In this document: positions 1 to 51,121 of the stretch, one piece after another
Layout of the letters: each line of letters opens with the position of its first letter
Position numbering within the stretch: position 1 is the first letter of the stretch
DNA from: Methanoregula sp.
GTDB lineage: Archaea; Halobacteriota; Methanomicrobia; Methanomicrobiales; Methanospirillaceae
Direction: 5' to 3'
Length of the DNA stretch: 51,121 bases
Assembly: GCA_030651815.1 (NCBI GenBank)
Contig: JAUSBW010000141.1
Location: forward strand, 1-51,121
The notes under the pieces: model-generated
Databases searched by the model: none
Told to the model about the DNA's origin: nothing
The model's input: only the letters and a program-made list of their open reading frames with translations
Translations under genes and position numbers: made by a program

Positions 1-243
1 AACAAAATCAAAATGACAAGAATTATCCTTTCCTAAACGAATGTATTAATTCATCAAATTTGGGTAAATTGGATTGAGGGAGTATTATTGAAAGTTAAGA
101 AGCATCTTCAATGATTGTCAATCGATCTTAATACCTCCTGAAAAAATATCGGGCGCCGGGCACAATATCGGTCACCATCACTAACATACCGTTTGCGTTC
201 AGTCACGTCCCAATCCTAAAAATAATTATTCCGACGTGCTGCC

Positions 244-3171
244 ATGTCGAAAGTTCAACCTCCTGAACATTCAGTTACCGACTTAAAACCCGGTGACCAT
301 GCCTGTTGTATCTATGATACTGACGAAGAGCACCGGAATATTATCACACCGTTTCTCCGCAGGGGTCTCGAACAGAACGAAAAAGTAGTTTATATTGCCG
401 ATGCCAGAGACCCCAGACCCATTATCAATTATCTGAAAAGCGACGGTGTCGACGTTGAACATTACCAGAAAAAAGGACAGTTCACCATCCTTACGAGTTC
501 TGATACCTATCTGAAAAGGGGGGTATTCGATCCTGACGGGATGATATCAATCCTTTCATCTGATACACAGAAAGCACTTGATGAAGGATATACTGCACTC
601 AGGGTGACTGCTGAAATGTCATGGGCGCTTCGCGGGTTGCCCGGGTCAGAACTGCTGATGGAGTATGAGAATAAGTTGGACACCTTTATCACAGGGAGTA
701 AATTTCTCGCCATCTGCCAGTACGACCGGCGCTGTTTTTCCAATGAACAGTTTCATGATGTGCTCGTGGTGCACCCGTTTGCCATAATCGGGATCAGCGT
801 CTGTAATAATTTTTACTATGTTCCGCCAAAAGAGCGTGTGAAAGAAAACCCGTCGGGTAAACAACTGAATTCCTGGATCTCAAATCTTAAGGACTATAAT
901 AACGCGGAGGGGGCGCTGCGGGAGAGCGAAGAAAAGTTCCGGCTCATCGCCGATAATACCCCTGATAGCATCTGGATCTTCGATATGGATATGCAGCTGC
1001 ATTACATCAGTCCGTCGGTAAAGAAGATGAAAGGATTCACTATCGAGGAGACGTTGTCACAGTCACTTGAAGAGATGATGATACCAGAGTCTCTTGAATC
1101 GTTGATGAAGCGTTTCCACCAGGAGATGGCGCTGGAGGCTTCGGGCACGGCTGACCTTGGCAGGACCGTCTTATTTGAGATCGAGGAGTACTGTAAGACC
1201 GGTGCAACGATACGGGTAGAGAATTCTGTCACCCTTCTCCGGGATGCACAAGGCCGTCTTGTCAGGATGCTGGGGATATCACGTGACATCACCGAACGCA
1301 GGCGGGCGGAGGAAGCGTTGCGGGAGAGCGAGGAGCTGTACCGCAGCTTGTTTGAAGGTGTTCCCACGGGTCGCTACCTTACTACACCGTTGGGACAGAT
1401 TCTGGACATCAACCCGGCTCTTGTACGCTTGCTGGGTTATCCGGACCGCGAATCGCTGCTGGCGGTCAGCGTTTTTGACCTCTATTTAGATCCCGGGAAT
1501 CGAAACCAGTGGCTGGCTCTCATTGAGCGTGAAGGGATAGTGCGCGATTTCGAAGTGCAGTTCCGCAAGTATGACGGAACGATTATCTGGGTACAGGATA
1601 CAGGAGAAGCCGTCCGTGATGACAGCGGTCAGGTAATATATTATAACGGGAACATCGAGGACATCACCGAGCGCAAACGGATGGAAGAAGCACTGCGGGA
1701 AAGCGAGGAGCGGTACCGCAATGTTGTCGAGGACCAGACCGAGTTCGTCTGCCGGTTCCTTCCGGATGGAACGCATATCTTTGTCAATGATGCATATTGC
1801 CGGTATTTCGATAAGAAACGGGAGGAGATCATCGGGCACCGGTTCAAACCAGTACTCCATCCGGAAGACCGGGAAATTGTTGCGCGACATATTGCCTCAT
1901 TGACTCCACAAAATCCCGTGATGAATATCGACCAGCGGATCATCATGCCTGACGGCAGCACCCGCTGGCAGCGGTGGAGCGACCGGGCGATCTTCAATGC
2001 GGACGGTGAGGTTGCTGAGTACCAGTCGGTCGGGCGTGATAATACAAAGCAAAAGGAAGCCGGACGGGCTCTTCTCGAAAGTGAAACACGGTTACATGCT
2101 GTCGTACATGGTTCTCCAATTCCGAAATTTGTGATTGATAAAAACCACTGTATCCTCTACTGGAATAAAGCGCTCGAAGAGCACAGTGGTATCAAGGCAT
2201 CGGAGGTTGTCGGTACAAACCAGCAGTGGAGAGCATTCTACCCCCATGAACGCCCCTGTATGGCAGACCTTCTGGTCGATGGTTCTATCGAGAAAATTCC
2301 CCAGTGGTATGATGTGAAGTGCAGTCCATCAAAATTTATTGAAGGTGCATACGAAGCAACAGACTTCTTCCCGAACCTGGGAACGGCCGGGACATGGTTG
2401 TATATCACTGCAGCACCGATCAGGGATACAGAAGGAAATATCATAGGGGCGGTGGAGACTCTTGAGGACATCACCGACCGCAAGCTGGCAGAAGAGGCGA
2501 TCAGAGCTTCCCTTGCAGAGAAAGAAATCCTCCTGTGGGAGATCCACCACCGGGTGAAGAACAATCTTACCGGGATCTTGTCCCTCATCGACCTCCAGAT
2601 CAGCACTATTTCCGATCCGGTGTATATCTCCCACTTAAAAAATCTCGAGACCCGGGTCCGTAGCATGGCCCTTGTCCATGAATCGCTCTTCCATACAAAA
2701 GATCTCACCCACATCAATATTGCCGGCTATACGGAAAACCTGACCCGTTACCTGTTCCAGGTGCATGGGATCGGGGTCGATATCCGGTGCAGGATTGATA
2801 TGGGAGATATCACGATGCCCATCGAGACTGCCATCCCCTGCGGACTGGTCATGAGCGAGATTGTGACAAACGCGCTGAAATATGCCTTCCCCGGCACCTT
2901 CTCCTGCAACGATCAGCGCGGGGAACCCTGCACCATTGCACTCACCCTGCACCGCGAGGGCATCAATTATCGTCTCATGATTGCAGATAACGGCACAGGG
3001 ATGCCGGAAGGGATCGATGTCACCATGACCCACTCGCTCGGGCGGTACCTGATCATGTTCATTGTGAAGCACCAGCTGAGAGGGAGTCTTGAGATCAGCA
3101 CTGCGAGAGGAACTGCGTATACTATCCGGTTCCCGGAACCGGCAGTTAAGGAGCGTCATACCGATGAATAA
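244..3171 (+). CDS. MEDS-domain multi-PAS sensor histidine kinase (HisKA_2 type)
   Basis: This 975-residue protein has no membrane segment, so it is probably a cytoplasmic sensor kinase that autophosphorylates on histidine. Residues about 12-185 resemble the MEDS (DcmR-type sensory) domain, with GDHACCIYDTDEEH near the start. Four PAS domains follow (about 228-350, 360-478, 485-605, 612-745), most ending in the DIT(E/D)RK linker. The phosphoacceptor region [10 protein letters not shown] places His769 as the probable phosphosite, and the ATPase domain shows an N box (EIVTNALKYAFPG) and a G1 box (DNGTGMPEG). The ATG at 244 is the first available start; no strong ribosome site is visible. Its stop overlaps the start of the next kinase by 8 bases, so the two are probably co-translated. 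The family is clear; ligand and partner are unknown. Confidence 0.9.
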   Translation: MSKVQPPEHSVTDLKPGDHACCIYDTDEEHRNIITPFLRRGLEQNEKVVYIADARDPRPIINYLKSDGVDVEHYQKKGQFTILTSSDTYLKRGVFDPDGMISILSSDTQKALDEGYTALRVTAEMSWALRGLPGSELLMEYENKLDTFITGSKFLAICQYDRRCFSNEQFHDVLVVHPFAIIGISVCNNFYYVPPKERVKENPSGKQLNSWISNLKDYNNAEGALRESEEKFRLIADNTPDSIWIFDMDMQLHYISPSVKKMKGFTIEETLSQSLEEMMIPESLESLMKRFHQEMALEASGTADLGRTVLFEIEEYCKTGATIRVENSVTLLRDAQGRLVRMLGISRDITERRRAEEALRESEELYRSLFEGVPTGRYLTTPLGQILDINPALVRLLGYPDRESLLAVSVFDLYLDPGNRNQWLALIEREGIVRDFEVQFRKYDGTIIWVQDTGEAVRDDSGQVIYYNGNIEDITERKRMEEALRESEERYRNVVEDQTEFVCRFLPDGTHIFVNDAYCRYFDKKREEIIGHRFKPVLHPEDREIVARHIASLTPQNPVMNIDQRIIMPDGSTRWQRWSDRAIFNADGEVAEYQSVGRDNTKQKEAGRALLESETRLHAVVHGSPIPKFVIDKNHCILYWNKALEEHSGIKASEVVGTNQQWRAFYPHERPCMADLLVDGSIEKIPQWYDVKCSPSKFIEGAYEATDFFPNLGTAGTWLYITAAPIRDTEGNIIGAVETLEDITDRKLAEEAIRASLAEKEILLWEIHHRVKNNLTGILSLIDLQISTISDPVYISHLKNLETRVRSMALVHESLFHTKDLTHINIAGYTENLTRYLFQVHGIGVDIRCRIDMGDITMPIETAIPCGLVMSEIVTNALKYAFPGTFSCNDQRGEPCTIALTLHREGINYRLMIADNGTGMPEGIDVTMTHSLGRYLIMFIVKHQLRGSLEISTARGTAYTIRFPEPAVKERHTDE

Positions 3172-6100
3172 GTACCGTATCCTCATAGTTGAAGACGAAG
3201 CCCTCATTGCAGCAAGCTTGGTTCATGCCCTCTCCTCGCTCGGCTACACGGTGCTGGAACCGGTTGCCACCGGTGAGGACGCGATCCGAGCGGTAAAAAC
3301 CCAGAAACCCGATCTTGTACTCATGGACATCGTATTGATCGGGGAGATGAATGGGATTGTCGCCGCAGAGAAGATACGGGCAATCGCAGACATCCCCGTC
3401 ATATACCTCACTGCCTATACCGATGACCTGCGCCTTAAGCAGGCACGACTCACAGAACCGTACGGCTATATCGTAAAACCCGCCCAAAACCGTGAACTTA
3501 ATGCCACCATCGAGATGGCGCTGTACAAGCATGCGCTCGACCGGAAACTGAAAGAGAGCGAGGAGACCTTTAAAGCACTGGCCGAGAACGCCAATGATGG
3601 GATCCTCGTGTCCGTGGCTGACGGAGCCTATACTTACGCTAACATACGGGCAGGTGAAATAACAGGTTACAGTGTTGCCGAATTGTTAAAAACCAGCATT
3701 ATGGATTTGGCGGCTCCCGATGAAGTAAAGAACCTTATGGAAATGTTCAGAAAAAGACTTGCGGGGGAGGATATTCCGCAACAGTATGAAACCTTAATCA
3801 TCCACAAAGACGGGAAGAGTGTACCAATAGAGTTTACCGCTGCAAAGACATTCTGGCACGGGCAACCCGCCGATCTGGTCATCATCCGCGACATCACCGA
3901 GCGCAAGCTGGCAGAAGAGGCACTCCGCAAAGAACGGGATTTCGCTGATAGCGTAGTCGGGACTGCGCAGGCAATTATCATGGTTCTTGACATGAAGGGA
4001 CATATCGTCTATCTGAATCCCTACATGGAGGAGATTTCCGGTTATATTCTGGAGGAGGTGAAGGGCAAAGACTGGTTTGAGACGTTCCTGCCATCTCACA
4101 TTCAGGAAAGCACCCGGTCATTATTCTTAAAAGCCGTTTGGGATATCCAGACATGCGGCAATGTTAATGCTATCATCACCAGAGACGGACGCGAGCGGCT
4201 GATAGAGTGGCACGACAAGACGCTCAAAAACGCTGATGGCAGCATTGAAGGACTGCTCGCCATTGGACATGATGTCACCGATCAGAAGCAGATGGAGGAG
4301 GCGCTCCGAAAAAGTGAAGAAAAATACCGGGGGCTGATCGAACAGACAGGCGAAGGAGTCTGGATAATTGACAGGGATTATCGGACGACATTTGTCAACA
4401 ACCGGCTTGCGGCGATGTTTGGCTATACGCTACAGGAGATGACAGGAAAACAGCTACAGGAATTTATGCCGGCCGGGGATATGGAGGTACACAGCCGGCG
4501 CATCAGGGAGCGGCTGGAAGGAAAAAGTGACCGGTTTGAACAAAAATTCATCCGTAAAGACGGCTCGGTGCTCTGGGTTATTGCCTCAGTCACGCCGTGG
4601 CTGGCAGAAGAAAACAGATTAGTCGGCACTTTTGCCATGCTTACTGACATCACCGAGCGCAAACGGATGGAGGACGTGCTGCGGGAGAGCGAGATGCGGT
4701 ACCGGGCGCTGATTGATAATGCACTTGAAGCGATCCTGATCTTTGACTTCTCGGGAACTGTGCTCTTCGCAAACCACGCCACAGCAGTGCTCGTTGAGGT
4801 TGATAATCCCCGTGCTCTCACTGGCAGGAATGCACTGGAGTTTGTCGCACCGGAATCAAGGGATGCGGTTCTTGCCGACTTTGTCTCGGTCGGGGAGGGC
4901 AGGGATGCCTGCCTCGCCCAATACAAAATTATTACCGCAACCGGGCGGGAGCTCTGGGTCGAATCGACCGGGAAAAAGATCCAGTTTGGGGGTGTTCCGG
5001 CAGCCCTCGTTATGCTCCGTAACATTACTGATCGCAAGCGGGCAGAGACTGCGTTGCATGAAAGCGAAGAACGTTATAGAATTCTCGCCGACGCTGCACA
5101 TGATGCGATCTATACGTTGAGTCCGGAGGGCGTGGTGACGTATGTGAATAGCGGGGGGTTTGCATTGACAGGCATGCCCCCTGAAAAAATTGTCGGGTTA
5201 TCCCTCGAAAGTCTGTATCGCCCCGAAATTGCACAGGAATTACGGGCAAATCTGGATACGGTTATCTCAACAAAGAGACCGGTTCGTTATGACTTAAAAT
5301 TCTGGCACGAAAACCCGGACCAGGTAACCTGGCTTGATGCCCAGCTTGTTCCCCAGTTTGGTCCTGACGGGTCTGTTGTTCAGGTAATTGGGATATCACG
5401 TAGTATTACCGACAGAAAACAAGCGGAAATGTTACTGAAACGGTTCAATGAAGAACTTGAATCGCAGGTCTGTTCACGAACGGCTGAACTTGAACACATC
5501 AATATTCTGCTCGAGAATGAGGTTTTCCAGCGAACACAGGCGGAGGAAAGTGTACGGAAGTCATTAGACGAGAGAGAACTCCTGCTTCGTGAGATCCACC
5601 ACCGGGTCAGGAACAACCTCCAGATTATTTTAAGTCTCATCGCCCTCCAGTCCCGGATTATCAAAGACCAGAAATTATTAGAAACAATGGGAGAGTTCCG
5701 GAACCGCATCATGGCGATGGCACATGTCCACGAGAGGATGTGCCGTGCCGATGACATCTCCAGAATCGAGCTGTCTGAAATCTGCACATTTCTAAAAACG
5801 AGCCTGTTCAGGTCCTATAAGGTCGATCCTCAGCATATCCGGTTGAACGTGGAAATGAAAGACCTGCTAATTACCATAGAATCTGCAATCCCCCTTAGCC
5901 TCATCATCAACGAACTCATCTCAAACTCAATAAAGCACGCGTTTCCCAAAGGTACAACAGGGGAGATCACTATAGCAGGACGCCGCAAAGCCGATACCCT
6001 TGTGCTTTCCTTCAGGGACACAGGGATCGGGATACCAGAAGACTTTGACTGGATGAGAAGTACGCAATCGCTTGGGCTCCGGCTGGTGGTTAACCTGGTG

Positions 6101-6178
6101 GAACAACTGGACGGAACAATTGACCTCGACCGGAGTGCGGGAACAGCGTTTGTGATTGTCGTGAAGGAGAAGGAATAA
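3164..6178 (+). CDS. Receiver-multi-PAS hybrid histidine kinase
   Basis: This 1004-residue protein starts with a CheY-like receiver (residues 3-122; phosphoacceptor Asp55 in LVLMDI, conserved Lys in YIVKPA). About five PAS domains follow, each closed by a D(I/V)TERK-like linker, then a coiled coil and a HisKA_2 module with EIHHRVRNNLQ (probable phosphosite His813) and an ATPase domain (ELISNSIKHAFPKG; DTGIGIPEDFDW). A receiver at the N-terminus suggests that an upstream kinase feeds into it. I chose the ATG at 3164 over upstream in-frame codons because TAAGGAG lies about 9 bases before it and it overlaps the previous stop. It is probably in one transcript with the MEDS kinase. The signal sensed is unknown. 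Confidence 0.88.
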   Translation: MNKYRILIVEDEALIAASLVHALSSLGYTVLEPVATGEDAIRAVKTQKPDLVLMDIVLIGEMNGIVAAEKIRAIADIPVIYLTAYTDDLRLKQARLTEPYGYIVKPAQNRELNATIEMALYKHALDRKLKESEETFKALAENANDGILVSVADGAYTYANIRAGEITGYSVAELLKTSIMDLAAPDEVKNLMEMFRKRLAGEDIPQQYETLIIHKDGKSVPIEFTAAKTFWHGQPADLVIIRDITERKLAEEALRKERDFADSVVGTAQAIIMVLDMKGHIVYLNPYMEEISGYILEEVKGKDWFETFLPSHIQESTRSLFLKAVWDIQTCGNVNAIITRDGRERLIEWHDKTLKNADGSIEGLLAIGHDVTDQKQMEEALRKSEEKYRGLIEQTGEGVWIIDRDYRTTFVNNRLAAMFGYTLQEMTGKQLQEFMPAGDMEVHSRRIRERLEGKSDRFEQKFIRKDGSVLWVIASVTPWLAEENRLVGTFAMLTDITERKRMEDVLRESEMRYRALIDNALEAILIFDFSGTVLFANHATAVLVEVDNPRALTGRNALEFVAPESRDAVLADFVSVGEGRDACLAQYKIITATGRELWVESTGKKIQFGGVPAALVMLRNITDRKRAETALHESEERYRILADAAHDAIYTLSPEGVVTYVNSGGFALTGMPPEKIVGLSLESLYRPEIAQELRANLDTVISTKRPVRYDLKFWHENPDQVTWLDAQLVPQFGPDGSVVQVIGISRSITDRKQAEMLLKRFNEELESQVCSRTAELEHINILLENEVFQRTQAEESVRKSLDERELLLREIHHRVRNNLQIILSLIALQSRIIKDQKLLETMGEFRNRIMAMAHVHERMCRADDISRIELSEICTFLKTSLFRSYKVDPQHIRLNVEMKDLLITIESAIPLSLIINELISNSIKHAFPKGTTGEITIAGRRKADTLVLSFRDTGIGIPEDFDWMRSTQSLGLRLVVNLVEQLDGTIDLDRSAGTAFVIVVKEKE

Positions 6179-6298
6179 TTACTCCCAGTTTCCGATCCGC
6201 AATTGATGCGGGATAATGCACTGGCTGTGTATCTTGTACACTATGACAAAAAGATGTATCCGGGTGCAGTATCCTATACTCTTTTTCAGCGATCTATT

Positions 6299-6437
6299 GA
6301 GGCTGTTGCACAGTTCGAAAAAATTAACCCAATAGTAGAATTTGCAAAAAACTGTATGTGTTCTGATGAATTTTTTACGATATTTTAGAGGACAATTAAC
6401 ACAAATGTAGAATTGAAAAGGTCTGTGCAACGACCTC
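6299..6437. mobile_element. MITE-like element 1 (139 bp) with 4-bp target duplication
   Basis: The left end reads GAGGCTGTTGCACAG and the right end is the near-exact reverse complement (CTGTGCAACGACCTC). The element is flanked on both sides by TATT, consistent with a 4-bp target-site duplication. It is too short to encode a transposase. A second element at 12564-12672 has the same ends in the opposite orientation, a different interior and its own 4-bp duplication. The paired ends are seen directly; the parent insertion sequence family is not identified. Confidence 0.7.
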
Positions 6438-6443
6438 TATTAT

Positions 6444-6470
6444 TTCCAAATTTTGAAACAAAAGTTGGAA
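6444..6470. other. Strong imperfect hairpin downstream of the transposase fragment
   Basis: TTCCAA-A-TTTTG, a 3-base loop, then CAAAA-G-TTGGAA forms a stem of 11 pairs with one mismatch. It sits between MITE 1 and the 3' side of the minus-strand transposase fragment. It could be a terminator-like or insertion-sequence-end structure. No function is proven. Confidence 0.45.
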
Positions 6471-6503
6471 GTGACACGATCCTTTATTGAAATATAAGGC
6501 TCT

Positions 6504-6770
6504 TCAGCGAAAAGAGTGGGTAAATTTATCAATCACGGTGTCATCCAGGATTAACCAACCGTTTCTCTTCTCAATAAATGGTTTAACCTCGTTCCACAAC
6601 GTGTCTTGGTGTAAGAGCTGTCTTGTAAGAAATCGGTTAACCAAATCATGAGAAACTACCATTCCACTGTCGGAATAGCAATCAGCCGCTTTTACGCAGG
6701 ATGGATTATTCGCGATAGCAGTAAGGAAATTGATGTAATCCTCATCAAAAATCTGTTTCTTCTTGACCAC
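6504..6770 (-). pseudogene. Truncated DDE transposase, N-terminal fragment
   Basis: The 88-residue frame opens at a GTG (6770) and reads like the N-terminus of an archaeal DDE transposase: a short helical start, SHDLVNRFLTRQ, a tryptophan-containing segment (TLWNEVKPFIEK) and WLILDDTVIDK, where the aspartates look like the first catalytic acidic site. It stops directly after this motif, so most of the catalytic domain is missing. The full protein should be several hundred residues, and this is a remnant. A TATA-like sequence (TTTATATATA on the minus strand, about 6786-6797) lies just upstream. I lean to an IS4/IS701-like family but cannot place it firmly. Confidence 0.6.
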
Positions 6771-6821
6771 GAAATATATTCTGCTTTTTATATATAAAGA
6801 TCTTTCTATTTGATTCTATGA

Positions 6822-7311
6822 TTGCGTAACTCCTATACCCGTGATTATCAGGATGTTGGTATAAAAACCCCGGTCTGGCAGGATGTGGGTCTTGTGGGTC
6901 TGTCTGTGCGTGACGCGATAAAAGACATTAATACTGGTCATGTCGCTGTCACTGTTGATCAAGCTCCCGTAGAGATCTATGCAGACCCCCTTCTCCCCAA
7001 GGTTTTTTACAATCTTGTCGACAACGCCCTGCGTCATGGTGAGACCATCACTCAGATTACGTTCTGGTGCGAACGGCACAACAGGAACATCACGATCATC
7101 TGCGACGATGATGGAGTGGGTGTCCCGGTGACACTGAAAAAGGCCATCTTTAACCGAATATTTTAAACATACAGGGTTTGGGCTCAACCTGTCCCGCGAG
7201 ATCTTAGCGATCACCGGTCTTTCTATCGTCGAGAACGGTGAACCCGGTAAGGGTGCGAGATTCGAGATTCTCGTACCGGAGGGTGGGTACCGGTTTGTTG
7301 GCAGGGAATGA
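6822..7311 (+). pseudogene. Decayed C-terminal half of a sensor histidine kinase
   Basis: The translation matches the ATPase end of the kinase at 36288-38768: APVWQNV-like and KVFYNLIDNALRYGG-like segments appear as TPVWQDV and KVFYNLVDNALRHGE, followed by DDDGVGVP. Near 7160 the frame breaks at a stop. The homology then continues in another frame (TGFGLNLSREILAITG, then VENGEPGKGARFEI) to a stop at 7309-7311. PAS and phosphoacceptor regions are absent and the 5' boundary abuts the transposase remnant. This is a truncated, frameshifted pseudogene. Its last 150 bases resemble two further fragments at 33853 and 42341. Confidence 0.75.
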
Positions 7312-7382
7312 CAGAATGTCATGTACGCTCTTCATTCAGGGTTCCATTGAGATCCCGTTAAATCCTTTTTTTTTCAGGGAAA

Positions 7383-7392
7383 TTTATATTTA
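7383..7392 (+). promoter_or_regulatory. Putative TATA box of the kinase at 7441
   Basis: TTTATATTTA lies in an AT-rich stretch about 50 bases before the ATG at 7441, the usual place for an archaeal TATA element with a short leader. No transcript data support it. Confidence 0.4.
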
Positions 7393-7440
7393 CTTATTTG
7401 ATATATTGTCATACAGGTAAAAAATACGGAACGGAATCTG

Positions 7441-10182
7441 ATGGCAGAAAAGAATATGAATCATCCGGGATGTATTGAAACAGATATCATAGAAAATGCC
7501 AACGATCTCATTGTCGTTCTTGATCCCCAAGGTAAAGTCCTGGTGTGGAACAGGGCTGCAGAATCGATTACCGGGTATTCCCGGAACGATGTCATAGGCA
7601 GCCGCGATGTATGGAAACGGCTCTATCCGGATGCAGACTACCGGCGCAGAATCACCCACCGGATCACTGACATCATCACAAAAAACCAGTATTTTGAGAA
7701 CCTCGAAACAACGATTGTCACAAAAGCCGGCGAGCAGCGGGTCATATCCTGGAACACCCGGCAGATTGAATACGGTGGCGATTACCGGGCAATTGCCATC
7801 GGGCGGGACATTACCGGGATTGCAAAAGCCAAACGGGATGAACAAATTACCGAACGAAAGAAAGCGGAAGAAGCATTGCGATGGGCAAGCGCCTATCACA
7901 GGAACCTGATCGAAGCGAGTCTCGATCCTCTCGTGACTATAGATCCAGATGGGAAAATAAGCGATGTGAATGCGGCGACCGAGAAAATCACCGGATATTC
8001 ACGGGACAATCTGGTAGGGTCCGACTTCTCATATTATTTCACTGAGCCGAAAAAGGCAAGGGAAGGATACGAAAAAGTATTCAAAGAGGGGATTGTGCGT
8101 GATTATGAATTGGAAATCCGCCATAAGGATGGTCTCCTGACCCCGGTTCTCTATAATGCGTCAGTTTACAGAGATGAATCCGGTAACGTGACAGGGGTTT
8201 TTGCAGCTGCGCGTGATATCACAGATCGGAGACGGGCTGAAGAGGCACTGAAAGAGATACTGAAAGAGAGTGAAGCGCGATACAATGCGCTTTTCTTTAA
8301 TACCCACTCGGTTTCTTTACTCATCGATCCGGATACCGGTATGATTACAGATGTAAACTCTGCTGCCTGCAAATATTACGGATACAGTCGGGAACAGCTG
8401 ATCACAATGCGGATCTTTGACCTCAACAGGCTTCCGGCGGACAAGGTTTTACGTGACCTCTCGGCTGCAAAAAAAGAGAGGGAGAAACATTTTACGTCAG
8501 TGCATTACCTTGCAAACGGGGAATGCCGTAACGTGGAGGTCTATTCAGGCCCGATCACAGTAAAGGGTAAGACGCTCTTTTACTCGATCATCCATGACAT
8601 TACCGACCGGAAACGGGCAGAAGAAGCCCTGAGGGAGAGCGAGACCAAGCTGAACGTAATCCTCCAGAGTTCCCCGATCCCGAAATTTGTCATAGACACC
8701 GGTCACCGCGTGATCTCATGGAACAAGGCACTTGAAGAGACAAGCGGGATAAAAGCGAAGGATGTAATCGGCACAAACCAGCAGTGGAGAGCGTTTTACG
8801 ATACAGAACGGCCCTGCATGGCCGACCTGCTTGTCGACGGGGCAGTTGATAAAATCCCGGAACTGTACAAAGACAAGGTTAAAAAATCGGAAGTAGTGGA
8901 AGGTGCATACGAAGCAACCGACTTTTTCCCCCACATAGACAGGACAGGAAAATGGCTCCATTTTATTGCCGCTCCGATTATCGATGCCGATGGAAAAGTC
9001 ATTGGTGCGATTGAAACGCTTGAAGATATCACCCCGCTTGTCAGGGCGCAGCAGGAACTCAAGGAAAGCGAGGAGCAGTACAGTGCGCTCTTTTATAACA
9101 ATTACTCCGTCTCGCTCCTGATCGACCCGGACACCGGTATAATCGTTGATGCAAACAATGCGGCCGTCCGGTATTATGGTTATTCCCGGGAACAGTTGAC
9201 ATCGATGGGTATTTATGATCTGAACCGTCTGCCAAAAGACAGCGTTGTCAGGGACCTTCAGCGGGCTAAAGATAAAAAAGAGAAGCATTTCCTCTCCACC
9301 CATTACCTTGCCGGCGGAGAGAAGCGCAACGTCGAAGTGTACTCCGGCCCGATAAGGGTGAAGGGAAAACCCCTCTTCTATTCCATCATCCATGACATCA
9401 CCGACCGGAAACAGGCAGAAGCGGATCTCAAAAAATATTCAGACAAACTGGAAGAGATGGTCAGTGAACGGACAAAAAACCTCCGGGAAGCACAGGACAA
9501 ACTCGTAAAAACGGAAAAACTGGCTGTGCTTGGAAAACTTGCCGGCGGGGTTGGTCACGAACTGCGCAACCCGCTGGGCGCCATCAAGAACGCCGCGTAT
9601 TTCCTGAACATGGTACTGGAAAACCCTGACCCCGACGTGAAGGATACCATAGAAATCATTAACAAGGAGGTGGCCCGATCCGAATGTATTATCAGCAGTC
9701 TCCTCGACTTCGCCCGTCCGACAATCCTGACCCTGCGGAAAGTTGCGGTAAACAAGGTAATCTCCGAGACGGTCACCCGCAATCCAATCCCGGCAAATAT
9801 CACCGTGACAAGTAATCTGGATGAAACAATCCCGGAAATCATGGCAGATCCCGACAAACTGCTTCAGGTTTTCACAAATCTCATCACCAATGCAGTGCAG
9901 GCCATGCCCGACAGCGGAAAACTGACACTTACGTCATATTTGTCAGATACCGGACATGTGGTTGTCTCAGTCAGGGATACCGGTGTCGGCATACCGGAAG
10001 AGAACATGAAAAAACTCTTCGAGCCGCTCTTCACCACAAAGGCAAAAGGGATCGGGCTCGGGCTTGTGGTGATAAAAGCGATTGTCAAAGCGCACCATGG
10101 CAGTATCGATGTCCAAAGCGAGGTCGGAAAGGGGACCACTTTTACCGTGAAGCTGCCGATCGGCATTGAGGAGGGGCATTAG
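7441..10182 (+). CDS. Five-PAS sensor histidine kinase (HisKA type)
   Basis: This 913-residue protein, without visible membrane segments, carries five PAS domains (about 15-128, 145-262, 275-388, 398-525, 532-650), a coiled coil, a classical HisKA helix pair with GGVGHELRNPLGAIKN (phosphosite His706), and an ATPase domain with DTGVGIPEENMKKLFEPLFT and a GLGLVV box. Unlike most kinases here it is the HisKA rather than the HisKA_2 class. PAS 3 and PAS 5 are near-duplicates: both share SVSLLIDPDTG, YYGYSREQL and NVEVYSGPI. PAS 4 resembles the fourth PAS of the 244 kinase (SPIPKFVID, TNQQWRAFY), indicating domain shuffling. Two bases separate its stop from the REC-REC gene, its likely partner. 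Confidence 0.9.
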   Translation: MAEKNMNHPGCIETDIIENANDLIVVLDPQGKVLVWNRAAESITGYSRNDVIGSRDVWKRLYPDADYRRRITHRITDIITKNQYFENLETTIVTKAGEQRVISWNTRQIEYGGDYRAIAIGRDITGIAKAKRDEQITERKKAEEALRWASAYHRNLIEASLDPLVTIDPDGKISDVNAATEKITGYSRDNLVGSDFSYYFTEPKKAREGYEKVFKEGIVRDYELEIRHKDGLLTPVLYNASVYRDESGNVTGVFAAARDITDRRRAEEALKEILKESEARYNALFFNTHSVSLLIDPDTGMITDVNSAACKYYGYSREQLITMRIFDLNRLPADKVLRDLSAAKKEREKHFTSVHYLANGECRNVEVYSGPITVKGKTLFYSIIHDITDRKRAEEALRESETKLNVILQSSPIPKFVIDTGHRVISWNKALEETSGIKAKDVIGTNQQWRAFYDTERPCMADLLVDGAVDKIPELYKDKVKKSEVVEGAYEATDFFPHIDRTGKWLHFIAAPIIDADGKVIGAIETLEDITPLVRAQQELKESEEQYSALFYNNYSVSLLIDPDTGIIVDANNAAVRYYGYSREQLTSMGIYDLNRLPKDSVVRDLQRAKDKKEKHFLSTHYLAGGEKRNVEVYSGPIRVKGKPLFYSIIHDITDRKQAEADLKKYSDKLEEMVSERTKNLREAQDKLVKTEKLAVLGKLAGGVGHELRNPLGAIKNAAYFLNMVLENPDPDVKDTIEIINKEVARSECIISSLLDFARPTILTLRKVAVNKVISETVTRNPIPANITVTSNLDETIPEIMADPDKLLQVFTNLITNAVQAMPDSGKLTLTSYLSDTGHVVVSVRDTGVGIPEENMKKLFEPLFTTKAKGIGLGLVVIKAIVKAHHGSIDVQSEVGKGTTFTVKLPIGIEEGH

Positions 10183-10183
10183 C

Positions 10184-10933
10184 ATGGACGAAAAAACAAG
10201 TGTCCTGATTGTAGACGATGATGAAAGCCTGTGCAGAACCTTGAGTCTTGTCCTGAAACGAAAAGGATATGATGTTACCGTTGCCAATTCCGGCCTGTCA
10301 GCGATCGAGATGGTCCGCAATCACCCGTTCGACCTGATATTCATGGACATCAGGATGCCGGGTATGGACGGTGTTGAGACCTTAGAGCGGATCAGGAAAA
10401 TCAGGCCCGATGCAGTTGTCATGATGATGACTGCCTATGCACTCGAGGACCTGATAGAAAAGGCGCTGTATCTGGGCGCACAGGGTATCTTGTACAAACC
10501 CATAGACCTTGAAAAAGTGATCACTACTATCGAGGACGTTACCCGGAAACAACCGGGATTGACCATCCTGGTGGTTGATGATGATGAGGCAACCGCGATC
10601 ACGCTGAAAAATATACTGACGAGACATGGCCACAATGTCGATGCGGTCTTTTCCGGGAAAGATGCCATCCGGATGGCACAGGACCGCTCTCATGAAATTG
10701 CATTGATTGACATGAAACTGCCAGACATCGATGGTTTGCAGGTATTCCTGGCAATGAAAAAAAATGATCCCGATATTACCGTTATCATGATAACCGGATA
10801 CCGACAGGAGATGGCCCCCCTGATTGAAACAGCACTGAAAGAAGCCGCATATACGGTACTGTATAAACCCCTTGATATGAGATCGCTCCTGACCGTCGTG
10901 AAGGAAATTTCGAAAAAGAAAAGGCTGAAATGA
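10184..10933 (+). CDS. Double-receiver (REC-REC) response regulator
   Basis: Two CheY-like receiver domains fill this 249-residue protein (about 5-120 and 126-245). The first has DDDE, phosphoacceptor Asp55 in LIFMDIRMPGMDG and the lysine in LYKPID. The second has DDDE, Asp176 in ALIDMKLPDIDG and LYKPLD. No output domain is present, so it probably passes phosphoryl groups or acts through protein contact. The ATG at 10184 has GAGGAGGGG about 7 bases upstream; an earlier in-frame codon would overlap the kinase. It lies between the 7441 kinase and the receiver-kinase at 10952, suggesting a three-gene relay. Confidence 0.88.
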   Translation: MDEKTSVLIVDDDESLCRTLSLVLKRKGYDVTVANSGLSAIEMVRNHPFDLIFMDIRMPGMDGVETLERIRKIRPDAVVMMMTAYALEDLIEKALYLGAQGILYKPIDLEKVITTIEDVTRKQPGLTILVVDDDEATAITLKNILTRHGHNVDAVFSGKDAIRMAQDRSHEIALIDMKLPDIDGLQVFLAMKKNDPDITVIMITGYRQEMAPLIETALKEAAYTVLYKPLDMRSLLTVVKEISKKKRLK

Positions 10934-10951
10934 ACTATTGCAGGAAGCTGG

Positions 10952-12469
10952 ATGGACTCAAAAGAAGCGATCCTTGTTATTGATGACGATGAAGGTACCA
11001 GAAAGACGCTGGCACTTATACTTAAAAAGAAAGGATTCGAGGTAATCACTGCAGGAACCGGACATGAGGGACTTGAAAAAGCAGAAGGCAGAATGATTGC
11101 CGTTGTCCTTCTCGATATCAACCTGCCGGATATCGAAGGAATCCGGTTAATTACCCCTATAAAACAGATCCATCCCAAAACGGCAGTGATTATGATCACC
11201 GGCAATGCCACCATGGAAAATGCCGTGCGTGCCCTGAACGAAGGCGCTGCAGGGTATATCACAAAACCCCTCAATATCGATGACGTCATTGCAAAGATCC
11301 AGAATGTACTTGAACGGCAGCATCTGATCGATGCGAAGCAGCGGGCTGAGGAAGCCCTTCATGCATCAGAAAAAAAATACCGGAACCTTGTTGAAAATAT
11401 CAACGAAATAATCTATTCACTGGATGACTGCGGGACGATCATGTACATCAGCCCGGCAGTCGAAAAAATATCCGGTTTCCCGCCATCCGAAGTGATGGGA
11501 AAAAATTTTACGGTCTTTATTATCGAAGATTACCTTCCCGTGGTGATGCAGGCATTCGAAACGGTCCGCACGGGTAAAAACATATCATTCCAGTTCAGGG
11601 TTGTGACAAAATCCGGCGAACAGCGGTGGCTGAACAGTTCAAGTCAACCTATATTCGTAAATGGTAGTGTATCCGGTTCCCAGGGAGTCCTCACAGATAT
11701 CACCGAACTCAAGAAGGCGGAAGAACAGTTACTGCACTTAAACGAAGAACTGGAACAAAAGATCCAAGAACGCACCGCCGAACTCAAGGTGCTGAATATG
11801 AACCTTGAAAAGGAGATCGAGGAGCATAAACAAGCCCAAGTGCAGATACAAGCATCGCTTGACGAGAAAGTGATCCTGCTCCGGGAGATCCACCACCGGG
11901 TGAAAAACAACCTCCAGATCATCATCTCTCTCTTAAACCTCCAGTCCCGGTACATTGGGGACGAGAAGATCCGGCAGGCAATACGCGAGAGCCAGAACCG
12001 GGTCCGGGCAATGTCGCATGTCCATGAAAAACTGTACCAGTCACCAGACATCACAAAAATTGACCTTGACAATTATATCCGGTTTTTAGGAGACAACCTG
12101 TTCCAGTTCTACGGAATGAAAGGGACAGGGATTCTGCTCAACACCCGGATTCAGGACATCAATGTCGATATCAACACCGCGATTCCCGTCGGCCTTATCG
12201 TCAACGAACTTATCTCCAACTCCTTAAAGCATGCATTCCCTGACGGAAGGAAAGGTGAGATCTCTATTGCGATCCAACAGGAGAATGCCATGCTCACCAT
12301 CGAGTATAAGGATACCGGTGTCGGTATCCCTGAAGACTTCGACTGGCGCAATGTCGAATCACTGGGGCTTCGGCTCGTGATCCTGCTCGTGGAGCAGCTG
12401 GACGGGACTATTGAACTGGACCGGACGGCAGGGACAGCGTTTGCGATTGTCGTGAAGGAGAAGGAATGA
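10952..12469 (+). CDS. Receiver-PAS hybrid histidine kinase (HisKA_2 type)
   Basis: This 505-residue protein has a receiver domain (1-122, Asp55 in VVLLDINLPDIEG), one PAS domain (about 135-255, VENINEIIYSLDD to DITELKKAEE), a coiled coil and a HisKA_2 module ([11 protein letters not shown], probable His315) with an ATPase domain (ELISNSLKHAFPDG, DTGVGIPEDFDW). The C-terminus (AGTAFAIVVKEKE) is nearly identical to those of the 3164 and 34014 kinases. The start is preceded by AGGAAG. It follows the double-receiver gene by 18 bases and is probably the last gene of that operon. Confidence 0.88.
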   Translation: MDSKEAILVIDDDEGTRKTLALILKKKGFEVITAGTGHEGLEKAEGRMIAVVLLDINLPDIEGIRLITPIKQIHPKTAVIMITGNATMENAVRALNEGAAGYITKPLNIDDVIAKIQNVLERQHLIDAKQRAEEALHASEKKYRNLVENINEIIYSLDDCGTIMYISPAVEKISGFPPSEVMGKNFTVFIIEDYLPVVMQAFETVRTGKNISFQFRVVTKSGEQRWLNSSSQPIFVNGSVSGSQGVLTDITELKKAEEQLLHLNEELEQKIQERTAELKVLNMNLEKEIEEHKQAQVQIQASLDEKVILLREIHHRVKNNLQIIISLLNLQSRYIGDEKIRQAIRESQNRVRAMSHVHEKLYQSPDITKIDLDNYIRFLGDNLFQFYGMKGTGILLNTRIQDINVDINTAIPVGLIVNELISNSLKHAFPDGRKGEISIAIQQENAMLTIEYKDTGVGIPEDFDWRNVESLGLRLVILLVEQLDGTIELDRTAGTAFAIVVKEKE

Positions 12470-12563
12470 TTGGTACACTATCGTTGCTCTGTCTGAAAGA
12501 AAGGAGACCCGACCGTCCAGTCCGGCAGGAGACAACCCTTTGAAAGAATTAAAAACTGCGTAA

Positions 12564-12672
12564 GAGGTCGTTGCACAAATGCAAAAAATGTCTAAACAAG
12601 TCGCAAATTGAAGAGATTTTCCTGTCGAGTATATAAACAACCATCGTTTTTTTCGAACTGTGCAACAGCCTC
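12564..12672. mobile_element. MITE-like element 2 (109 bp) with 4-bp target duplication
   Basis: The left end is GAGGTCGTTGCACAAATGC and the right end is CGAACTGTGCAACAGCCTC. Read on the other strand it begins GAGGCTGTTGCACAGTTCG, identical to the left end of element 1 at 6299. The flanks are GTAA on both sides, a clean 4-bp duplication. The interior is AT-rich, non-coding and differs from element 1. The 12470-12783 gap otherwise holds only AT-rich sequence and the 3' flank of the HEPN gene. Confidence 0.75.
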
Positions 12673-12783
12673 GTAAGTCCTATCTTTTTTAACAGAGATT
12701 TATTATTCAGCCCGATGTTCACATTCTGAATAGTTTTTTTTCCCAATCGAATCTAAAAAAAGGGGTTCTTGTCAGGCAACTGC

Positions 12784-13170
12784 TCACTTGAGTTGCTTAC
12801 TCACCCATGCATAAACGCACTCAGCCATTGCAAGTGCTTCCCGGTACTCTTCTCCGGTTACAGGTTCATAAAGACCGGGATATCGTGTATGGACTGCATA
12901 TTCTGTCAGATCCACTGATGATTTCATATCTTCCGGCACAGGAATCCTGTTCTGTTCCAGTGTCTCTAACAAGTGTGCAATAATATGCGTGTGCGGACTT
13001 TCCAAATCATGGGCAATAAGCAAAGCTTTGAGAGATTTTTCCACAGCCTGCTGACAATCGAAGCACAGATCTTCGTAAAGAATTGTGTTGTGGATCTTTC
13101 CTGCACGTGCACGATTGAGATTACTCGTAGCACGGATAAGCCACTGTTTAACCAGCGCTCGGTTTTTCAT
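12784..13170 (-). CDS. HEPN-domain protein, probable toxin partner
   Basis: This is a 128-residue all-helical protein of the HEPN family (COG2250-like). Visible features are a basic N-terminal helix (KQWLIRATSNLNRAR), FDCQQAVEKSLKALL, which is the family's characteristic central helix, and TRYPGLY near the C-terminus. I do not see a clear canonical RX4-6H ribonuclease motif, so nuclease activity is uncertain. The gene overlaps the end of the nucleotidyltransferase gene by 23 bases on the same strand, the usual order for HEPN/MNT pairs. An earlier ATG at 13185 is also possible. Such pairs act as toxin-antitoxin modules in some organisms; here that role is inference. Confidence 0.8.
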   Translation of the reverse strand: MKNRALVKQWLIRATSNLNRARAGKIHNTILYEDLCFDCQQAVEKSLKALLIAHDLESPHTHIIAHLLETLEQNRIPVPEDMKSSVDLTEYAVHTRYPGLYEPVTGEEYREALAMAECVYAWVSKQLK

Positions 13171-13468
13171 AGATAATCTTTCCATATCGTGAAATTTCGC
13201 TGTAGATCAAATGCTTGTTGTCCTTGTACTTTCTTAACGTGTCCGGAGTATCGACAATAAGTTCGACTGGAACCCCAACTCCATACAGTGCACGGTAGAG
13301 GGTACGGGCGATTGTGCGCCGTCCGGATATTCCTTTTTTTAATACGCAGATATCGAAATCAGAGTCCTCACGTGCATCACCTCGTGCCCGTGAGCCAAAG
13401 AGGATGATAGTATCCGGGTCAAATGTTCGTACAATGATTTCGATGATTCGCAAAAGTATTGTATCCAT
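13148..13468 (-). CDS. Minimal nucleotidyltransferase (MNT) partner of HEPN
   Basis: This 106-residue protein has the nucleotidyltransferase signature ILFGSRARGDAREDSDFDI: the GS motif followed by the two metal-binding aspartates. VELIVDT further on is the place of the third acidic residue. The length is normal for stand-alone MNT proteins. In characterised pairs the MNT protein modifies the HEPN partner with AMP groups and so neutralises it. The downstream HEPN gene overlaps it, supporting co-expression. The start at 13468 has an AT-rich upstream region containing TATA-like sequence on the minus strand. Confidence 0.85.
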   Translation of the reverse strand: MDTILLRIIEIIVRTFDPDTIILFGSRARGDAREDSDFDICVLKKGISGRRTIARTLYRALYGVGVPVELIVDTPDTLRKYKDNKHLIYSEISRYGKIIYEKPSAG

Positions 13469-14101
13469 CGTATATTCTCTTAATCATGATTGGTGGATGG
13501 AATAATCAACTTTTGGCATATTTTCTCATGTAAGTCCGGGTTTTTTTCTTCCGGATCTTCATGAGCCCGTCAATAACCGTATTGCAATCCATTTTTTGAG
13601 CCATACGTTGCGCTTTTTGGTATAATCACCGCATCCATCAGTATAGTTCTTGATGAACCGTATCGAATCAGCAGGTACAGGATTTTTCACAAGTACTTAA
13701 AAATTCCGGAATCCTGATCTCATTTGCAGTCACCCCGGTAAACCACGGCACGGGTTTTTCTCACTTCGATTGTAATTGTGTCTGCGAGCTGAGATAAAAC
13801 AAACCCTTCTTTTTTCGGAACATGGGGAAATATTTATCTAGTTCAATACTGTTTAAAGGAATGTACTGGTTACGTTTGAACATCTATCATAATACCTGGT
13901 ACAAACCTGCACAGGCAGCGGGCTATAGGGAGCAAAAAAAAATTCCCCAATGCATCTTCGCAGACGTTTATGCAGTACACCGTATCTTTTCAAAAAGGGG
14001 CGGAAAAGAAGAGCAGGCAGGGAACACGAATGGGAACACGAATGGGAACATGAGCGGTATCGTAATGATACACGAAATGTTCCGGGTCTGATGAGTACAT
14101 T
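13469..14101. other. Intergenic stretch with short repeats, no convincing gene
   Basis: About 630 bases separate the MNT start from the next gene. On the minus strand a short frame ending near 13508 reads MAQKMDCNTVIDGLMKIR and could be the tail of a decayed gene. TTCCGGAA forms a small palindrome near 13700. GGGAACACGAAT is repeated in tandem, about 2.7 copies, at 14020-14055. AAATATTTAT near 13830 is TATA-like. An 89-codon frame at 13822-14091 has no recognisable features and I do not treat it as a gene. Confidence 0.4.
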
Positions 14102-14773
14102 ATGACAAGAAAACTGATGCTGATACCGATCGTTCACAGCGAGAAAGAGATGGGGTCATTAAAGAGCGATATCTCCGAGATGATCGACCGGAAATTCGGA
14201 AAAGAGAAACGGGACCAGCACCGTAAGGATGTAGCACTCTTCTGGGACAATCTCCGCATCATGATAAATGCCGTGCTCGCCAGCCTCGATGGCAATCTTA
14301 TCAGGATATACCAAGATGGCATCCCCATCGGGGGTGAGATTGGCGTAAAACTCGTTGCTATGGGCGCAAAGGACGGCGTTCCCAACCACCAGATCGTCCT
14401 CTCCATCATCGAGCATGGCGGGGTGCTGGAGAAGACAGAGAGTCCTGCTCTCTTAAAAGAAGAGTACGAGATCATAAAAGCGATCGTGAATGCAAAGACG
14501 GACCCGGAACGGGAAGCGTTGAGCGAGAAACACAAGCACCGTCTCTATGATCTGACCATCGAACGGGACAAGTACATCGCACAGCGTATCGAAGAATCCT
14601 TAAAGGACGGGCAGTACGGGCTGCTCTTTATAGGAGCAACGCACGATGTCGCACCGTACATCAATCCGGATATCGACCTGTTCATCTGTAACTTTGTTCT
14701 GGATGATATCCTTGCATGGCTGAAAAGAGGTAGTGCAGACCGGGTTGTTGCGCAGGTTGAAAAAGTCCCGTGA
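14102..14773 (+). CDS. Conserved-looking protein of unknown function
   Basis: I do not recognise this 223-residue soluble protein. It is rich in charged residues. Its N-terminus (KLMLIPIVHSEKEMGSL) and C-terminal LLFIGATHDVAPYI with DIDLFICNF look like core strands of an alpha/beta fold. The middle is helical (DNLRIMINAVLASLDG; KTDPEREALSEKHKHRLYDL). No catalytic motif is clear. It lies 12 bases before the receiver-PAS kinase at 14786 and is probably the first gene of an operon (14102-21102) ending at the CDC48-like ATPase. A role in signalling or gas vesicle control is only suggested by position. Confidence 0.7.
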   Translation: MTRKLMLIPIVHSEKEMGSLKSDISEMIDRKFGKEKRDQHRKDVALFWDNLRIMINAVLASLDGNLIRIYQDGIPIGGEIGVKLVAMGAKDGVPNHQIVLSIIEHGGVLEKTESPALLKEEYEIIKAIVNAKTDPEREALSEKHKHRLYDLTIERDKYIAQRIEESLKDGQYGLLFIGATHDVAPYINPDIDLFICNFVLDDILAWLKRGSADRVVAQVEKVP

Positions 14774-14785
14774 AATGGAATCCCT

Positions 14786-17707
14786 ATGTCATGGTTGCAA
14801 CGGATAATCGATCACGATCCAGATGACGCAATTACTGTTCCGGAGGATCCGGAAATGATAAAACAAGCCGACCCCAACATGCAATTCCCCCCCTCTTTTG
14901 AAGTATCGGCTTTTCTGGCATCACCCCCGGAGGCCGATGCAGTTCCCTGTTCTGATAAACATGCCAGTTGTGATAAATCGATTCTTATCGTTGAAGATGA
15001 AGCGGTTGTAGCCAATGATATCAGGGAGACCTTAAAAAGCCTGGGATACGATGTTGCGGGTATTGCGAAATCCGGAGAGGACGCGCTGGAAAAGGTTAAA
15101 GAACTCAGGCCCGATCTTGTGCTCATGGATATCCACCTTGCCACCGCGATGGACGGGATCGAGGCTGCAGGAAAAATCCATATACTCTACGATATCCCGG
15201 TCATCTATCTCACCGCCTTTGCCGATAAGACGCTCATTGACCGGGCAAAAGTCACCGAGCCGTACGGGTATATCATCAAACCCTACGATGAGCGGGAACT
15301 CAAGTCCACAATCGAGATCGCATTCTATAAGCATAAGCATGATCTGCAGATCAGGGAAGCGAACGTAGAACTGGAACAGCGTGTTGCCGAACGGACGGTA
15401 GAACTGGAACAGATCAACCGGGCATTATCGGAAAGTGAGCGGCGGTACCGCAACTTGTTTGAAGGAGTTCCGATAGGTATCTACCGCACTACACCGTCAG
15501 GGCAGATCCTGGACATCAACCCGGCTCTTGTATCTCTGCTTGGTTATCCGAATCGTGAAATGCTGATGAAAGTTGACGTTTCTGATATCTACATGGACCC
15601 CGGGGATCGAAACCGGTGGCTGGATCTGATTGAGCGCGAAGGGATTGTGCGCGAGTTCGAAGTGCAGTTTCGCAAGTACGATGGAACGATTATCCGGGTA
15701 CAGGATACCGGAAAAGCGGTCTACGATGATAAAGGTCAGGTTGGGCATTATTACGGGAATGTTGAGGATATCACCGAGCGTTTGCGGGCGGAGGAGACGC
15801 TTCGGGAGACAAACGAGTATCTCCACAAGTTGATCGATTTTGCCAATGCCCCGATCATTGTCTGGGATCCGGACTTTCAGATTACCCGGTTCAACCATGC
15901 GTTCGAACGCCTTACCGGAAGGGCTGAGCAGGAAGTCATCGGACAACCGTTAGACATCCTGTTCCCGAAAAAAAGCAGGGACACTTCACTTGCCCTGATC
16001 AAAAAGACCCTTACCGGTGAACGGCTGGAGACAGTCGAAATCCCTATCCTTGCATCTGATGAAACCATCCATACTGTGTTGTGTAATACGGCAAATATCC
16101 TGACCGATGATGCTGAACTGATCTCCACTATTGCGCAGGGCATTGATATAACCGAACGCAAGCAGGTGGAGGGGGCGCTGCGGACGAGCGAGGAGAAATA
16201 CCGGCAGCTTGTCGATCTTGCACAGGAAGGGATCTGGGCGATCGATGCCGAGGGGAAGACAACATATGTCAACCCAAAGATGGCAGAGATGCTCGGGTAC
16301 ACGGTAGAGGAGATGCAGGGGGCACACCTCTTTTCTTTCATGGATGATGCAGGAAAAGCAATAGCTGCAGATAACATGGAGCGCCGCAGGCAGGGAATTA
16401 CGGAAGACCATGAGTTTGAGTTTATCACAAAAGGAGGAAACCGGATCTATGCAGTTCTTGCAACTGCGCCTATCACGGATGATAAGGGTGTACACACGGG
16501 CGCCCTTGCCGTAGTCTCTGACATTACCGGGCACAAAGCAGCAGACGCAGCGCTCTGGGCGAGCGAACAACGGTACCGGGACGTTGTCGAGGACCAGACC
16601 GAGTTCATCTGCCGGTTTTTACCGGATGGAAGACTCACGTTTATCAATGATGCATATTGCAATTATTTCACATTGAACCGGGAAGAATGCATCGGGAAAA
16701 CGCAACCGGTTCTTCTTCCGCCGTATGATGCGCAACAGATGAAAAACCATCTTGCAGCACTCACGCCGGAAAATCCGATTGCATTGATCTCACACAGGAT
16801 AGTGATGCCCTCCGGAGAAGTACGCTGGCACCGCTGGAGTGATCGTGCAATCTATGACAAGAAGGATGAAGTGATTGAATACCAGTCTGTCGGAAGGGAT
16901 ATCACAAGCCAGAAAGAAACAGAGACCCAACTGGAAAATTACAAAGAAACCCTTGAACAACGGGTACGTGACCGCACTTCTGAATTATCCAGAACAAACC
17001 TGAAACTGAAAAAAGAGATCGAAGACCGTAAAATAATCCAGAAAAAGTTAACGTTATCATCAAATGAAAAAGAACTCCTGCTCAGGGAGGTGCACCATCG
17101 GGTGAAGAACAACCTGCAACTGATCATCGGGCTCATCGATATGACAAAGACGAGGGCGCACGAACCGGCAGTCCTCTCCACCTTAACCGATATCATGGCA
17201 AAAGTGCAGACCATGGGGTCCATCCACACGCGATTATACGAGAGCAAACGGTTCGATAAGATCAATATGAAACGGCAGGTCCACGACATTGTCGAAATGA
17301 TATCAGGATTCCATGATCATGATCACCTTGATATCATGACAAACATCGACTGCGTGGAAATTTATCTTCCTGTGGATCAGGCAATTCCCAGTGCCCTTGC
17401 GTTAAACGAGATCATCTCCAACATCCACAAGCATGCATTCAAGGGGAGGAGGATCGGGCTTGTGGAGATCTCGCTATCCGTCAAAGGGGATCAGCTCCGG
17501 TTCGTCGTCCGGGATAACGGTGTCGGGCTGCCGACAGGGTTCGATATCGAGAAGAGCAACCGGCTCGGGCTCAAGCTGATGAGAACGCTCGTAGAGCAGC
17601 AGTTGCACGGCAGCGTGCAGATCACCAGTAAAGCAGGGACTGAAGTAGTGATAGAATTTCCAATAATCAAGGGAGAAACGGATTATGGCACGGGTACTGG
17701 TAGTTGA
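14786..17707 (+). CDS. Receiver-four-PAS hybrid histidine kinase
   Basis: This 973-residue protein begins with about 65 acidic, proline-rich residues, then a receiver (about 66-190, Asp115 in LVLMDI), a coiled coil, four PAS domains (about 222-340, 345-465, 470-590, 598-715), a second coiled coil and a HisKA_2/ATPase unit ([16 protein letters not shown], probable His771; DNGVGLPTGF). Its PAS 1 and PAS 4 closely match PAS 2 and PAS 3 of the kinase at 244 (LFEGVP, FEVQFRKYDGTI; VVEDQTEF, FLPDG). The C-terminus overlaps the receiver-PadR gene by 23 bases, so that protein is the obvious candidate phosphorylation target. Confidence 0.9.
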   Translation: MSWLQRIIDHDPDDAITVPEDPEMIKQADPNMQFPPSFEVSAFLASPPEADAVPCSDKHASCDKSILIVEDEAVVANDIRETLKSLGYDVAGIAKSGEDALEKVKELRPDLVLMDIHLATAMDGIEAAGKIHILYDIPVIYLTAFADKTLIDRAKVTEPYGYIIKPYDERELKSTIEIAFYKHKHDLQIREANVELEQRVAERTVELEQINRALSESERRYRNLFEGVPIGIYRTTPSGQILDINPALVSLLGYPNREMLMKVDVSDIYMDPGDRNRWLDLIEREGIVREFEVQFRKYDGTIIRVQDTGKAVYDDKGQVGHYYGNVEDITERLRAEETLRETNEYLHKLIDFANAPIIVWDPDFQITRFNHAFERLTGRAEQEVIGQPLDILFPKKSRDTSLALIKKTLTGERLETVEIPILASDETIHTVLCNTANILTDDAELISTIAQGIDITERKQVEGALRTSEEKYRQLVDLAQEGIWAIDAEGKTTYVNPKMAEMLGYTVEEMQGAHLFSFMDDAGKAIAADNMERRRQGITEDHEFEFITKGGNRIYAVLATAPITDDKGVHTGALAVVSDITGHKAADAALWASEQRYRDVVEDQTEFICRFLPDGRLTFINDAYCNYFTLNREECIGKTQPVLLPPYDAQQMKNHLAALTPENPIALISHRIVMPSGEVRWHRWSDRAIYDKKDEVIEYQSVGRDITSQKETETQLENYKETLEQRVRDRTSELSRTNLKLKKEIEDRKIIQKKLTLSSNEKELLLREVHHRVKNNLQLIIGLIDMTKTRAHEPAVLSTLTDIMAKVQTMGSIHTRLYESKRFDKINMKRQVHDIVEMISGFHDHDHLDIMTNIDCVEIYLPVDQAIPSALALNEIISNIHKHAFKGRRIGLVEISLSVKGDQLRFVVRDNGVGLPTGFDIEKSNRLGLKLMRTLVEQQLHGSVQITSKAGTEVVIEFPIIKGETDYGTGTGS

Positions 17708-19034
17708 CGACGAAGCGATCATCACGATGCAGATCGAGGAGAAGATTAGTTCCATGGGGCATAAGGTGGTCGGTATGGCATCATCAGGAGAGGATGCGAT
17801 CGCAAAGGCACGGGCAACAAAACCCGATATCGTGCTGATGGATATCGTCATGCCGGGAAAAACCAATGGTATCGCTGCGGCAAAGGTGATCCATAAAGAA
17901 CTGGGTATACCCGTCATCTTCATCACCTCCTATGCGGACGACAAGATCATAGAGGAGGTAAAACAGGTCAACCCGTACGGGTATATCGTCAAGCCATTCA
18001 ACGAACTGGAGCTCAAAGCCGCCGTCCAACTGGCGCTCTTCCGGAAGAAGAATGAAGGGAGTGAACCGGGAAAGCGGGGACACCAGAAGGGGCGGGGTGT
18101 GGATAAAGCGGGGGATGAGAGCGATGACATGACTGAACCGGAAGCCTCCATAGCACCGGAGAGCAAGACCGTTCTGTTAAACAACTTTTACCAGGGCCTG
18201 ATCCTCGTCCTGTATGCACCCCCGCAGACCAATGAGGCGATCTACAAGACGTCCATCGAGTATGGACTGACAAACAGTCACCATATCTTCTTTGCCTATC
18301 ACCAGTCCCGTATACCCAAGTACTTCAATAAGGAGATCCGGGATGGCGTGATCATACCGCACCGGTTGAAATGGGGGGAACTTGACACGGTCATCCCCGC
18401 TATCGAGAAACACCGGGCAGCATCGCGGGAAACCGGGAAAGCCCGGAGCTGGCAGATCCTCATGGACTTCTCAGACACCGGGGATCTTGCGCAGATCTGT
18501 GCCATCAAAGGACATATTCTTAAAATGGCACCGGAAGACTCTCCGGTATCAGGAATTATCGCATTGAACATCGAGCGGTTGAGTCGTGAGCAGATCGAGT
18601 CGGTATCCGCCGGTATCACCAAGGTGATTGTCTTGACAGGAGACGAAACCTCGGTCTCCATTGCGAATCATTCCTATCCTCTTGAATCCCTCTCCATTGT
18701 ACCACAGGCGATGGTCGATGAGATCGTGAGGAAATCCTTAGAACCGCTTATCCTCTCGATCTTAAACAGACCCTTGTCCGGTTATGACATAGTCCACGAG
18801 ATCCACAGCCGGCACAACGTGCTCATCCCGCAGTCCCGGATCTACACGATCCTGTACGAACTCGAAGGGCAGGGGATCCTTGAGGTGAAGACATCCGGCA
18901 AGTCAAAGCTGTATGTTCCGACAGAGCCGGGGAAAGTATATATCCGGCAGAAAGTGAACGAGTTCAAATTTACATTCCAGCATATCTTTGGAGGTGTGGC
19001 ACATGAAGGTGAAAGTATCCGCAGCGCGAAATAA
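17685..19034 (+). CDS. Receiver-PadR fusion, candidate response regulator of the gas vesicle cluster
   Basis: This 449-residue protein has three parts. Residues 1-122 are a receiver (Asp53 in IVLMDIVMPGKTNG, lysine in YIVKPF). After a charged linker, about 165-345 forms an alpha/beta domain (GLILVLYAPPQTNEAIYKTSIEYGL written in part) that resembles a MEDS or KaiC-like fold without a P-loop; this is a weak assignment. Residues about 350-440 are a PadR-type winged helix (LSGYDIVHEIHSRHN, SRIYTILYELEGQGIL). It should bind DNA in response to phosphorylation. It overlaps the upstream kinase and the downstream CDC48-like gene, and gvpA follows, so control of gas vesicle genes is a reasonable inference. 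Confidence 0.82.
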   Translation: MARVLVVDDEAIITMQIEEKISSMGHKVVGMASSGEDAIAKARATKPDIVLMDIVMPGKTNGIAAAKVIHKELGIPVIFITSYADDKIIEEVKQVNPYGYIVKPFNELELKAAVQLALFRKKNEGSEPGKRGHQKGRGVDKAGDESDDMTEPEASIAPESKTVLLNNFYQGLILVLYAPPQTNEAIYKTSIEYGLTNSHHIFFAYHQSRIPKYFNKEIRDGVIIPHRLKWGELDTVIPAIEKHRAASRETGKARSWQILMDFSDTGDLAQICAIKGHILKMAPEDSPVSGIIALNIERLSREQIESVSAGITKVIVLTGDETSVSIANHSYPLESLSIVPQAMVDEIVRKSLEPLILSILNRPLSGYDIVHEIHSRHNVLIPQSRIYTILYELEGQGILEVKTSGKSKLYVPTEPGKVYIRQKVNEFKFTFQHIFGGVAHEGESIRSAK

Positions 19035-21102
19035 GGACATCGGACGGGGGATCGGCAGGATCGATCCAAAGACCATGGAAGAACTGGGCGCAGGTGTCGG
19101 AGACATCATTGAGATCTCCGGAAAACGGACAACCTGTGCAAAGGTGATGCCATCTTTTCCTGAAGACCGGGGGAAAGGGACGATCCAGATCGATGGTATT
19201 GTCAGGAAAAATGCATCCGTAGGCATCAATGACACCGTAGAGATCAAAGTAATCACCATCCCGCCGGTGAGTCATGTTGTGCTCCAGCCGCTCGACCGCT
19301 TCTTACAAAAAGAAGTTGAAAGCCGCCTGTTTGAAGGAATACCGGTAACAAAGGGCGACCAGATCCGCCTCTCAATGTTTGGCAAGAAGTTTGATTTTCT
19401 TATCTGTGAGGCTACACCGGAGATAGGGATTATCACCCGTACGACTTCCGTAAAAATCCAAGGTAGGAAAACCCAGGAAAAAGAGATAAAGAAGAGCCTC
19501 ATCTCCTACGAGGATATCGGCGGGTTGAAAGGACAGGTGGACAAGATCCGGGAAATGATCGAGCTCCCCTTAAAATATCCTGAACTTTTTGAACGCATGG
19601 GCATCGACCCGCCACGGGGTGTCCTGCTCTACGGTCCGCCGGGTACAGGTAAGACGCTCATCGCAAAAGCGGCGGCACAGGAGACCGATGCCTACCTGAT
19701 CTTCATATCAGGTCCCGAGATCGTAGGGAAATATTACGGGGAGTCGGAAGCCCGGTTACGGGAAATCTTTGCAGAAGCCCAGAAGAATGCTCCCGCCATT
19801 GTCTTCATCGATGAGATAGATGCGATTGCCCCCAAACGCGAGGATGTCGGTGGCGATAAACAGGTGGAACGGCGGATCGTTGCCCAGCTCCTCTCGATCA
19901 TGGACGGGTTGAAGGACCGGGGACAGGTGATCGTGATCGCAACAACCAACATCCCAAACTCGCTCGATCCTGCACTCCGGCGCCCCGGCCGGTTTGACCG
20001 GGAGATCATGATCCCCATCCCGGACAGAGACGGAAGGCGGGAGATCATCGAGATCCACACACGGGGCATGCCTCTTGCCGCCGATGTCGACCTCGATGAA
20101 CTGGCAAATATCACGCACGGGTATGTCGGTGCTGACCTTGCTGCACTCTCCCGCGAGAGCGCGATGCATGCCCTCCGGAAGATCTTACCGGTTATTGACT
20201 TTACCAAGCGTGAGGTTCCCTACGAGTTGATCGCCGATCTTACGGTCAAAAAAGAGGATTTTATGAATGCGTTCCGGGAGATCGAACCCTCCGCCCTGCG
20301 GGAGGTCTTTGTTGAGATCCCCGATGTCGGTTGGGACGATGTGGGGGGCCTGTCTGCAATCAAAGATGAAATCCGGGAGGCAGTTGAACTTCCGCTGAAA
20401 TGTGCGGGTCTTTACGCTTATGCAGCGGTCACTCCCCCAAAAGGGATACTGCTGCATGGTCCGCCGGGCACGGGAAAGACGCTCATCGCAAAGGCGATTG
20501 CCCACGAGACGCAGTCAAACTTCATCTCGATCAAAGGGCCGGAGCTGCTCTCGCGGTTCGTGGGTGAGTCCGAGCGTGGCATCCGTGAGATCTTCAAAAA
20601 AGCCCGGCAGGCAGTGCCCTGCATCATCTTCTTTGACGAGATTGATGCGATTGCCCCGACGCGGGGCGGCAGGAATGACAACGGTGTCACCGAACGGGTG
20701 ATTGCCCAGCTCTTAACCGAGATGGACGGTCTTGAGGAGTTAAAAGGTGTCACAGTCCTTGCAGCAAGCAACCGTATCGATATGATCGATCCTGCACTCC
20801 TCCGGGCAGGACGCATGGATCTCCTGATCGAGCTGCCAAAGCCAGACGAGACGGGACGTCTTGAGATCTTTAAGGTGCATACACGAAAACGACCTCTCCA
20901 AAAAGGGGTGAAACTTGAAAATTACATCAAAGAGACCGAAGGGTTCACCGGGGCAGAGATAGAGGCAGTCTGCAACCGCGCCGCCATTCTTGCCATCCGG
21001 GAGTTCTCAAAGACCGGACAGGATCAGACTGCATTTGTGATCCATTCGTCGCATTTCAGCCGTGCGATTGTGGATGTGCGTGCCAATACTTCCAAAATTT
21101 AA
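19003..21102 (+). CDS. CDC48/VAT-type double AAA ATPase
   Basis: This 699-residue protein has the CDC48 N-domain (about 1-160) and two AAA modules. D1 has GPPGTGKT starting at residue 211 and FIDEIDAIAPKR. D2 has GPPGTGKT at about 486 and FFDEIDAIAPTRGG, plus arginine-finger and sensor segments (RRPGRFDREI, LRAGRMDLLIELP). Such proteins form hexamers that unfold or remodel proteins. The length is slightly below typical archaeal VAT. I start at ATG 19003 because GGAGGTG lies just before it and MKVKVSAARNKDIGRG is a normal family N-terminus. It overlaps the receiver-PadR gene by 32 bases and is followed by the gvpA promoter. It may be a paralogue specialised for gas vesicles, but I cannot see whether another copy exists elsewhere. 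Confidence 0.92.
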   Translation: MKVKVSAARNKDIGRGIGRIDPKTMEELGAGVGDIIEISGKRTTCAKVMPSFPEDRGKGTIQIDGIVRKNASVGINDTVEIKVITIPPVSHVVLQPLDRFLQKEVESRLFEGIPVTKGDQIRLSMFGKKFDFLICEATPEIGIITRTTSVKIQGRKTQEKEIKKSLISYEDIGGLKGQVDKIREMIELPLKYPELFERMGIDPPRGVLLYGPPGTGKTLIAKAAAQETDAYLIFISGPEIVGKYYGESEARLREIFAEAQKNAPAIVFIDEIDAIAPKREDVGGDKQVERRIVAQLLSIMDGLKDRGQVIVIATTNIPNSLDPALRRPGRFDREIMIPIPDRDGRREIIEIHTRGMPLAADVDLDELANITHGYVGADLAALSRESAMHALRKILPVIDFTKREVPYELIADLTVKKEDFMNAFREIEPSALREVFVEIPDVGWDDVGGLSAIKDEIREAVELPLKCAGLYAYAAVTPPKGILLHGPPGTGKTLIAKAIAHETQSNFISIKGPELLSRFVGESERGIREIFKKARQAVPCIIFFDEIDAIAPTRGGRNDNGVTERVIAQLLTEMDGLEELKGVTVLAASNRIDMIDPALLRAGRMDLLIELPKPDETGRLEIFKVHTRKRPLQKGVKLENYIKETEGFTGAEIEAVCNRAAILAIREFSKTGQDQTAFVIHSSHFSRAIVDVRANTSKI

Positions 21103-21104
21103 AA

Positions 21105-21136
21105 CAAGATTCGGAAATTCCGGGAACCTATATACT
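21105..21136 (+). promoter_or_regulatory. gvpA promoter: palindromic operator plus TATA box
   Basis: The odd palindrome CGGAA-A-TTCCG (21112-21122) sits in the longer block ACAAGATTCGGAAATTCCGG, followed by CTATATACT (TATA box about 21129-21135). The same arrangement, with the palindrome centre 12 bases before the TATA element, precedes the gvpC-like gene at 22229-22252. The position immediately upstream of TATA is typical for archaeal activators. The repeated match is seen directly; the regulator is unknown. Confidence 0.75.
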
Positions 21137-21156
21137 CTTCCCAATTGAGTAGGATA

Positions 21157-21172
21157 TGGGCAAAAAGGCCCA
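21157..21172 (+). promoter_or_regulatory. 5'-leader hairpin of gvpA mRNA
   Basis: TGGGC, a 6-base loop, then GCCCA lies about 27 bases after the TATA box, where transcription should begin. The hairpin would therefore cap the very 5' end of the gvpA mRNA and could stabilise it. GGAGG (21182-21186) follows, unpaired, before the ATG at 21195. Confidence 0.5.
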
Positions 21173-21194
21173 GAACTAAAAGGAGGAAAAAAAC

Positions 21195-21407
21195 ATGGTA
21201 GAAAAAATGAACTCATCTTCGAGCCTCGTCGAGGTAATTGACCGGATTCTGGACAAGGGCGTTGTTGTTGACGCATGGGTACGCGTCTCACTCGTCGGTA
21301 TTGAGTTACTCGCTATCGAAGCCCGTGTCGTGATCGCATCGGTTGAGACGTTCCTGAAGTACGCAGAAGCTGTCGGACTTTTGGAACACGCAGAAATTGC
21401 AGCATAA
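21195..21407 (+). CDS. gvpA: Gas vesicle structural protein GvpA
   Basis: This 70-residue protein is the main wall protein of gas vesicles. It has the hallmark sequence [20 protein letters not shown] followed by [28 protein letters not shown] (written here only in part as family motifs): amphipathic helix, beta strands, helix. The length is normal for GvpA. A strong ribosome site AGGAGG lies 8 bases upstream. The gene has its own promoter and a terminator hairpin 40 bases after the stop, so it is probably transcribed alone and at high level. It heads the gvp cluster extending to 33763. Confidence 0.97.
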
Positions 21408-21446
21408 TCATATATCCTTCTCTGGGATGAATTCAAATGTGTAAAG

Positions 21447-21481
21447 ATGGATGGAGATGCAATCCATCCATTAATTCTTTT
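21447..21481 (+). terminator. Terminator hairpin after gvpA
   Basis: ATGGATGGA, loop GATGCAA, then TCCATCCAT gives a perfect 9-bp stem followed by TTAATTCTTTT. This is positioned to end a short gvpA transcript. Confidence 0.7.
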
Positions 21482-22220
21482 GAATTCGATCCTCAGATTT
21501 TGCACAATTCTATTCACAAAAGGATTGGTACGATTCGTTCACGTCATAACAATGCACGTCCCTCATGCTGCAAAAGTATGACAATAGCATCCATATCTTT
21601 TTCGCTTTTAAAATTTTTCGTTAGCTAATTTTCGTTAGCTAAGAATGGTATCTGAACCACGGTTGACGGTATCTTGAGCCATTAACGTCAGTTCCCGGAA
21701 GAACATGGGGTGCTGGTACAAAGAAATCCCCTACCGTATTATGGCAGAGAAGATCGGGAGTAATGCAAATCGGGGATTGTCATCAGAATGAACAGGTTGA
21801 CATAGACCGTATTCCGGTATACCAGATTCACCCCTCAGACCAGGTATTCCTATTATACCCGTTGCAATATTATGTGCCTGTTTCCTTTTTCTGGAGCACG
21901 TAACTCCTCATGATGTACCTGTCACCAACAATGTACCGTGCACCCGTGTTATCCTTGTTACTCCCGGTGTACCCGTTACTTTTGATGTAACTGATTCTTC
22001 GGCATACCTTCTTTACGTGACCAGCAGCGCCTGTGCTCCCTACGGTCTCTATCGACCGGAGCGACTGGCAGGAGATCGGGGAATTCGAGGGAACAAAAGG
22101 GACACAGGGATAAAGGCCCCCACGCACAATCGCGGTGCATACCCACACCCCGATCCAGGCGTAGCTGCGTTTTTATCAGCCCCTTCCTTTGCACATTTAC
22201 TTGTATCCTCAAATTTCGAA
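21482..22220. other. Long non-coding region between gvpA and the gvpC-like gene
   Basis: No convincing gene lies here. An open frame extends upstream from the gvpC-like gene to about 22017, but it crosses that gene's promoter and has odd composition (proline, arginine, glycine), so I regard it as spurious. The stretch contains a 14-bp tandem duplication (21615-21642). Otherwise I see nothing definite. Confidence 0.5.
21615..21642. repeat. Tandem 14-bp duplication TTTTCGTTAGCTAA
   Basis: Two perfect head-to-tail copies, each containing the palindrome TTAGCTAA. This could be a protein-binding pair or a replication slippage product; nothing else identifies it. Confidence 0.6.
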
Positions 22221-22252
22221 ACAAAATTCGGAAATTCCGGGCACGTATTTAT
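22221..22252 (+). promoter_or_regulatory. Promoter of the gvpC-like gene with the shared palindrome
   Basis: ACAAAATTCGGAAATTCCGG contains CGGAA-A-TTCCG (22229-22239), followed by a TATA-like TATTTAT at 22246-22252. Its layout matches the gvpA promoter base for base over more than 15 positions and with equal spacing to TATA. The ATG is about 65 bases downstream of TATA in both cases. Confidence 0.75.
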
Positions 22253-22310
22253 CAGATCCCTCCAGAATGGAAGAGTGTCAAAACAAAAGACAAATGTGAG
22301 GTGGGTAAAA

Positions 22311-23072
22311 ATGACATTAGCAGATGGAATGCACCAGATTGTTGACAACATCAACGGAGCCAGATCGGCTCGGGTAAGTGAAGTTCAGGAGATGCTGGGC
22401 GGTTTTTCCGCGAACAGGATAGCGATGGCCCGCGAAACCCAGGATATGTTGAATGGATTCCATGAAGCACTAGTGGAATCGGCTCGTGAGACGGCAAAGC
22501 AACTAAAGAAGGATGTCGCAAACATCCGTATCGATGCCAACAACCTGATCCACGGGTTTGCAGATGAGCGGCTGGCCAATGAAATTGAGCTGTCCCGCAT
22601 GCTGGACGGTTTTCACGGGACCCGGATGGTAATGGCGAAGGATGTGGCAGACATGGTCCACGGGTTTGCCGATGAGCGGGTTGCCCGGGCCATCGAGCTG
22701 ACCTACATGCTGGACGGTTTTAAAAAGCAGCGTATTCCCTTCCAGGAAGATCTGGCTGAAGCACACGGGATATGGCTGAGCCATGTGTTGGGTGGGTATG
22801 TACCCACAAAAGCCCCAAAACGAACTGTGGCAAAGGCAGCAGAAGTGACAAAGGCAGCAGAAGTGACAAAGATCCCTGAAGAGAAGGAAGACGCCACACA
22901 CACACTCAAAGGAAAGATCCTCAAAGTGATAAAAGCCTCCCCAAAAGGGATCACCCTTGCAAAAGCGGGAAAGAAGATCGATGTTGAATGGAGGACACTT
23001 ATCAGACCCGCAAAAGAACTCCTGGAAGAGGGCATGGTCACCAAGAAGGAGACGCAGTACTTCCCGAGCTGA
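22311..23072 (+). CDS. GvpC-like gas vesicle protein with C-terminal winged-helix-like domain
   Basis: This 253-residue protein is built of an approximately 18-residue helical repeat whose signature is (M/L)(L/V/I)xGF, seen as MLGGF, MLNGF, LIHGF, MLDGF, MVHGF, MLDGF and finally VLGGY. Repeated amphipathic helices of this kind are typical of GvpC, which coats and stiffens the vesicle. After a repeat-rich linker (KAAEVTKAAEVTK) comes a C-terminal domain of about 55 residues (LKGKILKVIKASPKGITLAK to YFPS) that reads like a winged helix. GvpC proteins usually lack such a tail. The ATG at 22311 is preceded by GAGGTGGG. Calling it gvpC rests on repeats and context rather than on strong sequence recognition. 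Confidence 0.7.
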   Translation: MTLADGMHQIVDNINGARSARVSEVQEMLGGFSANRIAMARETQDMLNGFHEALVESARETAKQLKKDVANIRIDANNLIHGFADERLANEIELSRMLDGFHGTRMVMAKDVADMVHGFADERVARAIELTYMLDGFKKQRIPFQEDLAEAHGIWLSHVLGGYVPTKAPKRTVAKAAEVTKAAEVTKIPEEKEDATHTLKGKILKVIKASPKGITLAKAGKKIDVEWRTLIRPAKELLEEGMVTKKETQYFPS

Positions 23073-23074
23073 AC

Positions 23075-23098
23075 GTTACTCCGGGAGAACTTTTTTTT
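23075..23098 (+). terminator. Terminator after the gvpC-like gene
   Basis: GTT-A-CTC, loop CGG, then GAG-AAC forms a short stem directly followed by eight T residues. It begins two bases after the stop codon. Confidence 0.6.
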
Positions 23099-23186
23099 GG
23101 TTTGCCAAAAGCCCAAAAAACAGGGTTTAACCGGTAGGTCACAACGGTGGGAGAGCACCCCATGGATCTTGTAACAGTAATCAACC

Positions 23187-23298
23187 CAAAAGCCGGCAAA
23201 AGATCGGCGTCGAATGGAGAATCTTAATCCGTCCCGCAAAGGAGCTCCTCAAAGGCGGGGACGTCCGGAAAAAGGATACGTATTACTATCCGACCTAA
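23187..23298 (+). pseudogene. Degenerate second copy of the gvpC winged-helix tail
   Basis: The translation KIGVEWRILIRPAKELLKGG followed by DVRKKDTYYYPT and a stop parallels the C-terminus of the gvpC-like protein (KIDVEWRTLIRPAKELLEEG, then MVTKKETQYFPS). Upstream, KAGK is in another frame, so a frameshift is present. This is a remnant of a duplicated gvpC-like gene or of its tail. Confidence 0.7.
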
Positions 23299-23301
23299 GA
23301 A

Positions 23302-23363
23302 AAACGCCAACGAGACCTCTGGTCACAGGGCGTTTGTATGAAAATCCTCAAAAGGATTTTCAT
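23302..23363 (+). promoter_or_regulatory. Two adjacent strong hairpins upstream of gvpN
   Basis: Hairpin 1 has an outer stem AAACGCC/GGCGTTT and an inner stem GACC-TCT-GGTC. Hairpin 2 is ATGAAAATCCT, loop CAAA, then AGGATTTTCAT, a perfect 11-bp stem. They lie between the degenerate tail and the 38-bp tandem repeats, 160 bases before gvpN. They may be terminators, an attenuator or an RNA-processing signal. Confidence 0.55.
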
Positions 23364-23414
23364 GCCAAATATACGGCATCAATACGGCATCATAAAAAAC
23401 AGCAATTGCCGGAA

Positions 23415-23496
23415 CAGGTACTGGCCATTCGGAATACCATCGGATACCGGGTCAGGTACTGGCCATTCGGAATACCATCGGATACCGGGTCAGGTA
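23415..23496. repeat. 38-bp tandem repeat, 2.2 copies, upstream of gvpN
   Basis: A 38-base unit beginning CAGGTACTGGCCATTCGG occurs at 23415 and 23453, then a 6-base start of a third copy. The copies are identical, so the duplication is recent. It ends 26 bases before the gvpN start. Confidence 0.8.
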
Positions 23497-23521
23497 GCCC
23501 AAGAGGAGTGGAGAGCAGAAT

Positions 23522-24445
23522 ATGAATCATGAAACAGTCATCAATCCACTACCCCAGAAGGGGTTTGTGGAATCGGAGTACGTCAGAAACATCACCGAGC
23601 GGGGAGTGCGGTACATTAAAAAAGGGTTTCCCATTCATCTTTGCGGACCGACGGGGTGTGGAAAGACAACACTTGCCATGCATATTGCGTTCCTTCTCGG
23701 AAGGCCGGTCACCCTCATCAACGGCGATGAGGAGTCCACCACCACCTCCTTTGTCGGGGGGGAAGATGGCTATCACAAGACAAAAGTAGTGGACCGGTAC
23801 GTCTCCCGTGTCTACAAATATGATGAAACAATGAAAAAGATTTGGGTGGACGAACGGCTTACCACGGCATGTATGAATGGCTACACCCTGATTTATAACG
23901 AGTTCACCCGTTCGCGTCCGGAGGCGAATAACATATTCTTATCCGTGCTTGAAGAGAGGATGCTCGAACTCCCGACTGCCGCACATGGCGGCAACTACAT
24001 CAAGGTCCATCCTGATTTTTCTGCGATATTCACGAGCAACCCTGAGGAATATGCCGGGGTATTCAGGTCCCAGGATGCGCTCCTGGACCGGATGATTACC
24101 ATTTCAATGGGCATGTATGACGAACAGACTGAAATTGAGATAACCCAGGCAAAATCCGGTGTTTCCCCTGCGATCGCAGAAAAAATTGTCAGGCTGGTCA
24201 GGAAGCTCAGGGCATCGGATATATGCGAGGTAAACCCGACGCTCCGGTCGTGCGTGTCTATCGCACGCGCCTTTGGGGATGATGGTGACGATGCGTGGTT
24301 TGTCCGGGTATGTACAGATGTCCTTACACCCAAGATCGGAAAGGGAAAACAGGGTGATACTGACCCCGAAGTTGTTCTCCATGACCTGCTGAGCGAGACC
24401 AGATCCCGCCCGTCCATGAAAAAAGGATCCGTACCAGCGGGGTAG
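23522..24445 (+). CDS. gvpN: Gas vesicle AAA ATPase GvpN
   Basis: This 307-residue MoxR-like AAA protein is required in known systems for vesicle enlargement. The Walker A motif GPTGCGKTT is at 42-50. The Walker B site reads LIYNEFTRSR (about 123-132), with Asn before Glu where Asp is common. Sensor-1 IFTSNPEEYAG is near 169-179, followed by an arginine-rich lid region. Length and motifs are typical of GvpN. GAGGAG lies upstream of the ATG. It is the first gene of a long co-directional series running to gvpL. Confidence 0.94.
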   Translation: MNHETVINPLPQKGFVESEYVRNITERGVRYIKKGFPIHLCGPTGCGKTTLAMHIAFLLGRPVTLINGDEESTTTSFVGGEDGYHKTKVVDRYVSRVYKYDETMKKIWVDERLTTACMNGYTLIYNEFTRSRPEANNIFLSVLEERMLELPTAAHGGNYIKVHPDFSAIFTSNPEEYAGVFRSQDALLDRMITISMGMYDEQTEIEITQAKSGVSPAIAEKIVRLVRKLRASDICEVNPTLRSCVSIARAFGDDGDDAWFVRVCTDVLTPKIGKGKQGDTDPEVVLHDLLSETRSRPSMKKGSVPAG

Positions 24446-24483
24446 GATAGGCAGGGAAAAGATCAATCCGGGGAGTGTGGCAG

Positions 24484-24651
24484 ATGAAAATATTACAGGA
24501 CATAAAAACGAGCACAGGGCAAGAGAGGAATGTGCAACATAAAAATAAAATCAAGCCCCGATGTATGCATGACATAAAAACGAGCACTGGACGTACTCGC
24601 GCCATAAAAACGAGCACGGGAAACGAGGATTTAAAGACGAGCACGGGATGA
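24484..24651 (+). CDS. 55-residue small protein with KTSTG repeats
   Basis: A short open frame reads MKILQDIKTSTG, then three more KTSTG units (HDIKTSTG, AIKTSTG, DLKTSTG), and ends at TGA 24649. GGGGAG lies 8 bases before the ATG. The DNA repeat (ATAAAAACGAGCAC and variants) is conserved while the spacers differ, and all four units stay in the same reading frame although spacer length varies. That argues for coding. The protein is basic and predicted to be disordered. Alternatively the repeats are DNA or RNA binding sites. Confidence 0.5.
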   Translation: MKILQDIKTSTGQERNVQHKNKIKPRCMHDIKTSTGRTRAIKTSTGNEDLKTSTG

Positions 24652-24712
24652 GACAAGAATGCTTATCAAAAAAACGAGCCTGGATGTGGCAAGAACGCAG
24701 GGTGTCCCATGC

Positions 24713-25084
24713 ATGATAACCCTGACCGAGAAGCAGATAAAAAAAGATCTTCTCGGTACCCATGAGAGTTTTTTCCTCACCGCACATGAAGTAAAAAAAA
24801 TCGTGAGGGATGAAGACAAGCGGAAAAAAAAACAGGCACGTGCACTAGCAAAAGGCAGGATGAATTTCCTGCGGCAGAAGGAAAGGATGAAAATGGTCCA
24901 GGCTGCACGATTGGGGAAGTTGATCCCGAAGAAGGGCGCTACCTTCCGGGTGCTCGTTCCATCCCAGCCAGTAGAAACTGAGGGCATCCATCAGCTGGTT
25001 GAATTTGGTAAAGTAAAAAAGGTGACGGCTCCACGCTGGGACCGTCAGAAGAGGAATTACCATGCAATCGATGTCAGCTACTAA
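24713..25084 (+). CDS. Basic protein of unknown function in the gvp cluster
   Basis: I do not recognise this 123-residue protein. It is very basic, with a long helix (HEVKKIVRDEDKRKKKQAR) and a C-terminal part that may be beta-rich (ATFRVLVPSQPVETEG). Its end overlaps gvpF by 23 bases. The ATG at 24713 has GGGTG about 8 bases upstream. An in-frame ATG at 24659 would add IKKTSLD, a variant of the KTSTG repeat encoded just before, and cannot be excluded. Location between gvpN and gvpF suggests a gas vesicle accessory role. Confidence 0.65.
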   Translation: MITLTEKQIKKDLLGTHESFFLTAHEVKKIVRDEDKRKKKQARALAKGRMNFLRQKERMKMVQAARLGKLIPKKGATFRVLVPSQPVETEGIHQLVEFGKVKKVTAPRWDRQKRNYHAIDVSY

Positions 25085-25841
25085 ACCCCGTTCGATGCAG
25101 CGGTGGCGTTATGTCTATGCAATTATTCCGGTAAAAAAGGAAATGACCTTTGGCCCCATCGGTATCCAGGGGGAGAATGTCCATACCCTCCATATCCGGG
25201 ATATTGCAGCCGTCCTTTCAGACGCCCGTCAGAAAAAGTACGAGATCCTTGATTACGGGATCCCCCACCAGGAGGTTCTCGAGAAGGTGATGGAACATTC
25301 CCATGAGTATAATCAGAACTGCACGATCCCCATGAGATTTGGCCAGGTAGCAACTGAATTGGATATCAAAACGTTCCTTTCCAGGAGCTATCCCAAGCTT
25401 AAAATGTATTTTGGTAAATTGGATGGGAAAAAAGAACTGGGACTCAAAGTAACCCGGAAAATAGACCCCACCATAAAAGAAATTGCCGCCTCGAACATCA
25501 AAATCCGCACAATGAGACAGCAGATCCAGGGAAAACCATTAGAAAAAACGTTCCATCAGCGTCTTGAACTCGGCACAAAAATTTCACAGGAACTTGAAAG
25601 GCGGGGGGACAAGATAGCCACTGACATATTTACCCGGCTTTCCGGGACATCAGCGGAGAGAAAGCTGAACAAAAACCTCTCTGAGGAGATGATCCTGAAC
25701 GCTGCCTTCCTAGTAGACAAAAAAAAGGAGCAGGACTTTGACCAGCTTGTCAATACCCTGGAACAGGAATACGGGGACTTAAACATGAAGTACGTTATCG
25801 CCCCGCCGTTCAACTTCGTCAATATCAGGATCAAGAGGTAA
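25062..25841 (+). CDS. gvpF: Gas vesicle protein GvpF
   Basis: This 259-residue member of the GvpF/GvpL family has RYVYAIIPV near the N-terminus, HQEVLEKVM, the TIPMRFGQV segment and the family's C-terminal signature (YVIAPPFNFVNI). In known systems GvpF is a minor protein that binds GvpA early in assembly. GAGG lies 7 bases before the ATG at 25062, which overlaps the preceding gene. It shares the stop/start TAATG with gvpG, so the two are translationally coupled. It differs clearly from the two GvpL copies at 32984 and 43462. Confidence 0.9.
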   Translation: MQSMSATKPRSMQRWRYVYAIIPVKKEMTFGPIGIQGENVHTLHIRDIAAVLSDARQKKYEILDYGIPHQEVLEKVMEHSHEYNQNCTIPMRFGQVATELDIKTFLSRSYPKLKMYFGKLDGKKELGLKVTRKIDPTIKEIAASNIKIRTMRQQIQGKPLEKTFHQRLELGTKISQELERRGDKIATDIFTRLSGTSAERKLNKNLSEEMILNAAFLVDKKKEQDFDQLVNTLEQEYGDLNMKYVIAPPFNFVNIRIKR

Positions 25842-26074
25842 TGATGGTACTCATCGTCGATGACCTGCTCAGGCTGCCGTTCGATCTCAGCATGAAAGTG
25901 CTCGAGGCGATAGCGGATGAAGCGGATGCAATGACCTTAAGCACGGAGCGGGCCGTCCGGGAACAGGTGCTCAAAACCCAGATGCAGTTCGAGCAGGGTG
26001 ACCTGCCCGAAGAGGAGTACAGGACGAAAATGAGCCAGCTCCGGAAGCGTCTGGATGAAGTAAAAGGTGTATAA
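25841..26074 (+). CDS. gvpG: Gas vesicle protein GvpG
   Basis: This 77-residue protein has the GvpG N-terminal motif DDLLRLPFDLSMKVLEAI and a helical, charged C-terminus with EYRTKMSQLRKRL. The length is typical. GvpG is an essential minor assembly factor in characterised archaeal systems. The start overlaps the gvpF stop (TAATG) and gvpO follows immediately. Confidence 0.9.
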   Translation: MMVLIVDDLLRLPFDLSMKVLEAIADEADAMTLSTERAVREQVLKTQMQFEQGDLPEEEYRTKMSQLRKRLDEVKGV

Positions 26075-26075
26075 C

Positions 26076-26387
26076 ATGGTAAACCAAGTGCAGGAACAGG
26101 TAAAAAAACCCAAACGGCTGAACATGAAGCAGTTGCTGGATTCCGTCAAAAATGAGATGGTGGGACTCACGTCCCTGCCATTCAACACGATCGCCGGCGT
26201 GGCATTCGACGAAGAGACGCACATGCCCATAGTGACTATCGAACTCGTCGAGAGGAAAGCGATTCCCGACACCATGGATCTCTTAGGTATATACGAGGTC
26301 ATCACGGATGAGGAGGGCGGGGTTGTCACGTTCAAGCGGATCAGCATGCGAAAACGCGGGGACGTGGTCTCTGCAACGGAGTACTAA
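26076..26387 (+). CDS. gvpO: Gas vesicle protein GvpO
   Basis: This 103-residue protein shows the GvpO core: LPFNTIAGVAF, VTIELVERKAIPDTMDLLGIYEV (a family-typical segment, given here across its motif) and FKRISMRKR at the end. AAGGTG precedes the ATG at 26076 by 6 bases; an upstream GTG at 26067 is less likely. It lies between gvpG and gvpH, as in haloarchaeal-type clusters where GvpO is needed for vesicle formation. Confidence 0.88.
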   Translation: MVNQVQEQVKKPKRLNMKQLLDSVKNEMVGLTSLPFNTIAGVAFDEETHMPIVTIELVERKAIPDTMDLLGIYEVITDEEGGVVTFKRISMRKRGDVVSATEY

Positions 26388-26416
26388 CATCCGGTAATCT
26401 TCAGGAGGTATGGATA

Positions 26417-26914
26417 ATGGAGAAAAAAAAGGTAAAAAACGACGCACCCATTCTGGATTTCGGCTTGAAGTTCGGGGGGATACTGACCGAACTTGGCAAC
26501 TTTACGCAAGACATCACAAAGATGGTTGAGGAAGGAAAAACCGAGATGTCAAGGACCGGCGAAATCTCTTTTGATAAGTCTCAAAAACGAAAAGGGATGT
26601 ATGGGATCTCTGTCAGGATGGGCGGGGATGGTATGCCCCGTGTCGACACCTTCGGCAGGAGACCGGAAGCTGATACCCGCGAACCGATCGTTGATATTTT
26701 CGATGAAGCCGACCGGTTGCAGGTGATTGTTGAGCTCCCCGGAGTTGAAGAGAAGGACATCACTCTCGAAATAAAAGAGACCACCCTCATCATTACGGCG
26801 GGAAAAGGTGAACGGAAATACAAAAAGGAGATCGATCTCGGGGTTCCGGTCAAAGGTGAGCCAAAGAAACAGTACAAGAACGGGATCCTCGAAATCAATC
26901 TCGTAAAGGTGTGA
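26417..26914 (+). CDS. gvpH: Gas vesicle protein GvpH, Hsp20 family
   Basis: This 165-residue protein has a variable N-terminal region and a C-terminal alpha-crystallin (Hsp20) domain from about residue 88. Motifs include EPIVDIFDEADRLQVIVELP, GVEEKDITLEI and KNGILEINLVKV, the canonical end of the domain. Small heat-shock proteins prevent aggregation, and GvpH in gas vesicle clusters is thought to do this for GvpA-like proteins. AGGAGG lies upstream of the ATG. A second Hsp20 gene is at 31845 and a broken copy of that at 42550. Confidence 0.88.
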   Translation: MEKKKVKNDAPILDFGLKFGGILTELGNFTQDITKMVEEGKTEMSRTGEISFDKSQKRKGMYGISVRMGGDGMPRVDTFGRRPEADTREPIVDIFDEADRLQVIVELPGVEEKDITLEIKETTLIITAGKGERKYKKEIDLGVPVKGEPKKQYKNGILEINLVKV

Positions 26915-26994
26915 GAACGTATGCAGGCGGGCATGTTATCCGGATTCACTGATACAGGCACTGCGGGTATCTGTCCCAAAGGCCGGGATGAATA

Positions 26995-27375
26995 ATGGCA
27001 ATACAGACGGCAATGCGGGATGATTCGGCAAGTTCCCTTGTGGATGTAATCGAACGGGTGCTGGACAAAGGGGTCGTCATCAACGCCGACATCTGCGTCT
27101 CTGTCGCAGGCGTTGAACTTCTCGGCATCAAGATACGTGCAGCGGTAGCTTCGTTTGAGACTGCCGCGAAGTACGGGCTCGAGTTCCCTTCAGGTACGAA
27201 CATGAATACGGCGGTCTGGGGCCGGGTAAAAGAAGACCAGGAAAAATGCCCCCAGTGCGGGAAAACGGTCCCCATCCATGTGCTGCTCAACGAGAGTTGT
27301 CCGTGGTGCGGCTGGTCGAGCGCGAAAGCCTTAATGAACGCCCCGTCACTAAAACGGATTTCCCATCACAGGTGA
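26995..27375 (+). CDS. gvpJ: GvpJ-type minor gas vesicle protein with C-terminal zinc ribbon
   Basis: Residues 13-68 are a GvpA-family core (SLVDVIERVLDKGVVINAD, SVAGVELLGIKIRA, ETAAKYGLEFPSGT), and the last segment is typical of GvpJ. Residues 85-105 form a likely zinc ribbon, CPQCGK then CPWCGW, absent from ordinary GvpJ. GvpJ nucleates vesicle growth in known systems. The ATG at 26995 is in a tightly packed series with gvpM, six bases later. The zinc-ribbon fusion is seen directly; what it binds is unknown. Confidence 0.88.
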   Translation: MAIQTAMRDDSASSLVDVIERVLDKGVVINADICVSVAGVELLGIKIRAAVASFETAAKYGLEFPSGTNMNTAVWGRVKEDQEKCPQCGKTVPIHVLLNESCPWCGWSSAKALMNAPSLKRISHHR

Positions 27376-27381
27376 CAGGGA

Positions 27382-28029
27382 ATGGAAGCGACCCGTGAAC
27401 GGAGAACAACTCTTGTCGACCTGCTTGACCGGGTACTGGACAAAGGAGCAGTCATTGATGCAGATGTGATCATCACCGTTTCCGGTGTCCCCCTCATCGG
27501 GCTCAAACTCCGGGCAATGCTTGCGAGCATCGAGACGATGATCGAGTACGGGATGTGGGCGGACTGGGACAAAGCCATCCGGGCTGCTGCAAACGAAGAA
27601 GAGAAGAAAAAGCTCGTACAGGAGATCGCCCTGCTGCAAGGCGAGACGCCCCGCTTCCAGTGCGCTGCTTCCTACTGGCAGTCTGAAGGTGCCTGCCCGG
27701 CGTGGACCTACGGCACCCTCACCCTCACCGATGCTGCGATCCGAATCCACCGGAGAGAACCGTTATCATGCCTTGTTACCGTCCGCTTCGAAGAACTTGC
27801 CGGGTATTCGCTCGAATACGGTACGGTATCGGCCTCTGCCGAACCATCCGGATATCTCCATCTGGTCCTGACGAATGGCTCGGTCATTTCGCTCCACCCG
27901 AATGACATAAAGCAGGTGATTATAAGAATCGGTGAAGAGATGAACCGGAGAAAACTCCGGTGGGCACCGGTCGAGTGCCATGCCCGGATGCCGGAGAATT
28001 ACCGGCTGTGTGTAGTAAAAGAGACGTGA
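27382..28029 (+). CDS. gvpM: GvpM-type minor gas vesicle protein with long C-terminal domain
   Basis: The first 60 residues have the GvpA-family core in GvpM form (TLVDLLDRVLDKGAVIDAD, ITVSGVPLIGLKLRAMLASI, ETMIEYG). The protein then continues for about 150 residues, while GvpM usually ends near 85. The extension has strand-rich sequence (AIRIHRREPLSCLVTVRFEE, then GYLHLVLTNGSVISLHPND) ending in a helix, which resembles a GRAM/PH-like fold; this is a weak inference. The gene follows gvpJ by six bases and precedes the ArsA-type ATPase. Confidence 0.85.
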   Translation: MEATRERRTTLVDLLDRVLDKGAVIDADVIITVSGVPLIGLKLRAMLASIETMIEYGMWADWDKAIRAAANEEEKKKLVQEIALLQGETPRFQCAASYWQSEGACPAWTYGTLTLTDAAIRIHRREPLSCLVTVRFEELAGYSLEYGTVSASAEPSGYLHLVLTNGSVISLHPNDIKQVIIRIGEEMNRRKLRWAPVECHARMPENYRLCVVKET

Positions 28030-28068
28030 ACCGGAATTTATTATACCCGACAAGCAGGTGTAAGTCAC

Positions 28069-29166
28069 ATGAACTCACAGGTACAACCCAAAAAAAGAGC
28101 GGCGGAAAATACCCGGACTCCTCGTGTGAGTGTCACAAAGGTATCAAAGGCATCTGCGAAAACATTTGCAATTACCACACCGGATTTACCTGCTGCTACT
28201 GCAACACCGTCAACAAAGATCATCCTCTTTGGAGGGAAGGGCGGCGTTGGAAAGACGTCAGCTGCTGCCGCTACGGCTCTTGCGCTCGCCGATGCGGGAG
28301 AGCGTGTACTGATCATCTCCAGTGATCCGGCACCCTCTCTCTCGGATATCTTTGAATGTCCCATCGGGGGAACTGTCACCCATGTCGCAAAGGGGCTCTC
28401 GGCAATCGAGATCAATGCCGAAACCGTTGTTGAAAAGTACAAGAAGATCTACGGCAGTGCCATCATTGACGCCGTCACGGTCATTCCCATCAATGAAGAT
28501 ATGCTTGACGAGATCCCAAACACGGTCATACCGGGATTCGATGAACTCTTCGCACTAGAAGAGATGCTCACCTTCTTACCTGAAGGATATGATTACATCA
28601 TCTGGGATACTGCCCCCACTGGGCATACCCTGCGCCTCCTAACCCTTCCGGACAGCATCGTCGGCTACACGACTGGCATGCAGAAGATCCAGAAGCGGCT
28701 GGCTGGTGTGAGCGGCGCCATCAGGGTCTTGTTTGACAAGGAATCATCCAAAGACACACTGGATCTCGCGTTGTTGCGGTTGCAGGAGATGGCACAGCAC
28801 GCCCTCGCGGTGCTCACCGATCACGAGCGGACAGAGTTCGTCCTCATCATCATCCCTGAGGCACTGGCACTGTACCAGACAGAACGCATGAAGCAGGTGC
28901 TTGACAGGCTCGATATTCTCACCGCAAGAATTATCGTAAATGGAATCGTTCCAAAAAATACCTGCCCGTTCTGCATCTCACGCCGGACCGTGCAGGAGCG
29001 GTACCTTAAAAAGATCCACAAACGCTACGATGACCAGTTGACCGTCATCGAGGTGCCGCTCTTTTCCGGTGAGTTAAAAGGGCGGGAGCTGTTGATGGAG
29101 TATGCCCGGTACCTCGGTTGGGGAGCAGGTGCCGGGCTAAAAGAGGATACTGGGGTAGTGCCATGA
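28069..29166 (+). CDS. ArsA/Get3-family ATPase in the gas vesicle cluster
   Basis: This 365-residue P-loop ATPase has a deviant Walker A motif GKGGVGKTS (56-64), SSDPAPSLSD after it, a switch region WDTAPTGHTLRLL and NTCPFCISRR near the C-terminus, a CxxC pair as in archaeal Get3 proteins. About 48 low-complexity residues precede the ATPase domain. Family members shuttle tail-anchored membrane proteins (Get3) or power arsenite export. No arsenite genes are nearby, so a chaperone role for hydrophobic gas vesicle proteins is the better inference. Its C-terminal 85 residues recur as a fragment at 30464-30709. Confidence 0.88.
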   Translation: MNSQVQPKKRAAENTRTPRVSVTKVSKASAKTFAITTPDLPAATATPSTKIILFGGKGGVGKTSAAAATALALADAGERVLIISSDPAPSLSDIFECPIGGTVTHVAKGLSAIEINAETVVEKYKKIYGSAIIDAVTVIPINEDMLDEIPNTVIPGFDELFALEEMLTFLPEGYDYIIWDTAPTGHTLRLLTLPDSIVGYTTGMQKIQKRLAGVSGAIRVLFDKESSKDTLDLALLRLQEMAQHALAVLTDHERTEFVLIIIPEALALYQTERMKQVLDRLDILTARIIVNGIVPKNTCPFCISRRTVQERYLKKIHKRYDDQLTVIEVPLFSGELKGRELLMEYARYLGWGAGAGLKEDTGVVP

Positions 29167-29206
29167 AAAACATGCAGGATCCCTATCATAATGGAGAAGT
29201 AAAATG
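29163..29206 (+). pseudogene. Remnant start of a copy of the 30706 gene
   Basis: Directly after the ATPase, ATG 29163 opens a 14-codon frame reading MKNMQDPYHNGEVK. The intact gene at 30706 begins MKNVHDPFRET in the same position relative to the ATPase C-terminus. This is best explained as a leftover of a duplication. It could also be a tiny leader, since its stop overlaps the next start. Confidence 0.5.
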
Positions 29207-29518
29207 ACAATTCAGAATGTAAAATGCGCCTTTTGCAAAGGAAGCGGGACAGATCCACTTAGCGGGTCTGTCTGCCAGACATGCAAAGGAAAAGGTACCG
29301 TAACGATTCATGGACCAATAAGCAGGTGTGTTTATTGCCGCGGAACCGGAAAACACCCTGACAAGCAACGCACACTCACATGCCCGGTTTGCTGGGGCAA
29401 AGGCGTTATCACGGTTTCGGAAAAAGCCAAAACCTGCCCCACATGTAAGGGAACGGGGAGAGCAAAAGAGAGCAGGCTGCCCTGCCTCACATGTAAGGGA
29501 GCGGGAAAGACACATTAA
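29204..29518 (+). CDS. DnaJ-type zinc-finger protein 1
   Basis: This 104-residue protein is made almost entirely of CxxCxGxG-like motifs: CAFCKGSG, CQTCKGKG, CVYCRGTG, CPVCWGKG, CPTCKGTG and CLTCKGAG. This matches the zinc-binding cysteine-rich region of DnaJ without J-domain or substrate domain. It probably binds two or three zinc ions and acts in protein folding or disulfide chemistry. GGAG lies upstream of the ATG. A close paralogue is at 29834-30190. Confidence 0.85.
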   Translation: MTIQNVKCAFCKGSGTDPLSGSVCQTCKGKGTVTIHGPISRCVYCRGTGKHPDKQRTLTCPVCWGKGVITVSEKAKTCPTCKGTGRAKESRLPCLTCKGAGKTH

Positions 29519-29533
29519 GGTTAAGGTGACCCA

Positions 29534-29698
29534 ATGACTGTAAAAGGAATAAACGATATTAAAACGCGGAAGAATATCGTAACCTTAAAAGGAGTAGTCT
29601 GTCCCGCATGCCATGATACAGGGATCAATCCAACGACACGGCTCAGGTGCAGTGTCTGCGACGGCACAAGGTATGTCCGGCCCTGGGGCGGATGTTGA
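29534..29698 (+). CDS. 54-residue zinc-finger-like small protein 1
   Basis: The short frame begins MTVKGINDIKTRKNIVTLKG and continues with CPACHDTGINPTTRLRC and SVCDGT: two CxxC pairs that can bind zinc. A paralogue at 30277-30459 keeps the same core and cysteines, which supports coding. It lies between the two DnaJ-type zinc-finger genes. The function is unknown. The ORF is real by conservation of the pair, though short. Confidence 0.7.
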   Translation: MTVKGINDIKTRKNIVTLKGVVCPACHDTGINPTTRLRCSVCDGTRYVRPWGGC

Positions 29699-29699
29699 A

Positions 29700-29837
29700 A
29701 TGAAGACTGCAACAACCCGGTCAGGCAAGAACCGTTACATTAAGATGCTCTTGCAAAAAATCGGCAGCGGTGACCACACGGGCGTAGATCCGGTAGATGT
29801 AATTGATGGCTGCTTAAAAGAAGAGGGATTGCAATGA
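29700..29837 (+). CDS. 45-residue small protein, unrecognised
   Basis: ATG 29700 opens a 45-codon frame beginning MKTATTRSGKNRYIKMLLQK and ending DVIDGCLKEEGLQ. Its stop overlaps the ATG of the next gene (ATGA at 29834), typical of translational coupling, and the start follows the previous stop by one base. The N-terminus is basic and the C-terminus acidic and helical. I do not recognise it. Confidence 0.6.
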   Translation: MKTATTRSGKNRYIKMLLQKIGSGDHTGVDPVDVIDGCLKEEGLQ

Positions 29838-30190
29838 ACCGTACCATCAAATGTGCTTTTTGCAATGGTAAAGGATTAGACCCCTTCAAAATCCTGTCTC
29901 CCCTTTCCTCCTGCCAGACGTGCGTGGGAAAGGGCACCGTGGAAGTCCACGGTAAAACTGTCTCCTGTCCGTACTGCACAGGGGACGGAAAGGACCCGCA
30001 CCACCGGCTCACGTGTCCGGTCTGTTGGGGAAAAGGGGAAGTTACCGTCGCAACGGCAACCGAAACCTGTCCCAAATGCAAAGGATCCGGAAATATCCAT
30101 GGGAGCACCCTGCCATGCATCAAATGTGCAGGGAAGGGTTTGATCTCAACGGAAAATTCGCCACTGGGGCGCCAGAAGAAGAAGGATTAG
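29834..30190 (+). CDS. DnaJ-type zinc-finger protein 2
   Basis: This 118-residue paralogue of the 29204 protein carries CAFCNGKG, CQTCVGKG, CPYCTGDG, CPVCWGKG, CPKCKGSG and CIKCAGKG. The number and order of motifs match paralogue 1, so the two arose by duplication. No J-domain is present. It may work with the ArsA-type ATPase or Hsp20 proteins as a chaperone module for vesicle proteins; this is inference from context. Confidence 0.85.
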   Translation: MNRTIKCAFCNGKGLDPFKILSPLSSCQTCVGKGTVEVHGKTVSCPYCTGDGKDPHHRLTCPVCWGKGEVTVATATETCPKCKGSGNIHGSTLPCIKCAGKGLISTENSPLGRQKKKD

Positions 30191-30276
30191 CTTGCGAAAG
30201 GCATCGGACGCCTCCAATAGATTATAGCAAATACGGAGCAGACTCTGGCAAAGATCAAAGATTGAAAGGTGAAAAA

Positions 30277-30459
30277 ATGAAATTAAAGGGAGTAAACAAC
30301 ATTAAAACGCGGAAGAATATCGTAACCTTACAAGGGGTACTCTGTCCCGCATGCCATAGTACAGGGATTAATCCAACGACACGGCTCATGTGCAGTGTCT
30401 GCGATGGCACCCTGTATACGTCCGGCTCCGACCGAACGGTTCATAAAGATACTGGATGA
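30277..30459 (+). CDS. 60-residue zinc-finger-like small protein 2
   Basis: It starts MKLKGVNNIKTRKNIVTLQG and has the two CxxC pairs CPACHSTG and CSVCDGT, like the 29534 protein. The C-terminus (TSGSDRTVHKDTG) differs from the paralogue and runs to the boundary of the ATPase fragment that follows, so the end may have been altered by the rearrangement. AAAGGTG lies before the ATG. Confidence 0.65.
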   Translation: MKLKGVNNIKTRKNIVTLQGVLCPACHSTGINPTTRLMCSVCDGTLYTSGSDRTVHKDTG

Positions 30460-30463
30460 GCCG

Positions 30464-30709
30464 GGTATCCACATGATCGCGAATGGAATTATCCCGAAAA
30501 ATACCTGCCCGTTCTGCACCTCACGCCGGAATGTGCAGGAGCGGTATCTTGCAAAGATCCGCCAGCGCTACGATGACCAGTTGACGGTCATTGAAGTGCC
30601 GCTTTTTCCCGGTGAGTTAAAAGGACAAGAGCAGCTGATGCAGTATGCCCGGTACCTCGGATGGGGAGCAGGTGCCGGGCTAAAAGAGGATACCGGGGCA
30701 GAGCCATGA
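30464..30709 (+). pseudogene. Duplicated C-terminal fragment of the ArsA-type ATPase
   Basis: The reading frame contains IPKNTCPFCTSRRNVQERYL, DDQLTVIEVPLFPGELKG and GWGAGAGLKEDTGAEP, matching the last 85 or so residues of the ATPase at 28069 with few changes. The P-loop part is absent. It sits downstream of the zinc-finger genes and immediately before the 30706 gene, so the ATPase end and the following gene start were duplicated together around the zinc-finger cassette. Confidence 0.8.
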
Positions 30710-31005
30710 AAAACGTACATGATCCCTTCCGTGAAACAAGCATCCCGCCGCATGAAAACGATACCCGCAGTATTCCCGTGAAAACAAAAGCGCGAAAAGG
30801 AAAGGGAAAGAAAAAAGGAAGATCCATTCTTGAGACGGTCAAAAACGTAAAGATCGAGGTTGTAGAGCCCTTAACGATCAGTCCTGTCCGCCCCCTTTCC
30901 ATCAACGTGCCCGGTTTCTCCACGGAAAAAACCGAGATCGGCGTGGCGGAGATCTACGGCAACAAGGCACTCTATCTCCGGCTTTCCTTAAGGAGTGATA
31001 ACTAA
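30706..31005 (+). CDS. 99-residue gvp-cluster protein of unknown function
   Basis: The ATG at 30706 overlaps the end of the ATPase fragment, the same arrangement as the remnant at 29163. The N-terminal half is basic (KTKARKGKGKKKGRS) and the C-terminal half beta-like (PLSINVPGF, EIYGNKALYLRLSL). It does not match a gas vesicle family I can name, although basic small proteins such as GvpI occur in other clusters. It ends directly before the 31006 gene, suggesting co-translation. Confidence 0.7.
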   Translation: MKNVHDPFRETSIPPHENDTRSIPVKTKARKGKGKKKGRSILETVKNVKIEVVEPLTISPVRPLSINVPGFSTEKTEIGVAEIYGNKALYLRLSLRSDN

Positions 31006-31848
31006 ATGACCCCGCAGCAGGGCACTAAAACGAGCCCGATCATGACGGTATTAGCTGGTACCCTGCAGGAGATCCTCAATACACTCTACCGGAAGTACCC
31101 GGATGAAGTCCAATCAGCCTGCACAGGCAAAGGTGCACACTCATCCGGCAATCCTGCCGATCTTGAGGATCTCATCCTGCGATATTCCGGCGATGAAGAG
31201 ATCAACGAGATCCTCGCTCGCAGGTTTAAGGAGTGCGGGTTGATCAGCGATTCGATTCCGGAATCTGCCTCACCGCTGGCAAGGCAGCGCTATGATCTCT
31301 ATAGCGATCTCGATGAAGGGAGCAGAACCATCCTCGGCATCCTGTATGAGCAGCGATACGCCACCCTGGACGAACTGAGCGCCTGCTCCGGGCTTACCCA
31401 TTACGCAGTGCTGCACCGGTTGCGGGAGATTATCATCCCGATGTCTGTCAAGCGCCGGGGCAGACCGATCGCTGTCTTCTGTGAGTCCGCAACAGACCTT
31501 GCCACCGGCAGGCAGATCGTGTTCTCGTGGTGGTTGAATGACGATCTCCTGCACAAGAAAAAGGAAGTTGAGGTAGTTGAGACGAGCGACTCTCTAGTAA
31601 TCACGCTTGACCGTACCGGATGTGACCTGCCAAAGACCCCGAATGTATCAGCCAGCTGTACGCATGGCATACTGGAGATCAAGGTAGAGAAAAACCCTGA
31701 TGAACCATGCAGGTCCGGCAAAGGTAAGAGGAACGTTGGCTTACCGGCTTTTAAGCCAACCGGCGATGATCTGGTAACCGGGCAAACATACGGACATGAA
31801 AGCGACGACAGCCGTTTTCATAATAAAAATACCGGGGGAAGAACATGA
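31006..31848 (+). CDS. Winged-helix plus Hsp20-like protein in the gvp cluster
   Basis: This 280-residue protein has a helical N-terminus, a likely winged helix at about 104-160 (TILGILYEQRYATLDELS, LTHYAVLHRLREI, SVKRRGRPIAVF) and at about 185-229 strands resembling the end of an alpha-crystallin domain (EVVETSDSLVITLD, then THGILEIKVEK). The tail is low-complexity. The fold assignments are inference from pattern. Its stop overlaps the start of the Hsp20 gene by 4 bases. It may be a regulator or adaptor of vesicle assembly. Confidence 0.65.
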   Translation: MTPQQGTKTSPIMTVLAGTLQEILNTLYRKYPDEVQSACTGKGAHSSGNPADLEDLILRYSGDEEINEILARRFKECGLISDSIPESASPLARQRYDLYSDLDEGSRTILGILYEQRYATLDELSACSGLTHYAVLHRLREIIIPMSVKRRGRPIAVFCESATDLATGRQIVFSWWLNDDLLHKKKEVEVVETSDSLVITLDRTGCDLPKTPNVSASCTHGILEIKVEKNPDEPCRSGKGKRNVGLPAFKPTGDDLVTGQTYGHESDDSRFHNKNTGGRT

Positions 31849-32363
31849 AGAAGAATGACCAAAAGACGAATGATACTGATGATGACGATAGTGTTGTAGA
31901 GAGTGTAGTGAATGATATGCTGCCGGGCATGGGGAATCTGGTTAAGAACCTGCGCAAACGATCGCCGGAGCTGGACCGGAAAATCAAAGAGAAAGAGCAG
32001 GAGATCAAAAAGAGGTTAGAAGAGGGATACTCTCCGGAACCAACGGTCACCCACAGTGTAAAGATCCGTTCGCTCGTCCCATCCGGTCCAAAGAAGGCAG
32101 AAGAACGCCCGGAGAACAAGACGATCGAACCGATAACAGACATATTCAATGAGGGTGACCTGCTGCGTATCGTGATCGAGATGCCGGGCGTCACTATGGA
32201 AAAGATACATATCGCAGTCAAAGGCCATTCACTCGAGGTCTCGGCAAAAGAGAGCGGGAAGCGGTACAAAAAAGAGATCACCTTACCCTGGCACGGAAAG
32301 CTTGCAAAAGAACGGTACCAGAACGGGATTTTAGAGCTGGTCCTGGAGCAAAATGACCATTGA
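31845..32363 (+). CDS. Second Hsp20-family gas vesicle protein (GvpH-like)
   Basis: This 172-residue protein has an acidic N-terminus with helical, charged middle (LDRKIKEKEQEIKKRLEEG) and an Hsp20-like domain from about 95: EPITDIFNEGDLLRIVIEMP, GVTMEKIHIAVKG, and YQNGILELVLEQNDH. It is a paralogue of gvpH at 26417 but clearly diverged. The stop overlaps the gvpK start by 11 bases. A 5'-truncated copy with most residues conserved is at 42550-42841. Confidence 0.85.
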   Translation: MKKNDQKTNDTDDDDSVVESVVNDMLPGMGNLVKNLRKRSPELDRKIKEKEQEIKKRLEEGYSPEPTVTHSVKIRSLVPSGPKKAEERPENKTIEPITDIFNEGDLLRIVIEMPGVTMEKIHIAVKGHSLEVSAKESGKRYKKEITLPWHGKLAKERYQNGILELVLEQNDH

Positions 32364-32718
32364 GATCGATGAGAACAACCTAAAAGAGGGCGTACTAGGG
32401 CTTGTTATCGCAGTCGTTGAGATCCTTGAAGAGGCACTCAAGATCCAGGCATTGAAGCGGATGGAGTCAGGCGTGTTATCGGAAGCAGAGATCGAACGCC
32501 TCGGTAAATCCCTTATGGACCTTCACGTGGCGATCGAGCAGATAAAAACCGACCAGGGACTGACAAAAACGGTCGGGGAGATCCGTGCCGAACTGGATGA
32601 CATCGTCGATGATGTGGTTGAGAAGATGATAAACCCGGTTGATTTCCAAAACTCAATTGCGCAGGAGACGACCGGGAACCGTGGAGAATTATGGAAACGG
32701 GAGAGCGAGATATGTTAA
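32353..32718 (+). CDS. gvpK: Gas vesicle protein GvpK, copy 1
   Basis: This 121-residue protein matches GvpK: GVLGLVIAVVEILEEALKIQ, ALKRMESG, then SEAEIERLGKSLMDLHVAIEQ. GvpK is a helical minor protein required for vesicle formation in several systems. The ATG lies inside the end of the Hsp20 gene. The last part overlaps a small ORF preceding gvpL. The second copy at 42831-43196 differs at only a few residues, mainly near the C-terminus. Confidence 0.92.
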   Translation: MTIEIDENNLKEGVLGLVIAVVEILEEALKIQALKRMESGVLSEAEIERLGKSLMDLHVAIEQIKTDQGLTKTVGEIRAELDDIVDDVVEKMINPVDFQNSIAQETTGNRGELWKRESEIC

Positions 32719-32987
32719 GGGGAGTCTCACAGAAGGAGCCGCATAAGAACCCGTTGTTAGTGGAAATTCGCTCAGGAATTTCCCGTAATCTTATCCCCGG
32801 TTGTTGGCCCCGCTGCCAATCAGCTATTCAGAATTATGTCAGCAGGAAAGGCAGATGTATCTTTAAAGAGGATCCGAAACAGGAACCCGTATTTGTAGTG
32901 CTGCACGGTGATGCACCTGCTACGGTAAGAGAGTCTGGAGGAAAACAATTGTCTTTCCCTGCACCCGGACGGGAAGTGATGATATGA
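32712..32987 (+). CDS. 91-residue ORF between gvpK and gvpL, copy 1
   Basis: This frame begins at ATG 32712 inside the end of gvpK and stops with ATGA overlapping the gvpL start. GGGAG lies 8 bases before the ATG; an in-frame ATG at 32691 is possible. The matching frame in the second gvp block (43190-43465) has exactly the same length and the same overlaps, but the protein sequence is much more diverged than GvpK or GvpL on either side. It may be a fast-evolving coding gene or a coupled leader. I do not recognise any domain. Confidence 0.5.
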   Translation: MLRGVSQKEPHKNPLLVEIRSGISRNLIPGCWPRCQSAIQNYVSRKGRCIFKEDPKQEPVFVVLHGDAPATVRESGGKQLSFPAPGREVMI

Positions 32988-33763
32988 CGGGAACAAAAAA
33001 AGACGGGTTGTACCTGTATGCCCTCGTAGAGCACAATGGGGAGATCCCTACGGGAATCACCGGTGTTGAAGGGGAGCCGCTCTTTTCCCTCCCGTACCGT
33101 AACTTGTCTGCTATTGTCCATGCCTGCCCGCTCACCCCCTATGCGAGTGATGACCAGACAGTAGTGACCGGATGGGTACTGAGTCACGAGCAGGTGCTGG
33201 AACGGCTTATCGGGTTGGGGATGAACACCATCCCATTTACGTTTGACACCATCATCAAACCGGAAAAAGAGCGGGATGCAACAGCTGTGCTCACCGGGTG
33301 GTTGTCCAACGAATATGAGATTTTTTTGCAGAAATTCGAAAAGATCCGAATGAAAAAGGAGTATGGAGTCCAGATATTTGTACACCGTCAGAAGATTCAG
33401 GATACGATCACTGCAACAAACGATTTCATAAAGCGACTTGAAGCACAGGCAAAGACCAGCGGTCCGGGAAAAAAGTACATGATTCAGCAACAGCTGGAAA
33501 AGGAAGTAAAAGTTGCCATGGATGCTGAGATTGCCGGCATCATTTCAGAGATTACGAGAAAGATACAGAAATATTGCGATGAGATCCGTATGGGTAAGCT
33601 GAAGAAAGGGCAGGTGCCGGAACGGGATATGATCCTGAACTGCTCGTGTCTTGTAACAGAAGAGAATTACGAAAAGCTTGGCGCTGTATTAGAAGAGATC
33701 GAGAGGGAAGGCGACTTGTCGGTGAGATTCACCGGGCCGTGGGCGGTGTACTCTTTTGTATGA
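32984..33763 (+). CDS. gvpL: Gas vesicle protein GvpL, copy 1
   Basis: This 259-residue GvpF/GvpL-family protein has LYLYALVEHNGEIPTGITG near the N-terminus, NTIPFTFDTI, a long helical middle and the C-terminal signature FTGPWAVYSFV. GvpL interacts with other minor Gvp proteins in known systems. The ATG overlaps the stop of the preceding small ORF (ATGA). Copy 2 at 43462-44241 has the same length and is highly similar. It ends the main gvp series. Confidence 0.92.
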   Translation: MTGTKKDGLYLYALVEHNGEIPTGITGVEGEPLFSLPYRNLSAIVHACPLTPYASDDQTVVTGWVLSHEQVLERLIGLGMNTIPFTFDTIIKPEKERDATAVLTGWLSNEYEIFLQKFEKIRMKKEYGVQIFVHRQKIQDTITATNDFIKRLEAQAKTSGPGKKYMIQQQLEKEVKVAMDAEIAGIISEITRKIQKYCDEIRMGKLKKGQVPERDMILNCSCLVTEENYEKLGAVLEEIEREGDLSVRFTGPWAVYSFV

Positions 33764-33852
33764 GATTACGATTCATCGTCATACCTGACGGTTACTGAGA
33801 AAGGAGGCTGAGGTATGTGATTACGGTGAACCTGAAAAAAGGCGTATTCTAC

Positions 33853-34010
33853 CCTGAATATTTTAAGAATACCGTGTTTGGGCTCACCCCGTCCCGCGAG
33901 ATCTTAGCGTTCACCGTCCTTTCTATCGTAGAGAATGGTGAACCCTGGGAAGAAGCCCGGTCCGAGAACACGGTGCTTGAAGGTTTATGGCGTATGAACG
34001 AGAACGGTGC
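33853..34010 (+). pseudogene. Kinase C-terminal remnant 2
   Basis: The frame reads EYFKNTVFGLTPSREILAF and VENGEPWEEARSENTV, a degenerate match to the final ATPase segment of the local kinases (KNTGLGLFLSREILAITG). The detectable match begins at GAATATTTTAA, the same point as in remnant 3 at 42341. It lies between gvpL copy 1 and the kinase at 34014 and has no functional domain left. Confidence 0.6.
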
Positions 34011-34013
34011 ATA

Positions 34014-36182
34014 ATGGCTGCGGTAAAAATGAAGCCGAAAGAGAAGAAGCCGGGCACCCCGCCCGGCGAACGCTCGTTGCGGAACGCTGCAGAGAAGCAG
34101 ATCGCCCGCACACCTAAGCGCTCTCCCGAATTAACGAAACAGACCGCAGAAGCACTCATCCACGATCTCCAGGTACACCAGATCGAACTTGAGATACAGG
34201 CAGAAGAACTCCGGAAATCAAAGCTCGCACTTGAAGAGTCGCGGGACAAGTACCTTGACCAGCAAGAAGGCATCCCCGTTCTATCGTGGAGAGAGCTCGC
34301 ACTTGAAGAGTCGCGGGACAAGTACCTTGACCTGTATGATTTTGCACCGCTCGGCTATCTCACGCTCAGCGATAAAACACTGATCACTGATGTGAACCTT
34401 AGCGGAGCGACACTCCTCGGTATTGAGCGGAGCAAACTGCTAAAAGCACCATTTAGTAAATTCGTTGCGGAGAAAGATGGCGATGAGTGGCACTGGTATT
34501 TCTTAAACGTGCTGAAGCAGGAGGAAAAACAGTGCTGCACTCTCCTGCTTAAGCGGGGTGATGGTTCCACGTTCCCTGCCCGGCTGGAAAGCATCCGGAT
34601 TACCGGTAAAAGCGATGCACTTCCCATGGTGAAGGTGGCAATCAGCGACATAACGGATATCCGGCTGGCGGAAGAGAAGCTCAAAGAGAGCGAGAATTTC
34701 CTTTCAAATATCGTTGAACAGATCCCTGACATGATCTTTGTGAAGGATGCACAGGATCTCCGGTTTGTTCGGTTGAATAAGGCGGGTGAAGACCTGCTCG
34801 GCTATTCGAGAACAGAAATGCTGGGGAAAAATGACTATGATCTCTTCCCGAACGATGAAGCGGTTTTTTTCACCGGAAATGACCGGCAAGTCCTTCTTAC
34901 GAATCGATTAAGTGACAATCCTGAGGAAAAGATATCGACCCGTTACAAAGGAGAGAGAATCCTCCACACGAAGAAAATCCCGATCGTTGATGAGAAGGGA
35001 GTTCCGCAATTTTTACTGGGAATTTCTGAGGATATCACTGATCGTAAACGGGGTGAGGATGCGCTACGGGAAACGAAAGACTATCTTTGGAACCTTATCC
35101 GGTATGCCAATGTACCGATCATTTCCTGGAACCCGGAATTAACGATCACAGAATTCAATCGCGCCTTCGAGCAACTGAGCGGGATGACTCGCGATGAAGT
35201 GATCGGGCAGTCCCTCACGATCCTCTTCACTGACAAGACCCGTGAAAATTCCATGAATCTTATCCGCCGGGCACTACGGGGGGAACTCCTGGAAATTGTT
35301 GAGATCCCGATACTCAGTAAATCCGGCGAGACCCGGATTGTACAGTGGAACTCGGCAAACATTCTCGATCCTGCGGGAAAGATCATTGCAACCATTGCAC
35401 AGGGACAGGACATCACCGAACGTAAAGCAACAGACGAAACCATAAAAAGATTCGGTGAGATCCTTGAACGCGAAATTGCTGAACGAACGTCAGGCCTCAC
35501 GGATATTTCCCTGAGTCTGATGACGGAGATTGACATTCGTCTCGATGCTGAAAAGCAACTCACGAAATCCGTGGGTGAGAAAGAAGTCCTGCTCCGGGAA
35601 GTCCACCACCGGGTCAAGAACAACCTCCAGATCATCATCAGCCTTGTCAACCTCCAGATGCGCAAGATCGATGATCCCGTGCTGAAACAGATCATGACAG
35701 AGACGCAGAACCGGGTGCGGGCCATGTCGCTTGTCCACGAGAAACTCTACCGTTCCGAGAGCCTGTCCCGGATCGACTTTGCGGATTATTGCCGCTTCCT
35801 TGCCACGCAGCTCATGTCATATTATTCGACAGATACGCGGAGAGTGAGACTGGACTTCACTCTCGGGAAGATCATGGTTGACATCAATACGGCAGTCCCG
35901 CTCGGCCTTGTCATGAACGAGCTCGTGTCCAATGCTCTCAAACATGCCTTCCCCGATGGCAGGAACGGCACCATCAGCCTCAGCGGGGGAGTTGAAGGGG
36001 ACGTTATTACTCTTGTCGTCCGGGACAACGGAGTGGGTATGCCGGCGGATCTGGACTGGAAAAACACCGATACCCTGGGCATGCGCCTGATCACCACCCT
36101 TGTCGACCAGGTTGACGGGAATATTGTGCTGGACCAGGAGAACGGGACGGCATTTACGATTGTTGTAAAGGAGAAGGAATGA
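34014..36182 (+). CDS. Three-PAS sensor histidine kinase (HisKA_2 type)
   Basis: This 722-residue cytoplasmic kinase has a basic N-terminal segment, a helical region with an internal 24-residue in-frame duplication (LALEESRDKYLD appears twice; DNA copies at 34222 and 34294), three PAS domains (about 100-215, 222-345, 350-470), a coiled coil and a HisKA_2/ATPase unit ([11 protein letters not shown], probable His532; DNGVGMPADLDW). I use the ATG at 34014, the last one before conserved sequence. The C-terminus ends in FTIVVKEKE like two others here. Its position directly after gvpL suggests a link with vesicle control but does not prove it. Confidence 0.87.
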   Translation: MAAVKMKPKEKKPGTPPGERSLRNAAEKQIARTPKRSPELTKQTAEALIHDLQVHQIELEIQAEELRKSKLALEESRDKYLDQQEGIPVLSWRELALEESRDKYLDLYDFAPLGYLTLSDKTLITDVNLSGATLLGIERSKLLKAPFSKFVAEKDGDEWHWYFLNVLKQEEKQCCTLLLKRGDGSTFPARLESIRITGKSDALPMVKVAISDITDIRLAEEKLKESENFLSNIVEQIPDMIFVKDAQDLRFVRLNKAGEDLLGYSRTEMLGKNDYDLFPNDEAVFFTGNDRQVLLTNRLSDNPEEKISTRYKGERILHTKKIPIVDEKGVPQFLLGISEDITDRKRGEDALRETKDYLWNLIRYANVPIISWNPELTITEFNRAFEQLSGMTRDEVIGQSLTILFTDKTRENSMNLIRRALRGELLEIVEIPILSKSGETRIVQWNSANILDPAGKIIATIAQGQDITERKATDETIKRFGEILEREIAERTSGLTDISLSLMTEIDIRLDAEKQLTKSVGEKEVLLREVHHRVKNNLQIIISLVNLQMRKIDDPVLKQIMTETQNRVRAMSLVHEKLYRSESLSRIDFADYCRFLATQLMSYYSTDTRRVRLDFTLGKIMVDINTAVPLGLVMNELVSNALKHAFPDGRNGTISLSGGVEGDVITLVVRDNGVGMPADLDWKNTDTLGMRLITTLVDQVDGNIVLDQENGTAFTIVVKEKE

Positions 36183-36287
36183 GTTGTACTCTATGGTATC
36201 TGTATGGAAGGGATGGATGACAGTTCATCGAATTCGCTGGCTTTATCATCTGTCAGGTGTACGAACACTAGTATCACGTAACCCCTT

Positions 36288-38768
36288 ATGACCCCCTGTC
36301 GAATCCTGATTGTTGAAGATGAGCGGATTGTAGCGGATGATATCAAAGATACACTCCTTTCGTTCGGGTATGATGTCATAGATATCGTCAAACGAGGGGA
36401 AGATGCGGTGGAACGGGCACGTGACCTCAGGCCCGATCTCATCTTAATGGACATCCACTTAGCAGGAACGATGAACGGCATACAAGCCGCTGAGCAGATT
36501 CACCGCTTTGCAGATATTCCGGTTATCTACCTTACCGCTTTTGCCGATGCCAAACTTTTAGAAAGTGCAAAATTAACCCACCCCTATGGATATATTCTCA
36601 AACCCTATGCCGAGCGGGAAGTAGAGGCCGCTATTGAGATTGCGCTCTACACCCACGAGATAAACCGGAAACTTAAAGAGAGCGAAGGAAGGTTTCGCAC
36701 GCTCCTCTATTCAATGCAGTTAGGAATTGTGGTGATTGATGTGAATACCCACAAAATCCTGGATATCAACCCAAAAGGTCTTGAAATGATCGGGAGCACC
36801 AGAGATTCGATTGCAGGATCACTCTGCCACGGTTTGATCTGTCCTGCGGAACCAGGCAGATGTCCGATCACCGATCTCGGCCAGACCATCGATGACTCTG
36901 CATGCATCCTTATAACCGCCGAAGGAAAACAAGTCGGGATCCAGAAAAGTGTTATATCAACAATCCTTGGTGGAAATCAGGTATTGATTGAATCCTTTAT
37001 TAATCTGCCCGATCGCAAACGGGCAGAGGAAGCACTCAAAGAGAGTGAGCAGAAATGCCGGAATTTAATCCAGCTGAACACTGATGCGATGCTCATCCTT
37101 AATAAGGAAAATTCCATCGTATTTGCAAATTTTGCTGCTGAGCAACTTTTCGGGCGCTCGTTTAAAGAACTGTCAGAAACGCCGTTCGGGTACGACATTC
37201 GTACTGGCGAACTCAAAGAGATCAAAATCCCACGGCTGGACGGGACTGTCGCTTTCGGAGAGATCCGTATTTCCGGGATATCGTGGGAGAACACCCCTTC
37301 CCGGATGGTTATTATCAGGGACGTTACCGAACGTAAAGTGGCGGAAGATGCGCTGCGGGAGAGTGAGGCAAAATTTCATGACCTGCTTGAAAATGCCGAT
37401 GATCTTATCCAGAGTGTGAATCCGGATGGATCTTTTATTTATGTAAACCGGACCTGGTGTAAAACCCTGGGGTATACAGAAGAGGAAATAAAAAATCTCA
37501 CCATATTCAACATTATTCACCCAGACAGTCAGGCTCATTGTATGGAACTTTTCAAAAGAGTGATAAATGGTGAAACTATTGACAATATTCAGGCAAAGTT
37601 TATAACAAAAAATGGTAATGTGATCGAAGTCGAGGGAAATGCAAATTGTCGTTTTGTTGATGGTAAACCTGTGGCTACCCGTTCAATTTTCCGGGACATT
37701 ACCGAACGCAGGAAAATGGAACAGGCAATCAAAGACGGGGAAGAGAGTTTTCGCGGATTATTCAACACGGTAAAAGAGGCGATTTATGTCATGGATGTTG
37801 ACGGGAGGTTTCGTGAGGTCAACCAGGGGGCACTGGACATGTTTGGGCACACCCGAAAATTCCTTATTGGCAAGTCCTGCGAAGTTCTTCATGCCGCAGG
37901 CACATTTGATATCGGCCAGATCATCAACCGGTTAGAACGTGCATTCAAACGGGAACCCCAGAATTTTGAAATTACCGGTTGTCGCAGCAATGGAGAGTTA
38001 TTTCCCGCAGAATGCCGGCTCTACCGGGGTCTCTATTTCGGAAAAGATGTCATCATTGGTCTTGTGATCGATATTACCGAAAGTAAACGGGCGGAAAAAG
38101 CGCTGCGACAGGCAAACAAGCAATTAAACCTGTTATCCAGCATCACCCGGCACGACATCCTCAACCAGCTGATGGTGCTCAAAGGGTACCTCGAGATGTC
38201 GCATGATGTGATCAACGATCCAAAGACCCTCATCAAGTTCATAAAAAAAGAAGAGACGGCTGCAAATGCCATTGAGCAACAGATCATATTTACGAAGAAT
38301 TACCAGGTGCTGGGTGTCACAGCGCCCGTATGGCAGAACGTGAACGAGAGCATCAAAGTGGCCTTAAGTGGTCTGCCGATGCGAGACGTCCGGGTAAAAG
38401 TCGATCCAAAAGATCCGGAGATCTTCGCTGACAAGCTCTTCAATAAGGTCTTTTATAACCTGATCGACAACGCGCTCCGATACGGGGGTGCAGATATGAA
38501 GATGATCCGAATCTCTTCAGAAGAGTCCCTCACCGGACTTACGATCCTATTTGAGGATGACGGTATCGGGATCTCAACAGATGACAAGAAGCGAATCTTC
38601 ATACGGGGTTTTGGCAAGAACACAGGGCTTGGCCTGTTCCTTTCCCGGGAAATCCTTGCGATCACCGGGATCACGATCATCGAGAACGGTGTACCGGACA
38701 AAGGGGCACGGTTCCAGATTACGGTGCCAAAGGGGATGTGGCGTTTGGCAGGGAGGGTGTATGATTGA
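36288..38768 (+). CDS. Receiver-four-PAS hybrid histidine kinase
   Basis: This 826-residue protein has a receiver (1-122; Asp55 in LILMDI), four PAS domains (about 133-248, 252-355, 360-480, 487-605) and a phosphoacceptor helix of a distinct type (SSITRHDILNQLMVLKGYL, probable His622), then an ATPase domain (FYNLIDNALRYGG, DDGIGI, GLGLFLSREI). This phosphoacceptor type differs from both HisKA_2 and the GHELRNP type nearby. It is the intact relative of the three kinase-tail fragments in this window. The stop overlaps the start of the 60-residue gene. Confidence 0.88.
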   Translation: MTPCRILIVEDERIVADDIKDTLLSFGYDVIDIVKRGEDAVERARDLRPDLILMDIHLAGTMNGIQAAEQIHRFADIPVIYLTAFADAKLLESAKLTHPYGYILKPYAEREVEAAIEIALYTHEINRKLKESEGRFRTLLYSMQLGIVVIDVNTHKILDINPKGLEMIGSTRDSIAGSLCHGLICPAEPGRCPITDLGQTIDDSACILITAEGKQVGIQKSVISTILGGNQVLIESFINLPDRKRAEEALKESEQKCRNLIQLNTDAMLILNKENSIVFANFAAEQLFGRSFKELSETPFGYDIRTGELKEIKIPRLDGTVAFGEIRISGISWENTPSRMVIIRDVTERKVAEDALRESEAKFHDLLENADDLIQSVNPDGSFIYVNRTWCKTLGYTEEEIKNLTIFNIIHPDSQAHCMELFKRVINGETIDNIQAKFITKNGNVIEVEGNANCRFVDGKPVATRSIFRDITERRKMEQAIKDGEESFRGLFNTVKEAIYVMDVDGRFREVNQGALDMFGHTRKFLIGKSCEVLHAAGTFDIGQIINRLERAFKREPQNFEITGCRSNGELFPAECRLYRGLYFGKDVIIGLVIDITESKRAEKALRQANKQLNLLSSITRHDILNQLMVLKGYLEMSHDVINDPKTLIKFIKKEETAANAIEQQIIFTKNYQVLGVTAPVWQNVNESIKVALSGLPMRDVRVKVDPKDPEIFADKLFNKVFYNLIDNALRYGGADMKMIRISSEESLTGLTILFEDDGIGISTDDKKRIFIRGFGKNTGLGLFLSREILAITGITIIENGVPDKGARFQITVPKGMWRLAGRVYD

Positions 38769-38943
38769 GAGTTTTTTTAAGGAGACGTGGTATTTGCATA
38801 TGATTCCGCACTATGGGTATAACGACTTCGATCTGCTCACCGGTGGCAAGCGCTACCTTGAGGGGTCAAAGGAAATGTACGGTAAATTTGAAAACGGCCA
38901 GCACCAGAAGTACTGGAAATCCTTAAACCAGATATCCGGTTAG
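38761..38943 (+). CDS. 60-residue small protein after the kinase, unrecognised
   Basis: ATG 38761 follows a very good ribosome site (GGGAGGGTG) and overlaps the kinase stop by 8 bases. The protein begins MIESFFKETWYLHMIPHYGY, is rich in aromatic residues (Tyr, Phe, Trp, His) and ends KYWKSLNQISG. No domain is recognisable. Tight coupling with a kinase on each side suggests a co-expressed accessory or adaptor. Confidence 0.7.
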   Translation: MIESFFKETWYLHMIPHYGYNDFDLLTGGKRYLEGSKEMYGKFENGQHQKYWKSLNQISG

Positions 38944-38967
38944 TCATTGAATCAGGAGATCTATGAA

Positions 38968-40839
38968 ATGAATGCCAGTAAAAAAACAAAAATTCTTATT
39001 GTTGAGGATGAGACGCTCATTGGCCTTGATATCACGGAAAGCCTCATAAAACTCGGGTATGACGTTCCTGGTATCGCCATCAGTGGAGAGGGCGCTCTTG
39101 ATGCAGTGCAGAAGGAGAAACCTGACATTGTCCTCATGGACATCTATCTTGAGGGAAGTCTCGATGGAATTCAGGCAGCAAAGATTATCCGGGATCGCGA
39201 TAACATTCCCGTCATCTACCTCACAGCCTATTCTGATTATGATCTCTTAAAAAAGGCCCGGGAAACTACCCCTTACGGGTACATGCTTAAACCCTTTGAT
39301 AGCCAGCAGGCCCGGGCCAGCATTGAGATGGCACTCGGTAAGCATGCGGTTGAAGAAAATCTGAAGTACAGCGAACGGACAAAAAACGTACTTCTGAATG
39401 CCACCCCCGATTCGCTCTTCTTAATTAATGGAGAGGGGGTAATCATTGCACTCAATGAGGCAATGGCAAAACGGATTGGAAAGCCAGTCGGAGAGATCCT
39501 TGGGTTGCACTATCTTGACCCGCTGATATCTGCCGTGACCCCGGTCAAAAAAGAGGATATCGATGCTACGATCCTGTCAAAAACACCATTCCACGAGGAG
39601 GAGGAGTATAACGGCAGGTGGTTTGATGTCAGCATATACCCGGTTAATGAACAGCCGGGGAAAATTTCTGACCTTGCCATTTATTGTCACGACATCACGC
39701 CTCATAAGGAAGCGATTGAAAACCAGTTAAGGATTGCAAAACTCGAATCCCTCGGCCTTCTCGCTGGAGGAATCGCGCACCAGTTCAACAATATTCTAAC
39801 CAAGGTTCTGGGAAATATCTCTCTGGTACAATCCTTAATCGATGACTCAGAGGAAGCGTCTTTACGCCTGTCAGCCGCAGCTGTAGAAGTATACCAGGCC
39901 CGCCAGCTGACAGGCCGGCTCCTCACATTCTCCCGGGGGGGCGAACCGGTCCGGAAGATTACCGATATCGTTTCTCTTATTGAAGGTGCTGTACAGCATG
40001 CAGTCTCCGGGCAAACATCTACCGTTACTTATTCCATTGAAAAGCCTCTCCCAAAAGCGTTTATTGACAATACCCAGATCACCGAAGCATTATTCCAGAT
40101 CCTGGAAAATGCGGTTCATTCCATGGAAAAAGGCGGGGCAATACAGATTGGCGTGCAAAAAGAGCATGTCCCGGTCACAACACCGTTGCTCAAGAGCGGG
40201 GAATATCTTGTCATCAATGTTACCGATGAAGGAACAGGCATCCCTGCGGAAAATCTGGGCAAGGTATTTGATATTTATTTCACTACCCAAACGGGAAGAC
40301 ATGGACTCGGTCTGCCGATTGCACTCTCCATCATCCGCAGGCATGGGGGGGACATCCGGTTCACGTCAGAACCCGGGAAAGGTACTCTGGTGAAGGTCTA
40401 TATCCCGGTTGCAGAACCAGAACTGCCGCGGGAGGGTGTGAAAAAATCCGTAATTCATGTGCTTATCATGGACGATGAATTTGCAATATGTGACATTGCC
40501 TCCACATTCTTAACCAAAAAAGGTTACCTGGTAACTACGGCATCCAATGGGGAAGAAGCGATTGAGATGTACCAGTCCGCTATGCAAAGCCCCCTGCCGG
40601 TTGATGTAGTCATCCTTGACCTCATCATTCCTGCAGGACTTGGTGGAGTTGAGACAATGGCTGCCTTAAAGAGAGTGGACTCCGGTGTCCGGGCTATTGT
40701 CTCAAGCGGCTACTCAGATGATCCCGTTATGGCCAATCCCCGGCGTTACGGTTTTTCTGGGTTCCTGCCAAAACCGTACCGGCTTACCGATCTTGATGTG
40801 ACTATCAGGGAGATCGCCTCTGCAAAGTCTCCCGTTTAG
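38968..40839 (+). CDS. REC-PAS-HisKA-ATPase-REC hybrid kinase
   Basis: This 623-residue protein has an N-terminal receiver (3-122, Asp58 in IVLMDIYLEG), a PAS domain (about 140-245), a HisKA with LLAGGIAHQFNNILTKVLGN (His271), an ATPase domain (LENAVHSMEKGG, DEGTGIPAENLG, GLGLPIALSI) and a C-terminal receiver (about 500-620, Asp551 in VVILDLIIP). A receiver at both ends makes it a phosphorelay hub. The ATG at 38968 has AGGAG 9 bases upstream. It is followed by a clear terminator, so it closes this transcription unit. Confidence 0.88.
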   Translation: MNASKKTKILIVEDETLIGLDITESLIKLGYDVPGIAISGEGALDAVQKEKPDIVLMDIYLEGSLDGIQAAKIIRDRDNIPVIYLTAYSDYDLLKKARETTPYGYMLKPFDSQQARASIEMALGKHAVEENLKYSERTKNVLLNATPDSLFLINGEGVIIALNEAMAKRIGKPVGEILGLHYLDPLISAVTPVKKEDIDATILSKTPFHEEEEYNGRWFDVSIYPVNEQPGKISDLAIYCHDITPHKEAIENQLRIAKLESLGLLAGGIAHQFNNILTKVLGNISLVQSLIDDSEEASLRLSAAAVEVYQARQLTGRLLTFSRGGEPVRKITDIVSLIEGAVQHAVSGQTSTVTYSIEKPLPKAFIDNTQITEALFQILENAVHSMEKGGAIQIGVQKEHVPVTTPLLKSGEYLVINVTDEGTGIPAENLGKVFDIYFTTQTGRHGLGLPIALSIIRRHGGDIRFTSEPGKGTLVKVYIPVAEPELPREGVKKSVIHVLIMDDEFAICDIASTFLTKKGYLVTTASNGEEAIEMYQSAMQSPLPVDVVILDLIIPAGLGGVETMAALKRVDSGVRAIVSSGYSDDPVMANPRRYGFSGFLPKPYRLTDLDVTIREIASAKSPV

Positions 40840-40869
40840 CTCTGGCAGGAAAGAGCGGGAGGTTTTTTT
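40829..40869 (+). terminator. Terminator after the REC-HK-REC gene
   Basis: CTCCC and GGGAG form an outer stem, GCTCT and AGAGC an inner stem around GGCAGGAA, and a run of seven T residues follows directly. The 5' arm begins inside the last codons of the kinase gene. A separate inverted repeat (TTCTAAG/CTTAGAA, 40893-40918) lies in the leader of the next gene. Confidence 0.7.
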
Positions 40870-40932
40870 AATCGTCTGGTTTTTCCCGCAGGTTCTAAGG
40901 CATCGGGAATACTTAGAATTTAAGGTAATATC

Positions 40933-42336
40933 ATGGAATCCACAATAAAGAGACACCTGTTGCAGGCGACAGCAGTTGCAGGTACTACCGTAGCAGTTGT
41001 GCTTTTGTCTGTCATCAGCATGCAGCACGGGCAGCATGCCATCTTTCCTTACTTTCTCCTCATCCCTGTCCTTTTTGTTGTCTGGTTCTGGCCAAAATAC
41101 GGGGTCATCTATTCCGTTCTTCTCGGCTGGATATACATCACGATTGTGTACTTCTTTTTTCCCGGTGACATCTCTGTTCTTGCCGGCAGCACGGCATGGT
41201 TTTTTATCCTCGTCTCCATTGGGATTGTTATGTCTTCTTTTTCTTTCGGTCAAAAAAGAGAAGAGCGTAAATATCAGGCAATTTACGAAAGTTCCCAGGC
41301 GGGACTGTTTACCTGCACTCCTGACTTAAAGCAGATCACCGGATCCAACCCGCAGTTAGGTATTCTCCTTGGGTATGATACAGCATACCTCCCGGGGAAG
41401 GATTTTACGTTAATCCTGCCAGATGCCCCCTCACGCGAATCGTTTTTTTCTGCGCTTAAGGATTCCGGCCATGTAAGGAATCGGGAAGTTCAACTTCTGA
41501 CCCAAAGGAAGGGTCTCCTTTGGGTTCTCCTTTCTGCTGCCTTTGTTGACGAAACAACGGTAATCTGCTCGGTCATCGATCTGTCAGACCGTAAAAAAGC
41601 AGAAGATATTCTTCTTACCTTTAATGAAATCCTTGAAGAAGGCATTAAGAAACGCACTACTGAACTCAATGCTGCGCTACGCGAGCAGGTAACATTACTG
41701 AGAGAGATTCATCACCGGGTAAAAAATAATCTCCAGCTGATTGCAAGCCTGTTAAATCTTCAGTTGCGTCGCACTGATGATGAGAAAGTCCGTATGGCGC
41801 TAAAAGAAAGCCAGAACCGGGTGCGGGCGATGGCAATAGTCCACCAGAAACACAATGCGTCTGAAGGTTTCACCCATGTAGACCTTCAGGAATGTATCAG
41901 GTTCATGGTCCTTCAGATCTACCAGACCTTTAACACCGATGCGCAAAGGATCAACCTCACGATCGATGCAAAAGATGTGATGATTGAGATTGATACTGCA
42001 ATCACTATCAATCTGATAATAAATGAACTGGTAACAAATTCTCTTAACTATGCATTTCTGTCAAACCAGAACGGAAAAATCGAAATCCTTGTCAGCCGGA
42101 AAAACGGAAAAATTGTCCTGATAATGGGAGATACCGGGGTTGGGATGCCACCGGGACTTGACTGGAAACAACCGACAACTCTCGGCCTGATGATCGTGAC
42201 CCAGCTTGTCCAGCAGATGCATGGCACCATTGAAAAGCTTGATGGCAGCGGTACGGTTTTTAAAATTATTCTTGAGGAGCGGCCTGCTGTTACCATCCAT
42301 TCGGTGTTTGGAGTGGAACAAAGTGGGGTTAATTAA
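40933..42336 (+). CDS. Membrane-bound PAS sensor histidine kinase (HisKA_2 type)
   Basis: This 467-residue protein is the only kinase here with evident membrane segments, probably four in residues 9-102 (for example [34 protein letters not shown]). One PAS domain (about 110-225) and a coiled coil follow, then a HisKA_2 motif [11 protein letters not shown] (probable His261) and an ATPase domain ([23 protein letters not shown]). The start has AAGGTAA upstream. The extramembrane loops are short, so the signal may be sensed in the membrane or by the PAS domain. Confidence 0.87.
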
Positions 42337-42340
42337 CTGT

Positions 42341-42496
42341 GAATATTTTAAGAATACCGGGTTTGGGCTCAACCTGTCCTGCGAGATCTTAGCGATTTAC
42401 TATCTATCTATAACAGAGAACGGTGAACATGGGAAAGAAGCCCAGTTCGAGATTACGGTGCCGTCGGGGGCGTTCCGGCTCACCCATGCGAAATAA
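42341..42496 (+). pseudogene. Kinase C-terminal remnant 3
   Basis: The frame reads EYFKNTGFGLNLSCEILAI, then ENGEHGKEAQFEITVPSGAF, up to a stop at 42494. It matches the end of the local kinase ATPase domain and begins with GAATATTTTAAG, as in remnant 2. It follows the stop of the membrane kinase by a few bases and precedes the second gvp block. Confidence 0.65.
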
Positions 42497-42549
42497 TTCA
42501 CTTTTTCCCGACTCAACATTTGATATAGGAAATACTTTCAGGACTGTAC

Positions 42550-42841
42550 ACTCGTCCCGTCCGGTCCAAAAAAGGCAGAAGAGCGACCGGAGAATAAAAC
42601 GATTGAACCTGTCACGGACATCTTCAATGAGGGTGACCTGCTGCGGATCGTGATCGAGATGCCGGGCGTTACCATGGAAAAGATACATATCGCAGTCAAA
42701 GGCCGCTCACTCGAAGTCTCTGCAAAAGAGGGGGGGAAGCGGTACAAAAAAGAGATCCCCCTTCCATGGCACGGAAAGGTTGCAAAAGAACGGTACCAGA
42801 ATGGGATCCTGGAGCTGGTCCTGGAGCAGAATGACCATTGA
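42550..42841 (+). pseudogene. 5'-truncated copy of the Hsp20 (gvpH-like) gene
   Basis: From LVPSGPKKAEERPENKTIEP onward this frame matches the 31845 protein nearly residue for residue, through GVTMEKIHIAVKG to YQNGILELVLEQNDH. The first 73 or so codons are missing; the DNA match stops abruptly near 42550. An internal ATG at 42659 would give only the last 60 residues, too short for a complete alpha-crystallin domain. It may still serve to couple translation of gvpK copy 2, which overlaps it by 11 bases. Confidence 0.8.
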
Positions 42842-43196
42842 GATCGATGAGAACAACTTAAAGGAAGGCGTACTCGGTCTTGTTATCGCAGTCGTTGAGA
42901 TCCTTGAAGAGGCACTCAAGATCCAGGCATTGAAGCGGATGGACTCGGGCTTGTTATCGGACGAGGAGATCGAACGCCTCGGTAAATCACTCATGGACCT
43001 TCACGTGGCGATAGAGCAGATTAAGACCGACCAGGGACTGACAAAAACTGTCGGGGAGATCCGTGCCGAACTGGATGATATTGTCGATGATGTGGTCGAG
43101 AAGATGGTGAACCCGGTCGACACCCGCGATCTATTGGGACAGGAAAGCGCCACGAACCCGGGTGCGTTATGGAAACGGGAGAGCGAGATATGTTAA
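42831..43196 (+). CDS. gvpK: Gas vesicle protein GvpK, copy 2
   Basis: This 121-residue protein is nearly identical to copy 1 at 32353 (TIEIDENNLKEGVLGL, IERLGKSLMDLHVAIEQ). Differences are few and concentrated near the end (NPVDTRDLLGQESATN against NPVDFQNSIAQETTGN). The frame is intact, so it is probably functional. It forms a second gvpK-ORF-gvpL set and suggests a relatively recent block duplication. Confidence 0.92.
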   Translation: MTIEIDENNLKEGVLGLVIAVVEILEEALKIQALKRMDSGLLSDEEIERLGKSLMDLHVAIEQIKTDQGLTKTVGEIRAELDDIVDDVVEKMVNPVDTRDLLGQESATNPGALWKRESEIC

Positions 43197-43465
43197 CGAG
43201 AGTTTCTCCGGGGGTGCAGCACAGGATCCCGTTGTTATTTGAAATGTGCTCAGGAATTCAAAGAATTCCTGCTCCCGATTGTCAGACCCGGTTCCGTTCA
43301 GCGATGAAGAATTGTGTCAGCTGGAACTGCAGATGTATCACCCATGAGGATTCGACACGGGAATTCAGATCCATAGTACCGCTCGGTAATACCCCGGCCC
43401 GGGGAAGAGTGCCGGGAGAGATACTATCATCTTTCCCTGCACACAGGAGAGATGTGATGGTATGA
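43190..43465 (+). CDS. 91-residue ORF between gvpK and gvpL, copy 2
   Basis: It has the same length and the same start and stop overlaps as the 32712 ORF, with no insertions or deletions between copies. Only scattered residues agree (SG near the start third, FPA near the end). It has several cysteines (CRCITHED) unlike the partner. Either relaxed or diversifying selection acts on it, or the overlaps alone are conserved for coupling. Confidence 0.5.
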   Translation: MLTRVSPGVQHRIPLLFEMCSGIQRIPAPDCQTRFRSAMKNCVSWNCRCITHEDSTREFRSIVPLGNTPARGRVPGEILSSFPAHRRDVMV

Positions 43466-44241
43466 CGGGGACAAAAAATGACGGGTTGTACCTGTATGCT
43501 CTTGTGGAGCACAGCGGGGAGATCCCAACGGGAATCACCGGAGTTGACGGACAGCAGGTATTTTCCCTCCCGTACCGGGACCTGTCTGCCATTGTCCATG
43601 CCTGCCCGCTCACACCCTATGCGAGCGAGGATCAGGCAGTTGTGACCGGGTGGGTGCTGAGTCATGAACAGGTACTGGAACGGCTCATCGGGGCGGGGAT
43701 GAACACCATCCCCTTAACGTTCGACACGATCATCAAACCGGAAAAAGAACGGGATGCGAAGAATGAGCTAACCGGGTGGTTGTCCAAAGAGTACGAAAAT
43801 TTTTTACAGAAATTCGAAAAGATCCGGGGTAAAAAGGAATACGGCATCCAGGTATTTACCAACCGGCAGAATATCCGGGATACGATCTCTGCAACAAACG
43901 ATTTTATAAAGCGACTCGAAGGGCAGGCAAAGACCAGCGCTCCTGGGAAAAAATACATGATTCAGCAAAAGCTGGAAAAGGAAGTAAAAGTTGCCATGGA
44001 TAGAGAGATTGCCGGCATCATTTCAGAGACCCAAAGAAAGATCCAGGAGTATTGCGATGAGATTTCCCTGGGAAAATTAAAGAAAGGGCAGGTGCCGGAC
44101 CGGGATATGATCCTGAACTGCTCGTGCCTGGTTTCCGATGAGAACTACGAAAAGCTTGGCGCTGTGTTAGAAGAGATCGAACGGGGGGGTGACCTGTCAG
44201 TACGATTCACCGGACCGTGGGCGGCATACTCGTTTGTATGA
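43462..44241 (+). CDS. gvpL: Gas vesicle protein GvpL, copy 2
   Basis: This 259-residue GvpF/GvpL-family protein is highly similar to copy 1, with LYLYALVEHSGEIPTGITG, NTIPLTFDTI and the end FTGPWAAYSFV. The frame is intact and the ATG overlaps the stop of the small ORF. The similarity to block 1 ends a few bases after the stop. A possible terminator follows. Confidence 0.92.
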   Translation: MTGTKNDGLYLYALVEHSGEIPTGITGVDGQQVFSLPYRDLSAIVHACPLTPYASEDQAVVTGWVLSHEQVLERLIGAGMNTIPLTFDTIIKPEKERDAKNELTGWLSKEYENFLQKFEKIRGKKEYGIQVFTNRQNIRDTISATNDFIKRLEGQAKTSAPGKKYMIQQKLEKEVKVAMDREIAGIISETQRKIQEYCDEISLGKLKKGQVPDRDMILNCSCLVSDENYEKLGAVLEEIERGGDLSVRFTGPWAAYSFV

Positions 44242-44250
44242 GAAGACGGG

Positions 44251-44291
44251 CTCCTGTTATGATTTATGGTTTTTCAGGAGTGCTGATTTTT
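44251..44291 (+). terminator. Possible terminator after gvpL copy 2
   Basis: CTCCTG and CAGGAG pair around an 18-base AT-rich loop, followed by TGCTGATTTTT. The stem is only 6 bp, so this is moderate evidence. Confidence 0.45.
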
Positions 44292-44336
44292 GTAAAAAAA
44301 CCGGCATGAAGCCAAAGGCTTCGCACCAGCGCAATG

Positions 44337-44413
44337 AAAATTTTGCACTCCAAACTCAATTTCCATTTGTCTCTGCTATCGTCAGCAGATTTCAAAATTT
44401 TGCACTCCAAACT
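44337..44413. repeat. Pair of 20-bp direct repeats near the histone gene
   Basis: AAAATTTTGCACTCCAAACT occurs at 44337-44356 and again at 44394-44413. The rest of the 44242-44485 gap is AT-rich with no gene apparent. Confidence 0.7.
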
Positions 44414-44485
44414 TTCACAAGGAAAACGCTACTGATATAATTAAGAAAAGAAAACAAACGAATCTGCGGGAAAAAGAGAGTTAAT

Positions 44486-44689
44486 CTAGGACTTTGCTGC
44501 CAGATCAACATCTTCTTTCTTGATAGTCTTTCTGCCTGCGTGCTCGGCAAGCTTGTTGGATTCCTTGGTGAGCATGGCTATGTACTTCTCAGCTTTCATA
44601 ACGAGCGCCTCTGCTGCATCGCTTCCCACGCGTTCGGCTCCGTTCTTCTTTGCAATCCTTACAACTGCTGCGATTGGTAAATCTGTCAT
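44486..44689 (-). CDS. Archaeal histone
   Basis: This 67-residue histone-fold protein (LPIAAVVRIAKKNGAERVG, AAEALVMKAEKYI, RKTIKKEDVDLAAKS) has the length and helix pattern of HMf-type archaeal histones, which wrap DNA as dimers and larger stacks. I use the ATG at 44689; upstream codons in the same frame cover the promoter. AGGT lies about 8 bases before the start, and a strong TATA element lies 25-40 bases upstream. It is monocistronic. Confidence 0.95.
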   Translation of the reverse strand: MTDLPIAAVVRIAKKNGAERVGSDAAEALVMKAEKYIAMLTKESNKLAEHAGRKTIKKEDVDLAAKS

Positions 44690-44712
44690 GTTTCTTACCT
44701 CAAAAAGAAATC

Positions 44713-44730
44713 CAATTGATATATATAAAA
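44713..44730 (-). promoter_or_regulatory. Histone gene TATA box
   Basis: On the minus strand TTTTTATATATATCAATT lies about 25-40 bases upstream of the ATG at 44689, a strong TATA element giving a short leader. Confidence 0.6.
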
Positions 44731-44885
44731 ACTTTCCGGGGAAATGACCCAGATTACCCTGCAATACGATTTTAAGGGGCATCCCATTTAGCAAGGGGAA
44801 ATCGGGCTTCAGAATTTCGCAGAATATTTTTTATTTCCTTTAAAATGGTTTTTTTGACAAACAAGAGGGAAATTATGGATTTAAA

Positions 44886-45650
44886 TTATTCCAACAAAGA
44901 TGCTGCGAGCAATAGCGCATTGGAATAATCTGGTGAGGCGCGCGAACTATCCACGAAAATTCTGCTGATATTTACTACGGGCGCGCCATGTCCGTGCCCG
45001 CCACCCAGAAAGACGAGTGTTCTGAAGATCAGATTGCCGGAAATACCGTCAGGTGCGATGATAAGCCCGCAGGTCTCAACTGCATCCTCAATCAGGATCT
45101 CGCAGTGGGTGGCATCACCCAGCCGGGCAACCAGTTCGGCATCGGCCATGCTAGCATCTACCTGCGGGTGCCTTCCTAAGTCCCCAAGCCGTCCCCCGGA
45201 GAGGATGCCGACTTTTTCCGGCAGGCCGAATTTTTTTGCAATGACCATGCCTTTTTTGATCAGATCGAGTTTCTCTTCAACCGTCCACCCCTCATCCACT
45301 CCGACCGGAGTGAGCAGGAATTTTTTCCCATGAACGGTTTCCAGCAGCGCGATACGTTCCAGATGATCAACACCTGCTGCTTTCTTCAATGCTTTTAAGG
45401 TGGCATTGGCAGGCAGGGTACCCCGCACTGCTGCATCGATCCTGCCAGACATCAGATCATCGATAAGCGCTTGTTCCGGGTTTGCGTACTCGGCAACATG
45501 TACCCCCTTTCCGGTAGATTTTTTATCAACAATGCCCGGGCTGCAATAACAGATGGTTTCAAATTTCCTGCTTACGCGGTTTGCACTCTCTATGACTTTC
45601 TCCGGATCTTTAACGATCCCGATCCCGATGCGCCTTACCGGCCCTGGCAT
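44886..45650 (-). CDS. mtxX: Methanogenesis marker protein 4 (MtxX-like)
   Basis: This 254-residue protein matches the methanogen-specific marker 4 family, related to MtxX and to phosphate acetyl/butyryltransferases. Motifs include RRIGIGIVKDPEKV at the start, LMSGRIDAAVRGTLPA, KVGILSGGRLGDLGRHP and a glycine-histidine-rich segment (GGGHGHGAP) near the end. Its exact role in methanogenesis is not established. It overlaps the marker 2 gene by 16 bases, so they are translationally coupled. Confidence 0.88.
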   Translation of the reverse strand: MPGPVRRIGIGIVKDPEKVIESANRVSRKFETICYCSPGIVDKKSTGKGVHVAEYANPEQALIDDLMSGRIDAAVRGTLPANATLKALKKAAGVDHLERIALLETVHGKKFLLTPVGVDEGWTVEEKLDLIKKGMVIAKKFGLPEKVGILSGGRLGDLGRHPQVDASMADAELVARLGDATHCEILIEDAVETCGLIIAPDGISGNLIFRTLVFLGGGHGHGAPVVNISRIFVDSSRASPDYSNALLLAASLLE

Positions 45651-46648
45651 ATCAAATCCTCTTCGGACAGGTGCATAATACCGTTACTGATGAAATCAAA
45701 GACCTGCGTGTCCTTGCCCTCGTACCGGATCCGCAGTTCGCGTGATGCATTCACCGAGCCGATCTCATGTGCCGTCATTCCCACACTGGCAAAGAGCCGG
45801 ATGAGTTCCTGCACATGCGCCTTGTTTGCCGTCAGGATAAAACCCATGCCGGGGTACATCCGGACCCACGCCTCAAACGTCAGGTTATTTGCCAACAGGT
45901 TCGGCTTTGGAATCAGGCCAAGATCGATCTCGGCACCCTTTCCGCTCACTTCGAGCAGCATTCCTAACGTTCCGATGATACCGGGATTGCTGATATCCTT
46001 GCCTGCCGTCACCAGATGCTTACTGCCGATCTGCTCCATTAAGGAGATCTGGGCCCGGACTTCCGCAGCGGATTTCATTGTTACTGAGTCCCAGTTGAGC
46101 GCACAGGACGGGTGGACCCGGCCCGTAATATCGATAGCTGCAACCACACTGTCGCCTATCTGTGCAGTGTGGCTGTAGATGACCGAATCCAGCCGGGCTG
46201 AACCGAGAATCGAGACATCGATGACGCTGTACGGGGCGTCAGGGTGCAGGTGTCCGCCAACAATCGGGACACCGAACTGTGCGGAGGCATCGTGCATCCC
46301 CTTTACCACCTGCTCCTGCACGGTAGTCTTGGCTATAGAGAAAATATCTACCATCGCGATCGGGTGACCGCCCATAGCAGCGATATCGTGGATATTTACA
46401 AGTACCGAGCAGTATCCCGCCCAGTACGGATCTGCTTCCATGAGCCTGCTCCATATACCATCAGCTGCAAGCAGGAGTGCTTCACCATTGTGTTCAATAA
46501 CTGCAGCATCCTCACCGAATGAGGCGACCACGTGCGGAGCATCGATCTTCAATGCCCTTACCATCTCTCCGATGGCATGCTTGCGCCGGACACCCTCATA
46601 TTCACGGACTACTTTTGCAATCGTCTCTGTTGAGCAGTTGTGGGTCAC
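45635..46648 (-). CDS. Methanogenesis marker protein 2, AIR-synthase-like
   Basis: This 337-residue protein is of the PurM/HypE/ThiL superfamily, with FGEDAAVIEHNG, LLAADGIW, the IHDIAAMGGHPIAMVD signature and GGHLHPDAPYSVIDV. It matches the family called methanogenesis marker 2, found in methanogens. An ATP-dependent activation of a carboxylate or amide is typical of the superfamily, but the substrate here is unknown. The upstream region (46649-46791) is shared with rfcL on the other strand. Confidence 0.88.
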   Translation of the reverse strand: MTHNCSTETIAKVVREYEGVRRKHAIGEMVRALKIDAPHVVASFGEDAAVIEHNGEALLLAADGIWSRLMEADPYWAGYCSVLVNIHDIAAMGGHPIAMVDIFSIAKTTVQEQVVKGMHDASAQFGVPIVGGHLHPDAPYSVIDVSILGSARLDSVIYSHTAQIGDSVVAAIDITGRVHPSCALNWDSVTMKSAAEVRAQISLMEQIGSKHLVTAGKDISNPGIIGTLGMLLEVSGKGAEIDLGLIPKPNLLANNLTFEAWVRMYPGMGFILTANKAHVQELIRLFASVGMTAHEIGSVNASRELRIRYEGKDTQVFDFISNGIMHLSEEDLICQGR

Positions 46649-46791
46649 GGCATCACCTGAAATTGACTAAAAATTTATTGCGTCTATCCTAATTTCATTT
46701 CATCAGAGATAATTTATTTGATGTAACTCCGACAACAGAAACATCGCTGACAGATGAGTGATTTTAATTGATATACGGTCAACGTGTCTGT
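46649..46791. promoter_or_regulatory. Divergent promoter region, marker 2 gene and rfcL
   Basis: This AT-rich 143-base gap separates two divergent genes. On the minus strand CAATAAATTTTTAG (about 46667-46680) is TATA-like for the marker gene. On the plus strand TTAATTGATATACGG (46764-46778) may serve rfcL with a very short leader. Both are weak calls. Confidence 0.4.
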
Positions 46792-48216
46792 ATGGACTGG
46801 GCAGAGAAATACCGCCCCGCGAGGTTGCAGGATATCGTCGGCAATGCGACAGCAGTACGTCAGATTGCGGAGTGGGCGAAGAACTGGACGAGGAGATCAA
46901 AACCACTTCTGATCTACGGCAAGCCCGGTATCGGTAAGACGTCAAGTGCGTACGCGCTTGCAAATGACATGAAGTGGGAGCCAATCGAGCTCAATGCGAG
47001 TGATACGCGGACTGCCGGGGTCATCGAGCGCATTGCCGGCGCAGGAAGCCAGACCGCAAGCCTGACGGGTGCCTCGCGAAAGCTGATCGTGCTCGATGAG
47101 GCTGACAACCTGCAGGGCACAGCAGACCGGGGCGGTGCCAAAGCGATCATCGAATGTATCAAGCGAGCCCGGCAGCCAATCATCCTGATCGCAAATGATC
47201 TTTACGGGCTCTCCCCGGAACTACGGGCACGGTGCGAACCGGTCCAGTTCAAGGCGGTTCCTGCGCGGTCAATTGCCCCACGGCTCAAATATCTCTGCTC
47301 TGCTGAGAAGATCAACTGCAGTGAAGCAGCGATTCACGCAATCGCCGACAGCGCAGAGGGGGATATCCGGTCTGCGGTCAATATGCTCTATGCTTCGGCA
47401 ATCGGGCGTGAAAAGATTGACAATGCACAGGTGCACACCTCCCAGAAGGATGAACGGGTATCCATCTTCTCGCTGATTTCTGCCCTGTTTAAAAATACTC
47501 CGGATGATGAACTGCTGCGCCTCTCCTATAATGTGAATGACACCCCTGAGACCATCGAACAGTGGGTGGAAGGAAACATTGGCCAGATTGCTGACCCGAC
47601 AGCGGTCGCGCGGGCATACCAGCACCTGTCCCGGGCAGATGAGTATCTTGGCAACACCTACCGCAGGCAGTACCACACGCTCTGGCGCTATGCTACGGCG
47701 ATCATGCTGCTGGGAGTTGCCGATGCTGCCGGTGGAAAAGGCATCCACGCAAGGATCATGCCCCCTGAGCGGTGGCAGAAGATGTCGACAGCTAAAAAGC
47801 AAAAAGCGATCAGGATTGCCCTGCTCAACAAAATTGCCGGCAGTATGCATATCCCGCAGAGTACCCTGCGCGAAGAGTACCTGAGCACCGTCTCACTGCT
47901 GGTGGAACACGACCCGGCAGGATATACCCGCGAGATGATGCTGGATGCAGACCAGCTCAATTTCTTCTTAAATGACCGTGCACGTGCATCAGAGATTGTA
48001 AAGGCACTCGAAAAAGAAGAGAAGGAAAAAATAAAAGAGCAGGAAAAAGCCAAAGAACCGCAGAAAAAAGCAAAAAAGGAACAATTGCCAGAATCCGAAT
48101 CTCTACCTGAGGCAAAATCTGTCAAAGGACCGGAACCGGCAACTGTTACGCCCCCTGATACGGCTGAGAAGAAATCCACGCCCCGGACTCAGTCGACCCT
48201 GTTCGATGGCTTCTGA
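46792..48216 (+). CDS. rfcL: Replication factor C large subunit
   Basis: This 474-residue clamp-loader subunit has [18 protein letters not shown] at the start, Walker A GKPGIGKT (43-50), LDEADNLQG as Walker B, RFC helical domains, a charged Lys/Glu-rich region and a C-terminal PIP box QSTLFDGF for PCNA binding. ATG 46792 gives the family-standard N-terminus; an upstream codon is possible but lacks conservation. The 3' end overlaps the convergent UPF0146 gene by 28 bases. Confidence 0.95.
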
Positions 48217-48611
48217 CGAATATGATACCTGTGGAGGAGCACCCCGCAGTCGATGATCTCCCCGCCATTTTCATAGGATTCAAAACCAAGGTGGTACACA
48301 ATCAGATCCGCATTGATCCGCCCTGCCAGTTCGATCAGGGGTGAGATCATCTCTGGTGCGGGGCGAATCGCGTAAATGACCTCTGCACCAGTGTACAGGG
48401 AATTATCCGGCGAAAAAATATCGTCCTTAAAAAAAGGAAGACCATCGGAAATCCCGATCGCTTTTACATCCGTACAACGGATCAGTGCACCGGCACTGCT
48501 GACTATTTTTGCAGCCTCCTCATTCCTGCCAATCCCGATTTCGATGGCGCGGGTATAGTGCGAGGCGATATAATTCCCTATGCACTTTTCAATATGTTTA
48601 TAGTCATCCAT
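48189..48611 (-). CDS. UPF0146 family protein
   Basis: This 140-residue Rossmann-like protein has [16 protein letters not shown] (a nucleotide- or SAM-binding-like loop), RCTDVKAI and [15 protein letters not shown]. These features fit the archaeal UPF0146 family, of unknown function. ATG 48611 fits the conserved N-terminus [15 protein letters not shown]. It is divergent from the archaemetzincin gene with only 17 bases between starts, so both transcripts must be leaderless or nearly so. Confidence 0.82.
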
Positions 48612-48628
48612 TCCAACAGAATATAGCG

Positions 48629-49171
48629 ATGCATGTCCATATTTTTTGGGATGCCCAGTCTCCGGCCGGGCTACAGATGCCCGTATCCCGGAAAATTTCT
48701 GCCGTACTTGGTGTGCCAACAACTGTTTCTGAGAACCATGTGCGCATGATGGGATACGTGACAGAGCGGCAGCAGATCGATGCGCCGGCGCTCCTTGACA
48801 GCATCCAGACCTACAAGCACCGCCACGGGATCGAGGACCCGGTCCTGCTGGTGGTTCACCAGGACCTTTTTAAAAACGGCAGCAGGTTTGTTTTCGGGCT
48901 TGCACGGGAATCGGTGGGTGCAGCTGTGGTCTCAACAGCCCGCCTCGGAAACGAATATTACGGGCTTTCCGGTAGTGACGATGACCTGATGGACCGGATT
49001 GTCAAGGAAGGAGCGCACGAGATCGGGCACCTGCTGGGTCTCGGTCACTGTGATAACCGGGAATGTGTGATGTTCAAGCCTGACACTCTTGACGAACTGG
49101 ATCGCAAGAAAAAACAGCTCTGTTCTGCCTGTTACGAACAGATGGCTGCACACCAGGTTACCTCAAAATAA
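48629..49171 (+). CDS. amzA: Archaemetzincin zinc metalloprotease
   Basis: This 180-residue predicted protease has the archaemetzincin zinc signature HEIGHLLGLGHC (130-141), followed by CVMFK and a CSAC pair, which gives the second zinc site typical of this family. The length fits. The physiological substrate is unknown. The start ATG 48629 opens at MHVHIFWDAQ. Confidence 0.93.
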   Translation: MHVHIFWDAQSPAGLQMPVSRKISAVLGVPTTVSENHVRMMGYVTERQQIDAPALLDSIQTYKHRHGIEDPVLLVVHQDLFKNGSRFVFGLARESVGAAVVSTARLGNEYYGLSGSDDDLMDRIVKEGAHEIGHLLGLGHCDNRECVMFKPDTLDELDRKKKQLCSACYEQMAAHQVTSK

Positions 49172-49386
49172 TATCATCTCCGTTGAGCACCAGACAATCC
49201 AGTTCCATGAGAATGCCGGTGATGCGCGGCGGTTCACTTTGTTTTCCTGTTTGCCCCGATAATGAAAGGTGCAGCAATGCTCACCGGATATGGATAAATA
49301 TCCTCATCCTGTTCACAGCAAAACGGATATTCCGGGAAGCGAAGAAGAGTGGATTATCTATACGGATACGTGGATGGAGAACTCAA

Positions 49387-50376
49387 ATGACGCGTTGCTC
49401 AGTAATTACAGATCCCATATCTTTCTGGCACGATGCACCGGGCCACCCGGAATGCCACGCAAGGCTTGAGGCTGTATTATCAGCAGTTCCCCCGGATCTT
49501 CCCGTCTATTCTGCAACACCCGCATCCCGTGAGGATGTGGAACGAATTCATGATTCCTGTTATATCCGCTGGCTCGGGCAGCAGTGTGCTGTTACTACGT
49601 CGGTCAGCTATCTTGACCGGGAAACGTATATCACTCCGCGTTCCTTTGACACAGCCTTGCATGCCGCCGGTGCCGCAGTTGCAGCATCTGAACGGGCGAT
49701 GGATGGAGAACACTGCTTCTCGTTCATGCGCCCGCCGGGTCATCATGCGGAGCGTGACCGTGCAATGGGGTTCTGCCTGCTCAACAATACCGCAATTGCT
49801 GCTATGCATGCACTTGAGAGTGTTGACCGGGTTGCGATCGTGGACTGGGATGTCCACCACGGAAACGGCACGCAGCACGCTTTTTACAACAGTGACCGGG
49901 TGCTCTACTGTTCGGTCCACCAGAAGGGGATTTTCCCGTATTCCGGTGGTGTGGAGGAGATGGGGACAGGGGCAGGACAGGGATACACCATCAACGTACC
50001 GCTCGCTGCAGGAGCAACCATAGGAGATTACCAGCTGATCTTTTCTGAGATCTTCTGCCCCGCTCTGCGGCGGCACCGCCCGGATCTGGTCATCGTTTCG
50101 GCAGGACAGGATATCCTCAAAGACGATCCGCTGGGCTGGATGCAGATCCAGCCAAAGGATTTCGAGGTACTGACCCGTCTTATTCAGGATACAGCAGACG
50201 GTTCGCTCGCACTTGTACTTGAGGGGGGGTACGGTCCATCCCATGGAGAGGCATTACGGTATATCATCTCTGCCCTGAAGCGAATGCATGAAATTTCTGT
50301 TCCTGATAACCCGCCAGCATCACCGGCAACGCGGGCACTGGTATCGCAGCTCAAAAAAATCCATGGATTATCCTGA
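49387..50376 (+). CDS. Histone deacetylase-family protein (AcuC/HDAC-like)
   Basis: This 329-residue protein has the deacetylase fold motifs RPPGHHAERDRAMGFCLLN (tandem catalytic histidines), DWDVHHGNGTQ (zinc ligands Asp and His), SAGQDILKDDPLG (third zinc-ligand Asp; the usual Phe is Gln here) and LEGGYG. It should hydrolyse acetyl-lysine or an acetyl-polyamine. An upstream in-frame extension to 49183 has no conservation, so I start at ATG 49387. The histone gene lies 5 kb away, so a link is only a possibility. Confidence 0.92.
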   Translation: MTRCSVITDPISFWHDAPGHPECHARLEAVLSAVPPDLPVYSATPASREDVERIHDSCYIRWLGQQCAVTTSVSYLDRETYITPRSFDTALHAAGAAVAASERAMDGEHCFSFMRPPGHHAERDRAMGFCLLNNTAIAAMHALESVDRVAIVDWDVHHGNGTQHAFYNSDRVLYCSVHQKGIFPYSGGVEEMGTGAGQGYTINVPLAAGATIGDYQLIFSEIFCPALRRHRPDLVIVSAGQDILKDDPLGWMQIQPKDFEVLTRLIQDTADGSLALVLEGGYGPSHGEALRYIISALKRMHEISVPDNPPASPATRALVSQLKKIHGLS

Positions 50377-50380
50377 TTCC

Positions 50381-50944
50381 TTACTTTGAAGGAACGATAT
50401 CGATCTCCATCCCGCTGATCTTCTGGTACACCTTTTTCATCTGGAGGATTGGCCAGAGCTCGTAGAGGAGCACGGTAACAGGTTCCCACATCGCAACCCA
50501 CCCGATGATCAGCAGAGCGTCAGCAAAGATCTGTGCTGCCAGTTCATGGCTCATGGAAGAGACCATCTGTCGTGCTAAAAGGGCGATGGTCAGAAACGAT
50601 AGACCAATAAGCATGGTACTCCTGCCATACCTGAAACGCGAACGGAATTTGCGGTCTGCATCCATCACGCGGTATTTAAAATGATACCGGATAGCGGGTT
50701 TGATCTTCCGGGCCTGCTCGCTCTCTGCGAGTTCCTTTGGCAGGTAGATGATCATTTTGAGTTTCGTTTTTGCGGGGAAGTCCTTGACCGTATCGATAAT
50801 GTAGTGTTCTGCGGCAGTATCGAGTTCCTTTTCGTGAAATGGAGAAGGATCAAATGAGTTGAAGAGCTGCAGGATCGACGAGAGTTTGATCTCAATTAAG
50901 ATCATGCCATCCACTTTTTTGTAGAGTGATTCGATATCGGTCAT
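50381..50944 (-). CDS. Two-helix membrane protein, unknown function
   Basis: This 187-residue protein has a soluble N-terminal part (IESLYKKVDGMILIEIKLSS, ELDTAAEHYIIDTVKDFP) and two likely membrane segments (TMLIGLSFLTIALLA, then IFADALLIIGWVAMWEPVTV), with a basic loop before the first. I start at the ATG at 50944 rather than the one two codons earlier. It converges on the deacetylase gene with a four-base gap. I do not recognise the family. Confidence 0.75.
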   Translation of the reverse strand: MTDIESLYKKVDGMILIEIKLSSILQLFNSFDPSPFHEKELDTAAEHYIIDTVKDFPAKTKLKMIIYLPKELAESEQARKIKPAIRYHFKYRVMDADRKFRSRFRYGRSTMLIGLSFLTIALLARQMVSSMSHELAAQIFADALLIIGWVAMWEPVTVLLYELWPILQMKKVYQKISGMEIDIVPSK

Positions 50945-50981
50945 GCGCACGTGCCTGTGATTTGGTGGTGCCTGAGAACCA

Positions 50982-51121
50982 GTGAACTACCCCGCCCTAA
51001 AGGACGGGGCTTCTTGCTTCATACCCCGGTATGCGTACCGCAAGTCCACAAGCTCACCGGGTAGTTCCTACCCTGAATGATGGTAACAGGTTTTGTCCCT
51101 GTAATGCCATTTTTTTAATAT
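50982..51121 (-). mobile_element. Right end of an IS200/IS605-type element (reRNA-like), truncated by the window
   Basis: GTGAACTACCCCGCCCTAAAGG begins a hairpin (CCCCGCCC/GGACGGGG, one mismatch, loop TAAA), followed by GCTTCTTGCTTCATACC. This matches the pattern at the right end of archaeal IS605-like elements read on the opposite strand, where the structured RNA of TnpB (reRNA/omegaRNA) lies. A second small hairpin, GGGTAG-TTC-CTACCC, is at 51059-51073. The tnpB gene would lie to the right on the minus strand, outside the window. Confidence 0.5.

Follow-up and report, generated by a model that had tools for sequence, protein, structure and literature searches.

An ArsA-family ATPase is encoded in bacterial gas-vesicle (gvp) clusters 4 and 6, often together with hsp20, and has been proposed to supply energy for a step in gas-vesicle biogenesis (Castillo and Saier 2010, PMC2963123). 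The same study describes the gvp-linked ArsA proteins as two-domain, the bacterial ones being ~640 aa long. Because ArsA and Hsp20 in bacterial gvp clusters were published in 2010, the link between ArsA and gvp is not in itself new. Published work also reports that GvpA, GvpJ, and GvpM aggregate and that GvpF and GvpH are chaperone-like; GvpH of Halobacterium is Hsp20-like and prevents aggregation of GvpM (PMC9501494). Get3d, a prokaryotic relative of Get3, carries a fused alpha-crystallin domain and has no CxxC motif (PMC10248533), and the chloroplast proteins BSD2 and ZnJ2 are DnaJ-zinc proteins without a J domain that are proposed assembly chaperones (PMC5818400). Cdc48d appears in published gas-vesicle work as a co-purifying contaminant. 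A literature search combining gas vesicle with Get3 gave no match in the limited collection covered, and the wider literature may differ.

The window analysed here, a stretch of 51,121 nucleotides from Methanoregula sp., harbors a gvp cluster in which all features described below lie on the forward strand. The major shell protein is encoded by gvpA (21195..21407; PF00741 E 3.1e-16). Further along are gvpN (23522..24445; TIGR02640 332.6 bits, cut-off 266.8), a gene for an Hsp20-like protein (26417..26914; NF041800 E 3.1e-36, below cut-off), gvpJ (26995..27375; PF00741 E 5.6e-17), whose GvpA-family product has a C-terminal zinc ribbon, and a gvpM-like gene for another GvpA-family protein (27382..28029; PF00741 E 8.4e-16). 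The hydrophobicity ranking of the cluster is headed by GvpA, GvpJ, and GvpM (KD maxima 1.87, 1.90, and 1.85, respectively), and these three are the proposed clients discussed below.

According to Pfam and NCBIfam annotation, a block of ATPase and zinc genes is flanked by gvpM on one side and gvpK (32353..32718; PF05121 E 3e-19) on the other, with gvpL (32984..33763; NF045778 E 1.9e-39, below cut-off) further out. The block opens with a gene for a single-domain ArsA/Get3-type ATPase of 365 aa (28069..29166; PF02374 E 9.8e-73; TIGR00345, GET3/ArsA/TRC40, E 2.3e-70). A protein with six CxxCxGxG motifs is encoded twice, as copy 1 (29204..29518, 104 aa; PF00684, DnaJ_CXXCXGXG, E 6.7e-13) and copy 2 (29834..30190, 118 aa; PF00684 E 2.5e-12), and each copy is followed by a gene for a small two-CxxC protein (29534..29698, 54 aa, and 30277..30459, 60 aa; 75% identical). 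The gene at 30706..31005 has no match in Pfam or NCBIfam; it is a conserved gvp-linked gene, aligned across six gvp clusters, and lies outside the zinc gene set. The next gene (31006..31848), aligned across five gvp clusters, encodes a conserved protein whose only matches are a weak HTH and weak C-terminal Hsp20-like strands, and a second Hsp20-like protein follows at 31845..32363 (NF041800 E 1e-22, below cut-off). The gene content that the earlier note had read from this block, namely ArsA, zinc genes, and nearby Hsp20 genes, is borne out by both annotation sets.

Sequence, tree, and fold all mark the ATPase, which the earlier note had named ArsA/Get3, as Get3-like. Its P-loop is a deviant Walker A motif, GKGGVGK(T/S), also present in the other single-domain gvp-linked ArsA proteins, and its switch II is DTAPTGHT. 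Switch I is SDPAPSLSD, in which the aspartate is kept and the histidine is replaced by proline. The CxxC motif of the predicted dimer interface is present as CPFC, with CxFC shared by the seven single-domain gvp proteins that were compared, and is predicted to bind zinc. The insert comprises 63 residues, compared to 66–68 in Get3 from M. thermautotrophicus (Mth) and M. jannaschii (Mj) and 43–45 in arsenite ArsA, and its hydrophobicity resembles that of Get3; the AF2 model is poor in this region. In the tree, the gvp-linked ArsA proteins cluster together (support 97/93), apart from arsenite ArsA, and one very long branch without gvp neighbours falls inside the group. The Get3 side, on which the gvp-linked proteins lie under midpoint rooting, is split from arsenite ArsA with support of 99/95, and the AU test does not reject a constraint that unites the gvp-linked proteins in a single clade (p-AU 0.22). 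The nearest structures by fold are archaeal TRC40/Get3, and a dN/dS of 0.20 indicates purifying selection on arsA.

An identity as arsenite pump was considered and rejected. The protein has one domain and scores 140.6 bits with TIGR04291, the curated ArsA model, against a cut-off of 650, and its annotated neighbours are gvp, hsp20, and zinc genes with no arsB/acr3, arsD, or arsR. Tree position, the CxxC motif, and insert length also speak against this identity.

A gvp-dedicated ATPase might instead target the assembly complex, through GvpK/GvpL or GvpN; it could, for instance, be a MinD/ParA-like switch that sets the place or time of vesicle nucleation. The ATPase shares its P-loop class with MinD and ParA, its neighbours gvpK and gvpL encode the assembly complex, the tails and anchors of the shell proteins are ill-suited to Get3, and Castillo and Saier proposed only the energising of a biogenic step. 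However, the ATPase retains the CxxC motif and an insert of Get3 length, branches with Get3, and has Get3 as its closest fold, while its other companions are of chaperone types (Hsp20, CDC48, and DnaJ-zinc). We regard such a switch as unlikely and prefer a putative chaperone role of the ATPase toward the hydrophobic GvpA, GvpJ, and GvpM, which is likely.

The distribution of the ATPase was surveyed across genomes, with bacteria sampled through five plasmids; a GvpN alignment scan of genome contigs gave at least three usable loci. Of 199 genomes from the host order, three contain gvpN, and these three and no others encode a single-domain ArsA/Get3 protein, ~4 kb away from it. The order gvpJ-gvpM-arsA-small gene-hsp20-gvpK-gvpL recurs, whole or in part, in seven genomes from three families, one of them distant. 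A single-domain gvp-linked ArsA is also encoded in G224, which belongs to a fourth family; GvpN was not found in the five genomes surveyed from the class of G224. In 35 other archaeal gvp loci, ArsA was not found near gvpN, and the ATPase is thus dispensable for gas vesicles in general.

ArsA closely tracks one type of gvp cluster and is not a sporadic neighbour; the outcome that the earlier note had named as refuting its proposal, sporadic neighbours unassociated with gvp genes, was not found. Since the ATPase recurs in gvp clusters of distant archaea, a dedicated role as assembly chaperone is probable. The opposite reading treats arsA and the zinc genes as sporadic passengers, serving for instance in arsenic or metal resistance, with no gas-vesicle role. 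The zinc genes do share an insertion with a fragment of arsA, and the cluster of same-genus G166 lacks them. Yet ArsA co-occurs with gvp genes and keeps its synteny across families, the tree separates gvp-linked from arsenite ArsA, the long insert is missing in arsenite ArsA, and the zinc pair, which at full length is confined to gvp clusters in the genomes of the phylum, recurs in those of another family. Taken for the whole set, the passenger reading is very improbable, and for arsA it is largely refuted.

The zinc genes are less common. The six-motif protein is found at full length in only three of 392 genomes of the phylum, each time within a gvp cluster. Its orthologues, 57–58% identical to copy 2, belong to the gvp clusters of G336 and G290 from another family, where the zinc pair is located between gvpN and the next gene and the gene for the small two-CxxC protein, likewise an orthologue, again follows the six-motif gene. 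This conservation across other genomes shows that the zinc proteins are not chance open frames, and in view of the orthologous pair the idea of a pure insertion unrelated to gvp was rejected. A role of the pair as zinc source for the GvpJ zinc ribbon was also rejected: the ribbon occurs in 20 loci, mostly without the pair.

The pair is absent from two ArsA-type clusters, among them that of G166. In the window, the zinc genes occupy an insertion between duplicated arsA 3′ ends that is absent in G166. The duplication is a 255-bp direct repeat, 86.7% identical, whose left copy (28930..29184) spans the arsA 3′ end and the first codons of the next gene and whose right copy lies at 30473..30727. A truncated second arsA, the C-terminal third only (30431..30706; PF02374 positions 223-303, E 1.4e-10), was absent from the earlier reading. 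Its absence from these two clusters and its place in a recombined insertion mark the pair as accessory, so that the ATPase and the zinc proteins do not make up an indivisible unit. The earlier idea of a single dedicated module therefore stands in part: ArsA is gvp-linked and the six-motif protein is gvp-restricted in the phylum, but the zinc pair is separable.

The six-motif proteins have no J domain match, and the small two-CxxC proteins have weak DnaJ-Zn matches and no others. For the six-motif proteins, anti-TRAP (RtpA, PF15777) is a match of about the same quality as DnaJ-Zn, raising the possibility that the zinc pair is a regulator, for example an anti-TRAP-like binder of RNA or of a regulatory protein of the cluster. 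The anti-TRAP scores (45.1 and 49.9 bits) are, however, below the NCBIfam cut-off of 65 and span ~30 residues, and the clearest solved-structure match is the zinc domain of E. coli DnaJ, making a regulator possible though doubtful.

The earlier reading also did not include a gvp-dedicated CDC48 paralogue upstream of gvpA. This CDC48-family AAA ATPase (18988..21102, 704 aa; TIGR01243 933 bits, cut-off 803) has an N domain (PF02359) and two PF00004 stretches. The copy adjoins ArsA-type gvp clusters, differs from the genome's other CDC48 proteins, and forms one gene set with the gvp-linked ArsA, zinc, and Hsp20 genes.

The identity of the genes, their synteny and co-occurrence, the position on the Get3 side of the tree, the motifs and fold, and the purifying selection acting on arsA are established here, and with them a function can be proposed. 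We give roughly even chances to a gvp-dedicated assembly factor of the Get3/TRC40 type that shields GvpA, GvpJ, and GvpM, alongside CDC48, the Hsp20s, and an optional zinc holdase. The ATPase would form a homodimer closed by the CxxC zinc site, and the dimer would shield the hydrophobic part of the three clients against aggregation. ATP hydrolysis would then release the client to an assembly complex of GvpF, GvpL, and GvpK. A C-terminal hydrophobic anchor was found in none of the Gvp proteins, nor in any other protein of the cluster, which makes delivery of a classical tail anchor improbable; shell proteins may be handed over in soluble form and not be carried to a membrane. Wrongly assembled subunits are probably the substrate of the gvp-specific CDC48 copy, which would remodel or extract them, the two Hsp20-like proteins may hold subunits in the manner of GvpH, and the six-motif DnaJ-zinc protein, together with the small two-CxxC protein, may be an optional holdase of the BSD2/ZnJ kind. 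A broader and more tentative version, which we think somewhat improbable, is a proteostasis set in some archaea. In it, a Get3-type ATPase moved from membrane targeting to soluble shell-protein delivery would form a relay with a gvp-only CDC48, two Hsp20-like proteins, and a gvp-only six-motif holdase with its partner, replacing or augmenting chaperoning by GvpF/GvpG/GvpH.

Three findings are new here: an ArsA of single-domain, Get3-type form, a zinc protein restricted to gvp clusters, and the CDC48 paralogue. The first of them qualifies the description, given in 2010, of gvp-linked ArsA proteins as two-domain. If the proposed role is true, Get3 would serve a soluble protein shell rather than a membrane, and archaeal Get3-like proteins would gain a set of clients open to testing. 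As assembly factors, the gvp-only CDC48 and the gvp-only zinc proteins are new candidates. These results bear on how very hydrophobic gas-vesicle proteins stay soluble before assembly. Imaging makes use of gas vesicles.

Like archaeal Get3/TRC40 (M. thermautotrophicus 3zq6, M. jannaschii 3ug6), the ATPase has a single domain, the P-loop, switch II, the CxxC motif, and an insert of similar length, and these structures are its closest match by fold. It differs in being ~36% identical, on its own branch, and tied to gvp, and no tail-anchored client is seen in the cluster. Switch I in most gvp-linked members is DPAP or DPAS, not the DPAH of archaeal Get3. With arsenite ArsA (E. coli 1f48) it shares the superfamily and nucleotide motifs, whereas 1f48 has two domains, an insert region ~20 residues shorter, no CxxC at the corresponding position, and a place on a different branch. 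In contrast to Get3d, the ATPase has the CxxC motif and no C-terminal alpha-crystallin domain, the Hsp20-like proteins being separate neighbours.

Small Hsp20-like proteins in the cluster recall Halobacterium GvpH, while the Get3-type ATPase and CDC48 paralogue, missing from the haloarchaeal loci examined, are additions of the ArsA-type clusters. The six-motif protein resembles BSD2 and ZnJ2 in having CxxCxGxG motifs without a J domain, and it may likewise be a chaperone. Unlike these four-motif proteins, it comes from archaea, is restricted to gvp clusters, and has a small two-CxxC protein as its partner; DnaJ, a type I Hsp40, combines a J domain with four motifs, whereas the protein here has six motifs and no J domain. 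Compared to the ArsA proteins of Castillo and Saier, the ATPase is archaeal, single-domain, and encoded between gvpM and gvpK, and to the clusters they described the present one adds a zinc protein and a CDC48 that are both gvp-only.

The gas-vesicle (gvp) cluster of the window consists of co-directional genes running from gvpA (21195) to gvpL (33763) in the order gvpA, a GvpC-like repeat protein, gvpN, an unnamed gene, gvpF, gvpG, gvpO, hsp20, gvpJ, gvpM, arsA, four zinc genes, two unnamed genes, hsp20, gvpK, and gvpL. The arsA gene (28069–29166, 365 aa) encodes a single-domain ArsA/Get3-type ATPase, and the zinc genes (29204–30459) comprise two with six CxxCxGxG motifs and two small ones with two CxxC motifs. 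An earlier note proposed that the ATPase and the DnaJ-type zinc proteins form a gas-vesicle assembly chaperone system. All of the genes that it named are present, while a second arsA fragment (30431–30706) and a CDC48-type ATPase gene (18988–21102) were overlooked.

GvpJ (26995–27375) carries a C-terminal zinc ribbon, as it does in 20 of the surveyed archaeal gvp loci, whether or not ArsA is present. The gvpN/gvpF interval encodes a 141-aa lysine/arginine-rich protein without a family (24659–25084) that is kept in five ArsA-type clusters. Two conserved gvp-linked genes (30706–31005 and 31006–31848) have no family match; the product of the latter combines a helix-turn-helix-like part with Hsp20-like strands.

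GvpN occurs in three of the 199 genomes of the order: that of the window (G000, 99.9% complete), one of the same genus (G166), and G001. Single-domain ArsA is found in the same three and no others of the order, approximately 4 kb from gvpN; the chance figure for this match (8e-7) overstates independence, as two of the three genomes share a genus. Three further genomes of the 199 have only two-domain ArsA, which the tree places among the arsenite-type proteins. A search of G000 for further full-length ArsA/Get3 proteins found none, the other matches being limited to the P-loop region. In another family (51 genomes), three genomes (G336, G290, and G317) harbor the single-domain type with 49–51% identity over the full alignment, and a fourth (G343) has a degraded arsA remnant in its gvp cluster; the order gvpJ-gvpM-arsA-small gene-hsp20-gvpK-gvpL is preserved, whole or in part, each time. 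A gvp-linked single-domain ArsA is also present in a further family (G224). Two-domain ArsA adjoins gvp genes in G317, G343, G328, G249, and a Nostoc plasmid. G343 contains both the 156-aa remnant (locus L206, 7086–7556) and a two-domain gvp-linked ArsA (L205), and one form has possibly replaced the other.

The association of ArsA with gvp genes, as put forward earlier, is thus real. No ArsA was found near gvpN in 35 other archaeal gvp loci (L131–L165, about 9.5 kb on each side where the contig allows), bar one MinD-sized match; ArsA is therefore the mark of a single gvp cluster type rather than a universal component. The surveyed genomes come from one phylum, with bacteria represented by five plasmids only, and contig ends truncate several clusters.

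The gvp-linked ATPase lies on the Get3 side of the ArsA/Get3 family, in agreement with the likeness originally noted. A maximum-likelihood tree built from 53 domains places gvp-linked ArsA proteins, both single-domain and the two halves of doubles, in one branch (97/93 support). E. coli ArsA and the two-domain ars proteins of archaea fall outside it, in a branch of their own. The gvp branch also takes in two long-branched proteins without gvp neighbors (G216 and G255), and constraining the 17 gvp rows to one group is not rejected (p-AU 0.22). The single-domain proteins retain the CxxC motif, and their insert spans 63 residues in most and 59 in G224, as compared to 66–68 in Get3 and 43–45 in arsenite ArsA. 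By fold, the nearest solved structures are Methanothermobacter thermautotrophicus TRC40 and Methanocaldococcus jannaschii Get3; in sequence comparisons, algal ArsA1, a two-domain protein, is another high-scoring match. AF2 models the core well and the insert poorly. Between G000 and G166, arsA has a dN/dS of 0.20, indicating purifying selection like that on gvpM and gvpO.

The zinc genes are rarer. When 392 genomes of the phylum were searched with a profile, full-length six-motif matches (160–197 bits) turned up only in G000 (twice), G290, and G336, every one inside a gvp cluster, the next best score being 43 bits for DnaJ-length and other small frames; thus, the family is gvp-restricted within this survey. 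G336 and G290 have an orthologous pair, one six-motif gene with one small partner, between gvpN and the next gene. The proposed zinc–gvp link holds in this respect but does not extend to G166 and G001, where neither gvp clusters nor genomes gave a match. The zinc genes are optional for ArsA-type clusters. A 45-aa open frame (29700–29837) without a family match lies between a small zinc gene and the second six-motif gene, whose start it overlaps by four bases.

In the window, the zinc genes sit in an insertion. In G166, arsA leads straight into the next gene, whereas in the window the end of arsA and the opening codons of the following gene are duplicated on both sides of the zinc genes. The fragment at 30431–30706 corresponds to the C-terminal third of another arsA copy, 86.7% identical to the intact arsA end over a 255-bp match. 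It shares several residues with G166 that differ from the adjoining intact copy, and its dS (0.37) is similar to that between G000 and G166 (0.32–0.41), suggesting that the insertion arose when a related gvp cluster recombined with this one. A similar scar lies at 42551–44243, approximately 9 kb downstream: a partial duplicate of the cluster that repeats the hsp20 C-terminus, gvpK, and gvpL (32073–33765) with 83.6% identity.

The CDC48-type AAA ATPase upstream of gvpA belongs to the gvp gene set. It recurs beside the gvp clusters of G166, G001, G336, G317, and G249 (where gvpN and arsA are on separate contigs), all ArsA-bearing genomes, and Nostoc has a related double-AAA protein after arsA. 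The 35 archaeal loci that lack ArsA yielded no such gene. The pairing is not absolute, since two plasmid-borne gvp clusters of alphaproteobacteria carry a CDC48 or AAA gene but no ArsA. The window protein is a gvp-dedicated paralogue: it is 70–71% identical to gvp copies of another family versus 54% and 52% to the other full-length CDC48s of its own genome.

Gene association is evidence of shared use, not of mechanism. In hydrophobicity, GvpA, GvpJ, and GvpM rank above all other proteins of the cluster, with GvpK close behind. GvpA, GvpJ, and GvpM are prone to aggregate, and GvpF and GvpH are chaperone-like (PMC9501494, PMC6107691, PMC11445434). In the simplest reading, the Get3-type ATPase would hold GvpA, GvpJ, and GvpM and then free them for assembly. 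A C-terminal anchor is absent from all Gvp proteins of the cluster, so such holding and release would give Get3 a task other than membrane targeting. A fair rival is a MinD-like switch, in which the ATPase would act on the assembly complex.

One possibility for the zinc protein is a J-less DnaJ-zinc holdase, for which BSD2/ZnJ2 (PMC5818400) offers a comparison; another is a regulator like anti-TRAP. Castillo and Saier (PMC2963123) described bacterial gvp clusters in which two-domain ArsA occurs together with hsp20, stated that gvp-linked ArsAs are two-domain, and proposed that ArsA energizes a biogenesis step. In contrast to those bacterial proteins, the window ATPase is archaeal and of the single-domain Get3 type. 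As far as searched, this form and its conserved place between gvpM and gvpK are new, as are the six-motif zinc protein and the CDC48 paralogue, both of them gvp-only.
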